DNA from: Candidatus Obscuribacterales bacterium
Lineage (GTDB): Bacteria; Cyanobacteriota; Vampirovibrionia; Obscuribacterales; Obscuribacteraceae
Length of the DNA stretch: 64,000 nucleotides
Reading direction: 5' to 3'
Assembly (NCBI GenBank): GCA_020050685.1
Contig: JAGVKG010000017.1
Span: forward strand, 1-64,000
In this document: positions 1-64,000 of the stretch, piece after piece
Layout of the letters: every line of letters begins with the position of its first letter
Position numbering within the stretch: position 1 is the first letter of the stretch
Position numbers and translations under genes: made by a program
Notes under the pieces: generated by a model
What the model saw: only the letters and a program-made list of their open reading frames with translations
Database searches by the model: none
What the model was told of the DNA's origin: nothing

Positions 1-747
1 AATATGAGGCTGCATTGCACGATTGATTTTGTCAATTGCATCTTGCATGGCAAAGTCTTTAGTATCCATTCTTACGTAAAACCTGTCGATTTCCCCTTCT
101 CTGGGAATCCAAGCCACGTCTGATGTTTCTGCCTGAAATACGATGATTTCAGGAACTTTTGGAAAGTCTGTGTCTATGATGCCATCGATTACGGCCCATA
201 CAATTTGTGGTCGCGTGATCGCAAAAGGTATTTCAAAATGATTCCGAACAAAGGACTGTGAACCATCCGCACCAATAATGTATCTTGACTGAATGCGCCC
301 TCCATTTGAAAGGGTCGTGAGACATCCCGTCTCATTGATCTCAATGTTTGCAATGGATGTTGAACGTTTTACCGCTGCAGCAGTCTCTCTCAGTTGCTTA
401 TCTAACAGTTTTTCTAAATGGGACTGTCCAAGCATGAGGAAGTGTTTGTGCAAACAACCCTCCAGTGCCTCCCACCATTTCGATTGTCGGGAAATAAACT
501 TTCCGTCTGCCCAAACAGAACTGGTGTTGCAGGTCTTTCCTAATGGGTAGAGTTCATCAAATAAATCAACTAACTCAAGAAGCTGTAAAGTGCGTGCGTT
601 AAGCGCATCAGCTCTGCCTACCTCTAAAGGACCATCAGACTTATCGAGTATAACAACATTGATACCACAAAGGTGTCCCAGGTAGGCACACATGAGCCCT
701 ACCGGGCCGGCGCCAACAATCACAATGTCTGCAACTTGTGTGCTCAT
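1..747 (-). CDS. FAD-dependent aromatic monooxygenase, partial (3' end beyond window)
   Basis: The reading frame is open from an ATG at 745-747 to the window edge, giving about 249 N-terminal residues. Residues 12-17 are the Rossmann dinucleotide motif GAGPVG, and GADGSQS at about 170 is the DG motif of class A flavoprotein hydroxylases (the p-hydroxybenzoate/phenol hydroxylase family), so it should bind FAD and hydroxylate an aromatic substrate using NAD(P)H and O2. Its ATG overlaps the TGA of the upstream oxygenase gene (ATGA), so translation is probably coupled. In known isonitrile clusters such as the paerucumarin pvc cluster, a flavin hydroxylase acts after PvcA and PvcB; the same role is inferred here. 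The substrate cannot be read from the sequence. Confidence 0.85.
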   Translation of the reverse strand, partial: MSTQVADIVIVGAGPVGLMCAYLGHLCGINVVILDKSDGPLEVGRADALNARTLQLLELVDLFDELYPLGKTCNTSSVWADGKFISRQSKWWEALEGCLHKHFLMLGQSHLEKLLDKQLRETAAAVKRSTSIANIEINETGCLTTLSNGGRIQSRYIIGADGSQSFVRNHFEIPFAITRPQIVWAVIDGIIDTDFPKVPEIIVFQAETSDVAWIPREGEIDRFYVRMDTKDFAMQDAIDKINRAMQPHI

Positions 748-1580
748 TGGTATGACTCCAAACCAGGATTATCAAAAGGAGGATTACTCAAAACATGAAC
801 TCGTTGAATATGACGAGGGGACTTAGAGACAAATCCTTCTCTACCATGTAATAACGAAAAATTATCTGCAATGACTACATCGCCAGTTTGCCACTCGTGG
901 GCATAGAAACAATCCGGTGAATAAAGAGCTTTTCCTAAACTTCGATGGAAAGCATCTAACTCTTCATGGTTAATGCCGGTAAATTCAAGAATTGGTGGAT
1001 TTACAAAATGACCTTTATCTTCAGAGGGATATTCATTGTAGCGAATTACTGAAAAATCCCGTTGGGGATGCTTAGTGATAACCGGCGATAGCATCTTACT
1101 GTTATAAAATTCCATTTTTCTTTGATAAGAACCAATCACTTTATTCCAAATTGCTTTTACTTCAGAAGAGGCGAACTTCAAAACTAAAATTGTGTTTGAA
1201 AAAGTTGTTGCTCCCCCTTGTCCAGGCAAAGGCGCTTTCACACAGTGAAAAATCTGATATTCAGGCACTTGTGGTCGATACATACCATCCCAATGTAGTG
1301 GCACGTGACTATGATCAAAAATGTGATCTTCCGGATTTTCTTGCTCAATTAACTCAAGTACCTTTCCAAATGGCCAAAGACTAACTTCTCCCCAGAACTC
1401 GCAATAGTTAGAAAAGTCCTCGGCATTTTGAAACGTATCAAACCCTCTTAATAAAACAAGTTGATGTTTCCTAAATAAATCACGCAAGTTCTCTATATCC
1501 AGATCTTGCACCTTCGCCTTTTCGTTCTCAGGCTCTACGAGCACACCAAATGGTTTCAGATGAGTAACTCTATGATTCAT
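744..1580 (-). CDS. PvcB/IsnB-like Fe(II)/2-oxoglutarate-dependent oxygenase (TauD family)
   Basis: This 278-residue protein has the TauD/TfdA iron triad: HWD at 96-98 supplies His and Asp, and H245 in LLHGREGF is the distal His. Arg256 or Arg260 (SPRHIQRVHV) is placed to bind 2-oxoglutarate. Length and motif spacing fit PvcB/IsnB enzymes, which oxidise the amino-acid-derived isonitrile made by PvcA, often by decarboxylative desaturation to a vinyl isonitrile. It overlaps the upstream isonitrile synthase gene by 11 bp and the downstream monooxygenase gene by 4 bp, so the three form one tight operon. Family membership is clear; assignment to isonitrile tailoring rests on the neighbours. Confidence 0.85.
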   Translation of the reverse strand: MNHRVTHLKPFGVLVEPENEKAKVQDLDIENLRDLFRKHQLVLLRGFDTFQNAEDFSNYCEFWGEVSLWPFGKVLELIEQENPEDHIFDHSHVPLHWDGMYRPQVPEYQIFHCVKAPLPGQGGATTFSNTILVLKFASSEVKAIWNKVIGSYQRKMEFYNSKMLSPVITKHPQRDFSVIRYNEYPSEDKGHFVNPPILEFTGINHEELDAFHRSLGKALYSPDCFYAHEWQTGDVVIADNFSLLHGREGFVSKSPRHIQRVHVLSNPPFDNPGLESYQ

Positions 1581-2652
1581 TTTGCACCTCTCCCCTTAAT
1601 TGATAGTGACTGGGCCGTCCATCAGAAGAATAAATTAGTTTTGCGCCTAAAGCTTCAGCTTGTGAGCGTTTCAACAAGGAAAAACCCTTCTTGCCTTCAA
1701 CAGCGACGCCATGCCAGGGAGTCATCCAGCTCTCATCTCCTATCAAACGAATTCCTAATTTCTTTGATCCACAAGTTTGTGGATGAATAGACAGTCGAAC
1801 TGCCTCAGGAAAATGCTCGAAAAGTAATTTACTCCAGGCATTACTTCTTCTTATGACCTCATATGCTTTAGCGCGAGCCTCTTTTTGGACGGCGGAACGA
1901 CTTTTCGTTTGTCCCGCATGAATGGCATCTTCAAATAAAAAACGAGTAATTCCACTGTACATACGATTTGCCTCTTGTTCATCAATGCTTGCTGATGGAT
2001 TTGCACCGTTGCGAATCCTGAGCTTGAGAAAGTCCAGGGTTTGCCCAAAGCATTTCATGAGTTCGTCACGCATTTGAACAAAGTTAAGTCCTTTATAAAA
2101 GTGATCAAGATTGAAAATTATTATGTCCGAAAGAGCCATTTCCTTCATAAGTCTATTTAGCTCAACTTGGTAGTCGGTCACATTATTTTCGTTCATTCCA
2201 ACCACATCACTAAAAACCCTTCCATCTGAACACAGAAAAATTCTAATACCCGGTGCATAAATGTTTCTTATTCGCTGACAAAGTGTGCCCAAGAAATTAA
2301 GAGCAAGTCTTTCAGCAAAATCTGGCAGAGGCCCCAGAACTTTTTCAGGGTTTGGGGATTTTCCTGGGAAGGCCGGCAATATAAAGGTTACAGGCTCATT
2401 CTTTTTGACAGCGGAGATAATTCTTTGCAATGGTAGTGAAGCGCACTTTTCACACCCCAAACCACATACGCTAACACCCTCCGGGACACGGCGAAAAGTC
2501 ATTACCTCAGCTAATATTCTTTTGGCAATTCCCATAGAAATTTCGCTATCTAATTGCTCTTGCCTTGCGCTGATTCGATTTACAGCACTTGATGATTTAA
2601 TTACCGGTGCAATTGCCACCGGCGAAACCAGACTACTCAAACTCACATTCAT
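1570..2652 (-). CDS. pvcA: Isonitrile (isocyanide) synthase, PvcA/IsnA/DIT1 family
   Basis: This 360-residue protein has the hallmark blocks of the DIT1_PvcA family: FPGKSPNPEKVLGPLPD near residue 95, FLCSDGRVFSDVVG near 140, and RLSIHPQ...KLGIRL near 290. Enzymes of this family convert the amino group of L-Tyr or L-Trp to an isonitrile, using ribulose 5-phosphate as the carbon donor. A C-x2-C pair (GLGCEKCAS, about residue 68) lies in the N-terminal part. It is first in a three-gene operon with a PvcB-type oxygenase and a flavin monooxygenase. The start at 2652 is weakly supported because only a poor GAGAAA-type ribosome site precedes it. Whether Tyr or Trp is used cannot be told by eye. Confidence 0.88.
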   Translation of the reverse strand: MNVSLSSLVSPVAIAPVIKSSSAVNRISARQEQLDSEISMGIAKRILAEVMTFRRVPEGVSVCGLGCEKCASLPLQRIISAVKKNEPVTFILPAFPGKSPNPEKVLGPLPDFAERLALNFLGTLCQRIRNIYAPGIRIFLCSDGRVFSDVVGMNENNVTDYQVELNRLMKEMALSDIIIFNLDHFYKGLNFVQMRDELMKCFGQTLDFLKLRIRNGANPSASIDEQEANRMYSGITRFLFEDAIHAGQTKSRSAVQKEARAKAYEVIRRSNAWSKLLFEHFPEAVRLSIHPQTCGSKKLGIRLIGDESWMTPWHGVAVEGKKGFSLLKRSQAEALGAKLIYSSDGRPSHYQLRGEVQNES

Positions 2653-2722
2653 AACAATTTCTCGCTTTCTTCAAAAAATGTTTTTGTAAAAAATTTATTT
2701 CGGTGTAGAATTGCATACAAAA

Positions 2723-2756
2723 AGAAGCCGAACCCTGTGGTGGGAGTTCGGCTTCT
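2723..2756 (-). terminator. Intrinsic terminator or attenuator in the pvcA leader
   Basis: On the minus strand AGAAGCCGAAC pairs perfectly with GTTCGGCTTCT (11 bp, 12-nt loop) and is followed at once by TTTTTG. It lies about 70 bases upstream of the pvcA start in the same orientation, with another hairpin just before it. It therefore reads as an attenuator inside the operon's own leader, not only as the end of another transcript. Confidence 0.75.
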
Positions 2757-2768
2757 GACATTTGCTAG

Positions 2769-2818
2769 TACGGCTATGTCACCCGAGGCTCCCCTCTGGC
2801 TTGATATGCATAGCCGTA
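2769..2818 (-). promoter_or_regulatory. Candidate leader-RNA hairpin upstream of the pvcA attenuator
   Basis: TACGGCTATG (2769-2778) is perfectly complementary to CATAGCCGTA (2809-2818). The 10-bp stem encloses a 30-nt interior that can form a small GAGG/CCTC hairpin. The layout, closed domain then terminator then first gene, is that of a riboswitch or attenuated leader. I do not recognise a known aptamer class. A weak minus-strand promoter (TTGTCT, 16 bp, ACTAAT) lies at about 2849-2876. Confidence 0.5.
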
Positions 2819-2901
2819 ATAGCAATTCCGCACGATTTTACCGGTCCTTATTAGTAGACATAGAACTGAAAAGACAAATAAGTAAGATCAAAAAACAAAA
2901 A

Positions 2902-2923
2902 GACCGCAGATATGACTGCGGTC
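2902..2923 (-). terminator. Intrinsic terminator downstream of the selB operon
   Basis: On the minus strand GACCGCAG and CTGCGGTC form an 8-bp stem around a 6-nt loop, followed by TTTTTGTTTTTTG. It stops transcripts arriving from the selB/3085-3666 unit and so separates that unit from the pvcA operon. Confidence 0.8.
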
Positions 2924-3084
2924 CACCATAGAATCAATACGCGAAAGCGTGCTCAGCCCTGGTGAACCTCCAAAAAACAATAATAGTAATAGCTGCGATT
3001 CAAGATTTCTTCTCCAAACTTGATACCAGGGTAATCGCATAAATCTTGCGCGTCAACACCTTGAGAACTTTGGTTAACACGCAA
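2924..3084. other. Intergenic stretch with interleaved inverted repeats, possible structured RNA
   Basis: No gene is visible here. It holds ACGC-GAAA-GCGT (2939-2950), CCCTGGT/ACCAGGG (2957-2963 and 3025-3031), TGCGATT/AATCGCA (2994-3000 and 3033-3039) and CAAGATTT/AAATCTTG (3001-3008 and 3041-3048). The last two pairs are interleaved, so they are mutually exclusive or pseudoknot-like. The stretch is either the 3' UTR of the 3085-3666 gene or a small RNA. Confidence 0.35.
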
Positions 3085-3666
3085 TTAATTGCAGCAACCA
3101 TTTTTGGTTTCTACAGTCTCATGAATCACCATTGGATAGCCAGTATTTGGATCTTCAATTGGTTTGAGGTTGGTAGCAGTAGCCCAAACAATAAATTGAT
3201 TGGCGCCATCAGTGAGAATCACAATGGTGTTCGGATCGCAAATCCAAGCTCCGGACCAAGCTTTATCCAATCTGCTTTGTCCATTGATAATCGGAATGCC
3301 TCGTATTGTCGGATCGCAAGCATAGGCAAACTGATAGTACGTGCGAAACACACTCTTACTTTGCGGAATGATTCTGCTATCAGGCTGCGACATGCCGACA
3401 GTTTTGTAGGCGTTCAACAAAAGATCATCAATCTCAGGAATTTGTTTGGGGAATTGGCTATGAGTTAGACGATAGTAGCGAAGAAAGGCGGCAGTCTGTT
3501 GCACTTGCCGGATCAAATCTTGCTGCCCAAGTCCCATTCCACCATTAAGCTGTGCTTGAGTGGCCGGCGGCATCAATCCAAATGTGATCACAGTCACCGC
3601 TGCCAACACAATCGCATTCTTAAAAATTGACAGCATCAGAAGCACCTTAACCAACGTTTCCCACAT
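3085..3666 (-). CDS. Secreted protein of unknown function
   Basis: The frame is open from 3843, but the likely start is the ATG at 3664-3666. It avoids overlap with selB, has an AGG ribosome site seven bases upstream, and begins a credible signal peptide (basic/hydrophobic stretch ending PATQAQ). The mature protein of about 155 residues has a helical segment, then a region with spaced cysteines (ACDP, WICDP, and a CC near the C-terminus). No family was recognised. It starts 13 bases after the selB stop and is probably co-transcribed with it; a role in selenium metabolism is not implied by anything in the protein itself. Confidence 0.6.
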   Translation of the reverse strand: MWETLVKVLLMLSIFKNAIVLAAVTVITFGLMPPATQAQLNGGMGLGQQDLIRQVQQTAAFLRYYRLTHSQFPKQIPEIDDLLLNAYKTVGMSQPDSRIIPQSKSVFRTYYQFAYACDPTIRGIPIINGQSRLDKAWSGAWICDPNTIVILTDGANQFIVWATATNLKPIEDPNTGYPMVIHETVETKNGCCN

Positions 3667-3679
3667 TATAACCTGCGCT

Positions 3680-5629
3680 TTAATCAACTCCTCGCAAGAG
3701 AACTCGTCCGGACGGAAGTCGCCTTGTAATTTGGTGATCATCAAAGTACCCAAGCAATGGCATGACATACTTTCTTGACGTATTGAGCGCTGCTCGTAAA
3801 TCGCCTGGAGCAATGTCTTTCTTAGCTTGCCACAACTTTGCAATTTCTCGATGCACCAAGTTCAAGCTTTCCTTTGATGCGGCGAACTCATGACCAAGAA
3901 CAAAGGCTTTCTGATTCTCGGACAAAAAGGTAAGAACGCTACGCGTTTGCGAAACTGTACACTGACACTGCTTCGCTAACTCATCTATTTCTAAGCACAA
4001 ATGAATGTTCAATTGATTGAGTATTTTTTCTGCCAGAGTTGACTTCTCTGATCTTATTTCTTCAGAAATCTTCTTGTGCGGCAAACGCAACTTATCGCTT
4101 TCCTTCAGGACTTTGCCTTTTGCCGTCAGTTCATCGACGAAGGTTTGAAATGCCTTACGATCCAAACCAGTTGAGGACCGCAAACTTTCTAATGAAAGTC
4201 CCGCCTCCGAATCAGCCTTTTGCAAACGCCCTTCCAGCCCTTGCCACAAACCGGCAACAGCTTTTCGGCTGGCTAGGTATTCATCAATCTGCATTATGGA
4301 TTCACAAGCAATCAACTCGTCAACGGTCTTCTCGAGAAATCTTGGGGCGAGAAATTTTTCCAAGCTCTCAGAGCGAATAACCGATTGTGGACTTGAAGAA
4401 AGATACCATTCGATTGCCTCGCTCCACTTTCCAGCCAACAAGAAAGTGGCAAGTTCAGACATCTTTACCCGAGTCAGCCAGCGTGGACGATCAGACATGA
4501 GGAGATGACCGCCATCGATGGTATCGTCAGCAAATCTAACTAACATTCGATCGGATGGCCATGCCACCAAAGGCACAGATAGAACAATTTGAGCGATGGA
4601 ACGACTGTCGCTTTGATCGTCAGAAAGCCTTTCGACCCACGACAGTCGTCCCGGACATTCTGCTGTACCATGATAAACACGTACTGCCTCGCCAACATGA
4701 TCGGCTGCCTTATATCCAGGCGACTCTGGCGACTTGCCGCTCAGTTCGACAACAATTTTTTCTGTTGGACTAATTTCCTTGCCAACCAGAACATCGCCCC
4801 GCGTCAATTTCTCCTTATTGGCACCATCTGCCCGTATCGCCAAATTTACAGCCAGTCGTTGACCGGAGAACGCAGATTGAACTTCCTGTCCAAATGTTTC
4901 CAATCGTCTAACCCGAGCCCGCGCTCCTGCCGGTTCAATTTCGACTTGATCGCCAACTTGAATTTGTCCGGCAACCAGCGTTCCTGTAACCACGGTGCCA
5001 AATCCAGGTTTGGCAAACACACGATCAATTGGTAAAAACGCAGCCTCGGCATTTGCCGATTGATCAACCTTCTTCTTTTGAAATTCAACAAGAGTTCGAC
5101 CAAGAACCGATTTCAATTCATCCAATCCGTGCATCGTTTTACTCGACACAGAAAGGCAATCAATCAATTCAAAATTATGTGCATCAACCAAGTTCTCGAC
5201 CTGACTTTTGACAATCTGGATTTGTTGATCATCAGCCAAATCCGCCTTAGTCAAACAAACGACAACGCAGCTAACACCAATCAGACTCAGAATATTTGCA
5301 TGCTGTCTGGTCTGAGGCATCACGCCTTCATCTGCTGCCACCACCAGTAGTGCCATGTCAATTCCACCCACACCGGCGATCATGTTTTTGAGAAACTTGC
5401 CATGACCTGGAACATCGATAAAGCCGCAGATTACATCGTCACCAATTTTGAGATGGGCAAAACCAAGGTCCGTGGTCATGCCACGTTCCTTCTCTTCCTT
5501 TAACCTATCGGGATCGTGCCCGGTCAGCGCCTTAAGCAAAGAGGTCTTACCATGATCGACATGTCCTGCCGTCGCCACGGTAAAGTGCCTTATACTGCTT
5601 TGCAACGCCTGCTGAAGGATAATCTTCAC
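3680..5629 (-). CDS. selB: Selenocysteine-specific translation elongation factor SelB
   Basis: This 649-residue GTPase has G1 GHVDHGKT at 22-29, G3 DVPGHG at 72-77 and G4 TKAD at 127-130. EF-Tu-like beta-barrel domains follow, then a long C-terminal half of winged-helix character ending in [18 protein letters not shown], typical of SelB's mRNA-binding domain 4. The length matches the family (about 610-640). SelB brings selenocysteyl-tRNA to in-frame UGA codons marked by a SECIS hairpin, so this organism should make selenoproteins. selA, selC and selD are not in the window. Confidence 0.93.
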
Positions 5630-5795
5630 CCCACTTGATATCGCGGAAATTTCCGACCTGCTGGAATTATCGCGCCGAATCGCGTTTACATACTTAGGTG
5701 AGACTAATTATTCCATCTTATAGCCCGAGTAAAATTTGCTAAGTGTCACAACCATGGGTTGAGCGCCGCAAAGATCCTACTAAGAGGTACAGACC

Positions 5796-6407
5796 GTGAT
5801 TCATGAAATGTTAGATCCCATTTTGAATGCCATCAAAGATGGCGTCGCCTCTTGGGGATATGTGGGCGTGATGGTTATGATGGCGATTGAATCGGCAAAC
5901 ATTCCGCTGCCATCGGAAGCAATTATGCCGACTGCAGGAATTCTCGTGCAGCAAGGCAAAATGAATATTCACCTTGCTGCATTGGCAGGTGCAATTGGTT
6001 GCGTGCTTGGCTCAATTCCTTCGTACTTCCTCGGTCTTTATGGTGGCAGACCATTTTTAGAAAAATACGGTCGCTATCTTTTGTTGCGCCCGAAAGATTT
6101 GGAATATGCCGATAGTTGGGTCGACCGCTTTGGTGATATCACATTCTTCATCTGCCGGATGTTGCCTGTCGTTCGCACCTTCATTTCATTTCCTGCCGGC
6201 GTACTGAAAGCGCACTTCGGCATGTTCTTAGCCTTCACTTTTATCGGTTCACTTATTTGGTGCTATTTCCTCACCTGGGTCGGAATCAAATTCGGCGAGA
6301 ACATGGAAATGTTCACCGGACTTTGGCACAAATTTGACTTGGCGATTGTTCTTTTCGTTGTCGCAGGATTCGGCTACTACTTATATCGCCACCTCAAACA
6401 CGACTAA
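5796..6407 (+). CDS. DedA family membrane protein
   Basis: This 203-residue protein has several membrane segments and the DedA/VTT signature: an acidic residue before IPLPSEAIMP near residue 37, and FFICRMLPVVRTFISFPAG near 125. DedA proteins sit in the cytoplasmic membrane and are linked to lipid scrambling or undecaprenyl-phosphate recycling and to membrane-potential homeostasis. The GTG at 5796 is preferred because AAGAGG lies eight bases upstream; the in-frame ATG at 5808 is too far from it. It is divergent from selB, separated by a 166-bp promoter region. Confidence 0.88.
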   Translation: MIHEMLDPILNAIKDGVASWGYVGVMVMMAIESANIPLPSEAIMPTAGILVQQGKMNIHLAALAGAIGCVLGSIPSYFLGLYGGRPFLEKYGRYLLLRPKDLEYADSWVDRFGDITFFICRMLPVVRTFISFPAGVLKAHFGMFLAFTFIGSLIWCYFLTWVGIKFGENMEMFTGLWHKFDLAIVLFVVAGFGYYLYRHLKHD

Positions 6408-6422
6408 TTCCAGTCGCGCTGT

Positions 6423-7205
6423 TTACGGACCGTATTTCACCAACATTACTGGTAGCCATAGACCGGGCTCGGCTGCGGTCTCTGGAAGATTGCAATAGTC
6501 GGCCATTTGCTCTGCATCCTTCAAGTTTCGAATCAAACCAAACTCACCCAAATCAATGGAAAGTTTTTCCTTCGCATCTCTTTGCAAATAATTACAGAGC
6601 CAACTGCAACTGAATCCGCACGATTGATCAAAACAGGCAATCTCAAATCCTAATATCTCTCCACCAGCGGCACACGGCTTTCCTTGCTGCAAGAGCTCGC
6701 ATTCCGGCGAGTATAAATTCTCATTACCTGCGGCAGCTTTCGCATGCTCATCCAGAATGATCTTTGCGTGCTTGTCCAAAACACCAAGACCAATTATGTC
6801 CTTGCTTAGCTGACATTCTGATTGCTGAAAGAATTTGCTTAGTAAATTACGAGCAGTATCCAGTGAAGAAAAATATGATGGCCAAACAATCTCATTTGCG
6901 CGTACTTGTTCGAGACAATACTTTCGCAGCTCCGGAAAGTCGGCAGAAGACAACTGCCACTTTTGAAGAATTGCTGCAACTGCATCATTTTCTTCTTGGT
7001 TGAAACACCAAGTGTCGGGAAGGTGGGGAGCAATGTCGTGGGCAATGGAAATTACCGGCTTTCCGGCAAGCTCAGGGAAGTGCTCGATCGGCAAGCGGGT
7101 CTGGCAACCAATTAGGTAACCACAACTGACAAAGTGATTAAGCCCCGCATCCATGGTCCAAATCATAGCAAACGACCAAACCTCAAGCCCAAAGTTGCTA
7201 GTCAT
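6423..7205 (-). CDS. Hypothetical protein, cysteine-containing
   Basis: The 260-residue frame has balanced composition and no signal peptide. Cysteines cluster in ACFDQSCGFSCSWLCNYL near residue 195, suggesting a possible metal site or disulphides. An in-frame ATG at 7166 (MIWTMDAG) is an alternative start; neither start has a good ribosome site. No family was recognised. It converges on dedA, with 15 bp between the two stops. Confidence 0.55.
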   Translation of the reverse strand: MTSNFGLEVWSFAMIWTMDAGLNHFVSCGYLIGCQTRLPIEHFPELAGKPVISIAHDIAPHLPDTWCFNQEENDAVAAILQKWQLSSADFPELRKYCLEQVRANEIVWPSYFSSLDTARNLLSKFFQQSECQLSKDIIGLGVLDKHAKIILDEHAKAAAGNENLYSPECELLQQGKPCAAGGEILGFEIACFDQSCGFSCSWLCNYLQRDAKEKLSIDLGEFGLIRNLKDAEQMADYCNLPETAAEPGLWLPVMLVKYGP

Positions 7206-7319
7206 CTTGATTTACTCAATGCCTTCTTGCCTAAAGAACAAATCTTCCAGTCATACAACCAAGCAATTTCCCTTGGTTATCTCTGGCACGAGTTCGGCGA
7301 TCTAAATCTTATTTTGTGA

Positions 7320-7703
7320 CTACGGCTTCTTGAACTGCCGGCGTCGGGTGTCTTGTCTAATCTCCAACAATTCGCGCAATTGCTGCTGGCGATCTGGACC
7401 ATCCCATTTCTTCAGCCATTCGGATATTGCTTGTTGGATCATGCCACTCTTATCGGGCGAGTGCGTGCCATACATTCTCTTCAGTTCAAGCCAAATTGAT
7501 TGCAAGGCAGCCAATTGTTCGGTCGGTAAATTGACGGTATAAGCGGCAAACTTGCCGGTTGAATAGGCAATCGGTGAAGTCTCACCCTCTACGGCAAATG
7601 ACTGCTCACCGGTTTCGTCCTCGAGAAGCTCATCTTTTTCTGGTTCTGTGTTTGTTTCTTCAACAGACATGCCGACATCACCCGCGTTTTTTGACTTTCG
7701 CAC
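7320..7703 (-). CDS. Small protein with ribbon-helix-helix-like C-terminal half
   Basis: It has 127 residues. Residues 1-50 are acidic and probably disordered. From about residue 52, KFAAYTVNLPTEQLAALQ is a candidate beta strand plus helix, followed by a second helix SGMIQQAISEWLKKW, which is the order found in ribbon-helix-helix DNA-binding proteins (CopG/ParD type). The tail is basic. A DNA-binding role is inference from this pattern. A 7-bp inverted repeat (7257-7278) lies between its stop and the next minus-strand gene. Confidence 0.5.
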   Translation of the reverse strand: MRKSKNAGDVGMSVEETNTEPEKDELLEDETGEQSFAVEGETSPIAYSTGKFAAYTVNLPTEQLAALQSIWLELKRMYGTHSPDKSGMIQQAISEWLKKWDGPDRQQQLRELLEIRQDTRRRQFKKP

Positions 7704-7756
7704 TGCATTATTCTAGCTTCTGATAACAAAATTAGCAGCAATTTTTTTTAAGCGCT

Positions 7757-7774
7757 CCGTTACGCTGGTAACGG
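7757..7774. repeat. Intergenic hairpin near an interspersed-repeat motif
   Basis: CCGTTAC and GTAACGG form a 7-bp stem with a 4-nt loop. The CGCTCCGT at its left edge (7753-7760) matches one arm of the repeat found at 50543-50569 and 53666-53701. No T-run follows on either strand, so it is not a standard terminator. A 13-bp palindrome lies at 7785-7797. Confidence 0.35.
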
Positions 7775-7889
7775 CTTTCGCATGGTGGGATTCCCACGCC
7801 AGATCTTGCTTTTTTCCTCAAAACATTGACAATTAGACTTACCTGGGCGTTGTCAACAAACCCAGCGAGCCGGAGCCCCATAGCAATTT

Positions 7890-8504
7890 ATGCTGTACGA
7901 AATAGCCAGAGAAACAATTAGACGCATCGTTCACGACAAGATCCTATTGGCTCTTGTCATTTTTGGCATTATGGCCTTCTTCTACAACGGCATGAATTCT
8001 AATTCAAACCACGAGCCTTCAGTCGGCAAGGACGACGGCAGTAACCAAGTAGCACAAGACAATCGAGCCTCTGAAATGGGCAGCCAAGCAGCAGTGGGCG
8101 TAGACCCCAAATTGGCAACCGATTTTGTCCACTGGTGGTTGACAAGCGCCATGGATTATTCCCAGCAGACAGGCAAAAAGAATCACGAACAAGCATTTGG
8201 ATGGATGAGCCCCCAAGCGGTAACCGCCTTCCAGCAAGCTTATTGGTCACAGCCTGTAGCCGACGGCATTGTCGCCGGCACATTGGTTGCCGCATTTCAG
8301 CCCACCTCCGTTATCGCGGAAGCTGTCAATCCGGATGGCTCTGTGGTGGTTGGCGTCACCGGCACTCTGGTTTACCAAGCCGGCGGTCAGCCAGCTAGCC
8401 AAAAAATAGTTGCAGACCTTTTAATCCGGCGCGAAAGAGCCGGCCTAAGGGTCGCTGGGCTTTACAATCGCACCGCCCAGACTTCAAGCGGCTCGGTACT
8501 TTAG
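7890..8504 (+). CDS. Membrane-anchored protein of unknown function
   Basis: The 204-residue protein starts with a short basic segment and one transmembrane helix (LLALVIFGIMAFFYNGM, about residues 19-35), then a low-complexity linker. A soluble domain from about residue 72 begins FVHWWLTSAMDYS and ends in several beta strands. A single N-terminal anchor plus an NTF2-like alpha/beta domain resembles VirB8/TraE-like proteins, but I cannot support that homology by eye. Function unknown. It lies just upstream of tRNA-Phe on the same strand. Confidence 0.6.
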   Translation: MLYEIARETIRRIVHDKILLALVIFGIMAFFYNGMNSNSNHEPSVGKDDGSNQVAQDNRASEMGSQAAVGVDPKLATDFVHWWLTSAMDYSQQTGKKNHEQAFGWMSPQAVTAFQQAYWSQPVADGIVAGTLVAAFQPTSVIAEAVNPDGSVVVGVTGTLVYQAGGQPASQKIVADLLIRRERAGLRVAGLYNRTAQTSSGSVL

Positions 8505-8577
8505 CAAACTTTGTGGTAATATTTTTTGCTGTCTTTGCGGCCAATATTCAAGGGGCTGCGCCAGACACCAATAACGT

Positions 8578-8650
<73 letters not shown>

Positions 8651-8662
8651 ATTTTTTTTGCG

Positions 8663-9523
8663 CTAATTCTTAGTCAGCCAATCGTCCTCATAGAAAAAGA
8701 CTGGCTCTTCAGTCGTGTCTTTTTGGCTTGGACTATTCTCGCTTGGATCCTCTTGTTGGTCGTTTTGTTGTGCGCTTTCTTGATTGTAATTCGCTTCAAC
8801 CGTTATGCCGCAAAGCGAGCAAAATGCTGCCTTCGTTGGAATCGGCACGAGGCAAAACGAGCATGTCTTGAACTCAAGACTTGTGCTTGCTGGTTGTTTT
8901 GTTCCGCACCAGATACAAAATTTGTCGGACAAACGAATGCGTGTTTGACACGAGGCACATTGCCGCTGTGTGATTGGCTTTTCTGGCACGGCTTGCAGCG
9001 ATGTTTCTAAAACCACATTGCTCACAATTGCTGACTCAGGCGAATTGGACTGCTGTGACTGAGAACCAGCAACAATAGCGACAATATTTGGATCGGTAGC
9101 AATTTGTGATGTGATACCAAGATCTGAGCTAAGCACCAGCTTAGATCTAAAGCCCTCATCTTCCACAACGACAAGTTCCGGGACGCGTACCGGATCACTT
9201 TGGACAATTTGCACAGTCACTTGTTCGGCAATTTGATCATCAGACTGATCGTTAGACTGATCACTAGGCTCACTGTTGCAGTCAGTGGTCGTCTCGCTTA
9301 GGGTTGCGATCGCTTCAACATGGCTGTAATCGAGCTTTATTGTTTCAAAATTGGCTTCCGGGGCAAATTGCTCGGCAGGACTCGCAACGACACTGTTCTC
9401 GATGCGGGCAATTCCGCATTTGCGACAATACTTCGCCGTGGCACGACTCTCAGCCTGGCATTCCGGGCAAACGTAGGCTGCCGCTTGTGCATTTAAGTTG
9501 ACAATGGTTGTTTCGCTTTGCAT
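8663..9523 (-). CDS. Protein with three zinc ribbons
   Basis: This 286-residue protein has three CxxC...CxxC modules: CPECQ...CRKC near residues 19-36, CASCQ...CIWC near 190-207, and CSFCL...CSLC near 222-239. The long acidic, low-complexity linker between the first and second is rich in Asp, Gln and Ser. Each module resembles the zinc ribbons of bacterial regulatory and membrane-associated proteins, and they probably act in protein or nucleic-acid contacts. There is no signal peptide or membrane segment. It converges on tRNA-Phe, with 12 bp between them. Confidence 0.75.
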   Translation of the reverse strand: MQSETTIVNLNAQAAAYVCPECQAESRATAKYCRKCGIARIENSVVASPAEQFAPEANFETIKLDYSHVEAIATLSETTTDCNSEPSDQSNDQSDDQIAEQVTVQIVQSDPVRVPELVVVEDEGFRSKLVLSSDLGITSQIATDPNIVAIVAGSQSQQSNSPESAIVSNVVLETSLQAVPEKPITQRQCASCQTRIRLSDKFCIWCGTKQPASTSLEFKTCSFCLVPIPTKAAFCSLCGITVEANYNQESAQQNDQQEDPSENSPSQKDTTEEPVFFYEDDWLTKN

Positions 9524-9547
9524 AAATCCCTTACCAATAATATGTAA

Positions 9548-10738
9548 CTATGCCAATAGTTTACCAACCGCTGACAATTTCACAAGCCGCTTTCTGGCTT
9601 CGCTCAATGTTTCTTCTTTTCGGCTAAAGCAAAAACGAACATATTTAGCGCCTCTTGCAGCATCAGCAAAGAAGCTGGAGCCAGGAACGACAGCTACGCG
9701 AATGTCCTTTGCTAGATACTGGCTAAATTCTATATCCGTCTTATAACCAAAATTAGAAATATCGCACATAACATAATAAGCACCATCCGGTGCATAGTAT
9801 TTGACACCGGCTTCTTCCAGAATTTCCAGCATCATTCGGCGTCTAAGAGAATATTCGTCAATCAAATCATCATAGTATTTCTGTGGCATCTTCAATGCCG
9901 TCACTCCGGCACGTTGAAGTGGTGCCGGTGCGCCAACCGTGAGAAAATCATGGACCTTGCGAATTGCTTGAGTCATATCTGCCGAAGCAATTGCCCAGCC
10001 GACTCGCCAACCTGTGACGCTATAAGTTTTGGACAAGCCATTGATCGTTACCGTACGATCTTCCATACCAGGAAGTGAACCGATTGCAATGTGCTTCTTG
10101 CCGCTGTATAGGATGTGTTCGTAAATCTCATCCGTGAATGCCACCACATTCCACTTTTGGCAAAGGGAAGCGATGTACTCAAGTTCTTCTCTCGTAAAAA
10201 CTTTGCCGGTTGGATTGTGCGGCGTATTGATGATGATCGCTCTGGTGCGCGAATTAAATGCAGCCGCAAGTTCCTTCTGATCAAAACTCCAATCTGGTGC
10301 ATGCAAAGTCACATAGCGCGGTGTAGCACCACTGAGAATTGTATCCGGTCCATAATTCTCATAGAACGGCTCGAATACGATAACTTCGTCTTGCGGATCG
10401 ACAATTGCCATCATGGTGGCAATCATTGCTTCCGTAGTTCCGCAGGTGACCGTTATATCCGTTTCCGGATTGATTTTCATTCCTAAGTATTGAGAACTTT
10501 TTTCCGCAATTGCTTCGCGAAATAACTTATCACCCCAGGTGATGGCATATTGATTGATGTCAGCAAAAATTGCGTCCTTCGCTGCTTCCTTCAGTTCCAT
10601 AGCACAAGAAAAATCCGGCAGCCCCTGCGCCAAATTAATTGCATTATGCTGTGCTGCAACGCGCGACATCTCGCGAATCACGGATTCCTTGAACTGACCA
10701 GCTTTAGCAGAAGTGCGTTTACCTTTTTGGTTGGACAT
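9548..10738 (-). CDS. PLP-dependent aminotransferase, class I/II
   Basis: Fold-type I aminotransferase of 396 residues from the ATG at 10736-10738. That start has AAGGGA at good spacing; the frame extends ten codons further up without support. Landmarks are the NPTGK motif near 175, TDEIYEHI with the PLP-nitrogen Asp near 203, and the Schiff-base lysine near 237 in GLSKTYSVTGWRVGW. The sequence is closest in feel to the methionine/kynurenine/aspartate aminotransferase group (YbdL-like), but the amino donor cannot be fixed by reading. The gene is divergent from the VIT transporter. Confidence 0.88.
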   Translation of the reverse strand: MSNQKGKRTSAKAGQFKESVIREMSRVAAQHNAINLAQGLPDFSCAMELKEAAKDAIFADINQYAITWGDKLFREAIAEKSSQYLGMKINPETDITVTCGTTEAMIATMMAIVDPQDEVIVFEPFYENYGPDTILSGATPRYVTLHAPDWSFDQKELAAAFNSRTRAIIINTPHNPTGKVFTREELEYIASLCQKWNVVAFTDEIYEHILYSGKKHIAIGSLPGMEDRTVTINGLSKTYSVTGWRVGWAIASADMTQAIRKVHDFLTVGAPAPLQRAGVTALKMPQKYYDDLIDEYSLRRRMMLEILEEAGVKYYAPDGAYYVMCDISNFGYKTDIEFSQYLAKDIRVAVVPGSSFFADAARGAKYVRFCFSRKEETLSEARKRLVKLSAVGKLLA

Positions 10739-10783
10739 GAAGATATCCCTTATTGCAAAGAAGATCACTCGAAACTATACACC

Positions 10784-11533
10784 ATGAGTCATAATATAGC
10801 CGAGTATTCTTTTTACCTTTTAGGTCAAGCACGTCTCATGCCCCAAGCTCTTCACGACGAACGCCACTTTACTGCCTCAGCAGTCGTCCGCGACATTGTC
10901 ATTGGCATGGCCGACGGCTTGACCGTACCTTTTGCACTGGCAGCTGGATTATCTGGCGCAGTCGCTTCAACAGAAATTATTGTCACAGCAGGCCTTGCAG
11001 AAATTGCTGCCGGATCAATTGCCATGGGGTTGGGCGGCTATCTTGCCGCTAAAGGCGACGCCGAACATTACGATTCAGAACGCAAAAGAGAAGTAGACGA
11101 AGTAAAGCGAATCCCCGAACAAGAACGCGCCGAGGTCCATGCAGTCTTTCGCGAATACGGATTGTCGGATGACGAAATCGATCCGATTCTCAATGCCTTT
11201 GCCAAACGCCCGACCGACTGGGTGAATTTTATGATGCGCTTCGAGCTTGGCATTGAAAAGCCAGATCCAAAACGTGCGCGCAACAGCGCCATCACCATCG
11301 CACTTTCTTATGTCTTCGGTGGCTTAATTCCTTTAGCACCCTACATGCTAATTCCGAATGCGCAATCTGCATTATATTCCTCAGTCGGATTCACACTCGC
11401 AGCCCTTGGTATATTCGGTTATACCAAAGGCCTCTTCACCGGCACCAAGCCACTAAAATCCGGAATCCAAACCATGCTAATCGGCGGCATCGCCGCATCC
11501 GCAGCCTTCGCTATTGCCAAACTGATTTCGTAG
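10784..11533 (+). CDS. VIT1/CCC1 family iron/manganese transporter
   Basis: About 249 residues. GMADGLTVPFALAAGLSGAVAS matches the first membrane segment of the VIT/CCC1 family, followed by EIAAGSIAMGLGGYLAAKGDAEHY, a cytosolic metal-binding helix pair rich in Glu (EVDEVKRIPEQERAEV), and three C-terminal membrane helices. Homologues move Fe2+ or Mn2+ across membranes. The frame extends upstream into the divergent aminotransferase gene, so the ATG at 10784 is preferred; the ATG at 10838 is an alternative, giving 231 residues. No strong ribosome site decides between them. Confidence 0.85.
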   Translation: MSHNIAEYSFYLLGQARLMPQALHDERHFTASAVVRDIVIGMADGLTVPFALAAGLSGAVASTEIIVTAGLAEIAAGSIAMGLGGYLAAKGDAEHYDSERKREVDEVKRIPEQERAEVHAVFREYGLSDDEIDPILNAFAKRPTDWVNFMMRFELGIEKPDPKRARNSAITIALSYVFGGLIPLAPYMLIPNAQSALYSSVGFTLAALGIFGYTKGLFTGTKPLKSGIQTMLIGGIAASAAFAIAKLIS

Positions 11534-11540
11534 CAATTCG

Positions 11541-11591
11541 ATTGAGACGACATCTGTCAAATCGCGCAAGAGAAAGAACGCTCTTGTCTAA
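11541..11591 (+). pseudogene. Fossil 3' end of a higA-like antitoxin gene
   Basis: The stretch translates as IETTSVKSRKRKNALV plus stop, matching the C-terminus of the antitoxin at 13131-13481 (IETSSVKSHKRKKAFI plus stop). At DNA level 37 of 39 bases are identical between 11540-11578 and 13430-13468. It begins seven bases after the VIT gene stop and has no start of its own. Confidence 0.75.
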
Positions 11592-11625
11592 TTCAATGAA
11601 CAAATAAATTTGATACCAATGAGAT

Positions 11626-11907
11626 TCACCAACCAAGCTCGCTATGACTGCCTAGTCTAATCAGTTCCAGAGTCTGGCCGTCGGGTTTGCGGTAGATCAA
11701 TACGGGATCTGGCTTGAGATGGCAATCACGAAAGTCGCTCCATTCACCTTTAAGCTGATGATCTTTGTATCTTGCATCTAATGGCTCGTCTAGCATGAGC
11801 AGACTAAGAAGCTTACGAAGTGCTTCGTCTAAATTCTTCCCATGCTTACCGGAGCGTTCACGCTTGTAATCACGTTTGAACTGACTGGTTCTCTTAATCG
11901 TCCGCAT
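11626..11907 (-). CDS. yafQ: YafQ-family type II toxin (RelE superfamily mRNA endonuclease)
   Basis: This 93-residue protein has the YafQ pattern: an N-terminal basic helix (SQFKRDYKRERSGKHG), central DARYKDHQLKGEWSDFRDCHLKPD with the conserved His and Asp, and ending LIRLGSHSELGW. YafQ toxins cut mRNA on the ribosome and are neutralised by DinJ. Its start overlaps the end of the upstream dinJ-like gene by 14 bp, the usual antitoxin-first order. Length and the predicted active-site region look intact. Confidence 0.88.
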   Translation of the reverse strand: MRTIKRTSQFKRDYKRERSGKHGKNLDEALRKLLSLLMLDEPLDARYKDHQLKGEWSDFRDCHLKPDPVLIYRKPDGQTLELIRLGSHSELGW

Positions 11908-12157
11908 CTAAATCCGCCATGAGATCATCGAGATTCTTGGCACTGGTAAGTTCGCGGCGTCTAGCGGCTTTCATGGCGGCGATGGTTTTTGCATTCGGTA
12001 CAAGTGGCTCGAATGGCATTGCCTTTTCCTTAGCAATGCGAGTCATAAGCATTCGATAAGCATCAGACGGCGTTAGTCCCATAGCAGCCAGAACTGCCGC
12101 TGCCTGTTCCTTAATTTTTTTGTCTATACGAGCTCGAACAACATCATTTGCAGGCAT
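11894..12157 (-). CDS. dinJ: DinJ/RelB-family antitoxin
   Basis: This 87-residue protein has an N-terminal ribbon-helix-helix (NDVVRARIDKKIKEQAAAVLAAMGLTPSDAYRMLMTRI), as in DinJ, and an acidic C-terminal tail (DDLMADLDADD) that would wrap the toxin. A GGAG ribosome site lies eight bases upstream. The protein should bind its own operator, a palindrome placed over the -10 box at 12177-12193. It pairs with the overlapping yafQ-like gene. Confidence 0.88.
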   Translation of the reverse strand: MPANDVVRARIDKKIKEQAAAVLAAMGLTPSDAYRMLMTRIAKEKAMPFEPLVPNAKTIAAMKAARRRELTSAKNLDDLMADLDADD

Positions 12158-12176
12158 TTTGGTTACTCCACTTTAT

Positions 12177-12212
12177 GAGCTACATTGTAGCTCAAATAGC
12201 TTCACGCGTCAA
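12177..12212 (-). promoter_or_regulatory. Promoter and operator of the dinJ-yafQ operon
   Basis: On the minus strand, -35 TTGACG (12207-12212) and -10 TACAAT (12184-12189) are 17 bp apart. The -10 lies inside a near-perfect palindrome, GAGCTACATTGTAGCTC (12177-12193, 8+1+8), the expected site for antitoxin autorepression. Confidence 0.8.
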
Positions 12213-12257
12213 AGAGGACACAAGGCGCTGGCAAAACGGTATCATCGCCCGAAGGTC

Positions 12258-12289
12258 AAACCGTGCATCGGTTTAATATTTGGTATACT
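12258..12289 (+). promoter_or_regulatory. Extended -10 promoter with inverted repeat upstream of vapB-like gene
   Basis: TGGTATACT (12281-12289) is an extended -10 box. AAACCG-TGCAT-CGGTTT (12258-12274) is a 6-bp inverted repeat just upstream, in the position of a -35 or operator. AGGAA lies before the ATG at 12321. Confidence 0.6.
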
Positions 12290-12320
12290 TGTAAGAAAGT
12301 AAGAAAAGTAGGAACATAAT

Positions 12321-12605
12321 ATGACAGAAGCAAGATTACGCAGTCTGACCATGACCACTAAAGGGCAGGTGACCATTTCCAGCAGGGCTCGCAAAGAACT
12401 CGGTCTGGATAAGGGCGACACTCTGATCGAAATGGTCATCGGTAACTGCATTGTTCTGTTACCAGAGAACCAAGTCTTAGCCGAGACTGCACGAAAAGCT
12501 CAGGAAGCAATCAAGCAAGCCGGCGTTACAGCAAAGGAGATCATTCGAGAGGCTGATCGGCTTAGAGCAACACGCCTGACAAAAAGATATCCCAATCTAA
12601 AATGA
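12321..12605 (+). CDS. AbrB/VapB-type antitoxin
   Basis: The 94-residue protein has the swapped-hairpin AbrB fold signature at residues 11-50: MTTKGQVTISSRARKELGL, then DKGDTLIEMV. A helical tail with basic residues follows. Such proteins bind DNA as dimers and inhibit a PIN-domain VapC toxin. The TGA stop overlaps the ATG of the next frame (ATGA), the classic vapB-vapC arrangement, but that toxin frame is broken. The antitoxin itself looks intact and may still repress its own promoter. Confidence 0.82.
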   Translation: MTEARLRSLTMTTKGQVTISSRARKELGLDKGDTLIEMVIGNCIVLLPENQVLAETARKAQEAIKQAGVTAKEIIREADRLRATRLTKRYPNLK

Positions 12606-12748
12606 CGCCCATCCTGTTTGCTGACTCGAATGTCCTCATTGAAGCTTTATTGATTCCACAGTCGGCGGCTTATGCAATCGCGGAATTAGTTGCTCAAGGC
12701 GTGTTTGATCTCGCAATATCAAACAGAGATTCGCCATCACAGGATTGA
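12602..12748 (+). pseudogene. Truncated VapC-like PIN-domain toxin
   Basis: It starts at the ATG overlapping the vapB stop and encodes only 48 residues. MTPILFADSNVLIEALL is the start of a PIN domain with its first catalytic Asp (D8), and the frame then stops at 12746-12748. VapC proteins are about 130 residues with three or four acidic catalytic residues, so this is inactive. Its last codons run straight into the -35 box of the following toxin-antitoxin operon, so the rest was probably lost when that module arrived. Confidence 0.72.
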
Positions 12749-12775
12749 CAAGATAGTAACACATGTGTTACTATC
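12745..12775 (+). promoter_or_regulatory. Promoter and 24-bp palindromic operator of the higBA-like operon
   Basis: -35 TTGACA (12745-12750) and -10 TACTAT (12769-12774) are 18 bp apart. Between and overlapping them is a perfect palindrome at 12752-12775 with half-site GATAGTAACACA. Binding there by the HTH antitoxin would block RNA polymerase. Confidence 0.82.
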
Positions 12776-12780
12776 AACAA

Positions 12781-13134
12781 GTGAGAGTCGAAGAATACAT
12801 CCTAGAGAATGGTTCAAACCCTTACAAGGCTTGGTTTGATTCGCTCGATGCACAAGCCGCGGCAAAGGTGGCTACGGCGAAGCTTCGCCTGGAAATGGGC
12901 AACACATCATCAATCAAATGGTTCGAAGGTATTGGAGAATATAGAATTGATTGGGGACCCGGTTACCGTATTTATTTAGCAAGAGATGGCAATGAGCTAA
13001 TTATCTTATTTGGTGGTGGAACGAAGATGAGGCAGGATGCCGATATAAAAGAAGCAAAACGACTTCATCAAGAGTACAAGACACGAAAAGCCAAACTAAA
13101 AACGGAACAGACCAAGCAGAATAAGAGGAAATGA
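12781..13134 (+). CDS. RelE/HigB-like toxin (phage Gp49-type addiction module killer)
   Basis: About 117 residues. EEYILENGSNPYKAWFDSLD, WFEGIGEYRIDWGPGYRIYLARDG and the basic tail DADIKEAKRLHQEYK are typical of the small HigB/RelE subgroup that precedes an HTH antitoxin. These toxins cleave translated mRNA. The frame opens at an ATG at 12763, but that lies inside the promoter, upstream of the expected transcript start. The GTG at 12781, at or next to the predicted +1, is the more likely start, which would make a nearly leaderless mRNA. The stop overlaps the antitoxin ATG (ATGA). Confidence 0.82.
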   Translation: MRVEEYILENGSNPYKAWFDSLDAQAAAKVATAKLRLEMGNTSSIKWFEGIGEYRIDWGPGYRIYLARDGNELIILFGGGTKMRQDADIKEAKRLHQEYKTRKAKLKTEQTKQNKRK

Positions 13135-13481
13135 ACATGGCACTTACTCGCGATTTTAAAGAAACGATTATTGAACGCGTTAATCGCGATCCAGATTTTG
13201 CTAAAGCATTACTGGATGAAGCTAGCACTCTGTTTCTTAACGGCGAGCCGGAAACAGCTCGCCTGATTCTTCGCGATCTAGTAAATGCCACAATTGGATT
13301 TGAGGCTCTCGCTCAAGAAATACCAGCACCTTCGAAAAGCTTGCATCGAATGCTTTCCGAGCGAGGCAATCCCAGCATGAACAATATTGCCGCCATCTTC
13401 AGCGCCGTAAGCAAAAATCTATCCGTAAAGATTGAGACGTCATCTGTCAAATCGCACAAGAGAAAGAAAGCCTTTATATAA
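13131..13481 (+). CDS. HigA-like HTH antitoxin
   Basis: This 116-residue protein matches the addiction-module antidote family paired with Gp49-type toxins: FKETIIERVNRDPDFAKALLDEA, then a helix-turn-helix (GFEALAQEIPAPSKSLHRMLSERGNPSMNNIAAIFSAV, given here as residues about 55-92) and a basic C-terminus. It should bind the palindrome at 12752-12775 and neutralise the preceding toxin. An internal ATG one codon later (MALTRD) has a better GAGGAAATG context. Its last 16 codons are duplicated at 11541-11591. Confidence 0.82.
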   Translation: MNMALTRDFKETIIERVNRDPDFAKALLDEASTLFLNGEPETARLILRDLVNATIGFEALAQEIPAPSKSLHRMLSERGNPSMNNIAAIFSAVSKNLSVKIETSSVKSHKRKKAFI

Positions 13482-13507
13482 TTGATTTTGCTGTTAGCAG
13501 CGGCGAG

Positions 13508-14509
13508 CTATATAACTCGCGGCAATCGCGGTGATTTGCCACGTTCAATCTGAGCAATGCAATCGGACAGCGTTTCAGATTTTCCTTCCCAGAAGCGCTT
13601 ACATTCATTGAGATATCTGATTACTGCTTCTCGTTGACCAGCGCGGAGCATTTCCTGCGCGAAGCGCATGTTTGGACCGAACGAATTGAGCTGCGGGGAC
13701 CCATAAGTTTGGCCGGCTCTATCTAAATGAGAGATTGCTTTCTTCAGTTGGCCGCTGCGAAGAGCCAATCGTCCAAGGATGCAATTTCCATTATGTATCG
13801 CATTCCCGTCATACCAGTCCTTCCGAATCTTCCCTGAAAGCGAAAGACTTTTCTTTGCTGCATTTTCTGCAACTGACCACTCGCCAGCCTCATAGGCAAT
13901 TTCGGCCAGGTGGTCATATAGGTAACGCCGTCTATACAACTCTTTAGTCTTTCGCACTGCATCTTGCATTGCAGCGAGTGCCTTCCTCATCCGCGGGCTA
14001 TTCTTTCGGACAGCACGCTGCAAAAGCAATGCCAGCTTTCTATACCAAAATGGATTATTTGGCTCCAAAGCAATGGCTCTCTCATACAATTTTTCCGCAA
14101 GGCGCCAATCAGGACGAAGGAAGCTTGCAGCATTGGTAACAATACTTACGTTGTCGGGGTACTTAGCCAGTTGCATTAGCCATAGTTTCTTGCACTTATC
14201 GTAGCCCTGGGGATTGCATTCCTTATGTACCTCTGCCCATGGGGTACCAAGCGTTTCATGATCGGGAATTTTCTCAATCATCCACAAGACGCACTGAAGT
14301 TGCTTTCTAGAATCAGATTTTACTTCGTGACAAGTCTTGAAATAATAGCCCATAAGTTTGAGGCGGCAATTTATATTCGAAGGATCCCTTTTGAGCCGCT
14401 CTTCGAGTACAGCAACCGCTGACGGTTTCAACTTGTATCCGGTCATCACTAGATTAGTTGGATCATTTGGATCACTTGGATCGAAATAAGACTTATCTTT
14501 TTTAACCAT
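13508..14509 (-). CDS. TPR-repeat protein of unknown function
   Basis: The 333-residue protein has tetratricopeptide-like helix pairs: AEKLYERAIALEPNNPFWY near residue 138, AENAAKKSLSLSGK near 215, and KKAISHLDRAGQTYG near 255. An Asp/Pro-rich N-terminus precedes them. There is no signal peptide, so it is probably cytosolic. TPRs mediate protein-protein contacts; the partner is unknown. It lies between the toxin-antitoxin island and the envelope genes and is basic and Arg/Lys-rich compared with its neighbours. Confidence 0.7.
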   Translation of the reverse strand: MVKKDKSYFDPSDPNDPTNLVMTGYKLKPSAVAVLEERLKRDPSNINCRLKLMGYYFKTCHEVKSDSRKQLQCVLWMIEKIPDHETLGTPWAEVHKECNPQGYDKCKKLWLMQLAKYPDNVSIVTNAASFLRPDWRLAEKLYERAIALEPNNPFWYRKLALLLQRAVRKNSPRMRKALAAMQDAVRKTKELYRRRYLYDHLAEIAYEAGEWSVAENAAKKSLSLSGKIRKDWYDGNAIHNGNCILGRLALRSGQLKKAISHLDRAGQTYGSPQLNSFGPNMRFAQEMLRAGQREAVIRYLNECKRFWEGKSETLSDCIAQIERGKSPRLPRVI

Positions 14510-14576
14510 GATCGCTATACACCCGAATCAACGGAAACGACTTACTTTGTATCTTACTGATCAGGATGACATTTGG

Positions 14577-15770
14577 TTATTTCCCAACGACAGCTTGAGG
14601 GAAATAATATTTGAGGATTTCGCGGTAGGACTTGCCGAGGTTGGCTTGGCCGGCGGCGCCCCATTGGCAGAGGCCTATTCCGTGGCCGGCGCCGATTGAT
14701 TTGAGTTTGATGCCACCATCATCGGCGGCTTCGATTTCGTAACGAGTGCCGGGGATTTTATCCCACCCAAATTTTTGACCGATGGCTAACCAGAATTGAT
14801 AGCCGGAAATTGATCGTCCGTTTGGCAATGAAACTGAAAGCGGGCGGTTCATATTGTCTTTGCTAATGATCACGGGAATATTGTTTGAGCCTTCGCGCGC
14901 CCAATCCATTTTTTGCAATGCCGATTGGGGAATCTGGCTCGTCGTGAGATTGAAAAACGGAGACGCTTTGCAATAATCACATTTCACGCCAAGATTTGAA
15001 ACCATCTCTTGCGCCTTGCCACCAAAAACATCTGTGGCTTTGCTCGTGCCACCAGCACAGGTTGAACAATAAAATGGCACTATCGGTCTGCCACCTTCTT
15101 TCAGTGTTTGGCCCCAGACAGAATCAACTGCTTGACGCACTTCCGGTCTTGCATACTTGGATCCAAGATAGGCTTCTTGTTCGGTTGAGTCGACCATCTT
15201 ATCGCCATTTTTAAAGCGAGCCAGTCGTGTTTGCGTCAACACTGCTTGCGCCTTCAGCGCTTCGATCGGCCAATTCGCCTGCGTTTCACTGCCAACCACA
15301 CAATAGACATATTTTTTTGCATCAATTGTATTTTGCAATTGCAATTTGCCATTTGCTGAAATTCGCACATTCACAGTTCCCCAGAAAGTTTTCGTCAAGC
15401 CGGGAGCATACTGCACTATCAAACCATTGGGCGAAACACCTTCCAGATCGAAGCGGCGACCTTTCAATAATACCGATGAAACGTGATGCTTTTTGCCAGC
15501 CGAATAAGGGCTAGTACCTAAGGCACCAATAACAATTTGATGATCGTCAGTTGCGGCAATATCGTATCTGCCTTTCGGCGCCACGTGATTGAAGCCACTA
15601 ACTTTAAACGGTCCATCAACAATTATGCTTGTCACCGGCTCGCGATACTGAAAGAGATTGACCTGAATCAATGTGTTTGAGCCAAGTTGTGCAGCCGAAC
15701 CAGCAACAGAAGATTGCTGCACAACCGTCAAGAGGAGAGCAAGGGCAATAAATAGTTTGGCGAAGCGCAT
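14577..15770 (-). CDS. SpoIID/LytB domain protein, exported
   Basis: This 397-residue protein has a signal peptide (residues 1-24, ending SSVAGSA). The SpoIID/LytB domain covers about 130-395: YVYCVVGSETQANWPIEALKAQAVLTQT with the catalytic-type Glu, FYCSTCAGGTSKATDVFGG, and the closing GAGHGIGLCQWGAAGQA. SpoIID is a lytic transglycosylase acting on peptidoglycan stripped of stem peptides, and LytB enhances amidases, so a role in wall remodelling in the periplasm is likely. In non-sporulating bacteria such genes are common. The next genes on the same strand are also exported. Confidence 0.88.
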   Translation of the reverse strand: MRFAKLFIALALLLTVVQQSSVAGSAAQLGSNTLIQVNLFQYREPVTSIIVDGPFKVSGFNHVAPKGRYDIAATDDHQIVIGALGTSPYSAGKKHHVSSVLLKGRRFDLEGVSPNGLIVQYAPGLTKTFWGTVNVRISANGKLQLQNTIDAKKYVYCVVGSETQANWPIEALKAQAVLTQTRLARFKNGDKMVDSTEQEAYLGSKYARPEVRQAVDSVWGQTLKEGGRPIVPFYCSTCAGGTSKATDVFGGKAQEMVSNLGVKCDYCKASPFFNLTTSQIPQSALQKMDWAREGSNNIPVIISKDNMNRPLSVSLPNGRSISGYQFWLAIGQKFGWDKIPGTRYEIEAADDGGIKLKSIGAGHGIGLCQWGAAGQANLGKSYREILKYYFPQAVVGK

Positions 15771-15788
15771 TTGGCAGCTTATTCCAAA

Positions 15789-16427
15789 TTACTTCGTGGA
15801 ACTGTTAGTGGAAACCGATGCCGCTTCCTTAGTCATTTCCAAATCAATGCTGATTGTCACGTCCTCACCAATTAGCGCGCCACCATTATCCATAATGCCG
15901 CCTGTGGTGATGCCAAAGTTCTTGCGATTGATTTTCGTTGAGGCACTAGCACCAATTTTGACGTTGCCTTTTGGATCTTTGATTTCCGGGGTTGGTCCAT
16001 CTACATCAAGCGTAACTTCTTTGGTTACACCGTGCAGTGTCAAATCACCAACCAACTTGAACTTGCCATCCTTGGCACCAATCACCTTTTTAGACTTGAA
16101 CATCATGGCTGGATACTTGCCTACATCAAAAAAGTCCGTTCCACGCAAATGCTTATCGCGATCCGGCTCACCGGTATCTACTGTTGAAACATCGATATCG
16201 GCAGAAACTTTTGCTTTTGAGATGTTCTTACTGTCGTAATCGACAACGCCCGAAATACGGCTAAAGTCACCGCGAACATTAGAGATCATCATGTGGCGAA
16301 TCGAAAATTGCGCGTGAGAATGAGCCGGGTCGATTTTCCAGGTTGCAGCCGAAGCAGGCGATAGAGTAGACCCGGAAGCCAGAACCAAAGCCGCCAAAAT
16401 TGAAACCTTTGTACTAATGCAATTCAT
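15789..16427 (-). CDS. YceI family periplasmic lipid-binding protein
   Basis: The 212-residue protein has a signal peptide ending PASA and then the YceI signature ATWKIDPAHSHAQFSIRHMMISNVRGDF. Later blocks also fit: DKHLRGTDFFDVGKYP and GDLTLHGVTKEVTLDV. YceI proteins form an extended lipocalin-like barrel that binds polyisoprenoids such as quinones. It is followed 18 bp later by the SpoIID-like gene on the same strand and is probably in the same transcript. Confidence 0.92.
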   Translation of the reverse strand: MNCISTKVSILAALVLASGSTLSPASAATWKIDPAHSHAQFSIRHMMISNVRGDFSRISGVVDYDSKNISKAKVSADIDVSTVDTGEPDRDKHLRGTDFFDVGKYPAMMFKSKKVIGAKDGKFKLVGDLTLHGVTKEVTLDVDGPTPEIKDPKGNVKIGASASTKINRKNFGITTGGIMDNGGALIGEDVTISIDLEMTKEAASVSTNSSTK

Positions 16428-16523
16428 CTAATTCTCTCCCACGCGTTGCTTGACAATACCATTGATACCACTAAAGCTTAGACAATATTCTAAAGCCAAT
16501 CTACCTCTACGGCCATTTTGTTT

Positions 16524-17504
16524 TTATGGCCATTCTGTAGCAAACAAAAACTTTCTCGCAATTGGCACCGCAACATCCTGACTAGTACCTTGCGCTGCAT
16601 GCGCACAAAACGCATAGCGGGGTTTTTCATGTGGGAAATAACCACAAATCCACGACTCAAAAGTTTTGCCATGCGGTACTGTGCCGGTCTTGCAAGCAAT
16701 CTGCAGTTTGTTTTCCGGATCCAAATTCTTGGCAGTTCCGGCACGACAAGCAATGCGCATGCCTTGATCTAAGAGAGACCATGTCGATTCTTTCAAGCTC
16801 ACTGTCCGCAATGAAGGAACGGGCAAAGGCTTCTCAGCACTGTGCAATTGAGTCAGGTGCCCCTTGGTGCCAATCAGGGCTGCCAGTTGAAGCAATTGCA
16901 AAGCCTGCGGCTGAAAGTCCGGTGACAATCCCAAAACATAACTTTGCACATCGGCGAGAGGTTTTTCCGGGAAATGTCCCGATGCTTGCTCGCAACAAGA
17001 CTCAGCAAAACCGAAGAGTCTAGCGTAATGAAGAAAAACCGCTGGGCTGATTGTGTCAGCAGCATGAGCAAAATAGATATTGCATGATTGGCCAAGTGCT
17101 TCAATTAAGCTGACATTACCGTGTGCAGTTTGACAATGATAGGTTTTGCCATGAATTGTAACGCTGCCACGACACTCAAATGTCCTATTGTCTGAAATTG
17201 AATTCTCTTCGTGAAAAGCACACGTCGATATCAACTTCGCAACCGATCCCAAAGAAGCCACACATGGCTTGGTGCCTGTCGGGAAGCCAACTTGCCCCGT
17301 TTTTAAATCCGCCCACCAGAAACTTCCGGTGGCCGCTTTTGGTGCATTTTGATTTGCGTTTGCTGCAATAGCTGCCTGCGCATTTGCAGATTGGATGTTA
17401 CCAAGCCCAAATAACGATTTGAGAAACTGCCTTCTACCAGTAAAATTGGTATCAGTCTGCGATTGATGTTCCGTTACTACTGGCACTTTAAATTCCCTTT
17501 TCAC
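16524..17504 (-). CDS. Penicillin-binding transpeptidase-like protein with Tat signal
   Basis: This 326-residue protein has the serine penicillin-recognising motifs in order: SVAK at 87-90 (nucleophile Ser87), SCN at 140-142 and KTG at 272-274. It is short for a PBP and has no dimerisation or transglycosylase domain. GRRQFLKSLFG (23-33) looks like a twin-arginine signal, so it may be exported folded. It has many cysteines, unusual for this fold. It could be a divergent PBP2/FtsI-like transpeptidase or a class D beta-lactamase relative. The gene is divergent from the AMMECR1 gene, with only 22 bp between the starts. Confidence 0.75.
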   Translation of the reverse strand: MKREFKVPVVTEHQSQTDTNFTGRRQFLKSLFGLGNIQSANAQAAIAANANQNAPKAATGSFWWADLKTGQVGFPTGTKPCVASLGSVAKLISTCAFHEENSISDNRTFECRGSVTIHGKTYHCQTAHGNVSLIEALGQSCNIYFAHAADTISPAVFLHYARLFGFAESCCEQASGHFPEKPLADVQSYVLGLSPDFQPQALQLLQLAALIGTKGHLTQLHSAEKPLPVPSLRTVSLKESTWSLLDQGMRIACRAGTAKNLDPENKLQIACKTGTVPHGKTFESWICGYFPHEKPRYAFCAHAAQGTSQDVAVPIARKFLFATEWP

Positions 17505-17526
17505 ATTAGGTCACTGGCAAATTCAA

Positions 17527-18147
17527 ATGACACTTGGGCGAATGTATTTTGGCACTGCGATGATTTGTCTGGTTCTCGCCTATTCAGCCGGAACCGCTGA
17601 CGCTCATCGGTCTATCAATTCATCATCTCCTAAATTACCAGAAATTGCTCGCCAAACCATGAAGCTCTATTTCAGTGAGAACGCCCCGGACAGAATAAGC
17701 CCCAGCCAATTTGCGGACAGCTTGGCGGTGCCGGGCGAATTTGCTAAGCCCCGTGGTGTTTTCGTGACACTAAGTTGCCAAGGGAAGACTCGCGCCTGCT
17801 GGGGAACTCTCGAGCCGGAATATAAAAATGTTGTCACAGCCACCGTCTACACAACAATCGCCGCTCTCACCAAAGACTATCGCTACCGGCCAGTCAAAGC
17901 CAGCGAATATGCGCAACTCTCACCACAGGTCACTGTTGTTGAAGATTTCTATGCCATCAAATCGTTAGCGGGACAGAACCCCTTGCAAGACGGGCTTTTG
18001 GTTCGCTCAGGCGGGAAGTCCGGTGTGATCTTGCCCGGGGAAACTCGTGATGCTTTTTATCAATTAGTTAAGTGCAAACTCAAGGCGGGAATTAAGCCAA
18101 AAGAGTCATGCCAAATGTACAGAATCAAAGCGCGAATATACAGGTAA
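17527..18147 (+). CDS. Exported AMMECR1-domain protein
   Basis: The 206-residue protein has an N-terminal signal peptide (about 1-26, ending TADA), then an AMMECR1 domain. The domain shows RGVFVTLSCQGKTRACWGTLEP near residue 76, matching the family's R-G-C-x-G motif region with RACWG in place of RGC-G, and GLLVRSGGKSGVILPGE near 158. AMMECR1 proteins are normally cytosolic and often fused to or next to Memo and radical-SAM proteins; a secreted version is unusual. The ATG at 17542 is an alternative start. It lies 15 bp upstream of the alpha-2-macroglobulin gene on the same strand. Confidence 0.8.
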   Translation: MTLGRMYFGTAMICLVLAYSAGTADAHRSINSSSPKLPEIARQTMKLYFSENAPDRISPSQFADSLAVPGEFAKPRGVFVTLSCQGKTRACWGTLEPEYKNVVTATVYTTIAALTKDYRYRPVKASEYAQLSPQVTVVEDFYAIKSLAGQNPLQDGLLVRSGGKSGVILPGETRDAFYQLVKCKLKAGIKPKESCQMYRIKARIYR

Positions 18148-18162
18148 AAATATACAAGTATT

Positions 18163-21100
18163 ATGCTGATAACTCCTAAGAAAAACAATTTCCTCGCCTG
18201 GCAAACTTTGCTTTTGGCATTTTTCCTTTTTGCACTGGTGGCAATTGCCTCTGAAAAACCCGTTGGTTCGGTAGACGGTAGAATTGCCCTTGAGCAAAAA
18301 GGCTTTGGGCAAATGACTTATGACATTGGTCAGAACAAAGTTTATGCCATTGCCACTGGTCCGCGTGGTGACGATTCAATTGAACGCGGTGTTTGGGTGA
18401 ATAGCGATGGGGCGTTTCGCATCGATCAATTGCCTTGCGGTGAGTATGCTGTCAAAATTCGCGCCACTGGATATTCGACTCAATATATTGAAGGTGTCTT
18501 TATTGATCAGGGCAAGGTGCAACATTTGCGCTCACCGATTGCCATGTCAATTTTGGAGCCATCTGCCCAACTTGCTTCCAACACGCGCGTTTTCACGACG
18601 AAAGAAAAGCCACATTTCTGGTTGGAGTCAACTGGTGGCATTACTGCCAGTGTGAAAGTTTACAAGCGTCGCTTTCTCACATTTTGTCGCCAGCCCAGTA
18701 AAAATAAAGGCGACATGGAAATATTTTCTGATTTAACTGTTTATCGACCGAACAAAGAAACATACGAGTCGTTTGAAAAAGATGCTCCGGCTGTAACCAT
18801 AAATAGAAAGCTGGACAACAACTATGAAGATTGGTCCCATTCGGATTTCAAGCTAGACAATCCACTAGACGCTGGCGATTATTTCGCTGTTGCCGAAGTA
18901 GCAGCGGCGAGCGGCAAAACAGAAAAGTCGCTTTTGTGGTTTTCAGTCAGCGACACGGGCCTAATCATCAAACAAGCACCCGATCAATATTTAGTGCGAG
19001 CCATAGACCTAAATACACTTAAGCCAAAGTCCGGTGTGTCTATTGTTGCCGTACAAAATTCTGCACCGTACACACGCTTTGCTCTGGATAATTTCTCAAC
19101 CGGGCAAGATGGCTTTGTCAGCATTCCCGCATCCGTTATGCCGGCATCCGCATCAAACGTCATTCTTTGTGGGGTTGACGGCGACAATTTGGCTTATGGT
19201 GGCTTTTCTTCCGCGCGACCCAAGTCCTACAATTATCAAACTTACTTCTATACAGAAAGACCAATTTATCGCTTAGGCCAAACTGTTTATTACAAAGGCA
19301 TTAGCCGTGTGCTCACAACCAATGGTTTCCAAACACCGGCCACCGGACTGCCTTTATCTGTAGTGATTGAAGATCCGGATAACAACAAAGTTTGGCAAGG
19401 CACTCTACGCACAAATAACCACGGTACTTTCCATGGTACATTCGAGGTGCCGGAATCCGGTAAGACCGGCTCTTATCAGATGACGATCAAATATCCTGAC
19501 GACACAAGCGACTATGAGCGCTTTGAAGTTGGGCAATATCGCAAGCCCGAATATTTAGTTGAAGTCACACCATTGGCGTCAAGAGTGGTGGCAGGTTCAA
19601 AATTAAAAGCCCAAATCAAAGCAACATATTATTTTGGCGCGCCGGTTACAAACGCCCGTGTGAAGTATTCTGTTTATGCTTCTGCCGATTGGACCAGTCG
19701 CTATAAGCTGATGCCGCGTCCTGATTATTACGATTACTTTGATGATTGGAACGGCGACAGTGATTATGGTGGCGATTTCATAACAGAAGGCGTTGCCCAA
19801 ACAGATAATTCCGGTGAGGCCATTGTCGAGTTTGATACCAAGCCAGTTACTTTGCCGAAAGACAGTCCTTGGTCGTCCGATTATATGGACAAGCGCTACA
19901 AGGTTGAAGCAGAAGTCACCGACTTAAGCAGAATTGCCGTTGTCGGCAGCGGCACAGCGTCGGTAACCGCCGGCAACTTTGCTTTGTTTATCGAACCACA
20001 AAATTATGTTTGCGCAGCCGGACAACCCATGTCCGTAAACTTTACGGCTGTGGATTATCAAGGCAAACCACAAGCCAATCAGAAAGTGACAATCAAACTG
20101 GTTCGTTACTTGTATGACTCAGTGCACTACGAGTACAAGGGCACAAAACTGGAAGAACAATATAGTGCCACCACCGGACCCGATGGCAAAGGCACACTTG
20201 TCTTCAAAACTAAAGGTGAGTTTCCCACAGACACTTATTACATAACTGGCGAAGCAACTGATTCTCAATTGCATACTATTTACGATCAAAATTCAATTTG
20301 GATTGCCAGTCCAAATTCACCATATGTTGTCTCCGGCAGTGGCGCCCAAAGCCAAGCACTGGCAATTAAGTTAGACAAGCCTGTTTATAAATCCGGTGAA
20401 ATCGCCAAAGTGATGATCACCGCACCAACCGATGGCAAAGATGCCGCGGAAGCAATTATCGCCATTGAATCTACCAAGATTCATATGTATAAAACAGTAG
20501 TGATGAACGCGACAGCCCAGATGATTGAAATCCCAATTGATACCACCTATGCGCCCAATGTTTACATCACTGCCACTTATGTCGGCAAGAATCACCAATA
20601 TTATTCCGAGTCGGAAGTAATTAAAGTTTCGCCCCAAGATCATTTCCTCAATGTAGCTGTCTCGACGGACAAACCAAAATACAAACCTGGCGAAACAGTT
20701 ACTTACAAGATCAAAGCACAAGAGGCGAATGGACAACCTGCAGCCAACTGCGAATTTTCATTAGGTGTAGTTGACGAAAGCATTTATGCCATTCGTCCGG
20801 AGACAGCCGAAAATATCCAACGCTTCTTCTGGCGGCGACGCGATAATTGGGTGAGCACGCTTTGCACATTCCCAGAACAATACTCTGGCGGTCCGGACAA
20901 AATCGAACCGAAGGTGCGCAAGGACTTTCGTGATACAGCCGCCTGGATGCCAGAGCTTGTCACTGACAGTCAAGGCATTGCTCTCGCCACTGTGAAATTA
21001 CCGGACAATTTAACGACATGGCGAGCCACCGTGCGCGGAATTGATGGCACGGCTGGAGTCGGTCAAGCAATCAACAAAATCATCTCCACTCAGGATTTGA

Positions 21101-23157
21101 TTGTTCGCTTAGCTTTGCCGCGCTTCTTTAGTCAAGGTGATGAAGGTCTGATTACCGCAATTGTCCACAACTACACGGACAATGCCCAGCAAATTTCTCT
21201 TGATCTTACAGCTACCCCGCAGTTCCGCTTTGCCAACAAATTATTCCAAAAGGTTGTCGTTGAACCGAACAAGGCAGCACGTTACAGTTGGCCCATAAAA
21301 GTAATTGCGCCCGGTCAAGCCACCATCGCCATTAAGGCCATCGGTCAAACAGCAGCCGATGCCATGGAATTGCAATTGCCAGTGCGGCCGCTTGGCTATA
21401 CGACATTTGCAGCCAAGTCCGGCTTGATCACAGCCGAACAAGCACGTGAAGTTATTCCGCTGGGACTAACAAGCGATGCTTCGCCGGATACAGCAAAATG
21501 CGATTTGACATTGGCAGCATCTTCAATTGGGCCAGTCGTCGGCAATTACAAGTCCTTAATAGATTATCCTTATGGTTGCACGGAACAAACCACAAGCCGC
21601 TTGGTACCATCCATAGTGGCAATGCGTTTGCATGATTCACTCGGTCTTCCCCTAGCTCAAAAAGACCTGGATAAATTTGCTGTGGTCTGCAAAGACTCAC
21701 TAGCAAAACTAAAAGACTACCAACACGAAGATGGCGGCTGGGGCTGGTGGCAATCTGATGAAAGCAGTCCCTATCTGACTGCATACGTAATGGAAGGCTT
21801 ATCGCTTCTCAAGAAAACCAGTTACGTCAACCAGCTCAACGAATATATTGATGGCGACCAAAGAGAAAAGGCCAAGCAATGGTTGCTCAAATCCACGCAA
21901 ACACTTTGGCAACAACTCAAAGATCCCAAATATGCGCGCATGGGAAATTCCGATCGCGATGGCTTACTTGATTTAGCCTGCATGCAATATGCCCTTTCGT
22001 TATATGGAACAAAAGTACCAGCAGAAATTGTTACCTGGGAATTGACGAAGACGCAAATTCAATATCCGGAAGCACTTTCCTATTTGACGCTTGCCTTTAG
22101 CCAACTTGGTGATAAGAAATCAGCTTCCCTTGTTTATCGCAGACTTGTTGAACTTTGCCAGAGAAACGATCGTTATGTAGATTGGGATCACACAGACGCC
22201 ATGTTGGTCAAACTTGGCATTGATCCCAAAAAATATGGTGATTACACCTATCGCTTCACGGCAGTGGAAACGACAGCCCTAGCACTACGGGCAGCGCTGT
22301 CCATGGATCCCAGTGATGCTAATTTGATCGAGCCTGTTAAATTATGGCTGCTCGTGCAACGCGGCAAAGATGGTTGGGATACAACCAAAACCACAGCGCA
22401 AGTCTTGCGCGCTTTGATGGAAGAAGAAGTCTATTGCCGTAAGTCAATCAGCCCAGCGTTCACGGCCCAGGTAAATCTTTCGGGTTCCCAATTAGCCAGT
22501 ATTGCTTTCAACTTGAGCAATATTTATGCGCAAGAATCCACGGTGCCTGTACCTGTTTCTCTCACGAAACAAAATCTTGAATTGGCAAAACTTGGTGCCG
22601 GACGACTCTACTGGTCCACGCTGCTAACTTATTGGCGCAAACTCAATCCGGGTGATCACGTAAATGAAAAGGCTATGCCACATGGTCTGCAAGTTAACCG
22701 CAAGTTTTATCGCCTCAAAACAGTTGCCACCACTTCCGATGGCAAGACGCATTTTGAAACTGAGCAAATAACTAATGGGCAAGTGCACGCCGGTGAAACA
22801 ATCATGATGAAGGTTTATATTGAATCACCCATCAGTGTTCCCTATGTGATTCTTGATGCAGCCTTACCATCAGGTGGCGAAGTTGTTTCAAACGATCCAC
22901 GCGAGTCTAACGTCGAAGTTCAAGCAGACGATACATTCATGAACTTAGGTTCTTGGTGGTGGACGCATCAAGACGTTCTTGACGATCGCATTGTCTTCTT
23001 TGCCAACAGCATACCTGCCGGTAAATCAGAATTCCAAACCATGATCCGCATGGAACTTCCTGGTACCCTGCAAATGAATCCGGTCAATCTTGAGGGCATG
23101 TACACCAAGAAAGTCCGCGCCTATTCGACCTTAGACGTGCTCAAGGTAAACGAATAG
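18163..23157 (+). CDS. Bacterial alpha-2-macroglobulin with thioester motif
   Basis: This 1664-residue protein has a signal sequence (about 1-30) and no lipobox Cys. The macroglobulin beta-domains follow; ERPIYRLGQTVYYKG near 365 is the conserved MG entry. A bait-like region comes before LPDNLTTWRATVRGID near 945, then YPYGCTEQTTSRLVP with the thioester Cys1139 and Gln1142. The terpenoid-cyclase-like helical domain (DGGWGWWQSDESSPYLTAYV) and receptor-like C-terminus complete the fold. Such proteins trap proteases in the periplasm and are often linked to PBP1C; here the nearest wall enzyme is the transpeptidase-like protein at 16524-17504. Confidence 0.93.
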   Translation: MLITPKKNNFLAWQTLLLAFFLFALVAIASEKPVGSVDGRIALEQKGFGQMTYDIGQNKVYAIATGPRGDDSIERGVWVNSDGAFRIDQLPCGEYAVKIRATGYSTQYIEGVFIDQGKVQHLRSPIAMSILEPSAQLASNTRVFTTKEKPHFWLESTGGITASVKVYKRRFLTFCRQPSKNKGDMEIFSDLTVYRPNKETYESFEKDAPAVTINRKLDNNYEDWSHSDFKLDNPLDAGDYFAVAEVAAASGKTEKSLLWFSVSDTGLIIKQAPDQYLVRAIDLNTLKPKSGVSIVAVQNSAPYTRFALDNFSTGQDGFVSIPASVMPASASNVILCGVDGDNLAYGGFSSARPKSYNYQTYFYTERPIYRLGQTVYYKGISRVLTTNGFQTPATGLPLSVVIEDPDNNKVWQGTLRTNNHGTFHGTFEVPESGKTGSYQMTIKYPDDTSDYERFEVGQYRKPEYLVEVTPLASRVVAGSKLKAQIKATYYFGAPVTNARVKYSVYASADWTSRYKLMPRPDYYDYFDDWNGDSDYGGDFITEGVAQTDNSGEAIVEFDTKPVTLPKDSPWSSDYMDKRYKVEAEVTDLSRIAVVGSGTASVTAGNFALFIEPQNYVCAAGQPMSVNFTAVDYQGKPQANQKVTIKLVRYLYDSVHYEYKGTKLEEQYSATTGPDGKGTLVFKTKGEFPTDTYYITGEATDSQLHTIYDQNSIWIASPNSPYVVSGSGAQSQALAIKLDKPVYKSGEIAKVMITAPTDGKDAAEAIIAIESTKIHMYKTVVMNATAQMIEIPIDTTYAPNVYITATYVGKNHQYYSESEVIKVSPQDHFLNVAVSTDKPKYKPGETVTYKIKAQEANGQPAANCEFSLGVVDESIYAIRPETAENIQRFFWRRRDNWVSTLCTFPEQYSGGPDKIEPKVRKDFRDTAAWMPELVTDSQGIALATVKLPDNLTTWRATVRGIDGTAGVGQAINKIISTQDLIVRLALPRFFSQGDEGLITAIVHNYTDNAQQISLDLTATPQFRFANKLFQKVVVEPNKAARYSWPIKVIAPGQATIAIKAIGQTAADAMELQLPVRPLGYTTFAAKSGLITAEQAREVIPLGLTSDASPDTAKCDLTLAASSIGPVVGNYKSLIDYPYGCTEQTTSRLVPSIVAMRLHDSLGLPLAQKDLDKFAVVCKDSLAKLKDYQHEDGGWGWWQSDESSPYLTAYVMEGLSLLKKTSYVNQLNEYIDGDQREKAKQWLLKSTQTLWQQLKDPKYARMGNSDRDGLLDLACMQYALSLYGTKVPAEIVTWELTKTQIQYPEALSYLTLAFSQLGDKKSASLVYRRLVELCQRNDRYVDWDHTDAMLVKLGIDPKKYGDYTYRFTAVETTALALRAALSMDPSDANLIEPVKLWLLVQRGKDGWDTTKTTAQVLRALMEEEVYCRKSISPAFTAQVNLSGSQLASIAFNLSNIYAQESTVPVPVSLTKQNLELAKLGAGRLYWSTLLTYWRKLNPGDHVNEKAMPHGLQVNRKFYRLKTVATTSDGKTHFETEQITNGQVHAGETIMMKVYIESPISVPYVILDAALPSGGEVVSNDPRESNVEVQADDTFMNLGSWWWTHQDVLDDRIVFFANSIPAGKSEFQTMIRMELPGTLQMNPVNLEGMYTKKVRAYSTLDVLKVNE

Positions 23158-23994
23158 TGGACGACAGTCCGGTTTAAACGACATTCTAATCTCGAGGCGC
23201 CTCCGGCTTCCTGCTTGACTTTCTCCGTATTCTGCTTCGTTCGGCGATCCGCTTTTTTCCTTCTGTTGTTTGTCATTTAGTGTCGCCAGCAAAAACGTCG
23301 ATATAGAACCTGCGATATTTATCGCTAATTCCGCATGGTGTTGTGATAGCCGTGGAAGCCTTTCCTTGTTGTTCGTTTCCTTCCTTCTCCGAACGTAATC
23401 CTCTAGGTCTTTTAGAATGTACAGAGAGGTGCTAATAATTTGCTTGAAAGCTTGTTCTGAGTCTTTAGTAAGTGCCAAGGGCAAATGTGATGCTACTGTA
23501 TTGATCAGATTGAACAAATCTGATTCATCTTCGACAGAGTGTCCGACTTCTTGCAAGACATGCTTGCACACTGATTTCATGAGCGTCCTTGCAGATACCA
23601 GTGTTTCTTCGGGAGCGGATTTTCGCCGCCTAAGTGCATCTTTCCAGGCCTCTTCCACGGTGTCTACTGTATAAACGCTAAGTTTTCCTTTGATTGGCTC
23701 ACGCTTAATTCTGACGCTTGGTCTTTTAAATTCTGACAACACTGGTCGAAAGAGCTTTCTAACTTGAAAGCGTCGTTGTTGGAAGTCACCAAAATCCTTT
23801 ATGAAATACCGGAACTCGTTTAATGTACAGCTATTTTTGATGCATTCTGGAACTTTGTCCTTCAGAGTCGGATGTTCTAACCATTCATTACGCAAGCTTT
23901 CATAGTCAGCAGAGCCTACGTATCCGTGAGTAGCCACACTCATAAGCATCTCTTTGAGTTGCTCAATCTTGTTGTGCATCCGAGTATTTGCCAT
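23131..23994 (-). CDS. Abortive-infection (Abi C-terminal domain) family protein
   Basis: About 287 residues from the ATG at 23994; a GTG nine codons upstream at 24021 is also possible. The helical C-terminal half (EAWKDALRRRKSAPEETLVSA, then DLFNLINTVA, LPLALTKDSEQAFKQII, and HHAELAINIAGSISTFLLATL) fits the Abi C-terminal domain found in abortive-infection phage-defence proteins. The N-terminal half is not recognised. It ends inside the last 27 bp of the convergent macroglobulin gene. It lies downstream of a zinc-hook ATPase on the same strand, which supports a defence role. Confidence 0.65.
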   Translation of the reverse strand: MANTRMHNKIEQLKEMLMSVATHGYVGSADYESLRNEWLEHPTLKDKVPECIKNSCTLNEFRYFIKDFGDFQQRRFQVRKLFRPVLSEFKRPSVRIKREPIKGKLSVYTVDTVEEAWKDALRRRKSAPEETLVSARTLMKSVCKHVLQEVGHSVEDESDLFNLINTVASHLPLALTKDSEQAFKQIISTSLYILKDLEDYVRRRKETNNKERLPRLSQHHAELAINIAGSISTFLLATLNDKQQKEKSGSPNEAEYGESQAGSRRRLEIRMSFKPDCRPLFVYLEHV

Positions 23995-24021
23995 TACCGC
24001 TGACCCAGTAAATCTCTTCAC

Positions 24022-24312
24022 ACCAGCTTTGTACCACGATAAGCAAGATGGCTAAGTCAATGCTGATAATAAACATGGCTTGCCTTCTTCAATTTAATCT
24101 GGATTTGCGAACGAAACATAATCAAGCTTATCGGACGTGAAGGTCTCTGGCATTATTTTCACTAAACTGGGTTGCTGTGCCATTCAATAAATCATTTTCA
24201 AAGCAAAAGTGCAGTCTAAGGCCGGAGCAATATCGAAAGAAGGTCTGGTGGCGATATCCAAAAGGACCAGACCATAGCTGGAAGCGTGTGTATTCTGGGC
24301 AGCTGTAGATGC
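24022..24312. other. Intergenic region between the ATPase and Abi genes
   Basis: These 291 bp hold no convincing gene. A 66-codon minus-strand frame (24128-24328) overlaps the ATPase stop by 16 bp, but it has many Cys, His and Phe residues and no recognised family. No terminator hairpin was seen. Confidence 0.4.
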
Positions 24313-26994
24313 TTACTTCACAGGACACAACACTAGAAATTCTTCGTACTTACTCAAATCAGCTTCGGCTTCGGCAGCTGTCGCGCATCCCCTATTAACA
24401 GCAGAACTCTCATCGTGGCACCGAGCCGAGGTGGCCGCCATTGCATCGGTGACAAGCTTGATCTTCTCCTCGGTGACATTCACATTCTTGAACTTCTGTG
24501 TTTCAATTCCGTATCTGAAACGTTCTACAACGCCCCCAAATAGGCGTTCTTCAATAGCTCGCTCCCAGGCTTCTCTCAGCAGCTCATACCATGCTTTCAT
24601 TTCTCGCTCGAATCTATCTGGATCATCCCCTGCCCGCTCTAGCGCTTCAAGACGCTGGAGATCATTTTTCAAATAACCTTTTCGGTCCTTGCAGTTTTGT
24701 GCAATCCATGGCAGTGTCTTGCTCGCGATGCCGCTCATTTTGCCGACCTTGCGCACGCATACCATACTACTTTCAGCGTCAAACTTTTTTGCCGCGCTCT
24801 GCAAATCAAGTAGAAAAACAATGTCATGCGTGAATATGATCACCTGGCGTTTCCGCGACTCTTGGACCAGCCGTTCTGCAACATAAGTTCTCCGCAGGTG
24901 ATCTAACGAAGAGACCGGGTCGTCAAGGATTATTGGGCCGTTGTGCTGCGCAGAGCCTACCTCAGCCAAGAAAAAAGCCAAAGAAAGTCCACGTTGTTCA
25001 CCCTGACTGAGAACGTCGGCAAGTCCTGCCTGGTCAACACTTTTCAATGCTATGTGACACTTGGTTTTTCCTCTTTCGCCACGACTGCCAACCTTTACTG
25101 GTATGTCCGCGCAATTCAGGGCCTTCATTTCCGCATCTAGGCACTTACCCAGTTCGGCAGTCACTGCCTGCTCCATGAACTCAGACAATTTTGTCGTCAT
25201 GCTCGTTGTCGACAAGGCCCGCACTGACGCTTCAATTACTTGTAGCTCTTTATGCTTGGTGATTCCGTCTAGTACATCAGAAATTCGCTTTTGTAAACTT
25301 TGCCGCGCTTTCAATTCCGAGATCTGCTTTTGCAATTGGTCCTTTCGACCAGGTTGAAGCAAGCCTTCTTTGTTTTTGAGTTCCGCTTTGAGACTCTCCA
25401 CCCATTTCTCCAGGACATCAATTGGATTCCCAGGAGCTAACCCGATCTTTCCATCTTCAACTTCATCGTTGCATTGTTTTATCAGGTCGGCTTGCCGAGT
25501 CTTCATGCCGGTGCAAAAGCCTTCGATAGCTTTCCAAACTGCCACCGCTTCTTCCTTCAAGTGCGCGCATAAAGCATGCGACTCTATCTTGTCTATGCCG
25601 ATTGAGCTGATTAAAGCTCTTGCTTGCTGCAACGCAAGTTGCTGCTTTTGCAACGTTGCTTCGGTTTTATCGGAGACAAACTCTTCGAACCTCTTTAGAC
25701 GGCTCCCTGCTTCCTCGGTGATTTCTTGATGACACAGTGGGCAACGCTGATCAGTGTTTGCTCCGGGTGGGAAAGTCGAATTGGGGTAAGCTTCATGGCA
25801 GAAATATTCGCGCGCAGCCGACCACAAAGATTTCCAGCTTTCTGATCCCACACCTGCGACTAATTCATCGCCGAAATTCTGTCCTCTGGCTAGTTCAGCG
25901 GCATCACGCGCCGTTTTTAACTTCTGCACTAAGTCATTGATTTCGTTCTTCTTTTCTTCGGTAAGTATCAACTGCACGGCTTTGATTTTCTCAGTTAAGT
26001 CAGCGCTGTCCGAAATTCGCCTTTGGATTTGGGTTATAGCCCTTGATGGATCAGCCTGCGTCAATTCAACCAGTTCTTTTTCCAGTTTTGCCAGTTCCTT
26101 CGTATCATCGTCCGTGACGGCTGCCAGCTTAGTAAAATCGTCAGGCTTGCTTTGAGCTGATAGATCCCGTAGCTTCTGTTTTATACTTGTGTCATCAACG
26201 AATTCCGGAAATGAAGGCAGTTGAGCCTTTAAGAGTTTTACTTTATCTTGCAATACATTCTTCATGCGATCTTGATTTACAGCTAGACGCTGAATTATCA
26301 CCAAGTCATGCGGAACATAGGCCACATCGTTTTCTGCCGTTAAGTATAGTGATCCACATTTAGAGTCAAAAATGCTAATAGAGCGCAATCGCGGTTCCGG
26401 TGGAGTATTGATTGAGCGGACGATTGTTTCCGCCGGCTCATCTCCGTGTTTGATATCGATCTTCGCGATACCTACAGGCTCTTTGCCGTTGTGAGTTTCA
26501 TAGATATTTGCAAGGATTTTTACTTTCTCATCCACAGTTCTACACGATTGCTTCAATACACGCGCATAGCTAGATTTGCCTGCGGCATTGTTCCCAAAAA
26601 CAATTGTCAGCCCCGCTGGCGAAAAATCCAGTGACTGGCCCTTTTGTACGGCGGCAACATTTTCAAGTTCGTACAACCTCAAAACACTAGGAACCCTGGC
26701 CGAATCAGACTTGATTCCCAGATACTGATCTCTGGAAATCGGATCTGGTGTCCGCGCCCCAGGCACAGAAATCCCACTCGCACTCAACAACATGTTGATC
26801 GCGGATTCTAATTGAACATCGGTAAAAGTTGGCGTGTGCAAAAGTTCCTTGGCGAGGTCAAGTTGCCAGTTCTTAAGTCCGTCCAGGTATTTCCAGACTT
26901 CCAACCGCAGGTCGTTCACATCGATTTCCTCAATTGTGGGGAGCAGCACCAGCTTAATTACCCGACTGAAAGCGGGAACTCGGCTAAAGACCAT
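24313..26994 (-). CDS. Zinc-hook AAA ATPase (AAA_13, RloC/Rad50-like)
   Basis: This 893-residue ABC-type ATPase has Walker A GNNAAGKS at 134-141, coiled coil from about 235 to 375, and a CPLC zinc hook at 418-421. Further coiled coil follows to about 580, then the signature LSQGEQRGLSLA at 662-673 and Walker B GPIILDDPVSSLD at 686-698. The architecture is that of AAA_13 proteins, including the anticodon nuclease RloC. The C-terminal 130 residues (ELLREAWERAIEERLFGGVVERF, then ARCHDES) are helical and HEPN-like, but I cannot confirm a nuclease triad. A role sensing phage or DNA damage is inferred from family and neighbour. Confidence 0.8.
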   Translation of the reverse strand: MVFSRVPAFSRVIKLVLLPTIEEIDVNDLRLEVWKYLDGLKNWQLDLAKELLHTPTFTDVQLESAINMLLSASGISVPGARTPDPISRDQYLGIKSDSARVPSVLRLYELENVAAVQKGQSLDFSPAGLTIVFGNNAAGKSSYARVLKQSCRTVDEKVKILANIYETHNGKEPVGIAKIDIKHGDEPAETIVRSINTPPEPRLRSISIFDSKCGSLYLTAENDVAYVPHDLVIIQRLAVNQDRMKNVLQDKVKLLKAQLPSFPEFVDDTSIKQKLRDLSAQSKPDDFTKLAAVTDDDTKELAKLEKELVELTQADPSRAITQIQRRISDSADLTEKIKAVQLILTEEKKNEINDLVQKLKTARDAAELARGQNFGDELVAGVGSESWKSLWSAAREYFCHEAYPNSTFPPGANTDQRCPLCHQEITEEAGSRLKRFEEFVSDKTEATLQKQQLALQQARALISSIGIDKIESHALCAHLKEEAVAVWKAIEGFCTGMKTRQADLIKQCNDEVEDGKIGLAPGNPIDVLEKWVESLKAELKNKEGLLQPGRKDQLQKQISELKARQSLQKRISDVLDGITKHKELQVIEASVRALSTTSMTTKLSEFMEQAVTAELGKCLDAEMKALNCADIPVKVGSRGERGKTKCHIALKSVDQAGLADVLSQGEQRGLSLAFFLAEVGSAQHNGPIILDDPVSSLDHLRRTYVAERLVQESRKRQVIIFTHDIVFLLDLQSAAKKFDAESSMVCVRKVGKMSGIASKTLPWIAQNCKDRKGYLKNDLQRLEALERAGDDPDRFEREMKAWYELLREAWERAIEERLFGGVVERFRYGIETQKFKNVNVTEEKIKLVTDAMAATSARCHDESSAVNRGCATAAEAEADLSKYEEFLVLCPVK

Positions 26995-27159
26995 AAATCT
27001 ACCATATGGTTGTCTGTATATATGCGTTCTGTTCTACTTCATCACATTGTTCCCAAATTAGAATCAAGTAGTCCCCCATTAATGTAAGCGTCCGGTAACC
27101 CACATCTTTGCAAAGAAAATTAAATGAGTCAAGATTGCTCTATCACGAGGGGCAAGGCA

Positions 27160-27543
27160 ATGACATTTGCGAAAAGAGATTTCGAGAAAGAGCAGAAATG
27201 GCGCGAGCTGATCAAGCAATGCAAGGAGAGCAAGCTGTCGGCATCTGCGTTTTGCAGGCAGACTGGCATCAAAGTTACCTCGCTATACAGCTGGATGAAG
27301 GTAATTCGTGAACGGGATCGTCTGTCGAAGACAGAGTCGAAGAGAGAAACGTCGCAACAGGCATCTTCGACATTTGTGCCGGTGCGAATCAGTCAGGAAG
27401 AGACTGTGCGTCGGGCACCCGGCACACGGGCAGAGATCAGCCACGTGGAAATATGGCTTAGCAATGGAAATATCATTCGAGCCGGCACAATGAGTCCGGG
27501 TGCAATTGCCGAATTAGTAAAGAGCCTTGATGCCACGTGTTGA
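27160..27543 (+). CDS. tnpA: IS66 accessory protein TnpA
   Basis: The helix-turn-helix protein begins EKEQKWRELIKQCKESKLSASAFCRQTGIKVTSLYSWMK, here abridged to residues about 8-46, and ends with the IS66 OrfA block VEIWLSNGNIIRAGTMSPGAIAELVKSL. The frame is open from 27124, but the ATG at 27160 has a GAGGGGCAAGG ribosome site and gives 127 residues. It probably binds element ends or regulates transposition. It overlaps tnpB by 7 bp. Confidence 0.88.
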   Translation: MTFAKRDFEKEQKWRELIKQCKESKLSASAFCRQTGIKVTSLYSWMKVIRERDRLSKTESKRETSQQASSTFVPVRISQEETVRRAPGTRAEISHVEIWLSNGNIIRAGTMSPGAIAELVKSLDATC

Positions 27544-27893
27544 ACTTTCCCGCATCGGTGCGTGTATTTTTCTGTGTGTTGCCGATTGACATGCGCAGAA
27601 GTTTTGACACGCTTTCGGAAATGGTGCGTGAGCACATTGGCGAAGATCCGCTGTCCGGTCATCTGTTTGTTTTCCGCAACAAGAATCAGGATTGCGTGAA
27701 AGTTTTGTATTGGGATGGTGATGGGTTTGCTATCTGGTACAAGCGTTTGCAGCGTGGATCTTTTAGTTTGCCAGGCAATGTTGGTGGTGGAATTGAGATC
27801 GATTCAACGTCATTTTCGATGCTCTTAAATGGGGTGGATTTGCAATCTATCAAGAAGCAAAAAAGGTATGCACTTTCGGGGTCGGGTGTCTGA
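27537..27893 (+). CDS. tnpB: IS66 accessory protein TnpB
   Basis: This 118-residue protein is the conserved IS66 Orf2: PIDMRRSFDTLSEMV, LFVFRNKNQDCVKVLYWDGDGFAIWYKRL and FSLP are all diagnostic. It starts at a GTG that overlaps the tnpA stop region, suggesting coupled translation. Its biochemical role is not well defined, but it is required for transposition in IS66 elements. Full length. Confidence 0.93.
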   Translation: MLNFPASVRVFFCVLPIDMRRSFDTLSEMVREHIGEDPLSGHLFVFRNKNQDCVKVLYWDGDGFAIWYKRLQRGSFSLPGNVGGGIEIDSTSFSMLLNGVDLQSIKKQKRYALSGSGV

Positions 27894-28037
27894 TCTTAAA
27901 GATTATGTTTCAGCCACGTTCAAGCCAGTTGTGGGTTTAAAAAATGGCTGTCTGATATCAGATATTTTTAGTGTGTTCAAAATATTATCGGCACGGTAGA
28001 ATAGGAGGCGAAATCTGCCACCGTATGTGCCACCACA

Positions 28038-29534
28038 ATGTCGCCAGTTGATCAACTCCCAGAAGATACAAAAGTCCTGAAGAAGGTTATTTCTGAGTTG
28101 TACAATCAGCTTGAGAGGCGCGATGGCGAGGTTGAAGAATTGCGCCATCAAGTGCAGATGCTCTTGCGTGCTCGTTATGGTCGTAAGTCAGAGGCATTTG
28201 TAGCTGGTCAGTTAACTTTATTTGAAAGTACAGAAGCGGAGCAAATACCTGAAGAGCGGTCGCCAGAGAAGGCAGAGACAAGCAATAAAAAGAAACATGG
28301 CAGGGGCAAGCCGTCGCGTGAATTGCCGCGTAAGAAAGTTGTGTATGAGCTTTTTGAATCGGAGTTGAATTGTCCCGACTGTGGGAAGACGAGAAAGAAA
28401 ATCGGCGAAGATACGAGCGAACAATATGAATATGTGCCGTCATCGATTTGCGTGATCGAGCACGTGCGATGCAAATACGCCTGCTCCGATTGTCAGGGAC
28501 AAGTGATTGTTGCTGACGGTGCGAACAAGCCAATCGAAAAGGGTCTAGCAACTTCTGGAATGCTTGCTTACATTGCGACGTGCAAATATGCGGACCATTT
28601 GCCGTTGAACCGTCTTGAAGGGATATTCAAACGACAAGGTGCAAAGATTGCACGTTCAACGATGTGCGACTGGATGGCAGCCACAGCTGGCATTCTGAAG
28701 CCGTTGTACAAGCGAATGAGAGAGCGAGTTTTGGTGTCACGGGTCGTTTGGACGGATGATACTTCGATTAGACTGCAAGACCGGCAAGACAAGAGAAACA
28801 TGCGGGAAGCGAGGATTTGGGTTTACATCGGAGACACAAAAAACAAATTTACAATTTATGATTTCACTGAATCAAGAAAGCGAGACGGTCCGAGGAATTT
28901 TCTAGCCGGGTTCAAGGGATATTTGCAAGCGGATGCGTTTGCCGGTTACGACTGCATATATGATGCTGGCGGCGTATTGGAAGTTGCTTGCATGGCACAT
29001 TCAAGAAGAAAGTTTTTTGAGTGCTTGGACAGCGACAAAGAAGCAGCAACGCAGGCACTTGAGATGATCAAGGGGCTTTACCGCATCGAAAAGGAAGCCT
29101 TGGATTTAGATGTAGGCATGCGGCGTCAAGTTCGTTTGCTAAGATCCGCTCCCCTTCTCAATAAATTCAAAAGATGGCTAAACAATCAAAAACTCCGTTC
29201 GTTACCGAGGACTCGATTTGGTAAAGCAATCACGTATGCGCTAAACAACTGGCGGGCACTGTGCAGATATCTCTGCGATGGAGAGCTAACAATCGACAAC
29301 AATAATTCCGAGAGAGCAATGCGATCGATCGCCATCGGCAGAAAAAATTGGTTGTTCGCCGGAAGCAGAGACGGAGGTCAGACTGCAGCGATCATCTCCA
29401 GTTTCGTCGCCACGTGCAAAGCTCACAACATCAACCCACAAGCGTATTTGCTTGATGTACTAACTCGTTTATCACAAGGCGAATCGGATTTGAATCAGCT
29501 CTTACCAGATGCCTGGGCGTCAGTTAACCTGTAA
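28038..29534 (+). CDS. tnpC: IS66 family transposase TnpC
   Basis: This 498-residue transposase has an N-terminal helical/leucine-zipper segment (ELYNQLERRDGEVEELRHQVQML, abridged), a zinc-binding region (CPDC near 113 and CSDC near 151), and a DDE domain. The catalytic acids are in RVVWTDDTS, LQADAFAGYD and NNNSERAMRS, the last being the conserved Glu. It looks intact. The gap of 144 bp after tnpB contains an AGGAGG at 28001-28006, too far from the ATG to be its own ribosome site. Confidence 0.95.
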   Translation: MSPVDQLPEDTKVLKKVISELYNQLERRDGEVEELRHQVQMLLRARYGRKSEAFVAGQLTLFESTEAEQIPEERSPEKAETSNKKKHGRGKPSRELPRKKVVYELFESELNCPDCGKTRKKIGEDTSEQYEYVPSSICVIEHVRCKYACSDCQGQVIVADGANKPIEKGLATSGMLAYIATCKYADHLPLNRLEGIFKRQGAKIARSTMCDWMAATAGILKPLYKRMRERVLVSRVVWTDDTSIRLQDRQDKRNMREARIWVYIGDTKNKFTIYDFTESRKRDGPRNFLAGFKGYLQADAFAGYDCIYDAGGVLEVACMAHSRRKFFECLDSDKEAATQALEMIKGLYRIEKEALDLDVGMRRQVRLLRSAPLLNKFKRWLNNQKLRSLPRTRFGKAITYALNNWRALCRYLCDGELTIDNNNSERAMRSIAIGRKNWLFAGSRDGGQTAAIISSFVATCKAHNINPQAYLLDVLTRLSQGESDLNQLLPDAWASVNL

Positions 29535-29909
29535 TTCACCGGACGGATACTTAATAGTTACCACCCGGGTTGGTCTAAGCAGTAGGGCTTGATGAAATGC
29601 ATTACCGGCAGGCTTTAGTCTGTTCAAGCCCAAATACGCTAGTCCCAAATTCGTCCAAGCTTCGTCCATTCTAGGCTCTGCTTTGGTTGCTGCCAGATAC
29701 TCTGGGACGGCCTCAACCAATGCACCGGTACGTTGAAATTCTACCGCCTTGTTATAGTGATCTACTGCGTGCTCGGCATACGGACGTGTGTCCTGAGTAC
29801 CAGGTTTCCCGGAAGCCTGAGTTGCCTCCTTACCTCCACACGGATAAATTGCATTTAGCAGGTATAAGCAGACAAACACTTTGAGAAGCTGATGCTCATG
29901 CAAATTCAT
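29520..29909 (-). pseudogene. TPR protein gene with its 3' end replaced by IS66
   Basis: The 129-residue frame has a signal-like N-terminus (HQLLKVFVCLYLLNAIYPC) and about two TPR units (HYNKAVEFQRTGALVEAVPEYL, abridged, and AWTNLGLAYLGLNRLKPAGNAFHQALLL). Only the last 11 codons lie inside the IS66 right end (29520-29550) and supply its present stop. Joining the flanks across the element and merging one TTAAT copy restores the frame to ...RVVTINGGLLDSNLGTM with a TGA at 27042-27044. The loss is therefore only a small C-terminal tail, and the product may still work. Confidence 0.72.
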
Positions 29910-30045
29910 TCTAGTTTCGACTCCTTTCGAAGGTCTTGGTTATGCGGTTCTTGGGTATTCTGCCGCGAAAACTCACTGGTCGTGATTTCACCATTGACGA
30001 TTCCGCTTCCTGTGTTCTACGCTGTTTGTGGAAGTGGGAGTAAAG

Positions 30046-30183
30046 ATGATGGCAAAACTAACCAAAATATTCATTTGGTGCCTGGCAATTATTACTATAT
30101 GTTTTCTGGTGTGTTCAATAGGCACATTTGTTTATAGCTACATAAGACCACATGGATACGGTGCAGTTGATCCCGGAATCTAG
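30046..30183 (+). CDS. Small single-span membrane protein
   Basis: The 45-codon frame starts MMAKLTKIFIWCLAIIT and continues as one hydrophobic helix of about 22 residues, then a short polar tail ending GYGAVDPGI. A GGGAG ribosome site at 30036-30040 is five to eight bases before the paired ATG codons. It converges on the RHS gene, with 19 bp between stops. No family was recognised; its spacing and codon use look real. Confidence 0.55.
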   Translation: MMAKLTKIFIWCLAIITICFLVCSIGTFVYSYIRPHGYGAVDPGI

Positions 30184-30202
30184 CAAGCTTTCACTTGAAA
30201 GT

Positions 30203-33200
30203 TTATGCGTAGCCGGTATTGGGTGGATAGAATCTTGGTGCGGTATTCACTGGAGCCCAAGGAGCAGTACCCGGCCAGACGTGTGGTAGACCTGGATTCG
30301 GTCCGCTAGGTGGCTTTTCGTTCCCTGGGGCACCTGGTGGAATCGGACACGCATTTCTTGGCATACCGGCGTCTCTAGCACGGTCATACGCCCCTTGCCA
30401 GGGATTAACCATGTGAATTGCATTTTCGATAGTTTTGCCAATATTTATGAGCGTATTGATCACAGGATTGGGATCTAACCCTAGAGGATCGGTGAACCCA
30501 ACTGGATTGCTTCCACAATATTGATAAAGATTACTCCGAGTACTGTCGCTGGCCACTGGGGCAGTAGGCAGTGGTTGAACGGCAGCGTAAAGATTTGGGA
30601 TGATATGTGAGTCTTGTGGTTCCGCAGATTCATTATCCGGACTGACCATACTTATCGATCCGGTCAATCTCTCGCCTAATGGATCCCTACTCAACCACCT
30701 TCCAAGTATAGAATTATAAGCTCTGTACAAAGTAAGGTTCAGCCCACTTCTTGAATGACTGTAATACCCGGCGTATCGAAAGTCAACGGGAACTGTTTCG
30801 CTGATGATAATTCCTATGCCGTAAGGATCGTAGGTATATTGTGCCTGGATGGTTCCGCTAGAGTTAGTCATTTCGCGGACCGAACTAAGGTGATCGGTGG
30901 TATAGAAATAATTGGTGCCGGAAACAGTTTGTCCAAGAGAGAAGAATTGTTTTGTGAGGCTACCAGTGCCATCACGTTCTTCACAGCGTTGATTGCCGCA
31001 CCAGATGAATTGTTTAGTGCTTGTAGTGCTGCCGCCAGTTTGCTCGATTATCTTTGCGCAACGCCCAAGTCCGTCGAAAGCAAATTGGCTGTTGTTGCCA
31101 GAGCCGGGATAATTGATCTGGACCAAGCGATTCTCAGCATCCCACTGATATGTGTTGGTGCCATCGTTCGTTAAGTTGCCATTGCTATCGTAAGTCAGAG
31201 AAGTGCTGCTTCCGGTATCAACAGTGACAGTCTTGTTCAAAGTCGCGGTATTATTGCCACCATCAACGGCTTGAACGCTTGCGGAATTGGAGCCTGTGCT
31301 AAGCGTTGTGTTGCCGATGAAAGCCTTCGAATAGGTGAGAGTCATCGGCGTGCTGTTAACTGATGCCGATTTCACAGCTTTGTTGGTTGTACCTTGGAAT
31401 CTTGTTGATCCACCGGCAGCCAAACCAGTAAGCTCGTTGACATTGTTGAAGGTGGCTTGGGTTACATTGGTATTTCTGACAACAGTGACAGTTTCTGTCG
31501 CACCGCCGCTAGTAGAGCCGGTGAAATTGGTTGCATTGACTGATTGCGCGGTAATGCTTACTACAGCGGCATTGGACGCGGCACTGACATTAATGGCTTG
31601 CAGATTTGCGTCAGCATTGATTGCATTTTTTAGCGCAGTGGCTATGGATGTTAGTGTGTCTCCACCTTGAACGGTGTAGTTGATAGCCATTTGACCACCA
31701 GACAGACCGGAATCGATAATGGTAATTGTGACGGTATCGCCTGCGGTGGCAGTGCCGCCGATGGTGGCAGTTTGCGCACCATTAACTTGGACTGTGGTGC
31801 GGTTGGAGGCAAGGTCGTAAGCGTAATAGAAATATTGATTAATGTATTGAGGAGTTGGATTGCCGATGACGGTTTGGTTGGTGATTAATTGTCCTGCCAG
31901 GTCATAAGCAAAGTTATTTTGCACGGCCGTATTTGTGCCACGTTGTTGTGTCCATTGGTTAATTTCCCCGGCCGAATTATATGTGTACCCGAATTGAGAA
32001 AGAATCTGAGCACTGGGATTTAAGTTGCTGATTTGTTGCAAGCGCTGATCGCCGGTGTTGTTGTAGTAACTGAAGTTGGTGACTTGGCTATTTGGATAAG
32101 TGATTGAGGAAAGACGTAACGTTCCTTTGGAGGAGCCGGGAGTATTGTCAACGTATTGATATGCAAAGTTACCTAAAGTATTGGCTTCGGCGGTGATGCG
32201 ACTCATAGCATCGTAAGTCCACGTAATGGAATTTGTTGAGCTATTGATTGAGCGATTGGTTGTGCGACCGAGGGCGTCGTAAGTGTAAGTTGTGGTGGAA
32301 TTAGAAATTACGTTGTTAGTAACTGATGCCAACCTGCCGCCACCGGTCGTCGGAGTAGCGAAGGGGTTGGTGATGTAGTTGTTGTAAAAGTAAGTTACAG
32401 TGCCCCATCCGTTTTGCACAGTTGAGATGCGCGGATAGTTTTGGTCATAGGTAAAGTTAACGGTAGAAGTTGGATTGACAGGATTTGTGTAGCTCATCTG
32501 CGAGAGCGTATTGTCCAGATTGTAAACGTAGTTAGTTGTTTGATTGAGAGCGTCAGTTTTTGATTGCAGCCGACTGGTAAAAGCTTCATAAACATAATCA
32601 ATGTCCGTGCTGTCGGCGTAAATCTTACGAGTGACGCGTCCTTCAAGATCGTGCTCCCAAGTCGTTATATGATTGGCAGGATCGGTTAAGGTTGCTAGCG
32701 AGCCACAATTGCACCAGGAATAAATTGTCTTACGAGAAAGCGGATCGACGTCAAAGGCAAGTTGATCCATAGAGTCGTAGTTTCTTGTTGTCCAGCGACC
32801 ATTTCTGTCTTTGAACATAACAGCATCAAGCTTGTCGTAAATAATTTGCTCGGTGGTTGTGTCTGGATAGAGAACTTGCGTCAACCTGTTTGCAGCATCA
32901 TAGCTGTAAGTTAGCGTATAGCCCTCAGAGTCCGTGACTGTTAGGAGTCGCCCAAAAGAATCGTAAGTGAAAGTAGTAATGTCCAGATTGCCGGAAAGTG
33001 GGCCGTTTATTTGCGTGAGGTAACCATCGCTATCATACGTAAGCGTTGTTACATTGCTGTTGGCATCTGTAAGTGTGGTCAGTTCACCAAAACTATTGTA
33101 CGCATATTGAGTCTGTTGACCAGAGCCGTCGATGTATGTATTTGGCACATGCTTACTGTTGTTATAAATCCATTTGCCAATCAGGAAATTATTTCCGTTT

Positions 33201-36200
33201 TTGGTTTCGCGTTTTTCAAGCAAGTCTACGTTGTTGGCGGAATATAGGTAGGAAAATGTTCTGCCAATCGGATCGATTGCTTGAGTGACCAGGCCTGCTG
33301 CATTGAACTGGTAATTGTATGCCTGCATATTGCTGTTTGAAGCAACACCAAGACTAATGGTTTCTGTAGCTCCGGTGCTTGTTGATTGAGCATAGCTAGT
33401 AAGATTAGCCGACGTTGAAGTCATGTTGACCACAGCCGCAGAGGATGATGCGCTTACACCAATGGCTTGCAGGCTTGTATTGGCATTAATTGCGTTCTTT
33501 AGTCCGGTGGCAATATCAGTAAGAGTGTTACCCGATTGCACTGTGTAATTGACATTTGCTTGTCCGCCAGAAAGACCAGCGTCAAAGACAGAAAGAGTAA
33601 GCACGTCACCAGTCGTAGCAGTTCCACCTATGGTGGCGGTTTCAGTTATGTTGACATTTGCACCAAAGACAATGGTTTCAGTTGCACCAGCACTGGTTGA
33701 TTGGGAATAGGTAGTAGTGTTTGTGGAATTTGACGTAATGGTGACAACTTCATTCAAAGAAGTTGCCGAAACATTGATCGACTGCAGATTTGTGTTGGCA
33801 TTAATTGCGTTCTTTAGCCCTGTGGCAATATCTATCAGCGTATTGCCTAGCTGAACCGTGTAATTGATTGCTTGCTGTCCACCTGGTAGTCCTGAATCAT
33901 TGACAGTGATTGTAAGTACGTCACCAGCGGTTACGGTGCCATACAGAGTGGCGTTGGTTGGCCCGTTGCCTTTGACCAAACGAGAGATGCGAATTGGTCG
34001 ATTGGTAGTGCCTAGGTAATTTCCACCAGTTTCACCTTCTGTCGTATAAGTGATGGCAGATTCTAAGGGTGGCTTAACGAAGTTGATAACTGGCGATTCG
34101 ATGCTTTGGCTGGCATCAAACAGAAACTTCGTCGTGGTGCAATGGGTGTAAACCATATTGCCTGGATCCGACGGATAAAGCGCAGCCTGCTCGCGATCCC
34201 AATAATAGGATGACTTAACTTCACCAATCCAGTTTTCTAGTACAGCAGAAGATTTGTCAGGGAAATTGAAACGCAATCCTCTGGTAGGCGCAGTGCCACC
34301 AGGAGGCGTGTATTGATAAAAGGAAGTTGTGCCATAGGGAGTGGTCATGGCAGTGATTAACGATGTGGTGGCATCGCTGACGAATTGAGATACTAAATTA
34401 ATGACATCGGTGATCGATACCAAATATGTCGTGCCTGGGTCGTAAGCAAAATTTGCTTGACGGGTAAATGGATCGGTAATCCTCGAAATTTTGTAATAGC
34501 CAACATTGCCAATTGTGTTAGACACATAGGTAATAGAAGTCTCTTGACCAAGCGCATCTCTTATGGCGGTGACTCGGAAATTTGCATCATACACAATGAA
34601 GGCAGAGTTTCCTTGGGGATCAATCATCTGGGTCATGAAGATTTTGCCGGTACCATCAGGTTGATTGTAGACCTCAATAGAACCATCTGGAAGCTGTCTT
34701 TGATAGGCGTTAACGCCGACAACACTAAGTATTGCCTGCGAGGTCACATTGGGCGGATACGGATTGCTAACATTGTCCGGCAATGTGTAATTGTAGATTT
34801 CAGAGCCGCCCCCAGGAGCAAATACCTGGGCGTTGAGAGAAGAGTCCAATTGAAGATAAGCGACCCAATTAAAACTCCAGTCCGGGCCAAAGTTTGGGAA
34901 AGTAAATGTTCCAGGTTGGTCCGCTTCCAGATAGTTATAGTTAACAGTAAAATCCATCTTAGGCCCAACCGGCGGCTTATAACTAAGCGGTGTGTCCATA
35001 ACGTTCAGAGTGGCTTGCATTGTGAAAGCAGCTGCCCTGGCCATCCCAGTGTTACAATCCGGAGGAGGTGGTGGATTTGTTTTGGGACAACCTTTCCCTT
35101 TGGCCTTTTGATTTTGATTCTGTGAATCTCCCTTGCCCCAAACAGATTCTGCTTCTTGCTTGCTTACTGTTTGCCAGCCAGCGGGAAGTTCACGGCCAGG
35201 TATGAGAAAGTAGCCATCGGTTTGAGACTCTAACGCTTGTGGCGTTATCCACGCCATCGCATTTGTGCCGAAAGTCGGATCTTTGATTTGGTATTTGCCT
35301 TTCTTAAATGCTGTGATTGCACCAAAGTGATCGACTTTCCAGTGCACTACAGAAGGAACAACAAAGGTAGTTCCTTTTGCTCGTTTGGCAATTTGATATT
35401 TGAGCCCAACTTTGTCGGCCAAATCCTTCAATTGAGCAAGGCTGGTACCGTTTCTTGTTGAAGGCACTCCCTTGAGTATTGGATGTTGTCCATTGGTTTT
35501 CTTGTCTAAGTTGAGAATTGAATTGAGTGCAAAGGGACCGCATTTGAAAGATGTTCCAGGACTGTGCAACATGGATTGCAGACCGCCACGCGCCTCATCA
35601 ACTTTCGTCTCAATAGAACCCAAAAGTGTGCGGTTCTTGATTTCTCCCAGGTGTTTTTGCAGTTCATCAAGTCTGCCAAGGCGTGCCTCAAGGGTGACTA
35701 ACTCGGCAATTGAGCGATCGGCAACAGCTTTGACCGCACGATCCGTTTCATTTTTAGTTGCTTCCCAAGCAGAGTTCCAGTAGGTCAGTGCATCTGTTAA
35801 ATAACCACGATCAAATTGGAACAATCCGAGATTCATCTCAAGGGCTGGACGCCAGCGTGAGTGTGGATGTGATGAAAGAAAGTTTGTCAGAGCCGACGCA
35901 TCATCAGGATTTTTTCTGGATTTGAAATTTGTTAACGCATTCGCTAGCGCTTGATCCTCGCCCAATTCCGGTTTGCCGGCAAGTGGGGCCAGCGGCTCCG
36001 GAAAAACACGTGCTGTAGATATTTCCAGATCGGTCGGTTGAGCAGAGAAACTTAACTGCGGTTTGAAGATTGAGACACTTCGTGGCCCTCGTTTTACGTT
36101 CACTTGAGGTGTGGTTGGTATTACCACGTCATGCACAGGCTTATTACTTCTTGTTTCGACTGCCAATGCCATCTGTGCTGGCATTGTTGATGCAAGTAGC

Positions 36201-36274
36201 ATTAGCATCATTACCGATGTAATGATTTGGCGACCGAGTTTCTGATATCTGTGTTTCTTTTGCATGATTCTCAT
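30203..36274 (-). CDS. Exported RHS-repeat protein with N-terminal C39-like peptidase
   Basis: This 2023-residue protein has a signal peptide (about 1-38, ending MALA), then a TPR-like region, then a C39-type cysteine peptidase: Cys245 in FKCGPFALNS, His316 in DHFGAI and Asp in IKDPTFG near 333. From about 430 it is a beta-rich RHS/YD-repeat shell, with three related roughly 95-residue inserts near 775, 878 and 1500 (GDxLTIT...INYTVQxGxTL..IAxxLKNAINA). The RHS core ends GRWLSRDPLGE near 1860, followed by a short Pro-rich tip with no recognised toxin fold. The peptidase may process this or the neighbouring giant protein. It follows the LamG giant by 12 bp. Confidence 0.85.
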   Translation of the reverse strand: MRIMQKKHRYQKLGRQIITSVMMLMLLASTMPAQMALAVETRSNKPVHDVVIPTTPQVNVKRGPRSVSIFKPQLSFSAQPTDLEISTARVFPEPLAPLAGKPELGEDQALANALTNFKSRKNPDDASALTNFLSSHPHSRWRPALEMNLGLFQFDRGYLTDALTYWNSAWEATKNETDRAVKAVADRSIAELVTLEARLGRLDELQKHLGEIKNRTLLGSIETKVDEARGGLQSMLHSPGTSFKCGPFALNSILNLDKKTNGQHPILKGVPSTRNGTSLAQLKDLADKVGLKYQIAKRAKGTTFVVPSVVHWKVDHFGAITAFKKGKYQIKDPTFGTNAMAWITPQALESQTDGYFLIPGRELPAGWQTVSKQEAESVWGKGDSQNQNQKAKGKGCPKTNPPPPPDCNTGMARAAAFTMQATLNVMDTPLSYKPPVGPKMDFTVNYNYLEADQPGTFTFPNFGPDWSFNWVAYLQLDSSLNAQVFAPGGGSEIYNYTLPDNVSNPYPPNVTSQAILSVVGVNAYQRQLPDGSIEVYNQPDGTGKIFMTQMIDPQGNSAFIVYDANFRVTAIRDALGQETSITYVSNTIGNVGYYKISRITDPFTRQANFAYDPGTTYLVSITDVINLVSQFVSDATTSLITAMTTPYGTTSFYQYTPPGGTAPTRGLRFNFPDKSSAVLENWIGEVKSSYYWDREQAALYPSDPGNMVYTHCTTTKFLFDASQSIESPVINFVKPPLESAITYTTEGETGGNYLGTTNRPIRISRLVKGNGPTNATLYGTVTAGDVLTITVNDSGLPGGQQAINYTVQLGNTLIDIATGLKNAINANTNLQSINVSATSLNEVVTITSNSTNTTTYSQSTSAGATETIVFGANVNITETATIGGTATTGDVLTLSVFDAGLSGGQANVNYTVQSGNTLTDIATGLKNAINANTSLQAIGVSASSSAAVVNMTSTSANLTSYAQSTSTGATETISLGVASNSNMQAYNYQFNAAGLVTQAIDPIGRTFSYLYSANNVDLLEKRETKNGNNFLIGKWIYNNSKHVPNTYIDGSGQQTQYAYNSFGELTTLTDANSNVTTLTYDSDGYLTQINGPLSGNLDITTFTYDSFGRLLTVTDSEGYTLTYSYDAANRLTQVLYPDTTTEQIIYDKLDAVMFKDRNGRWTTRNYDSMDQLAFDVDPLSRKTIYSWCNCGSLATLTDPANHITTWEHDLEGRVTRKIYADSTDIDYVYEAFTSRLQSKTDALNQTTNYVYNLDNTLSQMSYTNPVNPTSTVNFTYDQNYPRISTVQNGWGTVTYFYNNYITNPFATPTTGGGRLASVTNNVISNSTTTYTYDALGRTTNRSINSSTNSITWTYDAMSRITAEANTLGNFAYQYVDNTPGSSKGTLRLSSITYPNSQVTNFSYYNNTGDQRLQQISNLNPSAQILSQFGYTYNSAGEINQWTQQRGTNTAVQNNFAYDLAGQLITNQTVIGNPTPQYINQYFYYAYDLASNRTTVQVNGAQTATIGGTATAGDTVTITIIDSGLSGGQMAINYTVQGGDTLTSIATALKNAINADANLQAINVSAASNAAVVSITAQSVNATNFTGSTSGGATETVTVVRNTNVTQATFNNVNELTGLAAGGSTRFQGTTNKAVKSASVNSTPMTLTYSKAFIGNTTLSTGSNSASVQAVDGGNNTATLNKTVTVDTGSSTSLTYDSNGNLTNDGTNTYQWDAENRLVQINYPGSGNNSQFAFDGLGRCAKIIEQTGGSTTSTKQFIWCGNQRCEERDGTGSLTKQFFSLGQTVSGTNYFYTTDHLSSVREMTNSSGTIQAQYTYDPYGIGIIISETVPVDFRYAGYYSHSRSGLNLTLYRAYNSILGRWLSRDPLGERLTGSISMVSPDNESAEPQDSHIIPNLYAAVQPLPTAPVASDSTRSNLYQYCGSNPVGFTDPLGLDPNPVINTLINIGKTIENAIHMVNPWQGAYDRARDAGMPRNACPIPPGAPGNEKPPSGPNPGLPHVWPGTAPWAPVNTAPRFYPPNTGYA

Positions 36275-36286
36275 TTGTTATATACG

Positions 36287-39200
36287 TTATTGGGCATTTG
36301 GTGGCAATTGGAGATTAATGTTAAGTACAGTCGGATCACCTGCGTCTGGAGCGGGCCAAAATGATGAATTTAGAGTGTAAGTAGCACTTGAGACGCTGCT
36401 GGAGATCCCATTTCTAACGGCGATTGCCTTAAGCGTCAGAGTGTAATAAACACTCACAGGTCCCGTGTATAAAGTAGAACTTGTCGTTGGTGTGGAACCG
36501 TCTGTAGTGTAGTAAATCGAGTTACCGTTTTGAGCAGAAATAGCAACTTGAATTGGCGCACTGGGAGAACTTGTTCCAACAGATATTGTTGGTGGCAATG
36601 GTGCTGCTAGACCCAGTTGATATTTCTGGAGCAAATATCCGGTCACACCGGCTTGCTCTGCTCCTGTGAGTGGGCGATTATAGACGAGTAGTTCAGCAAG
36701 ACCACCTTGATAGAAGTTGGCACTTGCATTGTAGTTAGACCCGACATGATTCATGGTCCTGTTTATATTGTTCGGATTGCTCAACGTGCCAGATGCCTTC
36801 TGAGTGCTGTTAACAAAAATGTTTCCTGTCGACGATCCGCTTTGAAGTGTTTCAAGCAATTGGAACTGACCAAGTGTTAGCGAAGTTGTGGCATTTAGCG
36901 TGCTGCCCGTGCTGCCACGATAGACACTAAAGGTAGAGGTTGTGCCGTTATTGCTGACGGTTAAATTGTCGCTTGTAGCACCATTCGCTAAATCAAGAAC
37001 GTAATGAGGTCCACTCGTTGCCGGATTCAAGACAGCAAATACAGTTGCGCCGGAGGCAAAAGCATTGAAGTTAGAACCAGGCGAAGAAAATGCCAAATTG
37101 TCATTGCTTCCATCAAATGTTACCGCTGGCAAACTATTGATTGCGTTTGTTGTAAGCACTGGTTGATTAGCACCGGTTGCTTGTGCAGCATTGTTGCCAT
37201 TGCCAGATACATCTAGCCAATTGCTTACGTTTGAGCCACTGGTGACAACTCCTAGATCGCTCTTGAGCCAGACTTGCAATCCGTTGAAGGTTACGGAAGT
37301 GGCATCTGCGTCAATTTGAATATATGCAGTAGCTACTGAACTTGTCTGGGTTCCTCCTCTAACGGCTATCGCTTTGACTATCTTCGAGGTGGAAACGGTG
37401 AAAGGAGTGGTGTATTGAGTAGAGCTAGTGGTTGGAGTCGAACCGTCCAACGTATAGTACATCGTGACCCCAGGGTCACCTGTAAGCGTAATTGTTTGTG
37501 GACCAGGATAAGCACCAGTCCCTGGGGTAATTGTCGGTTGGTTGATGGCAAACTGATAACGGCTCAACAAATATCCTTCGACATTTACTCGCTCTGTACT
37601 TGACAGCGCCCTGTTGTAAACAAGATACTCAGCAATTTGTCCGTTGAATAAATTGCCACCGCTATACCCTTTGCCAATAAAGCATCCGGTTCTAGTTACA
37701 TTGGAAATGTTGTTTAATGAGCCTGTTGCGTTGACATTGCCGTTTGTGAAAAGTGTTGCTGAACCCGCACCATTGTGGACGACCTCAATCAATTGATATG
37801 TCCCTGAAGTTAATCCAGTTGAGGATATGAGGCTGCTTGGATTTGACACGCCATTAACATCAAATTCAAGGCCGTTAGGCGAGACCTCTTCAATCTTCAA
37901 ATTATTTCCATTCAGTCCTGTTGCGTAGTCAAAGAAGCGCAGACCGGTTGTGATTGATGTTGGCTTAGTGACTAGGAAGATACTACAACCATCAGTCCAC
38001 TGCGAAAATCCATTCGGGAACTGCATGTAGTCACTTGAGCCATCGAAATTCAATGCAGGCAAGCCGTTAATTTGGTTGGTTTGGAATGTTGGCTGATTTC
38101 CTGCGGTAGCTTGTGTTGCGGAATTGTTGCTTCCCGAAAGATCAAGCCAGTCGCTTACCGTTGAACCATTCAACGTTACTCCAATATCTGATTTGAGCCA
38201 GGTTATTAGCTGATTACGACTCACATTTTGAGTGGTTGCGTCAATTTGAATAAATTGGCTTGCAACACCGCTAGTGGCAGACGGACTTGTCCGCACGGCA
38301 ATTGCTTTTATTGTCTTTGTCGAGGTTACCGAAAATGGCCCGGTGTACAACGTTGAACTTGTTGTTGGTGTGCTTTCGTCATCTGTGTAGTAAATCGCTA
38401 CCGCAGGATCGGCAGTTATTGTGACAGTTTGACTTGTCGCATAGACTCCGGTTGTCGGTGTGATTGTCGGAGTTGTAATTGCAACACCGTACCGACTGTT
38501 TATATATCCTTGAACTGATATTCGCTCAGACGCGCTCAATGGGCGATTGTAGATCAGCACTTCTGCAATCTTTCCTGAGAAGAAATTCTGCGCATTGTAT
38601 GCGCTTCCTAAATAGTTACCCGTTCTCACCACATTGGTTACGTTATTAATTGAACCTTGTCCAACTTGTGCTCCGGAGATATATAAGGTGGCGGCGCCTT
38701 GTCCATCTTGAACGGCCTCGAGTAACTGATATGCACTGGTTGATACTGTGTTTGTTGACGTTACGTTGCTTGTGCCGCCAGCAGATGTATTGATGTCCAG
38801 CTCAAATCCACTAGTTGTTCTTTCCGCCAATTTCAGATTGTCGTGAGAAGCTGAAGTAGCTAAGTCAAAGAAGCTTGCACCGGCAGTAATGCTGCTCGGC
38901 ACTGTCACAACAAAGACGCTAGCGCCTTGGGTAAAGTTAGATAAACCTATCGGGAATTTCATGTACTGCGATGAGGCGGACGTAAATGAAATTGTAGGTA
39001 GGTTGTTAATCAATATATCGGAGCTGACAAAACCTGGTTGGTTTGCGCCGGTCGGCTGAACAGCAGTATTTCCTGAACCTGAAATATCTAGCCATTGACT
39101 GACCTTGTTACTGGTTTGTGTTACTCCTTGGTCAGCCCGCAACCAAATCGCCATGTCACTCCGACTTACGTTCGCCGTCAAGGAATCGATGGTGATAATC

Positions 39201-42200
39201 GCCGTTGCAACTGTACTGGTTGCAGAAGGAGTTGTGCGCACCGCGATTGCTTTCACTGTCGTCGTTGCACTTATATTAAATGGTCCAGTGTAGAGAGTAG
39301 ATCCGGTCGTTGGGGTTGAACCATCGGTTGTATAGTAAATTGAAACACCAGCATCGGCCGTAATTGTCACAGCCTGCGGAACAGAACCTTGAACACTAGT
39401 TCCTGGACTAATCGTCGGTGTGCTAATTGGAAGGCCGTATCGCGTGATTAAATAGCCTTCTACTGATGCACGCTCAGATGTGCTCAACTTGCGATTGTAC
39501 ATGATGATTTCGGCAATCTCACCGGTGAGGTAATTGGTGCTAGTACCGCTGTAATCACGAGCAAGATAGTTGTTTGTCCTGGTTACATTAGGAATGTTAT
39601 TCATAGTGTTCTGTGCACCCTGAATACCATTAGTCAAGAATGTACCAATGCCGGCACCATTGTGCATGGCCTCGATCAATTGATAGCTTGTGCTAATGGC
39701 ATTTGTCGAAAGCACGCTGCTTGCCGTTCCATCAGTGAGATTTACATCAAATTGCGCCCCGGTTGGCGCGCTCTCAATAATTCTTATGTTGTCGTGGCTC
39801 GGTGATGTGGCAAATTCAAAGAAACGTTTTCCGCTAGCAATTGTCGTTGGTTTGGTTACGACAAAAATACTTGCGCCTTGTGTAAAGTTCGCAAGCCCCT
39901 GCGGCAATTGCATGAAATCGTTTGTACCGTCAAATACAATTGCCGGTAAGCCGTTAATGGAATTGTTTTGCAGTGTCGGTTGGTTAGTTCCCGTTGCTTG
40001 TGTGGCATTGTTGCCTGATCCGGAAACATCAGCCCAAGCGGTCACGCTTGTTCCACTTGTCGTCACGCTATTGTCTGATTTGAGCCACATCATCATGCCA
40101 TCACGACTAACGTTTGCAGTCAGCGCGTCAATTTGAATGTTAGATGTAGTTACGCTACTTGTTTGCGGTACTGATGCTCGGTAAGCGATTGCCTTTACGG
40201 TTGTTGTTGTCGTTATATTGAACGGGCCGGTATATAAAGTAGAGCTGATCGTCGGTGTTGAGCCGTCGGTCGTATAGTAAATTGCCACACCAGGATCAGC
40301 GGTTATGGTCACAGACACTGGTGAAGATGTTTGCACGCTGCTGCCCGGACTAATCACAGGTGGGCTAATGTAAATTGCATAACGACTGAAGAAGTATCCT
40401 TCGACGGAAGCGCGCTCTGTATCACTTAACGTACGGTTGTAAACCATGAACTCTGCAATTTGTCCATTGAACAAATTGCCGGCACTGTAACCCTTACCGA
40501 TAAAGCACCCTGTACGGGTGACGCTCGGAATATTAATAAGGGAACCTTGTCCTACCTGGGTAGAATTGGAGAATATTTGTCCGCTGGCACTTCCTGAATG
40601 TATTGCTTCTATCAGTTGGAAATTGGAAGTACCTAAACCAGTACTTGAAGTAATAGCGCTGGGGTTTGCCACTCCGTTCACATCAAATTCAAGCCCTGAC
40701 GGATTTATTTCCTCAATCTTTATATTGTTGGAATTCAGTCCAGTGGCAAAGTCAAAGAAACGCAGATTAGTTGTAATAACTGATGGCTTTGTAACCAAGA
40801 AGATGCTGCAACCATTCCAATCGGCGAAGCCATTTGGAAACTGCATGAAGTCAGTTGAACCATCAAAGCTTAACGCTGGCAGACCATTGATTACATTCGT
40901 TTGAAGAGTTGGTTGATTTGCGGAAGTAGCTTGCGTTGCATTATTTCCACTCCCTGACAAATCAGTCCACTGACTTGCAGTTGAGCCGTTCAAAACCACA
41001 CCACTGTCTGACTTGAGCCAGATCTTCATATCGGTGCGGGGCACATTTTGTGTAGAGGTATCAATTTGAATATTCGCAGTTGTAACCGCACTGGCTGTGT
41101 ACGATGGACCTGCCGCTATTGCCTTAACAACTGTTGAGCTTGAGATATTGAATGGTCCCGTGTACAGAGTCGAACTTGTCGTTGGTGTTGATCCGTCTGT
41201 CGTGTAATAAATAAAAGCGCCAGGAGCAGCAGATATGCTTACTGCCTGCGGGCTTGTGGAAAACACGCTATCGCCCGGGGTAATTACCGGTGCTGCCAAT
41301 GTCGGTGCATTGCCAACGTTATATTTGCTCTTGAAATAGCTCTCTATAGCAGCCTTATCGCCATTTGTCAGCGCCGAATTGTAAACAAGAATTTCGGCTA
41401 TCTGTCCGTTTAGGAAAGTCGTGGTGTTGAAATCCTTGCCGATAAAATTGCCGGTTCTTGCTACATTGTTTATATTGCTGAGATTTCCCTGAGCTGTTTG
41501 TGCTCCATTGGAATACAAAGTTGCATTGCCGGCTCCGCTGTGAATCGCCTCAAGCAATTGATAGGAACCAGTACCGAGACCAGTTGACGAAGTTACGTTG
41601 CTTGCAGTTGCCCCATTATATGAATAAAGACTGAAACCAGTTGATGCTTGTTCTCTGAAGCTAATATTGTTATTAGTCTGGCCGTTGCCGAAATCTAAAA
41701 ACCGAACTCCTGTAGTAATTGACGTTGGCTTTGTTACGACAAAAATACTGGCACCTTGCGTAAAATTCGCAAAGCCAGAGGCAAGCGACAGCCACTGATT
41801 CGTACCATTAAAGCTGATAGTCCCTAATCCATTTAGGGCATTGGTAACAACAGTAGGTTGATTGCTGCCAGTTGTTTGTGACGCATTATTTCCATTCTGA
41901 GATTGATCAGTCCATTGGCTCACGTTTCCAGAACTTGATACTACTCCCGCATCTCCTCGCAGCCAGAGCAAAAGATTGCTGGCACGCTGAGGCACACTTG
42001 TCATTAAGACGACGTGATCAAAAGTTGCTGTACTTAAAGTTCCAACTACATTACTGCTTACTGCAAAGCCGGAATAAAAGATAGTGGGAAAAGTCGCTAT
42101 TTCAGAGCTCCCAACAAGTGTCCACGATAATCCATCGGCACTTTCATATCCTGCAAAGCTTGTACCGCTTCGGACTAACCTGAGCCACACTGGTGCGGCA

Positions 42201-42664
42201 ACAGAAGGACCAAGTGTAGTAGTGGCAATGGCGCCAGTTTCTGTACGAGCTGTAAAGACAACACCGTTTTGAGGCGTAACCGCAATAGTTGCTTGCGCGC
42301 TATTGGCAGCAAGCGAAGCTCGCATCATAAATCCAGAGGGCGCAAATGCGTTGGTATTCGTTTGCGATGCAACCCGACCAACTAATTCAATGTTGCCCGT
42401 CGTCGGTGTGTTAACGAAACAAAAACTATCTGACGCATTTCCGACGCCAGAACCGGCGCCATATATAGTGTACGTTCCACTACTATATGTATATGCCTGG
42501 GTCGCACCAGGGCTGCCAATTTCTGTCTGTGTCAAATTTGCTATTTGAGCATGTGCTGGTGCCGCCAAAGCTCCGAGGAGTAATCCAGCAAACACTGCTG
42601 AACATATAAAGCGACAATAGTTGAGGAAGCTTGAAGTACTAATAGGAAATTCTCCGGACGGCAA
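36287..42664 (-). CDS. Giant exported protein alternating LamG-like and chitobiase-C-terminal-like modules
   Basis: This 2125-residue protein has a signal peptide (ending APAHA near 39) and an N-terminal concanavalin-like domain to about 220. Six LamG-like modules follow, each starting like MKIWLKSDSGVV...DLSGSGNNATQAT. They alternate with six chitobiase-C-terminal-like domains (YYTTDGSTPTTSSTLYTGPF, with small changes). Such proteins are surface adhesins or glycan-binding scaffolds. The start is uncertain: the frame reaches a TTG at 42664 without a ribosome site, a GGAG lies a few codons later, and no ATG or GTG is near. It is co-transcribed with the RHS gene downstream. Confidence 0.83.
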   Translation of the reverse strand: MPSGEFPISTSSFLNYCRFICSAVFAGLLLGALAAPAHAQIANLTQTEIGSPGATQAYTYSSGTYTIYGAGSGVGNASDSFCFVNTPTTGNIELVGRVASQTNTNAFAPSGFMMRASLAANSAQATIAVTPQNGVVFTARTETGAIATTTLGPSVAAPVWLRLVRSGTSFAGYESADGLSWTLVGSSEIATFPTIFYSGFAVSSNVVGTLSTATFDHVVLMTSVPQRASNLLLWLRGDAGVVSSSGNVSQWTDQSQNGNNASQTTGSNQPTVVTNALNGLGTISFNGTNQWLSLASGFANFTQGASIFVVTKPTSITTGVRFLDFGNGQTNNNISFREQASTGFSLYSYNGATASNVTSSTGLGTGSYQLLEAIHSGAGNATLYSNGAQTAQGNLSNINNVARTGNFIGKDFNTTTFLNGQIAEILVYNSALTNGDKAAIESYFKSKYNVGNAPTLAAPVITPGDSVFSTSPQAVSISAAPGAFIYYTTDGSTPTTSSTLYTGPFNISSSTVVKAIAAGPSYTASAVTTANIQIDTSTQNVPRTDMKIWLKSDSGVVLNGSTASQWTDLSGSGNNATQATSANQPTLQTNVINGLPALSFDGSTDFMQFPNGFADWNGCSIFLVTKPSVITTNLRFFDFATGLNSNNIKIEEINPSGLEFDVNGVANPSAITSSTGLGTSNFQLIEAIHSGSASGQIFSNSTQVGQGSLINIPSVTRTGCFIGKGYSAGNLFNGQIAEFMVYNRTLSDTERASVEGYFFSRYAIYISPPVISPGSSVQTSSPVSVTITADPGVAIYYTTDGSTPTISSTLYTGPFNITTTTTVKAIAYRASVPQTSSVTTSNIQIDALTANVSRDGMMMWLKSDNSVTTSGTSVTAWADVSGSGNNATQATGTNQPTLQNNSINGLPAIVFDGTNDFMQLPQGLANFTQGASIFVVTKPTTIASGKRFFEFATSPSHDNIRIIESAPTGAQFDVNLTDGTASSVLSTNAISTSYQLIEAMHNGAGIGTFLTNGIQGAQNTMNNIPNVTRTNNYLARDYSGTSTNYLTGEIAEIIMYNRKLSTSERASVEGYLITRYGLPISTPTISPGTSVQGSVPQAVTITADAGVSIYYTTDGSTPTTGSTLYTGPFNISATTTVKAIAVRTTPSATSTVATAIITIDSLTANVSRSDMAIWLRADQGVTQTSNKVSQWLDISGSGNTAVQPTGANQPGFVSSDILINNLPTISFTSASSQYMKFPIGLSNFTQGASVFVVTVPSSITAGASFFDLATSASHDNLKLAERTTSGFELDINTSAGGTSNVTSTNTVSTSAYQLLEAVQDGQGAATLYISGAQVGQGSINNVTNVVRTGNYLGSAYNAQNFFSGKIAEVLIYNRPLSASERISVQGYINSRYGVAITTPTITPTTGVYATSQTVTITADPAVAIYYTDDESTPTTSSTLYTGPFSVTSTKTIKAIAVRTSPSATSGVASQFIQIDATTQNVSRNQLITWLKSDIGVTLNGSTVSDWLDLSGSNNSATQATAGNQPTFQTNQINGLPALNFDGSSDYMQFPNGFSQWTDGCSIFLVTKPTSITTGLRFFDYATGLNGNNLKIEEVSPNGLEFDVNGVSNPSSLISSTGLTSGTYQLIEVVHNGAGSATLFTNGNVNATGSLNNISNVTRTGCFIGKGYSGGNLFNGQIAEYLVYNRALSSTERVNVEGYLLSRYQFAINQPTITPGTGAYPGPQTITLTGDPGVTMYYTLDGSTPTTSSTQYTTPFTVSTSKIVKAIAVRGGTQTSSVATAYIQIDADATSVTFNGLQVWLKSDLGVVTSGSNVSNWLDVSGNGNNAAQATGANQPVLTTNAINSLPAVTFDGSNDNLAFSSPGSNFNAFASGATVFAVLNPATSGPHYVLDLANGATSDNLTVSNNGTTSTFSVYRGSTGSTLNATTSLTLGQFQLLETLQSGSSTGNIFVNSTQKASGTLSNPNNINRTMNHVGSNYNASANFYQGGLAELLVYNRPLTGAEQAGVTGYLLQKYQLGLAAPLPPTISVGTSSPSAPIQVAISAQNGNSIYYTTDGSTPTTSSTLYTGPVSVYYTLTLKAIAVRNGISSSVSSATYTLNSSFWPAPDAGDPTVLNINLQLPPNAQ

Positions 42665-42937
42665 GGTAAATTTCGTCTAAGGGTAAGGTTGAACAACAAA
42701 ATGTTCAATCCCCTGACTGGGGTATTGTTAGCATTTGGTACGCAATTGGTTCGCTAGCTCCTCGTTTTCGGAAACGCAAACGAACGTCTTGAAAGTTCAC
42801 AACTTTATCGGACGGTTGTTGCTGCGCAAAGTGATTGGCACGACAAGATTCGAGCTTGCACCCCAGGGCTTGACTTCCGGGCGCCAAGAACCAACACATT
42901 ATGTGTAGAATTGATGCCAAACCGTAGATAATAACGA
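42665..42937. promoter_or_regulatory. Divergent intergenic region with two hairpins
   Basis: The 273 bp between the giant gene and vanW hold TTGAACA/TGTTCAA (42689-42695 and 42702-42708) and CCCC-TGACT-GGGG (42710-42722). They lie in the 5' leader of the giant gene. No T-run follows, so they look like operators or leader structure, not terminators. Confidence 0.4.
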
Positions 42938-43642
42938 ATGAACTTAAGCACTAGCACTGATCGATCAGCAAAGCACATTGGCAACAGACAGGCTGCCTGT
43001 TTGCTGCCGGCGCTTTTTTGCTTGTTGCTTTTGCTGGTTGTCTATCTTTGCCAACCGTTTACCGAAGAGCTAGCGGTGAGCGCATCTTCGCTCACGCAAC
43101 TTTCGTGGCCACAAAAGTCCAATATTGAACTTGCCGCCAATTCTCTTGACGGCTATGTCATACGTCCTGGTGAGAAATTCTCGTTCAACAAAGTTGTCGG
43201 CGAGCGTACCGTAGCAAGAGGTTACAAGACCGCACCATCCTATTTAAATCAAGATAGCCCCGGCACCGAAGGTGGTGGCATATGCTTGGTCTCTTCTTTG
43301 CTTTACCAGACGGCGTTGAAGTCTGGTCTCACTATTACCAAACGCACAGCCCATACAAGACCAATCAAAACAGTCAGCCCCGGTCTTGACGCCACGGTTT
43401 GGTATGGCAGAGCCGATCTTTGCTTTGAGAACAATTTACCAAACCCTGTACAGATAAAAGCCAATTGGAATCCGGACAAAGTAATTGTCAAAATCATCGG
43501 CAAGAAAGGAAACGGCGAAGCCATTGTTCTCCGCACTCAAGCTTTGCAAACTAACAAGAGTCAATTACAAGTAGACGTTTTTAGCCAAAAGGGAGAAAAA
43601 CAGGTCTTAGTTTCCCGCGACATTTACCGGCTTGCCCCCTGA
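42938..43642 (+). CDS. VanW family protein
   Basis: The 234-residue protein has a membrane anchor or signal (about 23-42) and the VanW core: RPGEKFSFNKVVGERT near 78, then GTEGGGICLVSSLLYQTALKSGL with the family's GGGICQVS-like motif, and ITKRTAHTRPIKTVSPGLDATVWYG. VanW domains are linked to cell-wall and vancomycin-resistance loci, but their biochemical role is not settled. Its last 36 bp overlap the convergent membrane protein gene. Confidence 0.88.
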   Translation: MNLSTSTDRSAKHIGNRQAACLLPALFCLLLLLVVYLCQPFTEELAVSASSLTQLSWPQKSNIELAANSLDGYVIRPGEKFSFNKVVGERTVARGYKTAPSYLNQDSPGTEGGGICLVSSLLYQTALKSGLTITKRTAHTRPIKTVSPGLDATVWYGRADLCFENNLPNPVQIKANWNPDKVIVKIIGKKGNGEAIVLRTQALQTNKSQLQVDVFSQKGEKQVLVSRDIYRLAP

Positions 43643-45037
43643 TTTGCGCGATATGGCCATGCCAATGATTACAGAAAGCACAAGTAAGCAAGCAACAGAG
43701 TAAGCCAGTGAAGTTATTCTGGTTGTCGTCGTCACCGTATTACCAATTGGGATCAAACCATTAGCAAGCGAGCCAAAACCGGAAAGCATGGTTGGCAAAA
43801 GAATGATGTTGCCGTGCTTCGGTAATTCGCTTTGATAAATTACCGGTGCCAAAACCACAACTAATACGGCGGCAACGCAAGCAGCTTGAATTAAAGACGC
43901 TGTTGCTTCTTCATGCAAGAAGTAATTGCTAAATATCGGCAACAAAGATCCGGAAGCCAGAAATGCAAGAAGGTAAAGTCTGCGGCTTTGTACATCGCGG
44001 GCCGTCAGGCTCATTATCACAACGAGCAACATGCCACCATAAAGTGCTGCACCGACATAAGGATGCATCGTATTGATGCCAGTCACATTTGCTACCCAGG
44101 CAACAATATAGGTTTGCAACATGACGCGGGCAATCCAAAATAAGCCGGCATAATGGGCGAACAATTCACCTTTGCCAATTTGACTGGTGACAGCCAGAAT
44201 CAACAATCCAAAGGTTCCAAAAAATCTATATGCAACTAAAGTGGCGCCACCAATTAACAAAAGCGCATAAAGTCCTTCCACAAAAGTCTTTTCCCGCTCT
44301 TCCAGCTCTTGCAGAAGATAGGAAACAAACAGTCCGCCGCCAAACAAGATTGCCAATTGAGCAAACTGAGGATTGACTATCAGCTTGGTAATCACGATCA
44401 AAAATCCCAAACCGCCTGTTGCCGAGAGCATCAAGCGTTTGAGATAGACTTTGTCATCCGAAAGAAACGGTGTTTCAAATAAACGCAAAAGCATCATCAC
44501 AGACAAGCCGCCAGCAAGCAGCGCTGCTTGAACCGCTTGTGCATCGCCGCCAATACCGATGCGGATCCAATAGACACCCAACAACCAAACTAGAGCCGGG
44601 ACAATATCGTCGTAAACCGGTCGTGCTTCCCAAAAGAGATTCTCAATTAGCTTCCAGGCCATAGCACCGCAAGCAATTGCCACCAAATTGAGATTGTCCA
44701 CTTGACCCGACAGGTTCAATGTCAAAATGAGAGAAGCAAACAAAAGTACAACTCCTGTAAGCCTTGCAGTTAAACCAATATTGTTAAGCGCATAGAGTGC
44801 AGCAAAGCCAAGGGCAAAATAGGCTATGTAATTTACCGTGTTCAACGAGAACAAATTGCCCAGGCCGAACAAAACAGAAAATGCCACCAGAACCGCCCCG
44901 GCAATTGGCGCAGTGCTAGAAAAAGACTTGAGCGAAAGCTGCTTAAAGAGCTTGTTCTTGAGAAAGGGGAAGAAGAAGGCGGCAAGACTTGCAAATATGA
45001 ACAACGAAAAAATTGGTGTTGACAGCGTTACTAACAA
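43607..45037 (-). CDS. Polytopic membrane protein of unknown function
   Basis: This 476-residue protein is almost wholly hydrophobic, with about 14 likely membrane segments. Charged loops include ENLFWEARPVYDD near 135 and LQELEEREKTF near 245. No transport signature or enzyme motif was recognised. The C-terminus ends in a short basic tail (AISRKSGGKP). It overlaps the convergent vanW gene by 36 bp and starts 111 bp from the divergent secreted-protein gene. Confidence 0.7.
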   Translation of the reverse strand: MLVTLSTPIFSLFIFASLAAFFFPFLKNKLFKQLSLKSFSSTAPIAGAVLVAFSVLFGLGNLFSLNTVNYIAYFALGFAALYALNNIGLTARLTGVVLLFASLILTLNLSGQVDNLNLVAIACGAMAWKLIENLFWEARPVYDDIVPALVWLLGVYWIRIGIGGDAQAVQAALLAGGLSVMMLLRLFETPFLSDDKVYLKRLMLSATGGLGFLIVITKLIVNPQFAQLAILFGGGLFVSYLLQELEEREKTFVEGLYALLLIGGATLVAYRFFGTFGLLILAVTSQIGKGELFAHYAGLFWIARVMLQTYIVAWVANVTGINTMHPYVGAALYGGMLLVVIMSLTARDVQSRRLYLLAFLASGSLLPIFSNYFLHEEATASLIQAACVAAVLVVVLAPVIYQSELPKHGNIILLPTMLSGFGSLANGLIPIGNTVTTTTRITSLAYSVACLLVLSVIIGMAISRKSGGKPVNVAGN

Positions 45038-45148
45038 AGCCCTACCTCTTTCTTAAACAGCTTACTTGTACAATTGCTCAATTATATTAGCGTATATAAT
45101 TAAATGACAGTGGCGCCCAAGGCAAATCACCGCAAAGGCAAATCGACA

Positions 45149-45583
45149 ATGAACAAAGCTTACAGAACATCGTTGAATATATCTCTGATCACAATTGTCT
45201 CGCTCGGGACAATTGCTAATGCCCAAGGCAATCAAGCAAGCCAAGCTCTTAACGGCACATCTGGAAATACAACTGGTGGATCGGCCGATGCTGTGCCAAC
45301 TTACCAAACTGTAATTGACGGGGCGAGCCCTAAAGCATTTCTGGGCAACGACATTCCAGTTGACTTGCGCTGGGACCCCAAGAAAGACGAGAAGCGCGCT
45401 AAGAAACTGGCACAAAAGCAGGCCAAAGAACAAGCCAAGAACCAAGACGGCACTCAGCCAAGCCAAACTAAAAAATCCGGTAGTCTATTCGGTGCCGTAA
45501 AAGCAGTTGGTGCAGGTTGCGCCAAAGTAGTCGTCAAAACCGCTGACTTTGTTGGCTTTCCTGTTGGCGACGATGATGACTAA
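45149..45583 (+). CDS. Small secreted protein with Lys/Gln-rich segment
   Basis: The frame is open from 45104, but a TATAAT at 45095-45100 puts the transcript start beyond that codon, so the ATG at 45149 is chosen. It begins a standard signal peptide (MNKAYRTSLNISLITIVSLG, cut after IANA). The mature protein of about 120 residues has a disordered stretch, a highly basic helix (KKDEKRAKKLAQKQAKEQAK), and a C-terminal hydrophobic segment ending DDDD. No family was recognised. Confidence 0.6.
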   Translation: MNKAYRTSLNISLITIVSLGTIANAQGNQASQALNGTSGNTTGGSADAVPTYQTVIDGASPKAFLGNDIPVDLRWDPKKDEKRAKKLAQKQAKEQAKNQDGTQPSQTKKSGSLFGAVKAVGAGCAKVVVKTADFVGFPVGDDDD

Positions 45584-45621
45584 TCACAATTGATGATGGC
45601 AATCAAAGTTGGACATCTCGC

Positions 45622-46437
45622 GTGAAATTCCAAATCGTTTTATTTTCCATTTGCCTCCTCTTAGCCTTGGGCTATGGTCTGCCCTATCTTACGGAACAAG
45701 GGCCGGATGAAGATGCTACCGCCTTTTTTACCAAAATGCGGACTGGCAAAGTCAATGAAATTGTCCGCTCGTTTGGTGATAACACCTGCAACTGTCCGCC
45801 AAAGGGTGGTTACATTTCATATATAAGGTATGAGTCCGGACAAGAACCGAACTTGGCTTTCATGGTGGGAAGAAAATTCGAGCAGGGTGCATTTAAGACC
45901 AAGGAAGTTGCTGAAGATACTGCATATATTTGGCCCTGGGATCGTCCGGAAACCGCATATGTAGATGTGCCTCTAACCTTCAATCAAGACAAAATTTATT
46001 TCCTGCCCTTGGATATGGCGTTTGGCAAAACCATGAGCCAGTCCGATTTGACTAAATTTGCCCAGCACCCGGAGTCCGATTCATATAAGGGATTCTCGCT
46101 CAGGCTCAGGCCAACGCTTGCTCCTGGTCTAATCGGCAAACCACCGGTAGAGATTCAAAAAGAAATGCGCGATCTAGCCCTCAATTATTTGTTTCCTGCG
46201 GACGCGGCAAGCGTTACGGCAGCGTCCGGTCAGACAGTGCCCACTAAAGATGTGGAAGCCGAACTACCCAGACTGAAGCAGGCACTGCTTCGGCTAACGG
46301 TGGTCCGGCGGGGTTCACTAAAGTCCTGGAAGATTGCGAAATTTAGATTTTTACAAGCCACGGTCGAATCGCCAAAAGGCACGCAGGATGTGCCGTTGCC
46401 CCTGGTCGCCCCCGGGCAGGCCCAAAAGCCGCTTTGA
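45622..46437 (+). CDS. Secreted or membrane-anchored protein of unknown function
   Basis: The 271-residue protein has an N-terminal signal or anchor (IVLFSICLLLALGYGLPYL). A soluble part follows with a CNCPP motif near 55 and strand-rich blocks such as VDVPLTFNQDKIYFLPLDMAFGK (abridged). It is 38 bp downstream of the previous secreted-protein gene on the same strand and probably co-transcribed with it. No family was recognised. Confidence 0.6.
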   Translation: MKFQIVLFSICLLLALGYGLPYLTEQGPDEDATAFFTKMRTGKVNEIVRSFGDNTCNCPPKGGYISYIRYESGQEPNLAFMVGRKFEQGAFKTKEVAEDTAYIWPWDRPETAYVDVPLTFNQDKIYFLPLDMAFGKTMSQSDLTKFAQHPESDSYKGFSLRLRPTLAPGLIGKPPVEIQKEMRDLALNYLFPADAASVTAASGQTVPTKDVEAELPRLKQALLRLTVVRRGSLKSWKIAKFRFLQATVESPKGTQDVPLPLVAPGQAQKPL

Positions 46438-46510
46438 TATCCGCCTTTGAACCTTCACTTGACAATGCCTGCATGCTATATTGGTCTTGCATGTCGGAGG
46501 TAAAAGCACA

Positions 46511-47263
46511 ATGTCAACAGCAGTTATAGACGAAAAAGCCAAGCATGAGCAAATGATGGCGAAAATAAAGTCTGGAGAGAAATTAGAATCCCTGGATGAA
46601 ATCACCGAGGACTATAAAGATAATTTGCTGAAGCTGATGATTGCGCAGGCAGATTCCGAGTTAGCCGGTGCTTATGGCTATGTGCCTTGGATTGAAAATG
46701 CACCAACCATTGCAGAGAAGTTAGCGATGGCCAATATCGTCAAAGACGAAGTGCGTCACGGCAAAGCAATGTACGAATTATTGGAACGCTTCGGAATAGA
46801 CATATACAAACTAATCGACGAAGACAAAATGAAGAACCGCATGAAAGTGTTCTTCGAGCCAATCAAAACTTGGGCTGATTTAGTTATGTTCAACTTCTTG
46901 ATGGACAGAGCTGCCGGTCACCAATTGCAAGACGCAGCGGAATGCAGCTGGGGTCCTTGGTCGCGCACGATGATCCAAATTGAAAAAGAAGAATGGATGC
47001 ACGTTAAGCACGGCGAAACTTGGGTGAAAAAACTTGCCGAAGACAAAGAAACCAAAGCAGAAGTTCAAAGAGCTTTGGAATTTTGGTTCCCGAAAGTGAA
47101 CAAAGTGTTTGGCAAACCACACACTGATTCAAACCAAATCTTCCAAACTTACAAACTCAAACAAAGAGACAATCACGTAGTGCGTGAAGTTTGGTACAAG
47201 GAAACCAAAGAATTATTGGAATCCTATGGACTCAAAGTTCCAGGCATCGACGTTATCGAATAG
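46511..47263 (+). CDS. PaaA/PaaC-like ferritin-fold di-iron protein
   Basis: The protein has 250 residues from the ATG at 46511, which has GGAGG nine bases upstream; the longer frame from 46481 lacks this. The fold is the phenylacetic-acid-catabolism family: paired helices with Glu and ExxH ligands, seen as ADSELAGAYGYVPW, KDEVRHGKAMYELLERFG and EKEEWMHVKHGETWV. PaaA is the catalytic subunit that epoxidises phenylacetyl-CoA, but PaaB, C, D and E are not here, so its partner and substrate are unclear. Stand-alone relatives may act as other di-iron oxygenases. Confidence 0.75.
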   Translation: MSTAVIDEKAKHEQMMAKIKSGEKLESLDEITEDYKDNLLKLMIAQADSELAGAYGYVPWIENAPTIAEKLAMANIVKDEVRHGKAMYELLERFGIDIYKLIDEDKMKNRMKVFFEPIKTWADLVMFNFLMDRAAGHQLQDAAECSWGPWSRTMIQIEKEEWMHVKHGETWVKKLAEDKETKAEVQRALEFWFPKVNKVFGKPHTDSNQIFQTYKLKQRDNHVVREVWYKETKELLESYGLKVPGIDVIE

Positions 47264-47264
47264 A

Positions 47265-48488
47265 TTACCCAGAATTGGGAACGTCCCAAGCTAACTCTTC
47301 GAGCGCGTCTTCTAAACCGACACGTGTGCGTTCGCAATAGTGAATGGCAATGATTGCCTCTGGTGTTCTGATCAATCCTTCTTGGATCATCTTTTGGCAT
47401 TTCAGTGCGGCTTCAAAAATTTGTTGATCAACTGAGCCTTCTGCCATCAGGGCGCGGCGCATGTCGTTATCGTAATTGCCTAAGCCTTGTTCGGCTTTGC
47501 TGATCACACTTTCCGTAATCAAACCAGCGAGCTTCAAAAATTCCACAGCTTTGCCTGTCTCTTCGCGCGTATCTCGCACGGTATGTCCAAGCTCCATTGC
47601 CGCTTGTTCCCAGGGAATTGCTCTAGCGTTCACCGAGCGCAAAATCTCGGCTGCTTTACTTACTTCCAACGAGCCGTTTGCCACTAATTTTTGCAGTTCG
47701 AGACCAGCCTCCAGTGCATGCGGCGGTACCAATTGCTGATCGACTAGAACCTGCCCCAGATGAACTTCCTGAGCCAAACCTAATTCCACTGCCACCATAA
47801 TATCGGACTCTGCCAAAAGACCAGCCAAAGCAAACAATTCTCCCAAACGCACAGTGCTCTTCGCTGATTTGCTGCGGAAGCCCTGCTCAGCCAAAGCATC
47901 GTCTAAGCTGACACGCTGGTTTTTGATTGCCCTGAGACAGTCTTGAGCTTGCTCGGGAGTGACCTTTAGATCGCGCATCAAAACCAACAGGCTCAATACC
48001 GCAGCTAGAAGCGACGGCGTCAATGCACCACAAAGCACAAGGATGCGACCAAGCGGCAAGCGCGTTTCCACTGCCTTTTGATGCGCCTCTTCCAATTGCT
48101 TTTCCGTAATGAGCTGCGAACCGAGAAGCAAATGTGCCATCTCGTTTTCGCTCATGTCCGCTTTAGGAGTCCAACCCATCTCTTGCAAGGCGGCATCCAA
48201 TGGCGCCATTCTGGCAAAAGCCCGATTTAGCGCCTTCACAGCAAATTCGTAAACCAAGATGCCGTCGCGAATCATCGTTTGTGCCTGCACAGCCGATGCC
48301 AAATCGCGCTCGTTCAATTGGTGGTTCATGATCAAGACACGCCCTAAGGGCAGCCCAGTCTTTTTCGAAACTTGCAATGCCGGGCCCAGCTGATCCAGCT
48401 TTAGCACTCCGGCAGCAACCAGCAATTCACCAATTTTCTTGACCTTGGAAGCTCTATCGTCTCCTAAGCCCATTTTTGCCTCGCTCAA
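47265..48488 (-). CDS. Stand-alone MshEN-like repeat protein
   Basis: The 407-residue protein has four copies of a helical repeat starting (K/R)xGELLxxAGxL...LxxAL...LPLGRxLxxxxxL. The copies begin near residues 19, 118, 216 and 322, and this is close to the MshEN/GspE N-terminal domain that binds cyclic di-GMP in type II secretion and pilus ATPases. There is no ATPase domain attached. A role as a cyclic-di-GMP-responsive adaptor is possible but unproven. No signal peptide. Confidence 0.6.
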   Translation of the reverse strand: MSEAKMGLGDDRASKVKKIGELLVAAGVLKLDQLGPALQVSKKTGLPLGRVLIMNHQLNERDLASAVQAQTMIRDGILVYEFAVKALNRAFARMAPLDAALQEMGWTPKADMSENEMAHLLLGSQLITEKQLEEAHQKAVETRLPLGRILVLCGALTPSLLAAVLSLLVLMRDLKVTPEQAQDCLRAIKNQRVSLDDALAEQGFRSKSAKSTVRLGELFALAGLLAESDIMVAVELGLAQEVHLGQVLVDQQLVPPHALEAGLELQKLVANGSLEVSKAAEILRSVNARAIPWEQAAMELGHTVRDTREETGKAVEFLKLAGLITESVISKAEQGLGNYDNDMRRALMAEGSVDQQIFEAALKCQKMIQEGLIRTPEAIIAIHYCERTRVGLEDALEELAWDVPNSG

Positions 48489-48678
48489 AGGGGTGGTTCA
48501 GAATGTAGCAAAACAGCAATGAATATAGGGGCTCACTCGTCAATATTGTGCCCAATAGAAACAAATTATATGCAGTGCGAGAGCGACTTATAAATCTAAG
48601 GACAAGGGGCTTTCTGAGAGGATATGATGGTTTTTTCCAATCTGGTCTGATTTGGTGCAAGTAGAGACTGAAGTTTTC

Positions 48679-49968
48679 ATGTGGGATAAGATGCCAGCCA
48701 ACGGGCACAATTTTTTTTCAGATTCTCAACAAAGCTCTGAGCGCTTGCAGAAGATCTTCGATTACGTTTACGCCAATGTGCCATTTTTTCAAAAGCGCTA
48801 TCAGGACGCAGGATTGGCACCAGGCTCCATCCGCTCGCTTGACGACTTAAAACAAATTCCATTTTCAAACAAGCTCGACCTGCGTGACAACTATCCGCTT
48901 GGTCTGGTTGCCACCAAGCCAGAAAAGATTGTCCGTCTTCATGCTTCTTCCGGCACCAAAGGCAAACCAACTATCGTTGCCTATAGCCAGGCAGACATCG
49001 ATCTCTTAGCCGAAGTTTGCGCTCGTTCGCTTGCCGCTTGCGGAGTGCGGGCTGGCGATATCCTGCAAAATAGTTTTGGCTACGGACTTTTTACTGGTGG
49101 GCTTGGTTTGCATTACGGCGCAGAACGGCTAGGCGCCACAGTCTTGCCGGCAAGCTCCGGGCAAAGTCAAAAGCAAGTTATGCTTTTGCGCGATCTTGGT
49201 GCACGGGCACTTGCTTGCACACCGTCGTATGCACTCAATCTTGTCTGCACGATGGACGAAATGGGTATCGAGCCGGACATGCTCAATTTGGAAATTGGCA
49301 TTTTTGGCGCCGAGCCTTGGAGTGAAAAACTGAGAGAAGAATTGCAAGCCCGTCTGAAAGTCTCCGCCTTTGATATTTATGGCTTGAGTGAAATTATTGG
49401 GCCCGGTGTGGCTATTGAATGTACGGCAAAAAATGGTTTGCACATTTGGGACGATCATTTTTTGCCGGAAATTATTGATCCAAAAACACAAAAGGTTTTG
49501 CCGCCAGGTGCTGAAGGTGAATTGGTTTTGACCAGCCTGACCAAGCAAGCCTTGCCACTTATACGTTATCGTACAGGCGATATTTCTTGTTTGCTTCCGG
49601 AGCCTTGTGCTTGCGGCAGAACGCAGGTGAGAATGGCTCGAATTAATTCCCGCCTCGATGATTTGCTGATTATTCGCGGTGTCAATTTGTATCCGCAAGA
49701 AGTAGCACGCGTGCTTGAGCAGTTCAAAGAATTGTCTTCACACTACCAAGTGATTGTTGATCGTCAGAAAGCCTTGGACACATTGGAGATTCTGGTAGAA
49801 GTGAGCGCTGAGCACACAAATGAAGAGTTGGACGCGCTATCTCACAAGGCAGGCAGTATGGTGAAGGATTTATTGGGCTTAACTGCGGAGATTACACTTG
49901 TGCCACCAAAGTCGCTACCGCGCTCTGAAGGTAAAACCATAAGAGTAATTGATAGACGAGTTAATTGA
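48679..49968 (+). CDS. paaK: Phenylacetate-CoA ligase (PaaK-type)
   Basis: The 429-residue enzyme belongs to the AMP-forming PaaK family: P-loop SSGTKGKPTIVAYS near 83, YGLSEIIGPGVAIEC near 233, and RYRTGD...CACGRTQVRM near 296. PaaK activates phenylacetate or related aromatic acids to CoA thioesters with ATP. The start is put at the ATG 48679 (MWDKMPANG); the frame runs upstream to a TTG at 48652. The gene opens a run of acyl-CoA genes. The exact acid cannot be read. Confidence 0.87.
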   Translation: MWDKMPANGHNFFSDSQQSSERLQKIFDYVYANVPFFQKRYQDAGLAPGSIRSLDDLKQIPFSNKLDLRDNYPLGLVATKPEKIVRLHASSGTKGKPTIVAYSQADIDLLAEVCARSLAACGVRAGDILQNSFGYGLFTGGLGLHYGAERLGATVLPASSGQSQKQVMLLRDLGARALACTPSYALNLVCTMDEMGIEPDMLNLEIGIFGAEPWSEKLREELQARLKVSAFDIYGLSEIIGPGVAIECTAKNGLHIWDDHFLPEIIDPKTQKVLPPGAEGELVLTSLTKQALPLIRYRTGDISCLLPEPCACGRTQVRMARINSRLDDLLIIRGVNLYPQEVARVLEQFKELSSHYQVIVDRQKALDTLEILVEVSAEHTNEELDALSHKAGSMVKDLLGLTAEITLVPPKSLPRSEGKTIRVIDRRVN

Positions 49969-50025
49969 ACTTTGATGAATGAAGTTATTTTGCTGAATGT
50001 TGAAATGGGAGGATATTAAAAGACG

Positions 50026-50478
50026 ATGGTTGCTCAACTAGCACTTGGACATACAGCTGAAATTGAAATTACGGTTGCTGATCGCATGCGCGCACAATTC
50101 GAAGATGGCCTTGTGCACGAAATTTATTCCACTTCCTCACTCGTGCATCACATGGAGTGGGTAGCGCGCAAAGCCATTCTGCCTTTCTTGGAAGAGCACG
50201 AGGAAGCTATGGGCTGTCACGTCGATGTCGCTCATCTCAAGCCAACTCTGATTGGCATGAAAGTTCAAATCAGAGCAACCATATCGGAAGTACTGAAGAA
50301 TAAAATCATCTGCGATGTAGAGGCATTCAACGGAATGGGCAAGATTGCCAAAGGTTACGTTACTCAAGCCGTGCTCGATAAAGGTTGGCTTGACCTGAAG
50401 AAAAAGGAACTCTGGCTCCTGCATCAGTTAGCTCAGGAAGCTAATCCTGAAACGCGAGAAGGGGTTCCTCAGCAGTGA
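50026..50478 (+). CDS. Hot-dog-fold acyl-CoA thioesterase (fluoroacetyl-CoA thioesterase-like)
   Basis: The 150-residue protein matches the FlK-like thioesterase group: VHEIYSTSSLVHHMEWVARKAILPFLEEHEEAMG (residues about 31-64), then VAHLKPTLIGMKVQIRATI, and VEAFNGMGKIAKG. The conserved Thr/Ser-Glu-His catalytic set is only partly visible. It should hydrolyse an acyl-CoA in the neighbouring pathway, perhaps to recycle CoA. It lies 57 bp after paaK. Confidence 0.75.
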   Translation: MVAQLALGHTAEIEITVADRMRAQFEDGLVHEIYSTSSLVHHMEWVARKAILPFLEEHEEAMGCHVDVAHLKPTLIGMKVQIRATISEVLKNKIICDVEAFNGMGKIAKGYVTQAVLDKGWLDLKKKELWLLHQLAQEANPETREGVPQQ

Positions 50479-50604
50479 GCCGGAGTGCCCAAGCAAGTGA
50501 GCAAAGAGCCGCGAAGAGCGGTTCGCAGCGAGCGCCAGTAGAGCGGAGGAGCCGTAAGGCGACGGAGCGAATAAATAACAACCACACAACACGAGGAGAT
50601 AGTC
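50479..50604 (+). repeat. Intergenic interspersed repeat, copy 1
   Basis: The 126 bp between thioesterase and EthD genes are GC-rich and repetitive. GCGGAGGAGC (50543-50552) and GCGACGGAGCG (50559-50569) recur exactly, inverted, at 53666-53701. No coding frame is visible. ACGAGGAG ahead of the ATG at 50605 is the next gene's ribosome site. Confidence 0.6.
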
Positions 50605-50925
50605 ATGATTAAGTTAGTTGCCCTGTATAAGAAGCCAGCGGATGCGGCCGCTTTTGACAAACACTATTTTGATATTCACGCACCTTTGGCCAATAAAATG
50701 CCAGGATTGCGCAAAGTCGAAATTTCTAAAGTAATTGGCGCACCACAAGGTGAATCAAACTTCCATTTAATTGCCGAACTTTACTTCGACGATTTGGATG
50801 TATTGAAAGCCGCCATGTCTTCTCCAGAAGGCAAAGCCGCTGCTAAAGATTTGATGAGCTTTGCTGGCGAAGTTGTTTCCATGCACTTTGCCCAAGTGGA
50901 AAAAGTTCCCAGTCCAATCAGCTAG
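50605..50925 (+). CDS. EthD family protein
   Basis: The 106-residue ferredoxin-like dimeric alpha/beta-barrel protein begins MIKLVALYKKPADAAAFDKHYFDIHAPLANKMPG, abridged to residues about 1-35, typical of EthD proteins, with HxPL at 25-28. EthD-like proteins occur in aromatic and ether degradation loci and may assist monooxygenases; the precise reaction is not known. A strong GAGGAG ribosome site precedes it. Confidence 0.85.
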   Translation: MIKLVALYKKPADAAAFDKHYFDIHAPLANKMPGLRKVEISKVIGAPQGESNFHLIAELYFDDLDVLKAAMSSPEGKAAAKDLMSFAGEVVSMHFAQVEKVPSPIS

Positions 50926-50948
50926 TAAGTTAGATAGTAAGTAACCAT

Positions 50949-50967
50949 GGGCGGGTATCCCCCGCCC
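50949..50967. repeat. GC-rich intergenic hairpin, copy 1
   Basis: GGGCGGG-TATCC-CCCGCCC is a 7-bp stem with a 5-nt loop, 23 bp after the EthD stop. It is closely related to the hairpin at 51972-51990 and may be a short mobile repeat or terminator without a T-run. Confidence 0.6.
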
Positions 50968-50999
50968 AAATTTCCTCTCCCACGAAACAAATAATCATC

Positions 51000-51956
51000 A
51001 TGCAACAAACACAAACTCGTTTTACTGGCGAACCACCGGAATCGTTCAAGTTCAAAAGAATCATCTATACAAAAAAAGACTACGTCGCCACCATCACTCT
51101 CAATCGACCAGAAGTGCTCAATTGCTTTGATATGCAAACACTGGTTGAGCTGGGTCAAGCCTATTGGGACATTAGTGTTGATGACAATATTTCCGTAGCT
51201 GTCATAACTGGTGCAGGCGATCGCGCCTTTTGCACCGGCGCGGACTTGGCTGAACAAGAAGAGATTCTCAAGAAACCAAATAATTATTACAAATGGATGT
51301 ATGCCTTTATCGAAATGCATGATCGCTTGCGCAATATTGGCAAACCAACAATTGCTCGTTTGAACGGCATGGTTGTTGGTGGCGGTAATGAATTGAACAT
51401 GGCTTGCGATTTAGCCATCGCTGCTGAGCACGTAACGATTAGACAAGTGGGAGCTGCACGCGGCTCTGTCGCTGCCGGTGGTGCCACGCAATGGCTGCCC
51501 CTAATAGTCGGCGATCGGCGCGCCCGCGAAATGCTACTGCTTTGCGAAGGCATAAATGCAGAAACCGCTCTTGGTTGGGGACTAGTCAATCAAGTGGTGC
51601 CAGCCGATAGACTCGATCGGGCCGTTGCGGAAATGGCAGAAAAGCTCTACAACAAATTGCCAGAATGTACGCGATACACCAAACAACAACTCAACTTCTG
51701 GCGTGATTTTTCTTGGGGAATGACCATCGGTCACGCTCGTGATTGGTTGACCCTGCACGCCGGTGCACACGAGACAGCAGAAGGGCTGCACGCATTTCGT
51801 GAAAAAAGAGAAATGCAGTATCCGCAAATTCATTGCAAGTTTGCTGGCCCAGCCCAAACCTTTACTGCCAGTATGCCTCTAAACAATTGCAAGAACTGCC
51901 AAGCACCGATGGCCAAGTCCTTCCAATTCTGCGGCAGCTGCGGCACCAAGTTGTAA
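51000..51956 (+). CDS. Enoyl-CoA hydratase/isomerase fused to a C-terminal zinc ribbon
   Basis: The 318-residue protein is a crotonase-fold enzyme. Landmarks are TGAGDRAFCTGADLAEQEE near 64 and ARLNGMVVGGGNELNMACDLAIA near 115, forming the oxyanion hole. The last 30 residues are a zinc ribbon (CKNCQAP...CGSCGTKL) joined by a short linker, an uncommon addition for this family. The catalytic Glu positions are not clearly standard, so it may be an isomerase or hydrolase. No good ribosome site precedes the ATG. Confidence 0.8.
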   Translation: MQQTQTRFTGEPPESFKFKRIIYTKKDYVATITLNRPEVLNCFDMQTLVELGQAYWDISVDDNISVAVITGAGDRAFCTGADLAEQEEILKKPNNYYKWMYAFIEMHDRLRNIGKPTIARLNGMVVGGGNELNMACDLAIAAEHVTIRQVGAARGSVAAGGATQWLPLIVGDRRAREMLLLCEGINAETALGWGLVNQVVPADRLDRAVAEMAEKLYNKLPECTRYTKQQLNFWRDFSWGMTIGHARDWLTLHAGAHETAEGLHAFREKREMQYPQIHCKFAGPAQTFTASMPLNNCKNCQAPMAKSFQFCGSCGTKL

Positions 51957-51971
51957 TTCGTCATCACGTAG

Positions 51972-51990
51972 GGGCGGGGTTTCCCCGCCC
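51972..51990. repeat. GC-rich intergenic hairpin, copy 2
   Basis: GGGCGGGG-TTT-CCCCGCCC is an 8-bp stem with a 3-nt loop, 15 bp after the crotonase stop. It shares its core with 50949-50967. Confidence 0.65.
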
Positions 51991-52051
51991 TCATCGCGAC
52001 AAACGACCCCTCATAATCAGCAAAGCAAAACAGTTATACAAGGAAACGATA

Positions 52052-52834
52052 ATGATGACGATGACCTATAAAAACATTCAAACGGAAAAAGAAGAACAAA
52101 TCGGTATTGTCCGCTTACATAGACCGACAGTACTGAATGCCTTAAGTCATGAACTGATGGAAGAACTGGTTGCCGCATTGCAAGAGTTTGACAATGACGA
52201 CAAAATTCGCGTGATCATTTTGACAGGCTCAGATAAAGCATTTGCTGCTGGTGCCGACATCAAGGAAATGTCAGATGAAACAACCGTTTCCATTATGCTC
52301 AAGGATCGTTTTGCCACTTGGGACAAAGTTCGCAAAACCAAAAAACCAATCATTGCTGCTGTGTCCGGTTACGCTCTCGGCGGTGGTTGCGAGCTGGCCA
52401 TGACTTGCGACATCATCATCGCTTCTGAGACAGCTAAATTCGGTCAACCAGAAATAAACATCGGCGTAATTCCTGGTGCTGGTGGCACACAAAGATTGAC
52501 ACGGGCAATTGGCAAATACAAAGCCATGGAAATAATTTTGACCGGCCGTCCAATTACCGCTAGCGAAGCACTGGCTGCCGGACTAGTAAATAAAGTTGTA
52601 CCAGCCGAATTGCTCTTAGACGAAGCAAAAGTAATGGCGAAAGAAATTGCCAAGAAATCTCCAGTTGCTGTCAAATTGGCTAAGGAAGCAATCTTGAAAG
52701 TATTTGATACTTCTATTTCCGAAGGTCTGGAATTCGAACGCAAGAACTTCTACATGCTCTTCTCGTCTGAAGATCAAAAAGAAGGAATGCGTGCCTTCCT
52801 GGAAAAACGCCCAGCCAACTTCACAGGCAAATAA
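52052..52834 (+). CDS. Enoyl-CoA hydratase (crotonase family)
   Basis: The start is the ATG at 52052, with AAGGAA six bases upstream; the frame extends much farther up into the preceding gene but without support. The 260-residue enzyme has RPTVLNALSHELMEELVAAL near 22, DKAFAAGADIKEM near 62, SGYALGGGCELAMTCDIIIA near 103, and FGQPEINIGVIPGAGGTQRL with the conserved catalytic Glu pair region. It should hydrate trans-2-enoyl-CoA in a beta-oxidation-like route. Confidence 0.9.
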   Translation: MMTMTYKNIQTEKEEQIGIVRLHRPTVLNALSHELMEELVAALQEFDNDDKIRVIILTGSDKAFAAGADIKEMSDETTVSIMLKDRFATWDKVRKTKKPIIAAVSGYALGGGCELAMTCDIIIASETAKFGQPEINIGVIPGAGGTQRLTRAIGKYKAMEIILTGRPITASEALAAGLVNKVVPAELLLDEAKVMAKEIAKKSPVAVKLAKEAILKVFDTSISEGLEFERKNFYMLFSSEDQKEGMRAFLEKRPANFTGK

Positions 52835-52866
52835 CCACAAACCACTTTTAGGAGTTATGCACAACC

Positions 52867-53664
52867 ATGTCCGAAGAAAATATTCTTCTCGTCGAAAAGA
52901 AAAACAGCGTAGCGATAATTACACTCAATCGCCCAGACAAACTCAATTCATTTAACGACGAGCTGACTTTCAAATTGCAAGATGCTCTGAAAGAAACAGA
53001 GAAAGATGCCACTGTCCGCAGTATCATCCTGACTGGCGCCGGTCGTGGATTTTCTGCCGGGCAAGACTTGCAATCACGCAGTATTTCTCACGAGTCCGGA
53101 CAACGCCCATCGCTCGGTGATTCCATTCGCCGCCGCTACAATCCGGTAATCACCAAAATTCGCCGCATGGAAAAGCCAATCGTGGCTGCTGTCAACGGCG
53201 TGGCAGCCGGTGCCGGCATGAGCTTGGCCATGGCTTGCGATTTCCGCATTGTTGCCGATTCCGCCTCGTTCATTCAATCATTCACCAAAGTTGGTCTAGT
53301 CCCAGATTCCGGTTCGACATTCCTCTTGCCACGTTTAATTGGTGTGACCAAGGCTCTGGAGTTGATGTACAGCGCAGAAAAGCTTGATGCCCAAACTGCA
53401 CTCAACTTAGGCTTGGTCAACAAAGTTGTTCCGCAAGAAGCAGTAATGAAAGAGGCAATCGAACTTGCTGAACGTCTAGCCAAAGGCCCCACCAAAGCAT
53501 TCGGCTTAACCAAGCGCGCGATTAACAAAGCAATCTTTTCCGACTTGGAAGAGCTCTTAGAATACGAAGCATCCTTGCAAGAAATTGCCGGCCGTTCCGA
53601 CGACTTCGCCGAAGGTGTAAAAGCCTTCATCGAAAAACGTCAACCAGTTTACTCAGGCAGATAA
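52867..53664 (+). CDS. Enoyl-CoA hydratase/isomerase, PaaG-like
   Basis: The 265-residue crotonase has RPDKLNSFNDELTFKLQDAL near 23, GRGFSAGQDLQSR near 60, NGVAAGAGMSLAMACDFRIV near 112 and KVGLVPDSGSTFLLPRLIG near 140. The SAGQDL and PDSGSTFLLPRL blocks are those of PaaG, the isomerase that converts phenylacetyl-CoA epoxide to its oxepin. No other ring-opening genes (paaZ) are visible. It follows the previous hydratase by 32 bp. Confidence 0.85.
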   Translation: MSEENILLVEKKNSVAIITLNRPDKLNSFNDELTFKLQDALKETEKDATVRSIILTGAGRGFSAGQDLQSRSISHESGQRPSLGDSIRRRYNPVITKIRRMEKPIVAAVNGVAAGAGMSLAMACDFRIVADSASFIQSFTKVGLVPDSGSTFLLPRLIGVTKALELMYSAEKLDAQTALNLGLVNKVVPQEAVMKEAIELAERLAKGPTKAFGLTKRAINKAIFSDLEELLEYEASLQEIAGRSDDFAEGVKAFIEKRQPVYSGR

Positions 53665-53665
53665 G

Positions 53666-53701
53666 CGCTCCGTCGCAGATGCTTTGCATCAGCTCCTCCG
53701 C
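53666..53701 (-). repeat. Intergenic interspersed repeat, copy 2 (inverted)
   Basis: CGCTCCGTCGC (53666-53676) and GCTCCTCCGC (53692-53701) are exact reverse complements of the two arms at 50559-50569 and 50543-50552. The spacer here is 15 bases against 6 there. GCGTC-AA-GACGC follows at about 53702-53713. It sits between two convergent genes. Confidence 0.6.
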
Positions 53702-53731
53702 GCGTCAAGACGCTTCGCTGCACTTCGTCAA

Positions 53732-54772
53732 TTAAAACCCACTACCTTTTTCCATCAACTGCTTGGTGCGTTGTTTTTCCTGTTCGTCTTCTAATTGACT
53801 TGCACGCGTCGGTGTACCAGCCGGCAGTGGTTCATCTTCGGCTGGTCTAATTTGTTGTTCAAGCCAGGCCAATCGATCTTTGACTTGTTGAGCGTCCGCT
53901 GCTTTGGGAGCCACGCGCAAATAATTTCTGTACTCAGTGATTGCCGACGATACGTGTTGCTCCATATCGAACAGTCTTCCCAGGTTTACATGACCAAGTG
54001 CCGAATCAGGATTGAGTGCACAAGCCTTTTTCCATGAATCCATTGCCGCTTGGTGATTACCAACCTGCAACCAACAATGTCCGGAATCGAGATAAACACG
54101 TTCCAGATCAAGCTCCTGCAAGCGTCCTTGATCTTTGATAATGTCACTGAGATTATGCAAAGCACTGCGCCAGAGTTTTTGCTTCATGTTGTTTTCAGCC
54201 AGACCAACCCAAGCATCTGTATATGTCCAGGGCTTGTCGCCTAAAGCAGTGAGATAAAGTTGCTGCGCATCGAAAAGATATTTGTCACCACTTCTCTCTA
54301 ACAACACAGCATTGATATAAGGAATTCTTGGATTCGGCTCTCGGCATTCCCGGCTAGCTTCGACTAGTTCTTTTGAGCATTCCGCCTCGTTGTCATTGCG
54401 CATATAAAGCTCAGCCAATTCCATATGCGCATCTACCGATCGTTCAGTGGTTTCCGTTAAATGCTTCTTGAAACAATCTATAGCCTTTTCATCCTGGTGT
54501 TTGGCCTTGTAGCACAAGCCGAGAAAGAATAAGGCTTCCGGATTGTAGTTATTGCGAGCAAAATAAAGCGACTGCAGAAATGCATCAATTGCCGTGTCGT
54601 AGTCTTTCGCTTTTAAAGCCCGCTTACCGACTTCAAAGTTTTGCTTTGCCGGGTCCGTGGTGTTTTCACCTTTCGGACCTTTCTTGCTGAAATGACCAGC
54701 CTGTGCCGACGGCGCAAAGGCAAAAGAGCAAGCAATGACGGAGCCAAGAACAATTGCGCACCACTTATTCAA
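53732..54772 (-). CDS. Exported TPR-repeat protein
   Basis: About 346 residues from a TTG at 54772 that overlaps the upstream stop by 8 bp and has GAGG upstream. It opens a good signal peptide (NKWCAIVLGSVIACSFAFAP, cut after SAQA). The ATG at 54838 gives a longer, less likely start. TPR units include EVGKRALKAKDYDTAIDAFL, ALFFLGLCYKAKHQDEKAID and LGHVNLGRLFDMEQHVSSAI. The function is unknown. It is last in the thiolase-ligA unit. Confidence 0.75.
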   Translation of the reverse strand: MNKWCAIVLGSVIACSFAFAPSAQAGHFSKKGPKGENTTDPAKQNFEVGKRALKAKDYDTAIDAFLQSLYFARNNYNPEALFFLGLCYKAKHQDEKAIDCFKKHLTETTERSVDAHMELAELYMRNDNEAECSKELVEASRECREPNPRIPYINAVLLERSGDKYLFDAQQLYLTALGDKPWTYTDAWVGLAENNMKQKLWRSALHNLSDIIKDQGRLQELDLERVYLDSGHCWLQVGNHQAAMDSWKKACALNPDSALGHVNLGRLFDMEQHVSSAITEYRNYLRVAPKAADAQQVKDRLAWLEQQIRPAEDEPLPAGTPTRASQLEDEQEKQRTKQLMEKGSGF

Positions 54773-55061
54773 GTTTGTTAGCCTCAAATTCAACTTGCAC
54801 AACTCCAAGCAAAAACAAAGTCGTCGTAATAGCAGCATACAATAAACCAGCTTGCCACATGTTTATCGATGGCAGCCTAGAGACTGCCGGGACAAAGAAA
54901 TTCCAAGTCCACTCAATAGCCGCAATCGGCAGCACCACAAACAGACCAATAAAGCCCATACATAGGGCTGTAAAAATGATGGCAGCTGCCAGAGGATGTA
55001 TCTGATAAACCTTCATATCTGCACTTCGTTTTGGGACTTGGTCAGAGGATGGTCTTTGCAC
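54765..55061 (-). CDS. Small two-span membrane protein
   Basis: The 98-codon frame begins at a GTG 11 bp after the ligA stop; the in-frame ATG at 55016 (MKVYQIHPL) is an alternative start. Two hydrophobic stretches are clear: AAAIIFTALCMGFIGLFVVL and AGLLYAAITTTLFLLGVV. No family was recognised. It lies between ligA and the TPR gene on one strand. Confidence 0.6.
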   Translation of the reverse strand: MQRPSSDQVPKRSADMKVYQIHPLAAAIIFTALCMGFIGLFVVLPIAAIEWTWNFFVPAVSRLPSINMWQAGLLYAAITTTLFLLGVVQVEFEANKLE

Positions 55062-55071
55062 ACCGGCTTAT

Positions 55072-58321
<3,250 letters not shown>

Positions 58322-58487
58322 GACATTTCCTCACAGCGCTTTACAAACTTAACTACTGGCAAATCCCGATGCACAACATGCAGCCGAATCTGTCTTTATA
58401 GTGCCATGCCAGAGCGCCATCTCGCTCAACAATAACTATCTTTTATTTCTTGCTTGATTTATGATAGGAAAAGAAAGGGATTAAGCC

Positions 58488-59144
58488 ATGACTGGATCTT
58501 TTGGCGGTTCTTCAGACAATCCACCTCCAGGCAATCAGCCCAATTTTGGTCAAAATTGGGGCGGCATGCCACAATGGCAACCGCCTGAGCACAAGCCGGA
58601 CCAGGCTCCCGACGAGCCCGCCATTACACCCAAACGCATCGATATTCAAAAGCGCTTTGTCGCCCTGATTATTGACGTGGTCGTCAGCTATTTTGCCGGC
58701 ATTATTGTTTCTTTTATTCCAGTGGTTAATGCCTTCTTGCCCGTTTATGCCACGATGATTCTTTATCTGCTTTGCCGCGATTTCTTTTTCGAAGGCAGAG
58801 GCGTTGGCAAAAACCTCATGGGTATCCAAGTTGTCGACATTGCCACCGGTACTCCTTGCAGCTTAATTCAATCCGTTCAACGTAATGTGATTTTGCTCGC
58901 TCCTTACATTGTCTTGCAGGCTGTCAGCATTGTTTTGCGTTTTATTCCTATTTCCTGGCTCAATGAAGCCGTCATGAATTTAATCAACGTGGTAGGAATG
59001 TTCTACGTGGCAATTGTCATTCCCCTGGAAGGTTATCGGGCTTATTCAAGGCAAGATGGGCAGCGCATCGGCGATGAAATTGCCGGCACCACTTTGGTTG
59101 AAGCACCAATGAGTTTTGCTCACGTGTTGCCAAGACAAGGTTAG
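58488..59144 (+). CDS. RDD family membrane protein
   Basis: The 218-residue protein has a disordered Pro/Gln-rich N-terminus (1-47), then the RDD domain: KRFVALIIDVVVSYFAGIIV near 55, FFEGRGVGKNLMGIQVVD near 103, and QSVQRNVILL, ending RQDGQRIGDEIAGTTLV. RDD proteins are small integral membrane proteins; some transport ions or act with envelope enzymes. An AGGGA ribosome site precedes the ATG. Confidence 0.87.
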   Translation: MTGSFGGSSDNPPPGNQPNFGQNWGGMPQWQPPEHKPDQAPDEPAITPKRIDIQKRFVALIIDVVVSYFAGIIVSFIPVVNAFLPVYATMILYLLCRDFFFEGRGVGKNLMGIQVVDIATGTPCSLIQSVQRNVILLAPYIVLQAVSIVLRFIPISWLNEAVMNLINVVGMFYVAIVIPLEGYRAYSRQDGQRIGDEIAGTTLVEAPMSFAHVLPRQG

Positions 59145-59253
59145 GGCAAAGTAAACGTAACAAACTCTTGCTTTGCAACTGATGCACAAGTGGCGTTTAT
59201 GATATCTTAGTGCCGGATTATGTGTCCCGAAAAATAGTACAGTTGGCAACAAA

Positions 59254-60729
59254 ATGACTCACAAAGCAGCATATATCTGGGGACCCATTTCGAGCTTCAC
59301 CGGCCCGCTAACTGCGCTTCTTTTGCGCAAGGGTTGGCATGTTTATGTTGCCTGCAAGTCGGCACTGAATTTATTTTCCTTGTCGCCACTTGATATGCCT
59401 TCGGCTGCACAAACGCAAATTGAAAAGGCACTCGGTGGACACGAAGAGTTTCGCACCTTTGCTGACCGACTCAAATTTATTGAATCGAATGAGCAGCTCA
59501 AGGATGTTGTACTCGATGCAATTATTTTTTCCGCTCTGCCACCAAACTTTGATGAGGCTCGTGCACCGCGTGCACCATGGGCCGCGCAAGAGCTGGGAGC
59601 AATTTGCAAAATTCAACGTGGCGTAAATGTTTTTCTGGTGTCGTCTCTCTGGGCCGGTGTTCAACCGGATGGCGTAGTGCCAGAAGAAATGGAATTTGAG
59701 CGACGCAAGCCGCTCAATCAATGGGAGCATTGCGCCCAGCAATACGAAATCAAATTGTTGATTGAGCTTGGCGGTTTAGAATCAACCTGGCATTTGATTC
59801 GCTTACCCTTAATTTCAGGCAGCACCAAGGATGGTGCCTCGCTGAATTTCTCAGGGCCTATGTCACTTCTACGCGACATAGCCGAGCAAACTCCGCATCC
59901 GGAAGAAAGCTATTCGACCTTGCAACTGAATTACAATCCCGATGCGACGTTCTGGTTTATGCCTGTTGATCAAGCAACCAAAATGTTCTGGCACATTTTA
60001 GAAGACGAATCACGCCCGCGCATTTGCAATTTGGTTTCCACCCAATCGACATTGAATCGTGAATATGCAGAGTATGTGGCAAAGTCCCTCGGCTACAAAT
60101 CAGTCGAAACGGCCTCCAACAATTCTTACAAGCTGGCAAATGTGATGCGCCAGATGCTTAAAGACAATATCCAAGTAAAGACAAGAAACCTTTTTGAAGT
60201 TGCCGGACGCTATCAGGAGAATCCTGTGGCAATTGACGAACGTTACTTCAGTAAGCTTTTGCGCTTTGGCAGAGCTAACCACTGGGGACGCGTCGCCTTG
60301 CCAGTCGGCAAGTCAGTTTCCAAACCAATTTTTTCTGCCTCTTTAGCCAGACAATATTTTGAAGATTTCCTTCCGATGAATTTCGACAGTGAACTTTTGC
60401 ACGATATCACCAAAGGTGACATCAGCATCGGTTTCGTTATCGACGGTCCACAAAATCTCTATTGGGTCTTACGTGCTTATGACGACAGAGCCATGGTAGA
60501 AAGATTGGATCACGGCGCCGACAAACCAAAAGTCAGCCTACATTTTTCCGGCGATACGATGATGAAGTTAATTCACAAGAAACTTTCACTCGAACTTGCC
60601 CTTGTCTCAAGAGAAGTACGCATCGAAGGCCCGATCATCGACGGACTCCGCGTCGGTTCCATATTCGGTCGCTTCCTAAAAGAACACCCCTTCACCGGCA
60701 TCGAATCCAAAGCCGAAGTTTTGTCCTAG
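59254..60729 (+). CDS. NAD(P)-binding reductase-like protein fused to an SCP2 domain
   Basis: Residues about 1-260 resemble an extended SDR/thioester-reductase-like Rossmann domain (AAYIWGPISSFTGPLTALLLRKGWHVYVACKS; abridged to 4-36), although the GxxGxxG pattern is degenerate and no YxxxK pair is obvious. The last 110 residues (VSLHFSGDTMMKLIHKK, then VRIEGPIIDGLRVGSIFGRFLKEHPF) resemble an SCP2 sterol-carrier/lipid-binding domain. A soluble lipid-handling protein is the likely role; enzymatic activity is uncertain. Confidence 0.6.
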   Translation: MTHKAAYIWGPISSFTGPLTALLLRKGWHVYVACKSALNLFSLSPLDMPSAAQTQIEKALGGHEEFRTFADRLKFIESNEQLKDVVLDAIIFSALPPNFDEARAPRAPWAAQELGAICKIQRGVNVFLVSSLWAGVQPDGVVPEEMEFERRKPLNQWEHCAQQYEIKLLIELGGLESTWHLIRLPLISGSTKDGASLNFSGPMSLLRDIAEQTPHPEESYSTLQLNYNPDATFWFMPVDQATKMFWHILEDESRPRICNLVSTQSTLNREYAEYVAKSLGYKSVETASNNSYKLANVMRQMLKDNIQVKTRNLFEVAGRYQENPVAIDERYFSKLLRFGRANHWGRVALPVGKSVSKPIFSASLARQYFEDFLPMNFDSELLHDITKGDISIGFVIDGPQNLYWVLRAYDDRAMVERLDHGADKPKVSLHFSGDTMMKLIHKKLSLELALVSREVRIEGPIIDGLRVGSIFGRFLKEHPFTGIESKAEVLS

Positions 60730-60731
60730 CT

Positions 60732-61151
60732 TTATTGGGCAGTACTCGTAAGTCCAATAAATGCATCCGTCGAAAGTTTGAAGTAGTCAGCTAAACGACG
60801 CGCCTGCTCTTTGCTAATTTGCCTGCGTCCACTTAGAACTTCAGACAAGTTCGATTTGGATGAAAACAAATGTGCAAGGTCTCTTTGGCGCAAATTGTTC
60901 ACTTCCATTAGATACTTCAACATTTCGAGAGGAGACACTCTTTCAATCGGAAAGTGCTCTTGTTCATATTTATAAATCAAATCAGTCAAGACATCAAAAT
61001 ACTCATTCTCTTCGGAGGTTAAATCCTCATATCGATCTAAAAGCCCATCCAAGACTTTTCGCGCAAGCTTAAAGTGTTGACGATTCCGCATTGGAACAAG
61101 CGGGAACTGGTTAATCAAAGTCAAATACTCTTTGCTCGGTTTCCTAGCCAT
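60732..61151 (-). CDS. HigA-type HTH antitoxin-like regulator without adjacent toxin
   Basis: The 139-residue protein matches the larger HigA group: a helical N-terminus (YLTLINQFPLVPMRNRQHFK) and then a helix-turn-helix, MEVNNLRQRDLAHLFSSKSNLSEVLSGRRQISKEQARRLADYF (residues about 87-129). HigA normally follows a higB toxin gene. The stretch upstream holds only promoter and operator, so no toxin is present. It may be an orphan antitoxin or autorepressor acting at 61192-61208. Confidence 0.78.
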   Translation of the reverse strand: MARKPSKEYLTLINQFPLVPMRNRQHFKLARKVLDGLLDRYEDLTSEENEYFDVLTDLIYKYEQEHFPIERVSPLEMLKYLMEVNNLRQRDLAHLFSSKSNLSEVLSGRRQISKEQARRLADYFKLSTDAFIGLTSTAQ

Positions 61152-61191
61152 GGCACTTATCCAAAGACTCTCGATGTCGTCACCATCTTAT

Positions 61192-61208
61192 GTTCTCATT
61201 TTGAGAAC
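61192..61208 (-). promoter_or_regulatory. Operator palindrome upstream of the HigA-like gene
   Basis: GTTCTCA-TTT-TGAGAAC is a perfect 7+3+7 inverted repeat 41 bp upstream of the start. A TTGACA (61213-61218 on the minus strand) lies just beyond it. The expected ligand is the HigA-like protein. Confidence 0.6.
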
Positions 61209-61239
61209 TTCGTGTCAAGCGCACAAATCCCTGGCTCCC

Positions 61240-61270
61240 AATATAAAGACGTTTGATAAAAAGTTCAAAG
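61240..61270 (-). promoter_or_regulatory. Promoter with duplicated element, copy A
   Basis: On the minus strand, -35 TTGAAC (61263-61268) and -10 TATATT (61240-61245) are 17 bp apart. The block GACGTTTGA...AAAAAGTTCAAAG (61248-61270) recurs at 61794-61821 upstream of the next HTH gene. TTTGA/TCAAA half-sites form an inverted repeat within it. Confidence 0.6.
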
Positions 61271-61280
61271 CCAGAACGAA

Positions 61281-61754
61281 TTATCTCGACGTTTTAATCT
61301 CTTTAGTGGAATCAGGCCATTCCTGTTTAACCTCTCGAATCGACTGATTACTTATGGCTTGCTGCACAATGTTTGCTACTCGCAAGAATCGCCTCAGCGA
61401 AATCGAGCTGTAATAATTTTTTTCATAGGCACTGACTTGCTGTTTGCTCATACCTGTGTACCTACCAAATTCACTTTGTGACCAACCAAGCGATATTCGT
61501 GCTTGAACCAATGCTCTGGGTAAGTCCGCGCAGTCGAACAGCGCTTGTTTGAAATTGTCGCGTTCCCTGTTCTCGGACAATGAATTTCGGAGCAACTGTT
61601 GACTGAGCTGCTCAATTTTTAAATCAACCGGAGTTATCAGATCAGCATCGTCCAAGCCAAAGTTATCAAGCAATCCAGCTAGCCTTCGCTTGAGCGCGAG
61701 AAGTCTGCTCAGCTTTCCTTTAATTTTGATCTGTTGTCTGGCGACCTTAAGCAT
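61281..61754 (-). CDS. XRE-family HTH protein
   Basis: The 157-residue protein has a helical N-terminal half (LSRLLALKRRLAGLLDNFG) and a classic Cro/CI helix-turn-helix at about 85-125: LVQARISLGWSQSEFGRYTGMSKQQVSAYEKNYY, abridged. GGTGAG precedes the ATG. No toxin lies beside it. Its promoter carries the same element as the next HTH gene's promoter, so the two probably share control or are regulated by one of themselves. Confidence 0.75.
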   Translation of the reverse strand: MLKVARQQIKIKGKLSRLLALKRRLAGLLDNFGLDDADLITPVDLKIEQLSQQLLRNSLSENRERDNFKQALFDCADLPRALVQARISLGWSQSEFGRYTGMSKQQVSAYEKNYYSSISLRRFLRVANIVQQAISNQSIREVKQEWPDSTKEIKTSR

Positions 61755-62091
61755 GTTGTTTTTCTCACCTCAATCGAAGTCATCATATATATAGACGTTT
61801 GAAGTGGCAAAAAGTTCAAAGTCCTGGGAAAGCCGCTCCCAGAGGCACCTTTGACAACCGACAAAAATGAGTTTGTCATCAAATTTGATGACAAAACCTA
61901 GGCCGTAAAACAACCACCCGGCTCGCAAGTACATTCGGCGAAAATGGACATCTTTTGGGTGGGGCTTTGCCAATGAGGAATCAACAAATAGCGCGATCAA
62001 ACACAATCACTTGGCAATACACGTCTGCTTCTGGAGCCCACTCAATTAATTGATAGTCCATACGTGTGTACGTATTGTTATGTCGAAAGAA
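61755..62091. promoter_or_regulatory. Promoter copy B and a 24-bp palindrome upstream of the XRE gene
   Basis: The 337 bp hold a minus-strand promoter, -35 TTGCCA (61805-61810) and -10 TATGAT (61782-61787), 17 bp apart, and the repeated element at 61794-61821. Farther up is a perfect palindrome at 61872-61895 with half-site TTTGTCATCAAA. A 78-codon minus-strand frame (61770-62006) crosses both and is probably not a gene. Confidence 0.5.
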
Positions 62092-62589
62092 CTAGCGGGC
62101 GCGGACGGCTAACTTCTCTGGTTGTTTGACTTGGCTGACTAAGTTGACCATTTCGATGGCGGCCATGGCAGCGTCGACGCCCTTGTTACCGGCTTTGGTG
62201 CCGGCGCGCTCGATTGCTTGTTCGATATTTTCTGTGGTCACTACGCCAAAAATTGTCGGCACACCGGTTTGTAGTCCAACGTTAGCGACGCCTTTGGCGC
62301 ACTCGCCAGCGACATAATCGTAATGAGTGGTGGCACCTCTGATCACGGCACCAAGACAAATTACTGCATCGTAGTTTTTTGTTTCAGCCGCGAGTTTGGC
62401 GACGAAGGGAATTTCGTAAGCGCCAGGGCACCACATCACATCGATGTCTTGATCTTCTGCACCATGACGGCGCAATGTATCAGCGCAGGCTTCGTAAAGC
62501 TTGCTGGTAATGAACTCGTTAAAGCGACTAACAATGATACAAAAACGATGACCAGTCACAACTAAATCTCCTGAAAATACATTTGGCAT
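62092..62589 (-). CDS. ribH: 6,7-dimethyl-8-ribityllumazine synthase
   Basis: The 165-residue protein has [15 protein letters not shown] near 22, [15 protein letters not shown] near 52, and [24 protein letters not shown] near 77 with the conserved His. It joins the dihydroxybutanone phosphate from RibB to the ribitylaminouracil to make lumazine, the riboflavin precursor. It forms shells or pentamers in the cytosol. It starts four bases after the ribBA stop in the same operon. Confidence 0.97.
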
Positions 62590-62593
62590 TTAC

Positions 62594-63880
62594 CTAGCTC
62601 CCCAAATCCGATAACCAGTGTCCCATTTTTTCTTTCTTGGTCAACAAATATTGCATGTTGTGACTGTTGCATGCAGGCGGCATGGCAACCCGATCAACAA
62701 TTTGCAAACCATAGCCTTCCAGACCGACAATCTTACGCGGATTGTTGGTAATAATTTTGACCGTGCTCAATCCAAGGTCGTGGAGAATTTGCGCACCAAC
62801 ACCATAGTCACGCAAGTCCGGCTTGAACCCAAGTGATGCATTTGCTTCGACAGTGTCTTGTCCCTTGTCCTGTAATGCATAGGCTTTGATCTTGTTGAGC
62901 AAACCAATGCCGCGACCTTCTTGGCGCAAATAAACCAGAACACCCTCGCCTTGGTTGGCGATCATCGCCATGGCTGCTTCCAATTGTGGTCCACAATCAC
63001 AGCGCAAACTGGCAAAGACATCGCCGGTCAGACACTCACTGTGCATGCGAATCAAGACATTTTCTTTGCCGGAAACATCACCTTTTACGAGAGCCAAATG
63101 TTCCCGCCCATCAATTTGATTGCGATAAGCATAGACTTGAAAATCACCATAGGCTGAAGGAAGTGTTGCTTCCGCATCGCGCACGACAAATCGTTCACGC
63201 TTCAAGCGATAAGCAATTAGTTGGGCAATGTGAATCACCTTCAACCCATGCTCGCGAGCAAAGGCAAACAGTTCAGGCACGCGTGACATTGTGCCATCAG
63301 CATTGATAATTTCGCAAATCACACCGGATGGCGTGCAACCTGAAAGGCGTGCGAGATCCACAGCCGCTTCAGTATGTCCGGCGCGTTGCAGAACACCGCC
63401 TGGCTTTGCCACCAAAGGAGAAATGTGTCCTGGGCGACGCAGATCGGACGGTTTGCTTGCCGGATCAACAGCAATGCGGATTGTCGTGGCACGATCGTAA
63501 GCACTGATACCAGTCGTCACGCCAAACTTGGAATCACCATCGATCGTCACCGTAAAAGCAGTGCCTTGTGATTCGTTATTCTTATCTACCATCATTGGCA
63601 GTTCAAGTTCGGTTGCGCGCTCTTGCGTCAACGCCAAGCAAACCCAACCACGGGCCTCTCTGATCATAAAGTTGATCATTTCAGGTGTGACAAACTCGGA
63701 TGCGCAAATCAAGTCGCCTTCATTTTCACGTCCTTGATCATCGGCAACAACAACAAATTTGCCAGAGCGAATGTCTTCAATTGCTTCCTCGACGGAGGCA
63801 AAGCCAAAATTCGCTTCGGGACTAAAATCCATTTGGGAATCGATAGTGGAAATATTCGCGGGGTTGCTTAGATCAAACAT
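62594..63880 (-). CDS. ribBA: Bifunctional DHBP synthase / GTP cyclohydrolase II
   Basis: The 428-residue protein has a RibB domain (about 25-225) with DDQGRENEGDLICASEFVTP and LARLSGCTPSGVICEI. A RibA domain (about 230-425) follows, with the zinc cysteines in SECLTGDVFASLRCDCGPQ and GVLVYLRQEGRGIGLLNK. RibB makes 3,4-dihydroxy-2-butanone 4-phosphate from ribulose 5-phosphate, and RibA opens GTP at the head of the riboflavin pathway. The ATG overlaps the ribE stop by 8 bp. Full length. Confidence 0.97.
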   Translation of the reverse strand: MFDLSNPANISTIDSQMDFSPEANFGFASVEEAIEDIRSGKFVVVADDQGRENEGDLICASEFVTPEMINFMIREARGWVCLALTQERATELELPMMVDKNNESQGTAFTVTIDGDSKFGVTTGISAYDRATTIRIAVDPASKPSDLRRPGHISPLVAKPGGVLQRAGHTEAAVDLARLSGCTPSGVICEIINADGTMSRVPELFAFAREHGLKVIHIAQLIAYRLKRERFVVRDAEATLPSAYGDFQVYAYRNQIDGREHLALVKGDVSGKENVLIRMHSECLTGDVFASLRCDCGPQLEAAMAMIANQGEGVLVYLRQEGRGIGLLNKIKAYALQDKGQDTVEANASLGFKPDLRDYGVGAQILHDLGLSTVKIITNNPRKIVGLEGYGLQIVDRVAMPPACNSHNMQYLLTKKEKMGHWLSDLGS

Positions 63881-64000
63881 TTTGTACCTCCATCAGTCTG
63901 GCGACATATTTGGCCAGCACATCCACTTCGACATTGACTTTGTCATTGACGGAAAGCGTACCAAGCGTGGTTACCGCCAATGTGTGCGGAATTAAGGCAA
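63873..64000 (-). CDS. ribE: Riboflavin synthase alpha chain, C-terminal fragment
   Basis: The last 41 codons are in the window: ALIPHTLAVTTLGTLSVND, then KVNVEVDVLAKYVARLMEV, as in the second lumazine-synthase-like barrel of RibE, which turns two lumazines into riboflavin. The stop (63873-63875) overlaps the ribBA ATG. The order ribE-ribBA-ribH is standard; ribD would be expected beyond the window end. Confidence 0.9.
   Translation of the reverse strand, partial: ALIPHTLAVTTLGTLSVNDKVNVEVDVLAKYVARLMEVQNV

Follow-up and report, generated by a model that had tools for sequence, protein, structure and literature searches.

The isnAB isonitrile genes of Legionella have been published (PMC5126622), and the pvcAB genes of L. 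pneumophila are described as regulated by iron, with induction in biofilms (PMC11705809, PMC5835138). The oxygenases that follow the isonitrile synthase were divided by Kim et al. (2022, PMC9467999) into vinyl-isonitrile enzymes, with K/R at position 107 and N/H at position 188 (PIsnB numbering), and isocyanoacrylate enzymes, with L at 107 and C at 188; single-residue swaps at both diagnostic positions left the product of PIsnB-Ah unchanged.

We analyzed a 64,000-nucleotide stretch of DNA (the window) from a member of the Obscuribacterales, which are non-photosynthetic Cyanobacteriota/Melainabacteria and are placed in Candidatus Melainabacteria by the NCBI taxonomy. An earlier note on this DNA had recognized an isonitrile operon in an unusual host, and the host was indeed found to be unusual. 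The same note had confined this kind of cluster to pseudomonads, Xenorhabdus and hapalindole producers, which proved too narrow since many Legionella and Bdellovibrionota carry a near-identical operon. Nothing in the literature that we searched linked Obscuribacter or Melainabacteria to isonitriles.

Layout of the operon across two contigs

The three genes at the start of the window (Table 1) had been described as tightly overlapping and belonging to one isonitrile operon, and both parts of this description were upheld. The pvcA and isnB genes overlap by 11 bp and isnB and the flavin monooxygenase (FMO) gene by 4 bp, which argues for a single predicted transcript. All three proteins gave strong family matches: PvcA scored 251 bits against PF05141 (cut-off 26.4; 1.8e-74), IsnB 159 bits against TauD (3.2e-46), and the FMO half 106 bits against FAD_binding_3 and 522 bits against NCBIfam NF005531.

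Since window position 1 is also base 1 of contig C20, and hence a true contig end, the FMO gene was cut by the assembly and not by the window. When the full-length FMO of a relative (PRK07190 type, 936 bits against a cut-off of 530) was compared with the same genome, its residues 1-248 matched the start of C20 and residues 248-483 matched the end of C50, a contig of 13,311 bp. The second half of the FMO gene, an MFS gene and an ATP-grasp gene lie at that end of C50 on the same strand, so that the operon reads pvcA-isnB-FMO-MFS-ATP-grasp; the suspicion that more tailoring genes lay past position 1 was therefore well founded. By eye, the two contig ends have seven bases in common (AATATGA), and the FMO frame runs on across the join, with MQPHI / HILSF as compared to MQPHTLSF in relatives. 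It is from this frame and from homology that we infer the junction between the two separate contigs.

The order pvcA-isnB-FMO recurred in 65 of 80 related loci, far beyond chance, and the same operon order was present in four further Obscuribacterales genomes (G013, G034, G026 and G012, SZAS-4 being among them).

Table 1. Features of the isonitrile operon in the window (contig C20) and on contig C50
Feature	Coordinates	Strand	Size, match or basis
pvcA/isnA, isonitrile synthase, operon gene 1	1570..2652	minus	360 aa; Pfam DIT1_PvcA
isnB/pvcB, Fe(II)/2-oxoglutarate desaturase	744..1580	minus	278 aa; Pfam TauD
FMO, N-terminal 249 codons, open at contig end	1..747	minus	Pfam FAD_binding_3; NCBIfam PRK07190 type
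FMO, C-terminal half	C50:13310-12594	minus	full-length FMO of a relative as query
MFS exporter (predicted)	C50:12597-11440	minus	family match
ATP-grasp ligase, ATG at 11447	C50:11447-10215	minus	match to ATP-grasp of a relative
5' leader/intergenic region of operon	2653..2940	minus	two strong hairpins

Enzymes and predicted products of the pathway

PvcA matched two solved structures, 3e59 (P. aeruginosa PvcA) and 9dhm, and retained all the invariant blocks that it shares with them (LPAFPxKSPN, SDGxxFxD, RSxAW, RLSIHP and WxTPWHGVA; alignment A1). A Tyr-specific placement, proposed as a check, was not obtained: in a tree of 82 rows, PvcA was separate from the reference tyrosine enzymes 3e59 and 9dhm. 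It also scored 267 bits against a cut-off of 600 for the L-tyrosine isonitrile synthase equivalog NF045653, and both results count against a firm assignment of the substrate. In the scheme that we propose, PvcA would take a carbon from ribulose-5-phosphate and join it to an aromatic amino acid, probably L-tyrosine, forming the corresponding isonitrile. An indole isonitrile derived from Trp, of the kind known from hapalindole cyanobacteria, would suit a host loosely related to cyanobacteria and a PvcA that stands apart from the tyrosine enzymes. We considered it quite improbable, given that the PvcA of Fischerella/Westiellopsis is distant (46% identity, on a very long branch) and that the solved relatives of the FMO are class A flavin hydroxylases and phenol-type hydroxylases.

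The best PDB matches of IsnB were PvcB (3eat) and PIsnB (7tcl), P. aeruginosa PvcB scoring 287 bits versus 262 bits for PIsnB, and the metal-binding HxD...H motif was retained (H96, D98 and H245). At the positions of K107 and N188 of PIsnB, the window enzyme has R and N, which is the PIsnB type, whereas P. aeruginosa PvcB has L and C. The designation PvcB-type oxygenase was therefore correct by family and incorrect at both published diagnostic positions. The R/N pair was common to 62 of 86 aligned rows, in which a few loci were counted twice; the oxygenases of G012 and G013 have R and G. As a forecast only, these residues predict a vinyl isonitrile and not the isocyanoacrylate that leads to paerucumarin, under a rule that is correlative because point swaps alone did not switch the product of PIsnB-Ah. 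The earlier note had named vinyl isonitriles or coumarins such as paerucumarin as products; the former agrees with our prediction and the latter does not, as the IsnB residues are of the PIsnB type. The PIsnB-type Fe/2OG enzyme would carry out a desaturation with loss of CO2 to yield a vinyl isonitrile, e.g. (E)-4-(2-isocyanovinyl)phenol.

None of the five genes of the operon is of the HpaB type, the third being a FAD_binding_3 gene. Among the 80 related loci, FMO was present in 65 and PvcC in 6, and in no locus did the two occur together next to pvcB on one strand. Because the FMO stands where an HpaB-type PvcC stands elsewhere, ring hydroxylation, the role filled by PvcC in those clusters, is likely its reaction. 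The third gene was thus rightly called a flavin monooxygenase, and it occupies the place of PvcC, but it does not belong to the PvcC/HpaB family of P. aeruginosa.

The oxygenase could instead retain the carboxylate as an isocyanoacrylate and the FMO form a catechol, ending in an isonitrile coumarin or in an amide made by the ATP-grasp enzyme from that carboxylate. P. aeruginosa PvcB being the top PDB match agrees with this outcome, which would also make a carboxylate available for ATP-grasp activation. We nevertheless found a paerucumarin-like product unlikely: the oxygenase is PIsnB-like at the two diagnostic positions, the operon is without an HpaB-type PvcC, and coumarin formation would use up the carboxylate.

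The ATP-grasp ligase is of the PRK07206 type (556 bits, cut-off 302) and has the dapdiamide synthase DdaF and L-amino acid ligases among its relatives. It would form an amide, which could resemble an acyl-histidine or incorporate the pathway product; since a vinyl isonitrile is without a carboxylate, the acid used at this step may be a different one. The MFS protein would export the product. The ligase occurred in 26 FMO loci, and in a set of 45 genomes from the genus of L. steelei, all 16 ATP-grasp matches above 500 bits lay within 5 kb of PvcA. In Cyanobacteria bacterium RYN_339, an ATP-grasp match was detected by tblastn alongside PvcC.

The Legionella operon is said to produce both an aromatic isocyanide and N-acyl-histidines. 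A variant compatible with our preferred explanation is that PvcA, IsnB and FMO make a small isonitrile while the ATP-grasp enzyme separately makes N-acyl-histidines. The review PMC11631085 and PMC13005658 cite work by Torring et al. (2017) on acyl-histidine formation in L. pneumophila, which the review attributes to an ATP-grasp enzyme. In addition, 39 of the 65 FMO-bearing loci had no ligase nearby, indicating that the isonitrile branch can stand alone. On the other hand, FMO and ATP-grasp are fused into a single 900-aa ORF in L. steigerwaltii (L015:8931-11633), and wherever the ligase occurred among the sampled loci, the cluster also encoded a ring hydroxylase; both observations suggest one pathway. 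We regard two separate products as quite possible, if short of probable. Should FMO and ATP-grasp act serially on the vinyl isonitrile, the result might be a so far undescribed conjugate of a hydroxylated isonitrile with an amino acid (or an acyl group), common to Legionella, predatory bacteria and Obscuribacterales, spread by transfer and possibly serving as a defence or signal against protists or other grazers, an idea that we offer tentatively and with considerable doubt.

Origin, host and regulation

In the PvcA tree, the five Obscuribacterales copies formed one clade (100/100) that was joined to four Legionella species (100/99) within a larger, mostly Legionella group (100/95). The FMO and ATP-grasp trees agreed with it in outline, and a three-gene concatenate again recovered the Obscuribacterales clade (100/100) and its join to the four Legionella (100/99). 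A constraint that forced all 13 Legionella rows together, a set that includes divergent rows, was rejected (p 8e-6); when only the core Legionella rows were held as one clade without Obscuribacterales, a focused AU test rejected the constraint marginally (p 0.045). Identity to L. steigerwaltii was 79.6% for PvcA, 83.1% for IsnB, 85.9% for the FMO half and 83.6% for the ligase, or 83% over the three window proteins; all four are as close to L. steigerwaltii as to proteins of their own family. In the gene trees the Obscuribacterales copies thus sit within Legionella, and acquisition of the operon in Obscuribacterales from a Legionella-like donor, the simplest account, is most likely.

We also looked for a vehicle. 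A scan of IMG/VR with the FMO half found no relatives, so a phage link was unsupported. A plasmid collection contained an FMO match in one Burkholderia stagnalis replicon only (66%) and PvcA matches of at most 51%; with matches so few and so low, no plasmid vehicle was identified.

In keeping with a Legionella-like donor, the GC content of the operon was 42%, as compared to 47% in the remainder of the window and ~39% in the nearest Legionella loci. This lower GC, and the position of the operon at contig ends, is what would also be seen had Legionella DNA from the same sample been put into the Obscuribacterales bin. However, the operon is linked to other genes on both contigs, and the adjoining SelB-like gene had its top matches within the same family (up to 48-49% identity, against 33-35% for the sister family), from which we concluded that contig C20 fits the host. 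Moreover, the four other Obscuribacterales genomes carry the operon on contigs of 22-574 kb, and the Obscuribacterales copies form a clade of their own. Contamination is thus highly improbable, and we ruled it out on the basis of the host neighbor genes and the independent genomes. On balance, we consider it likely that this is a five-gene, Legionella-type isonitrile operon from a Legionella-like donor, with the reaction scheme proposed above.

The assembly is 4.2 Mb in size and 98.7% complete. PvcA was present in 5 of 36 sampled family members, the window genome included, and in a draw of 292 genomes it was found elsewhere in the phylum in one further genome only (G099, RYN_339). By eye, the window also contains three ORFs resembling an IS66-type transposase set (27124-29534), two small adjoining ORFs like a HigB/HigA-type toxin-antitoxin pair (12763-13481), and two adjoining ORFs of ~2000 aa with signal-like N termini that are probably secreted or surface proteins (30203-42664). 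PADLOC found no defence family.

The leader of pvcA has two strong hairpins (fold z-score -5.0), of which the one at 2722-2758 is terminator-like; they could act in attenuation or simply terminate transcription of the gene upstream. A riboswitch was rejected, as no Rfam family reached its gathering score and the best match, an Enterococcus sRNA, was far below it. Copies of the leader were found neither elsewhere in the genome nor upstream of pvcA in relatives. Upstream of pvcA in the four Obscuribacterales relatives, we identified the element ATGCAT-N16-ATGCATTGGAC-N18-TA (L008:7400-7456; L009, L010 and L011), with half-sites 22 bp apart and TTGGAC as a possible -35. The element occurred twice in SZAS-1 (L075), at 7795 before pvcA and at 12345 before MFS-ATP-grasp, and the full element was not found outside these sites in the 1.48 Mb examined. 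A LelA/BsrA-like LysR was present in five genomes, namely the four Obscuribacterales relatives and SZAS-1, and we predict that this LysR and the element are a candidate regulator/operator pair in the relatives. We found neither a match to the LysR in the window genome nor the element in the window.

The operon of SZAS-1 is a mosaic: its ATP-grasp belongs with Obscuribacterales (98%), but PvcA and FMO fall in other parts of their trees. A LysR gene lies between pvcB and FMO.

Comparison with known isonitrile clusters

Transfer from a Legionella-like donor has thus most likely brought a complete natural-product operon into a non-photosynthetic sister lineage of cyanobacteria. The analysis corrects the expected product from a coumarin precursor to a predicted vinyl isonitrile, and points to pvcA-isnB-FMO as a widespread kind of cluster in which the monooxygenase and ligase reactions are directly testable. 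Two loci of this survey depart from the usual arrangement. In Legionella norrlandica (L087), pvcA is split over two frames while pvcB, FMO, MFS and ATP-grasp match in full, and the split gene may be a pseudogene or a sequencing error. The planctomycete Candidatus Uabimicrobium amorphum has two pvcA-pvcB loci (L034 and L037), one of them with FMO.

The pvcABCD cluster of P. aeruginosa shares the PvcA and PvcB families, their order and a ring hydroxylase with the window operon, but has L/C in PvcB and an HpaB-type PvcC in place of R/N and FAD_binding_3. The clusters of RYN_339 (L074/L012) and of a gammaproteobacterium (L040) likewise share pvcA-pvcB-hydroxylase and MFS, and RYN_339 shares the ATP-grasp as well; they differ in having an HpaB-type PvcC and an HpaD-like extradiol dioxygenase, and L040 also has an asparagine synthase. 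In these PvcC-type clusters (L040 and L074), an isonitrile catechol might undergo ring cleavage, which would amount to a pathway of its own. The isnA-isnB genes of the rhabduscin cluster (Xenorhabdus/Photorhabdus) encode the same PvcA family and a PIsnB-type desaturase, with the same predicted vinyl isonitrile intermediate, but a glycosyltransferase lies beside them; the five genes of the window operon include none and have FMO, MFS and ATP-grasp instead. The Legionella isnAB/isocyanide cluster is like the window operon in gene set and order, with 80-86% protein identity to L. steigerwaltii, although Legionella-type loci have a divergent LysR (32 loci) and the window operon is without a LysR beside pvcA. 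The chemistry is thus of a known kind, and it is the host and the transfer that are unexpected.
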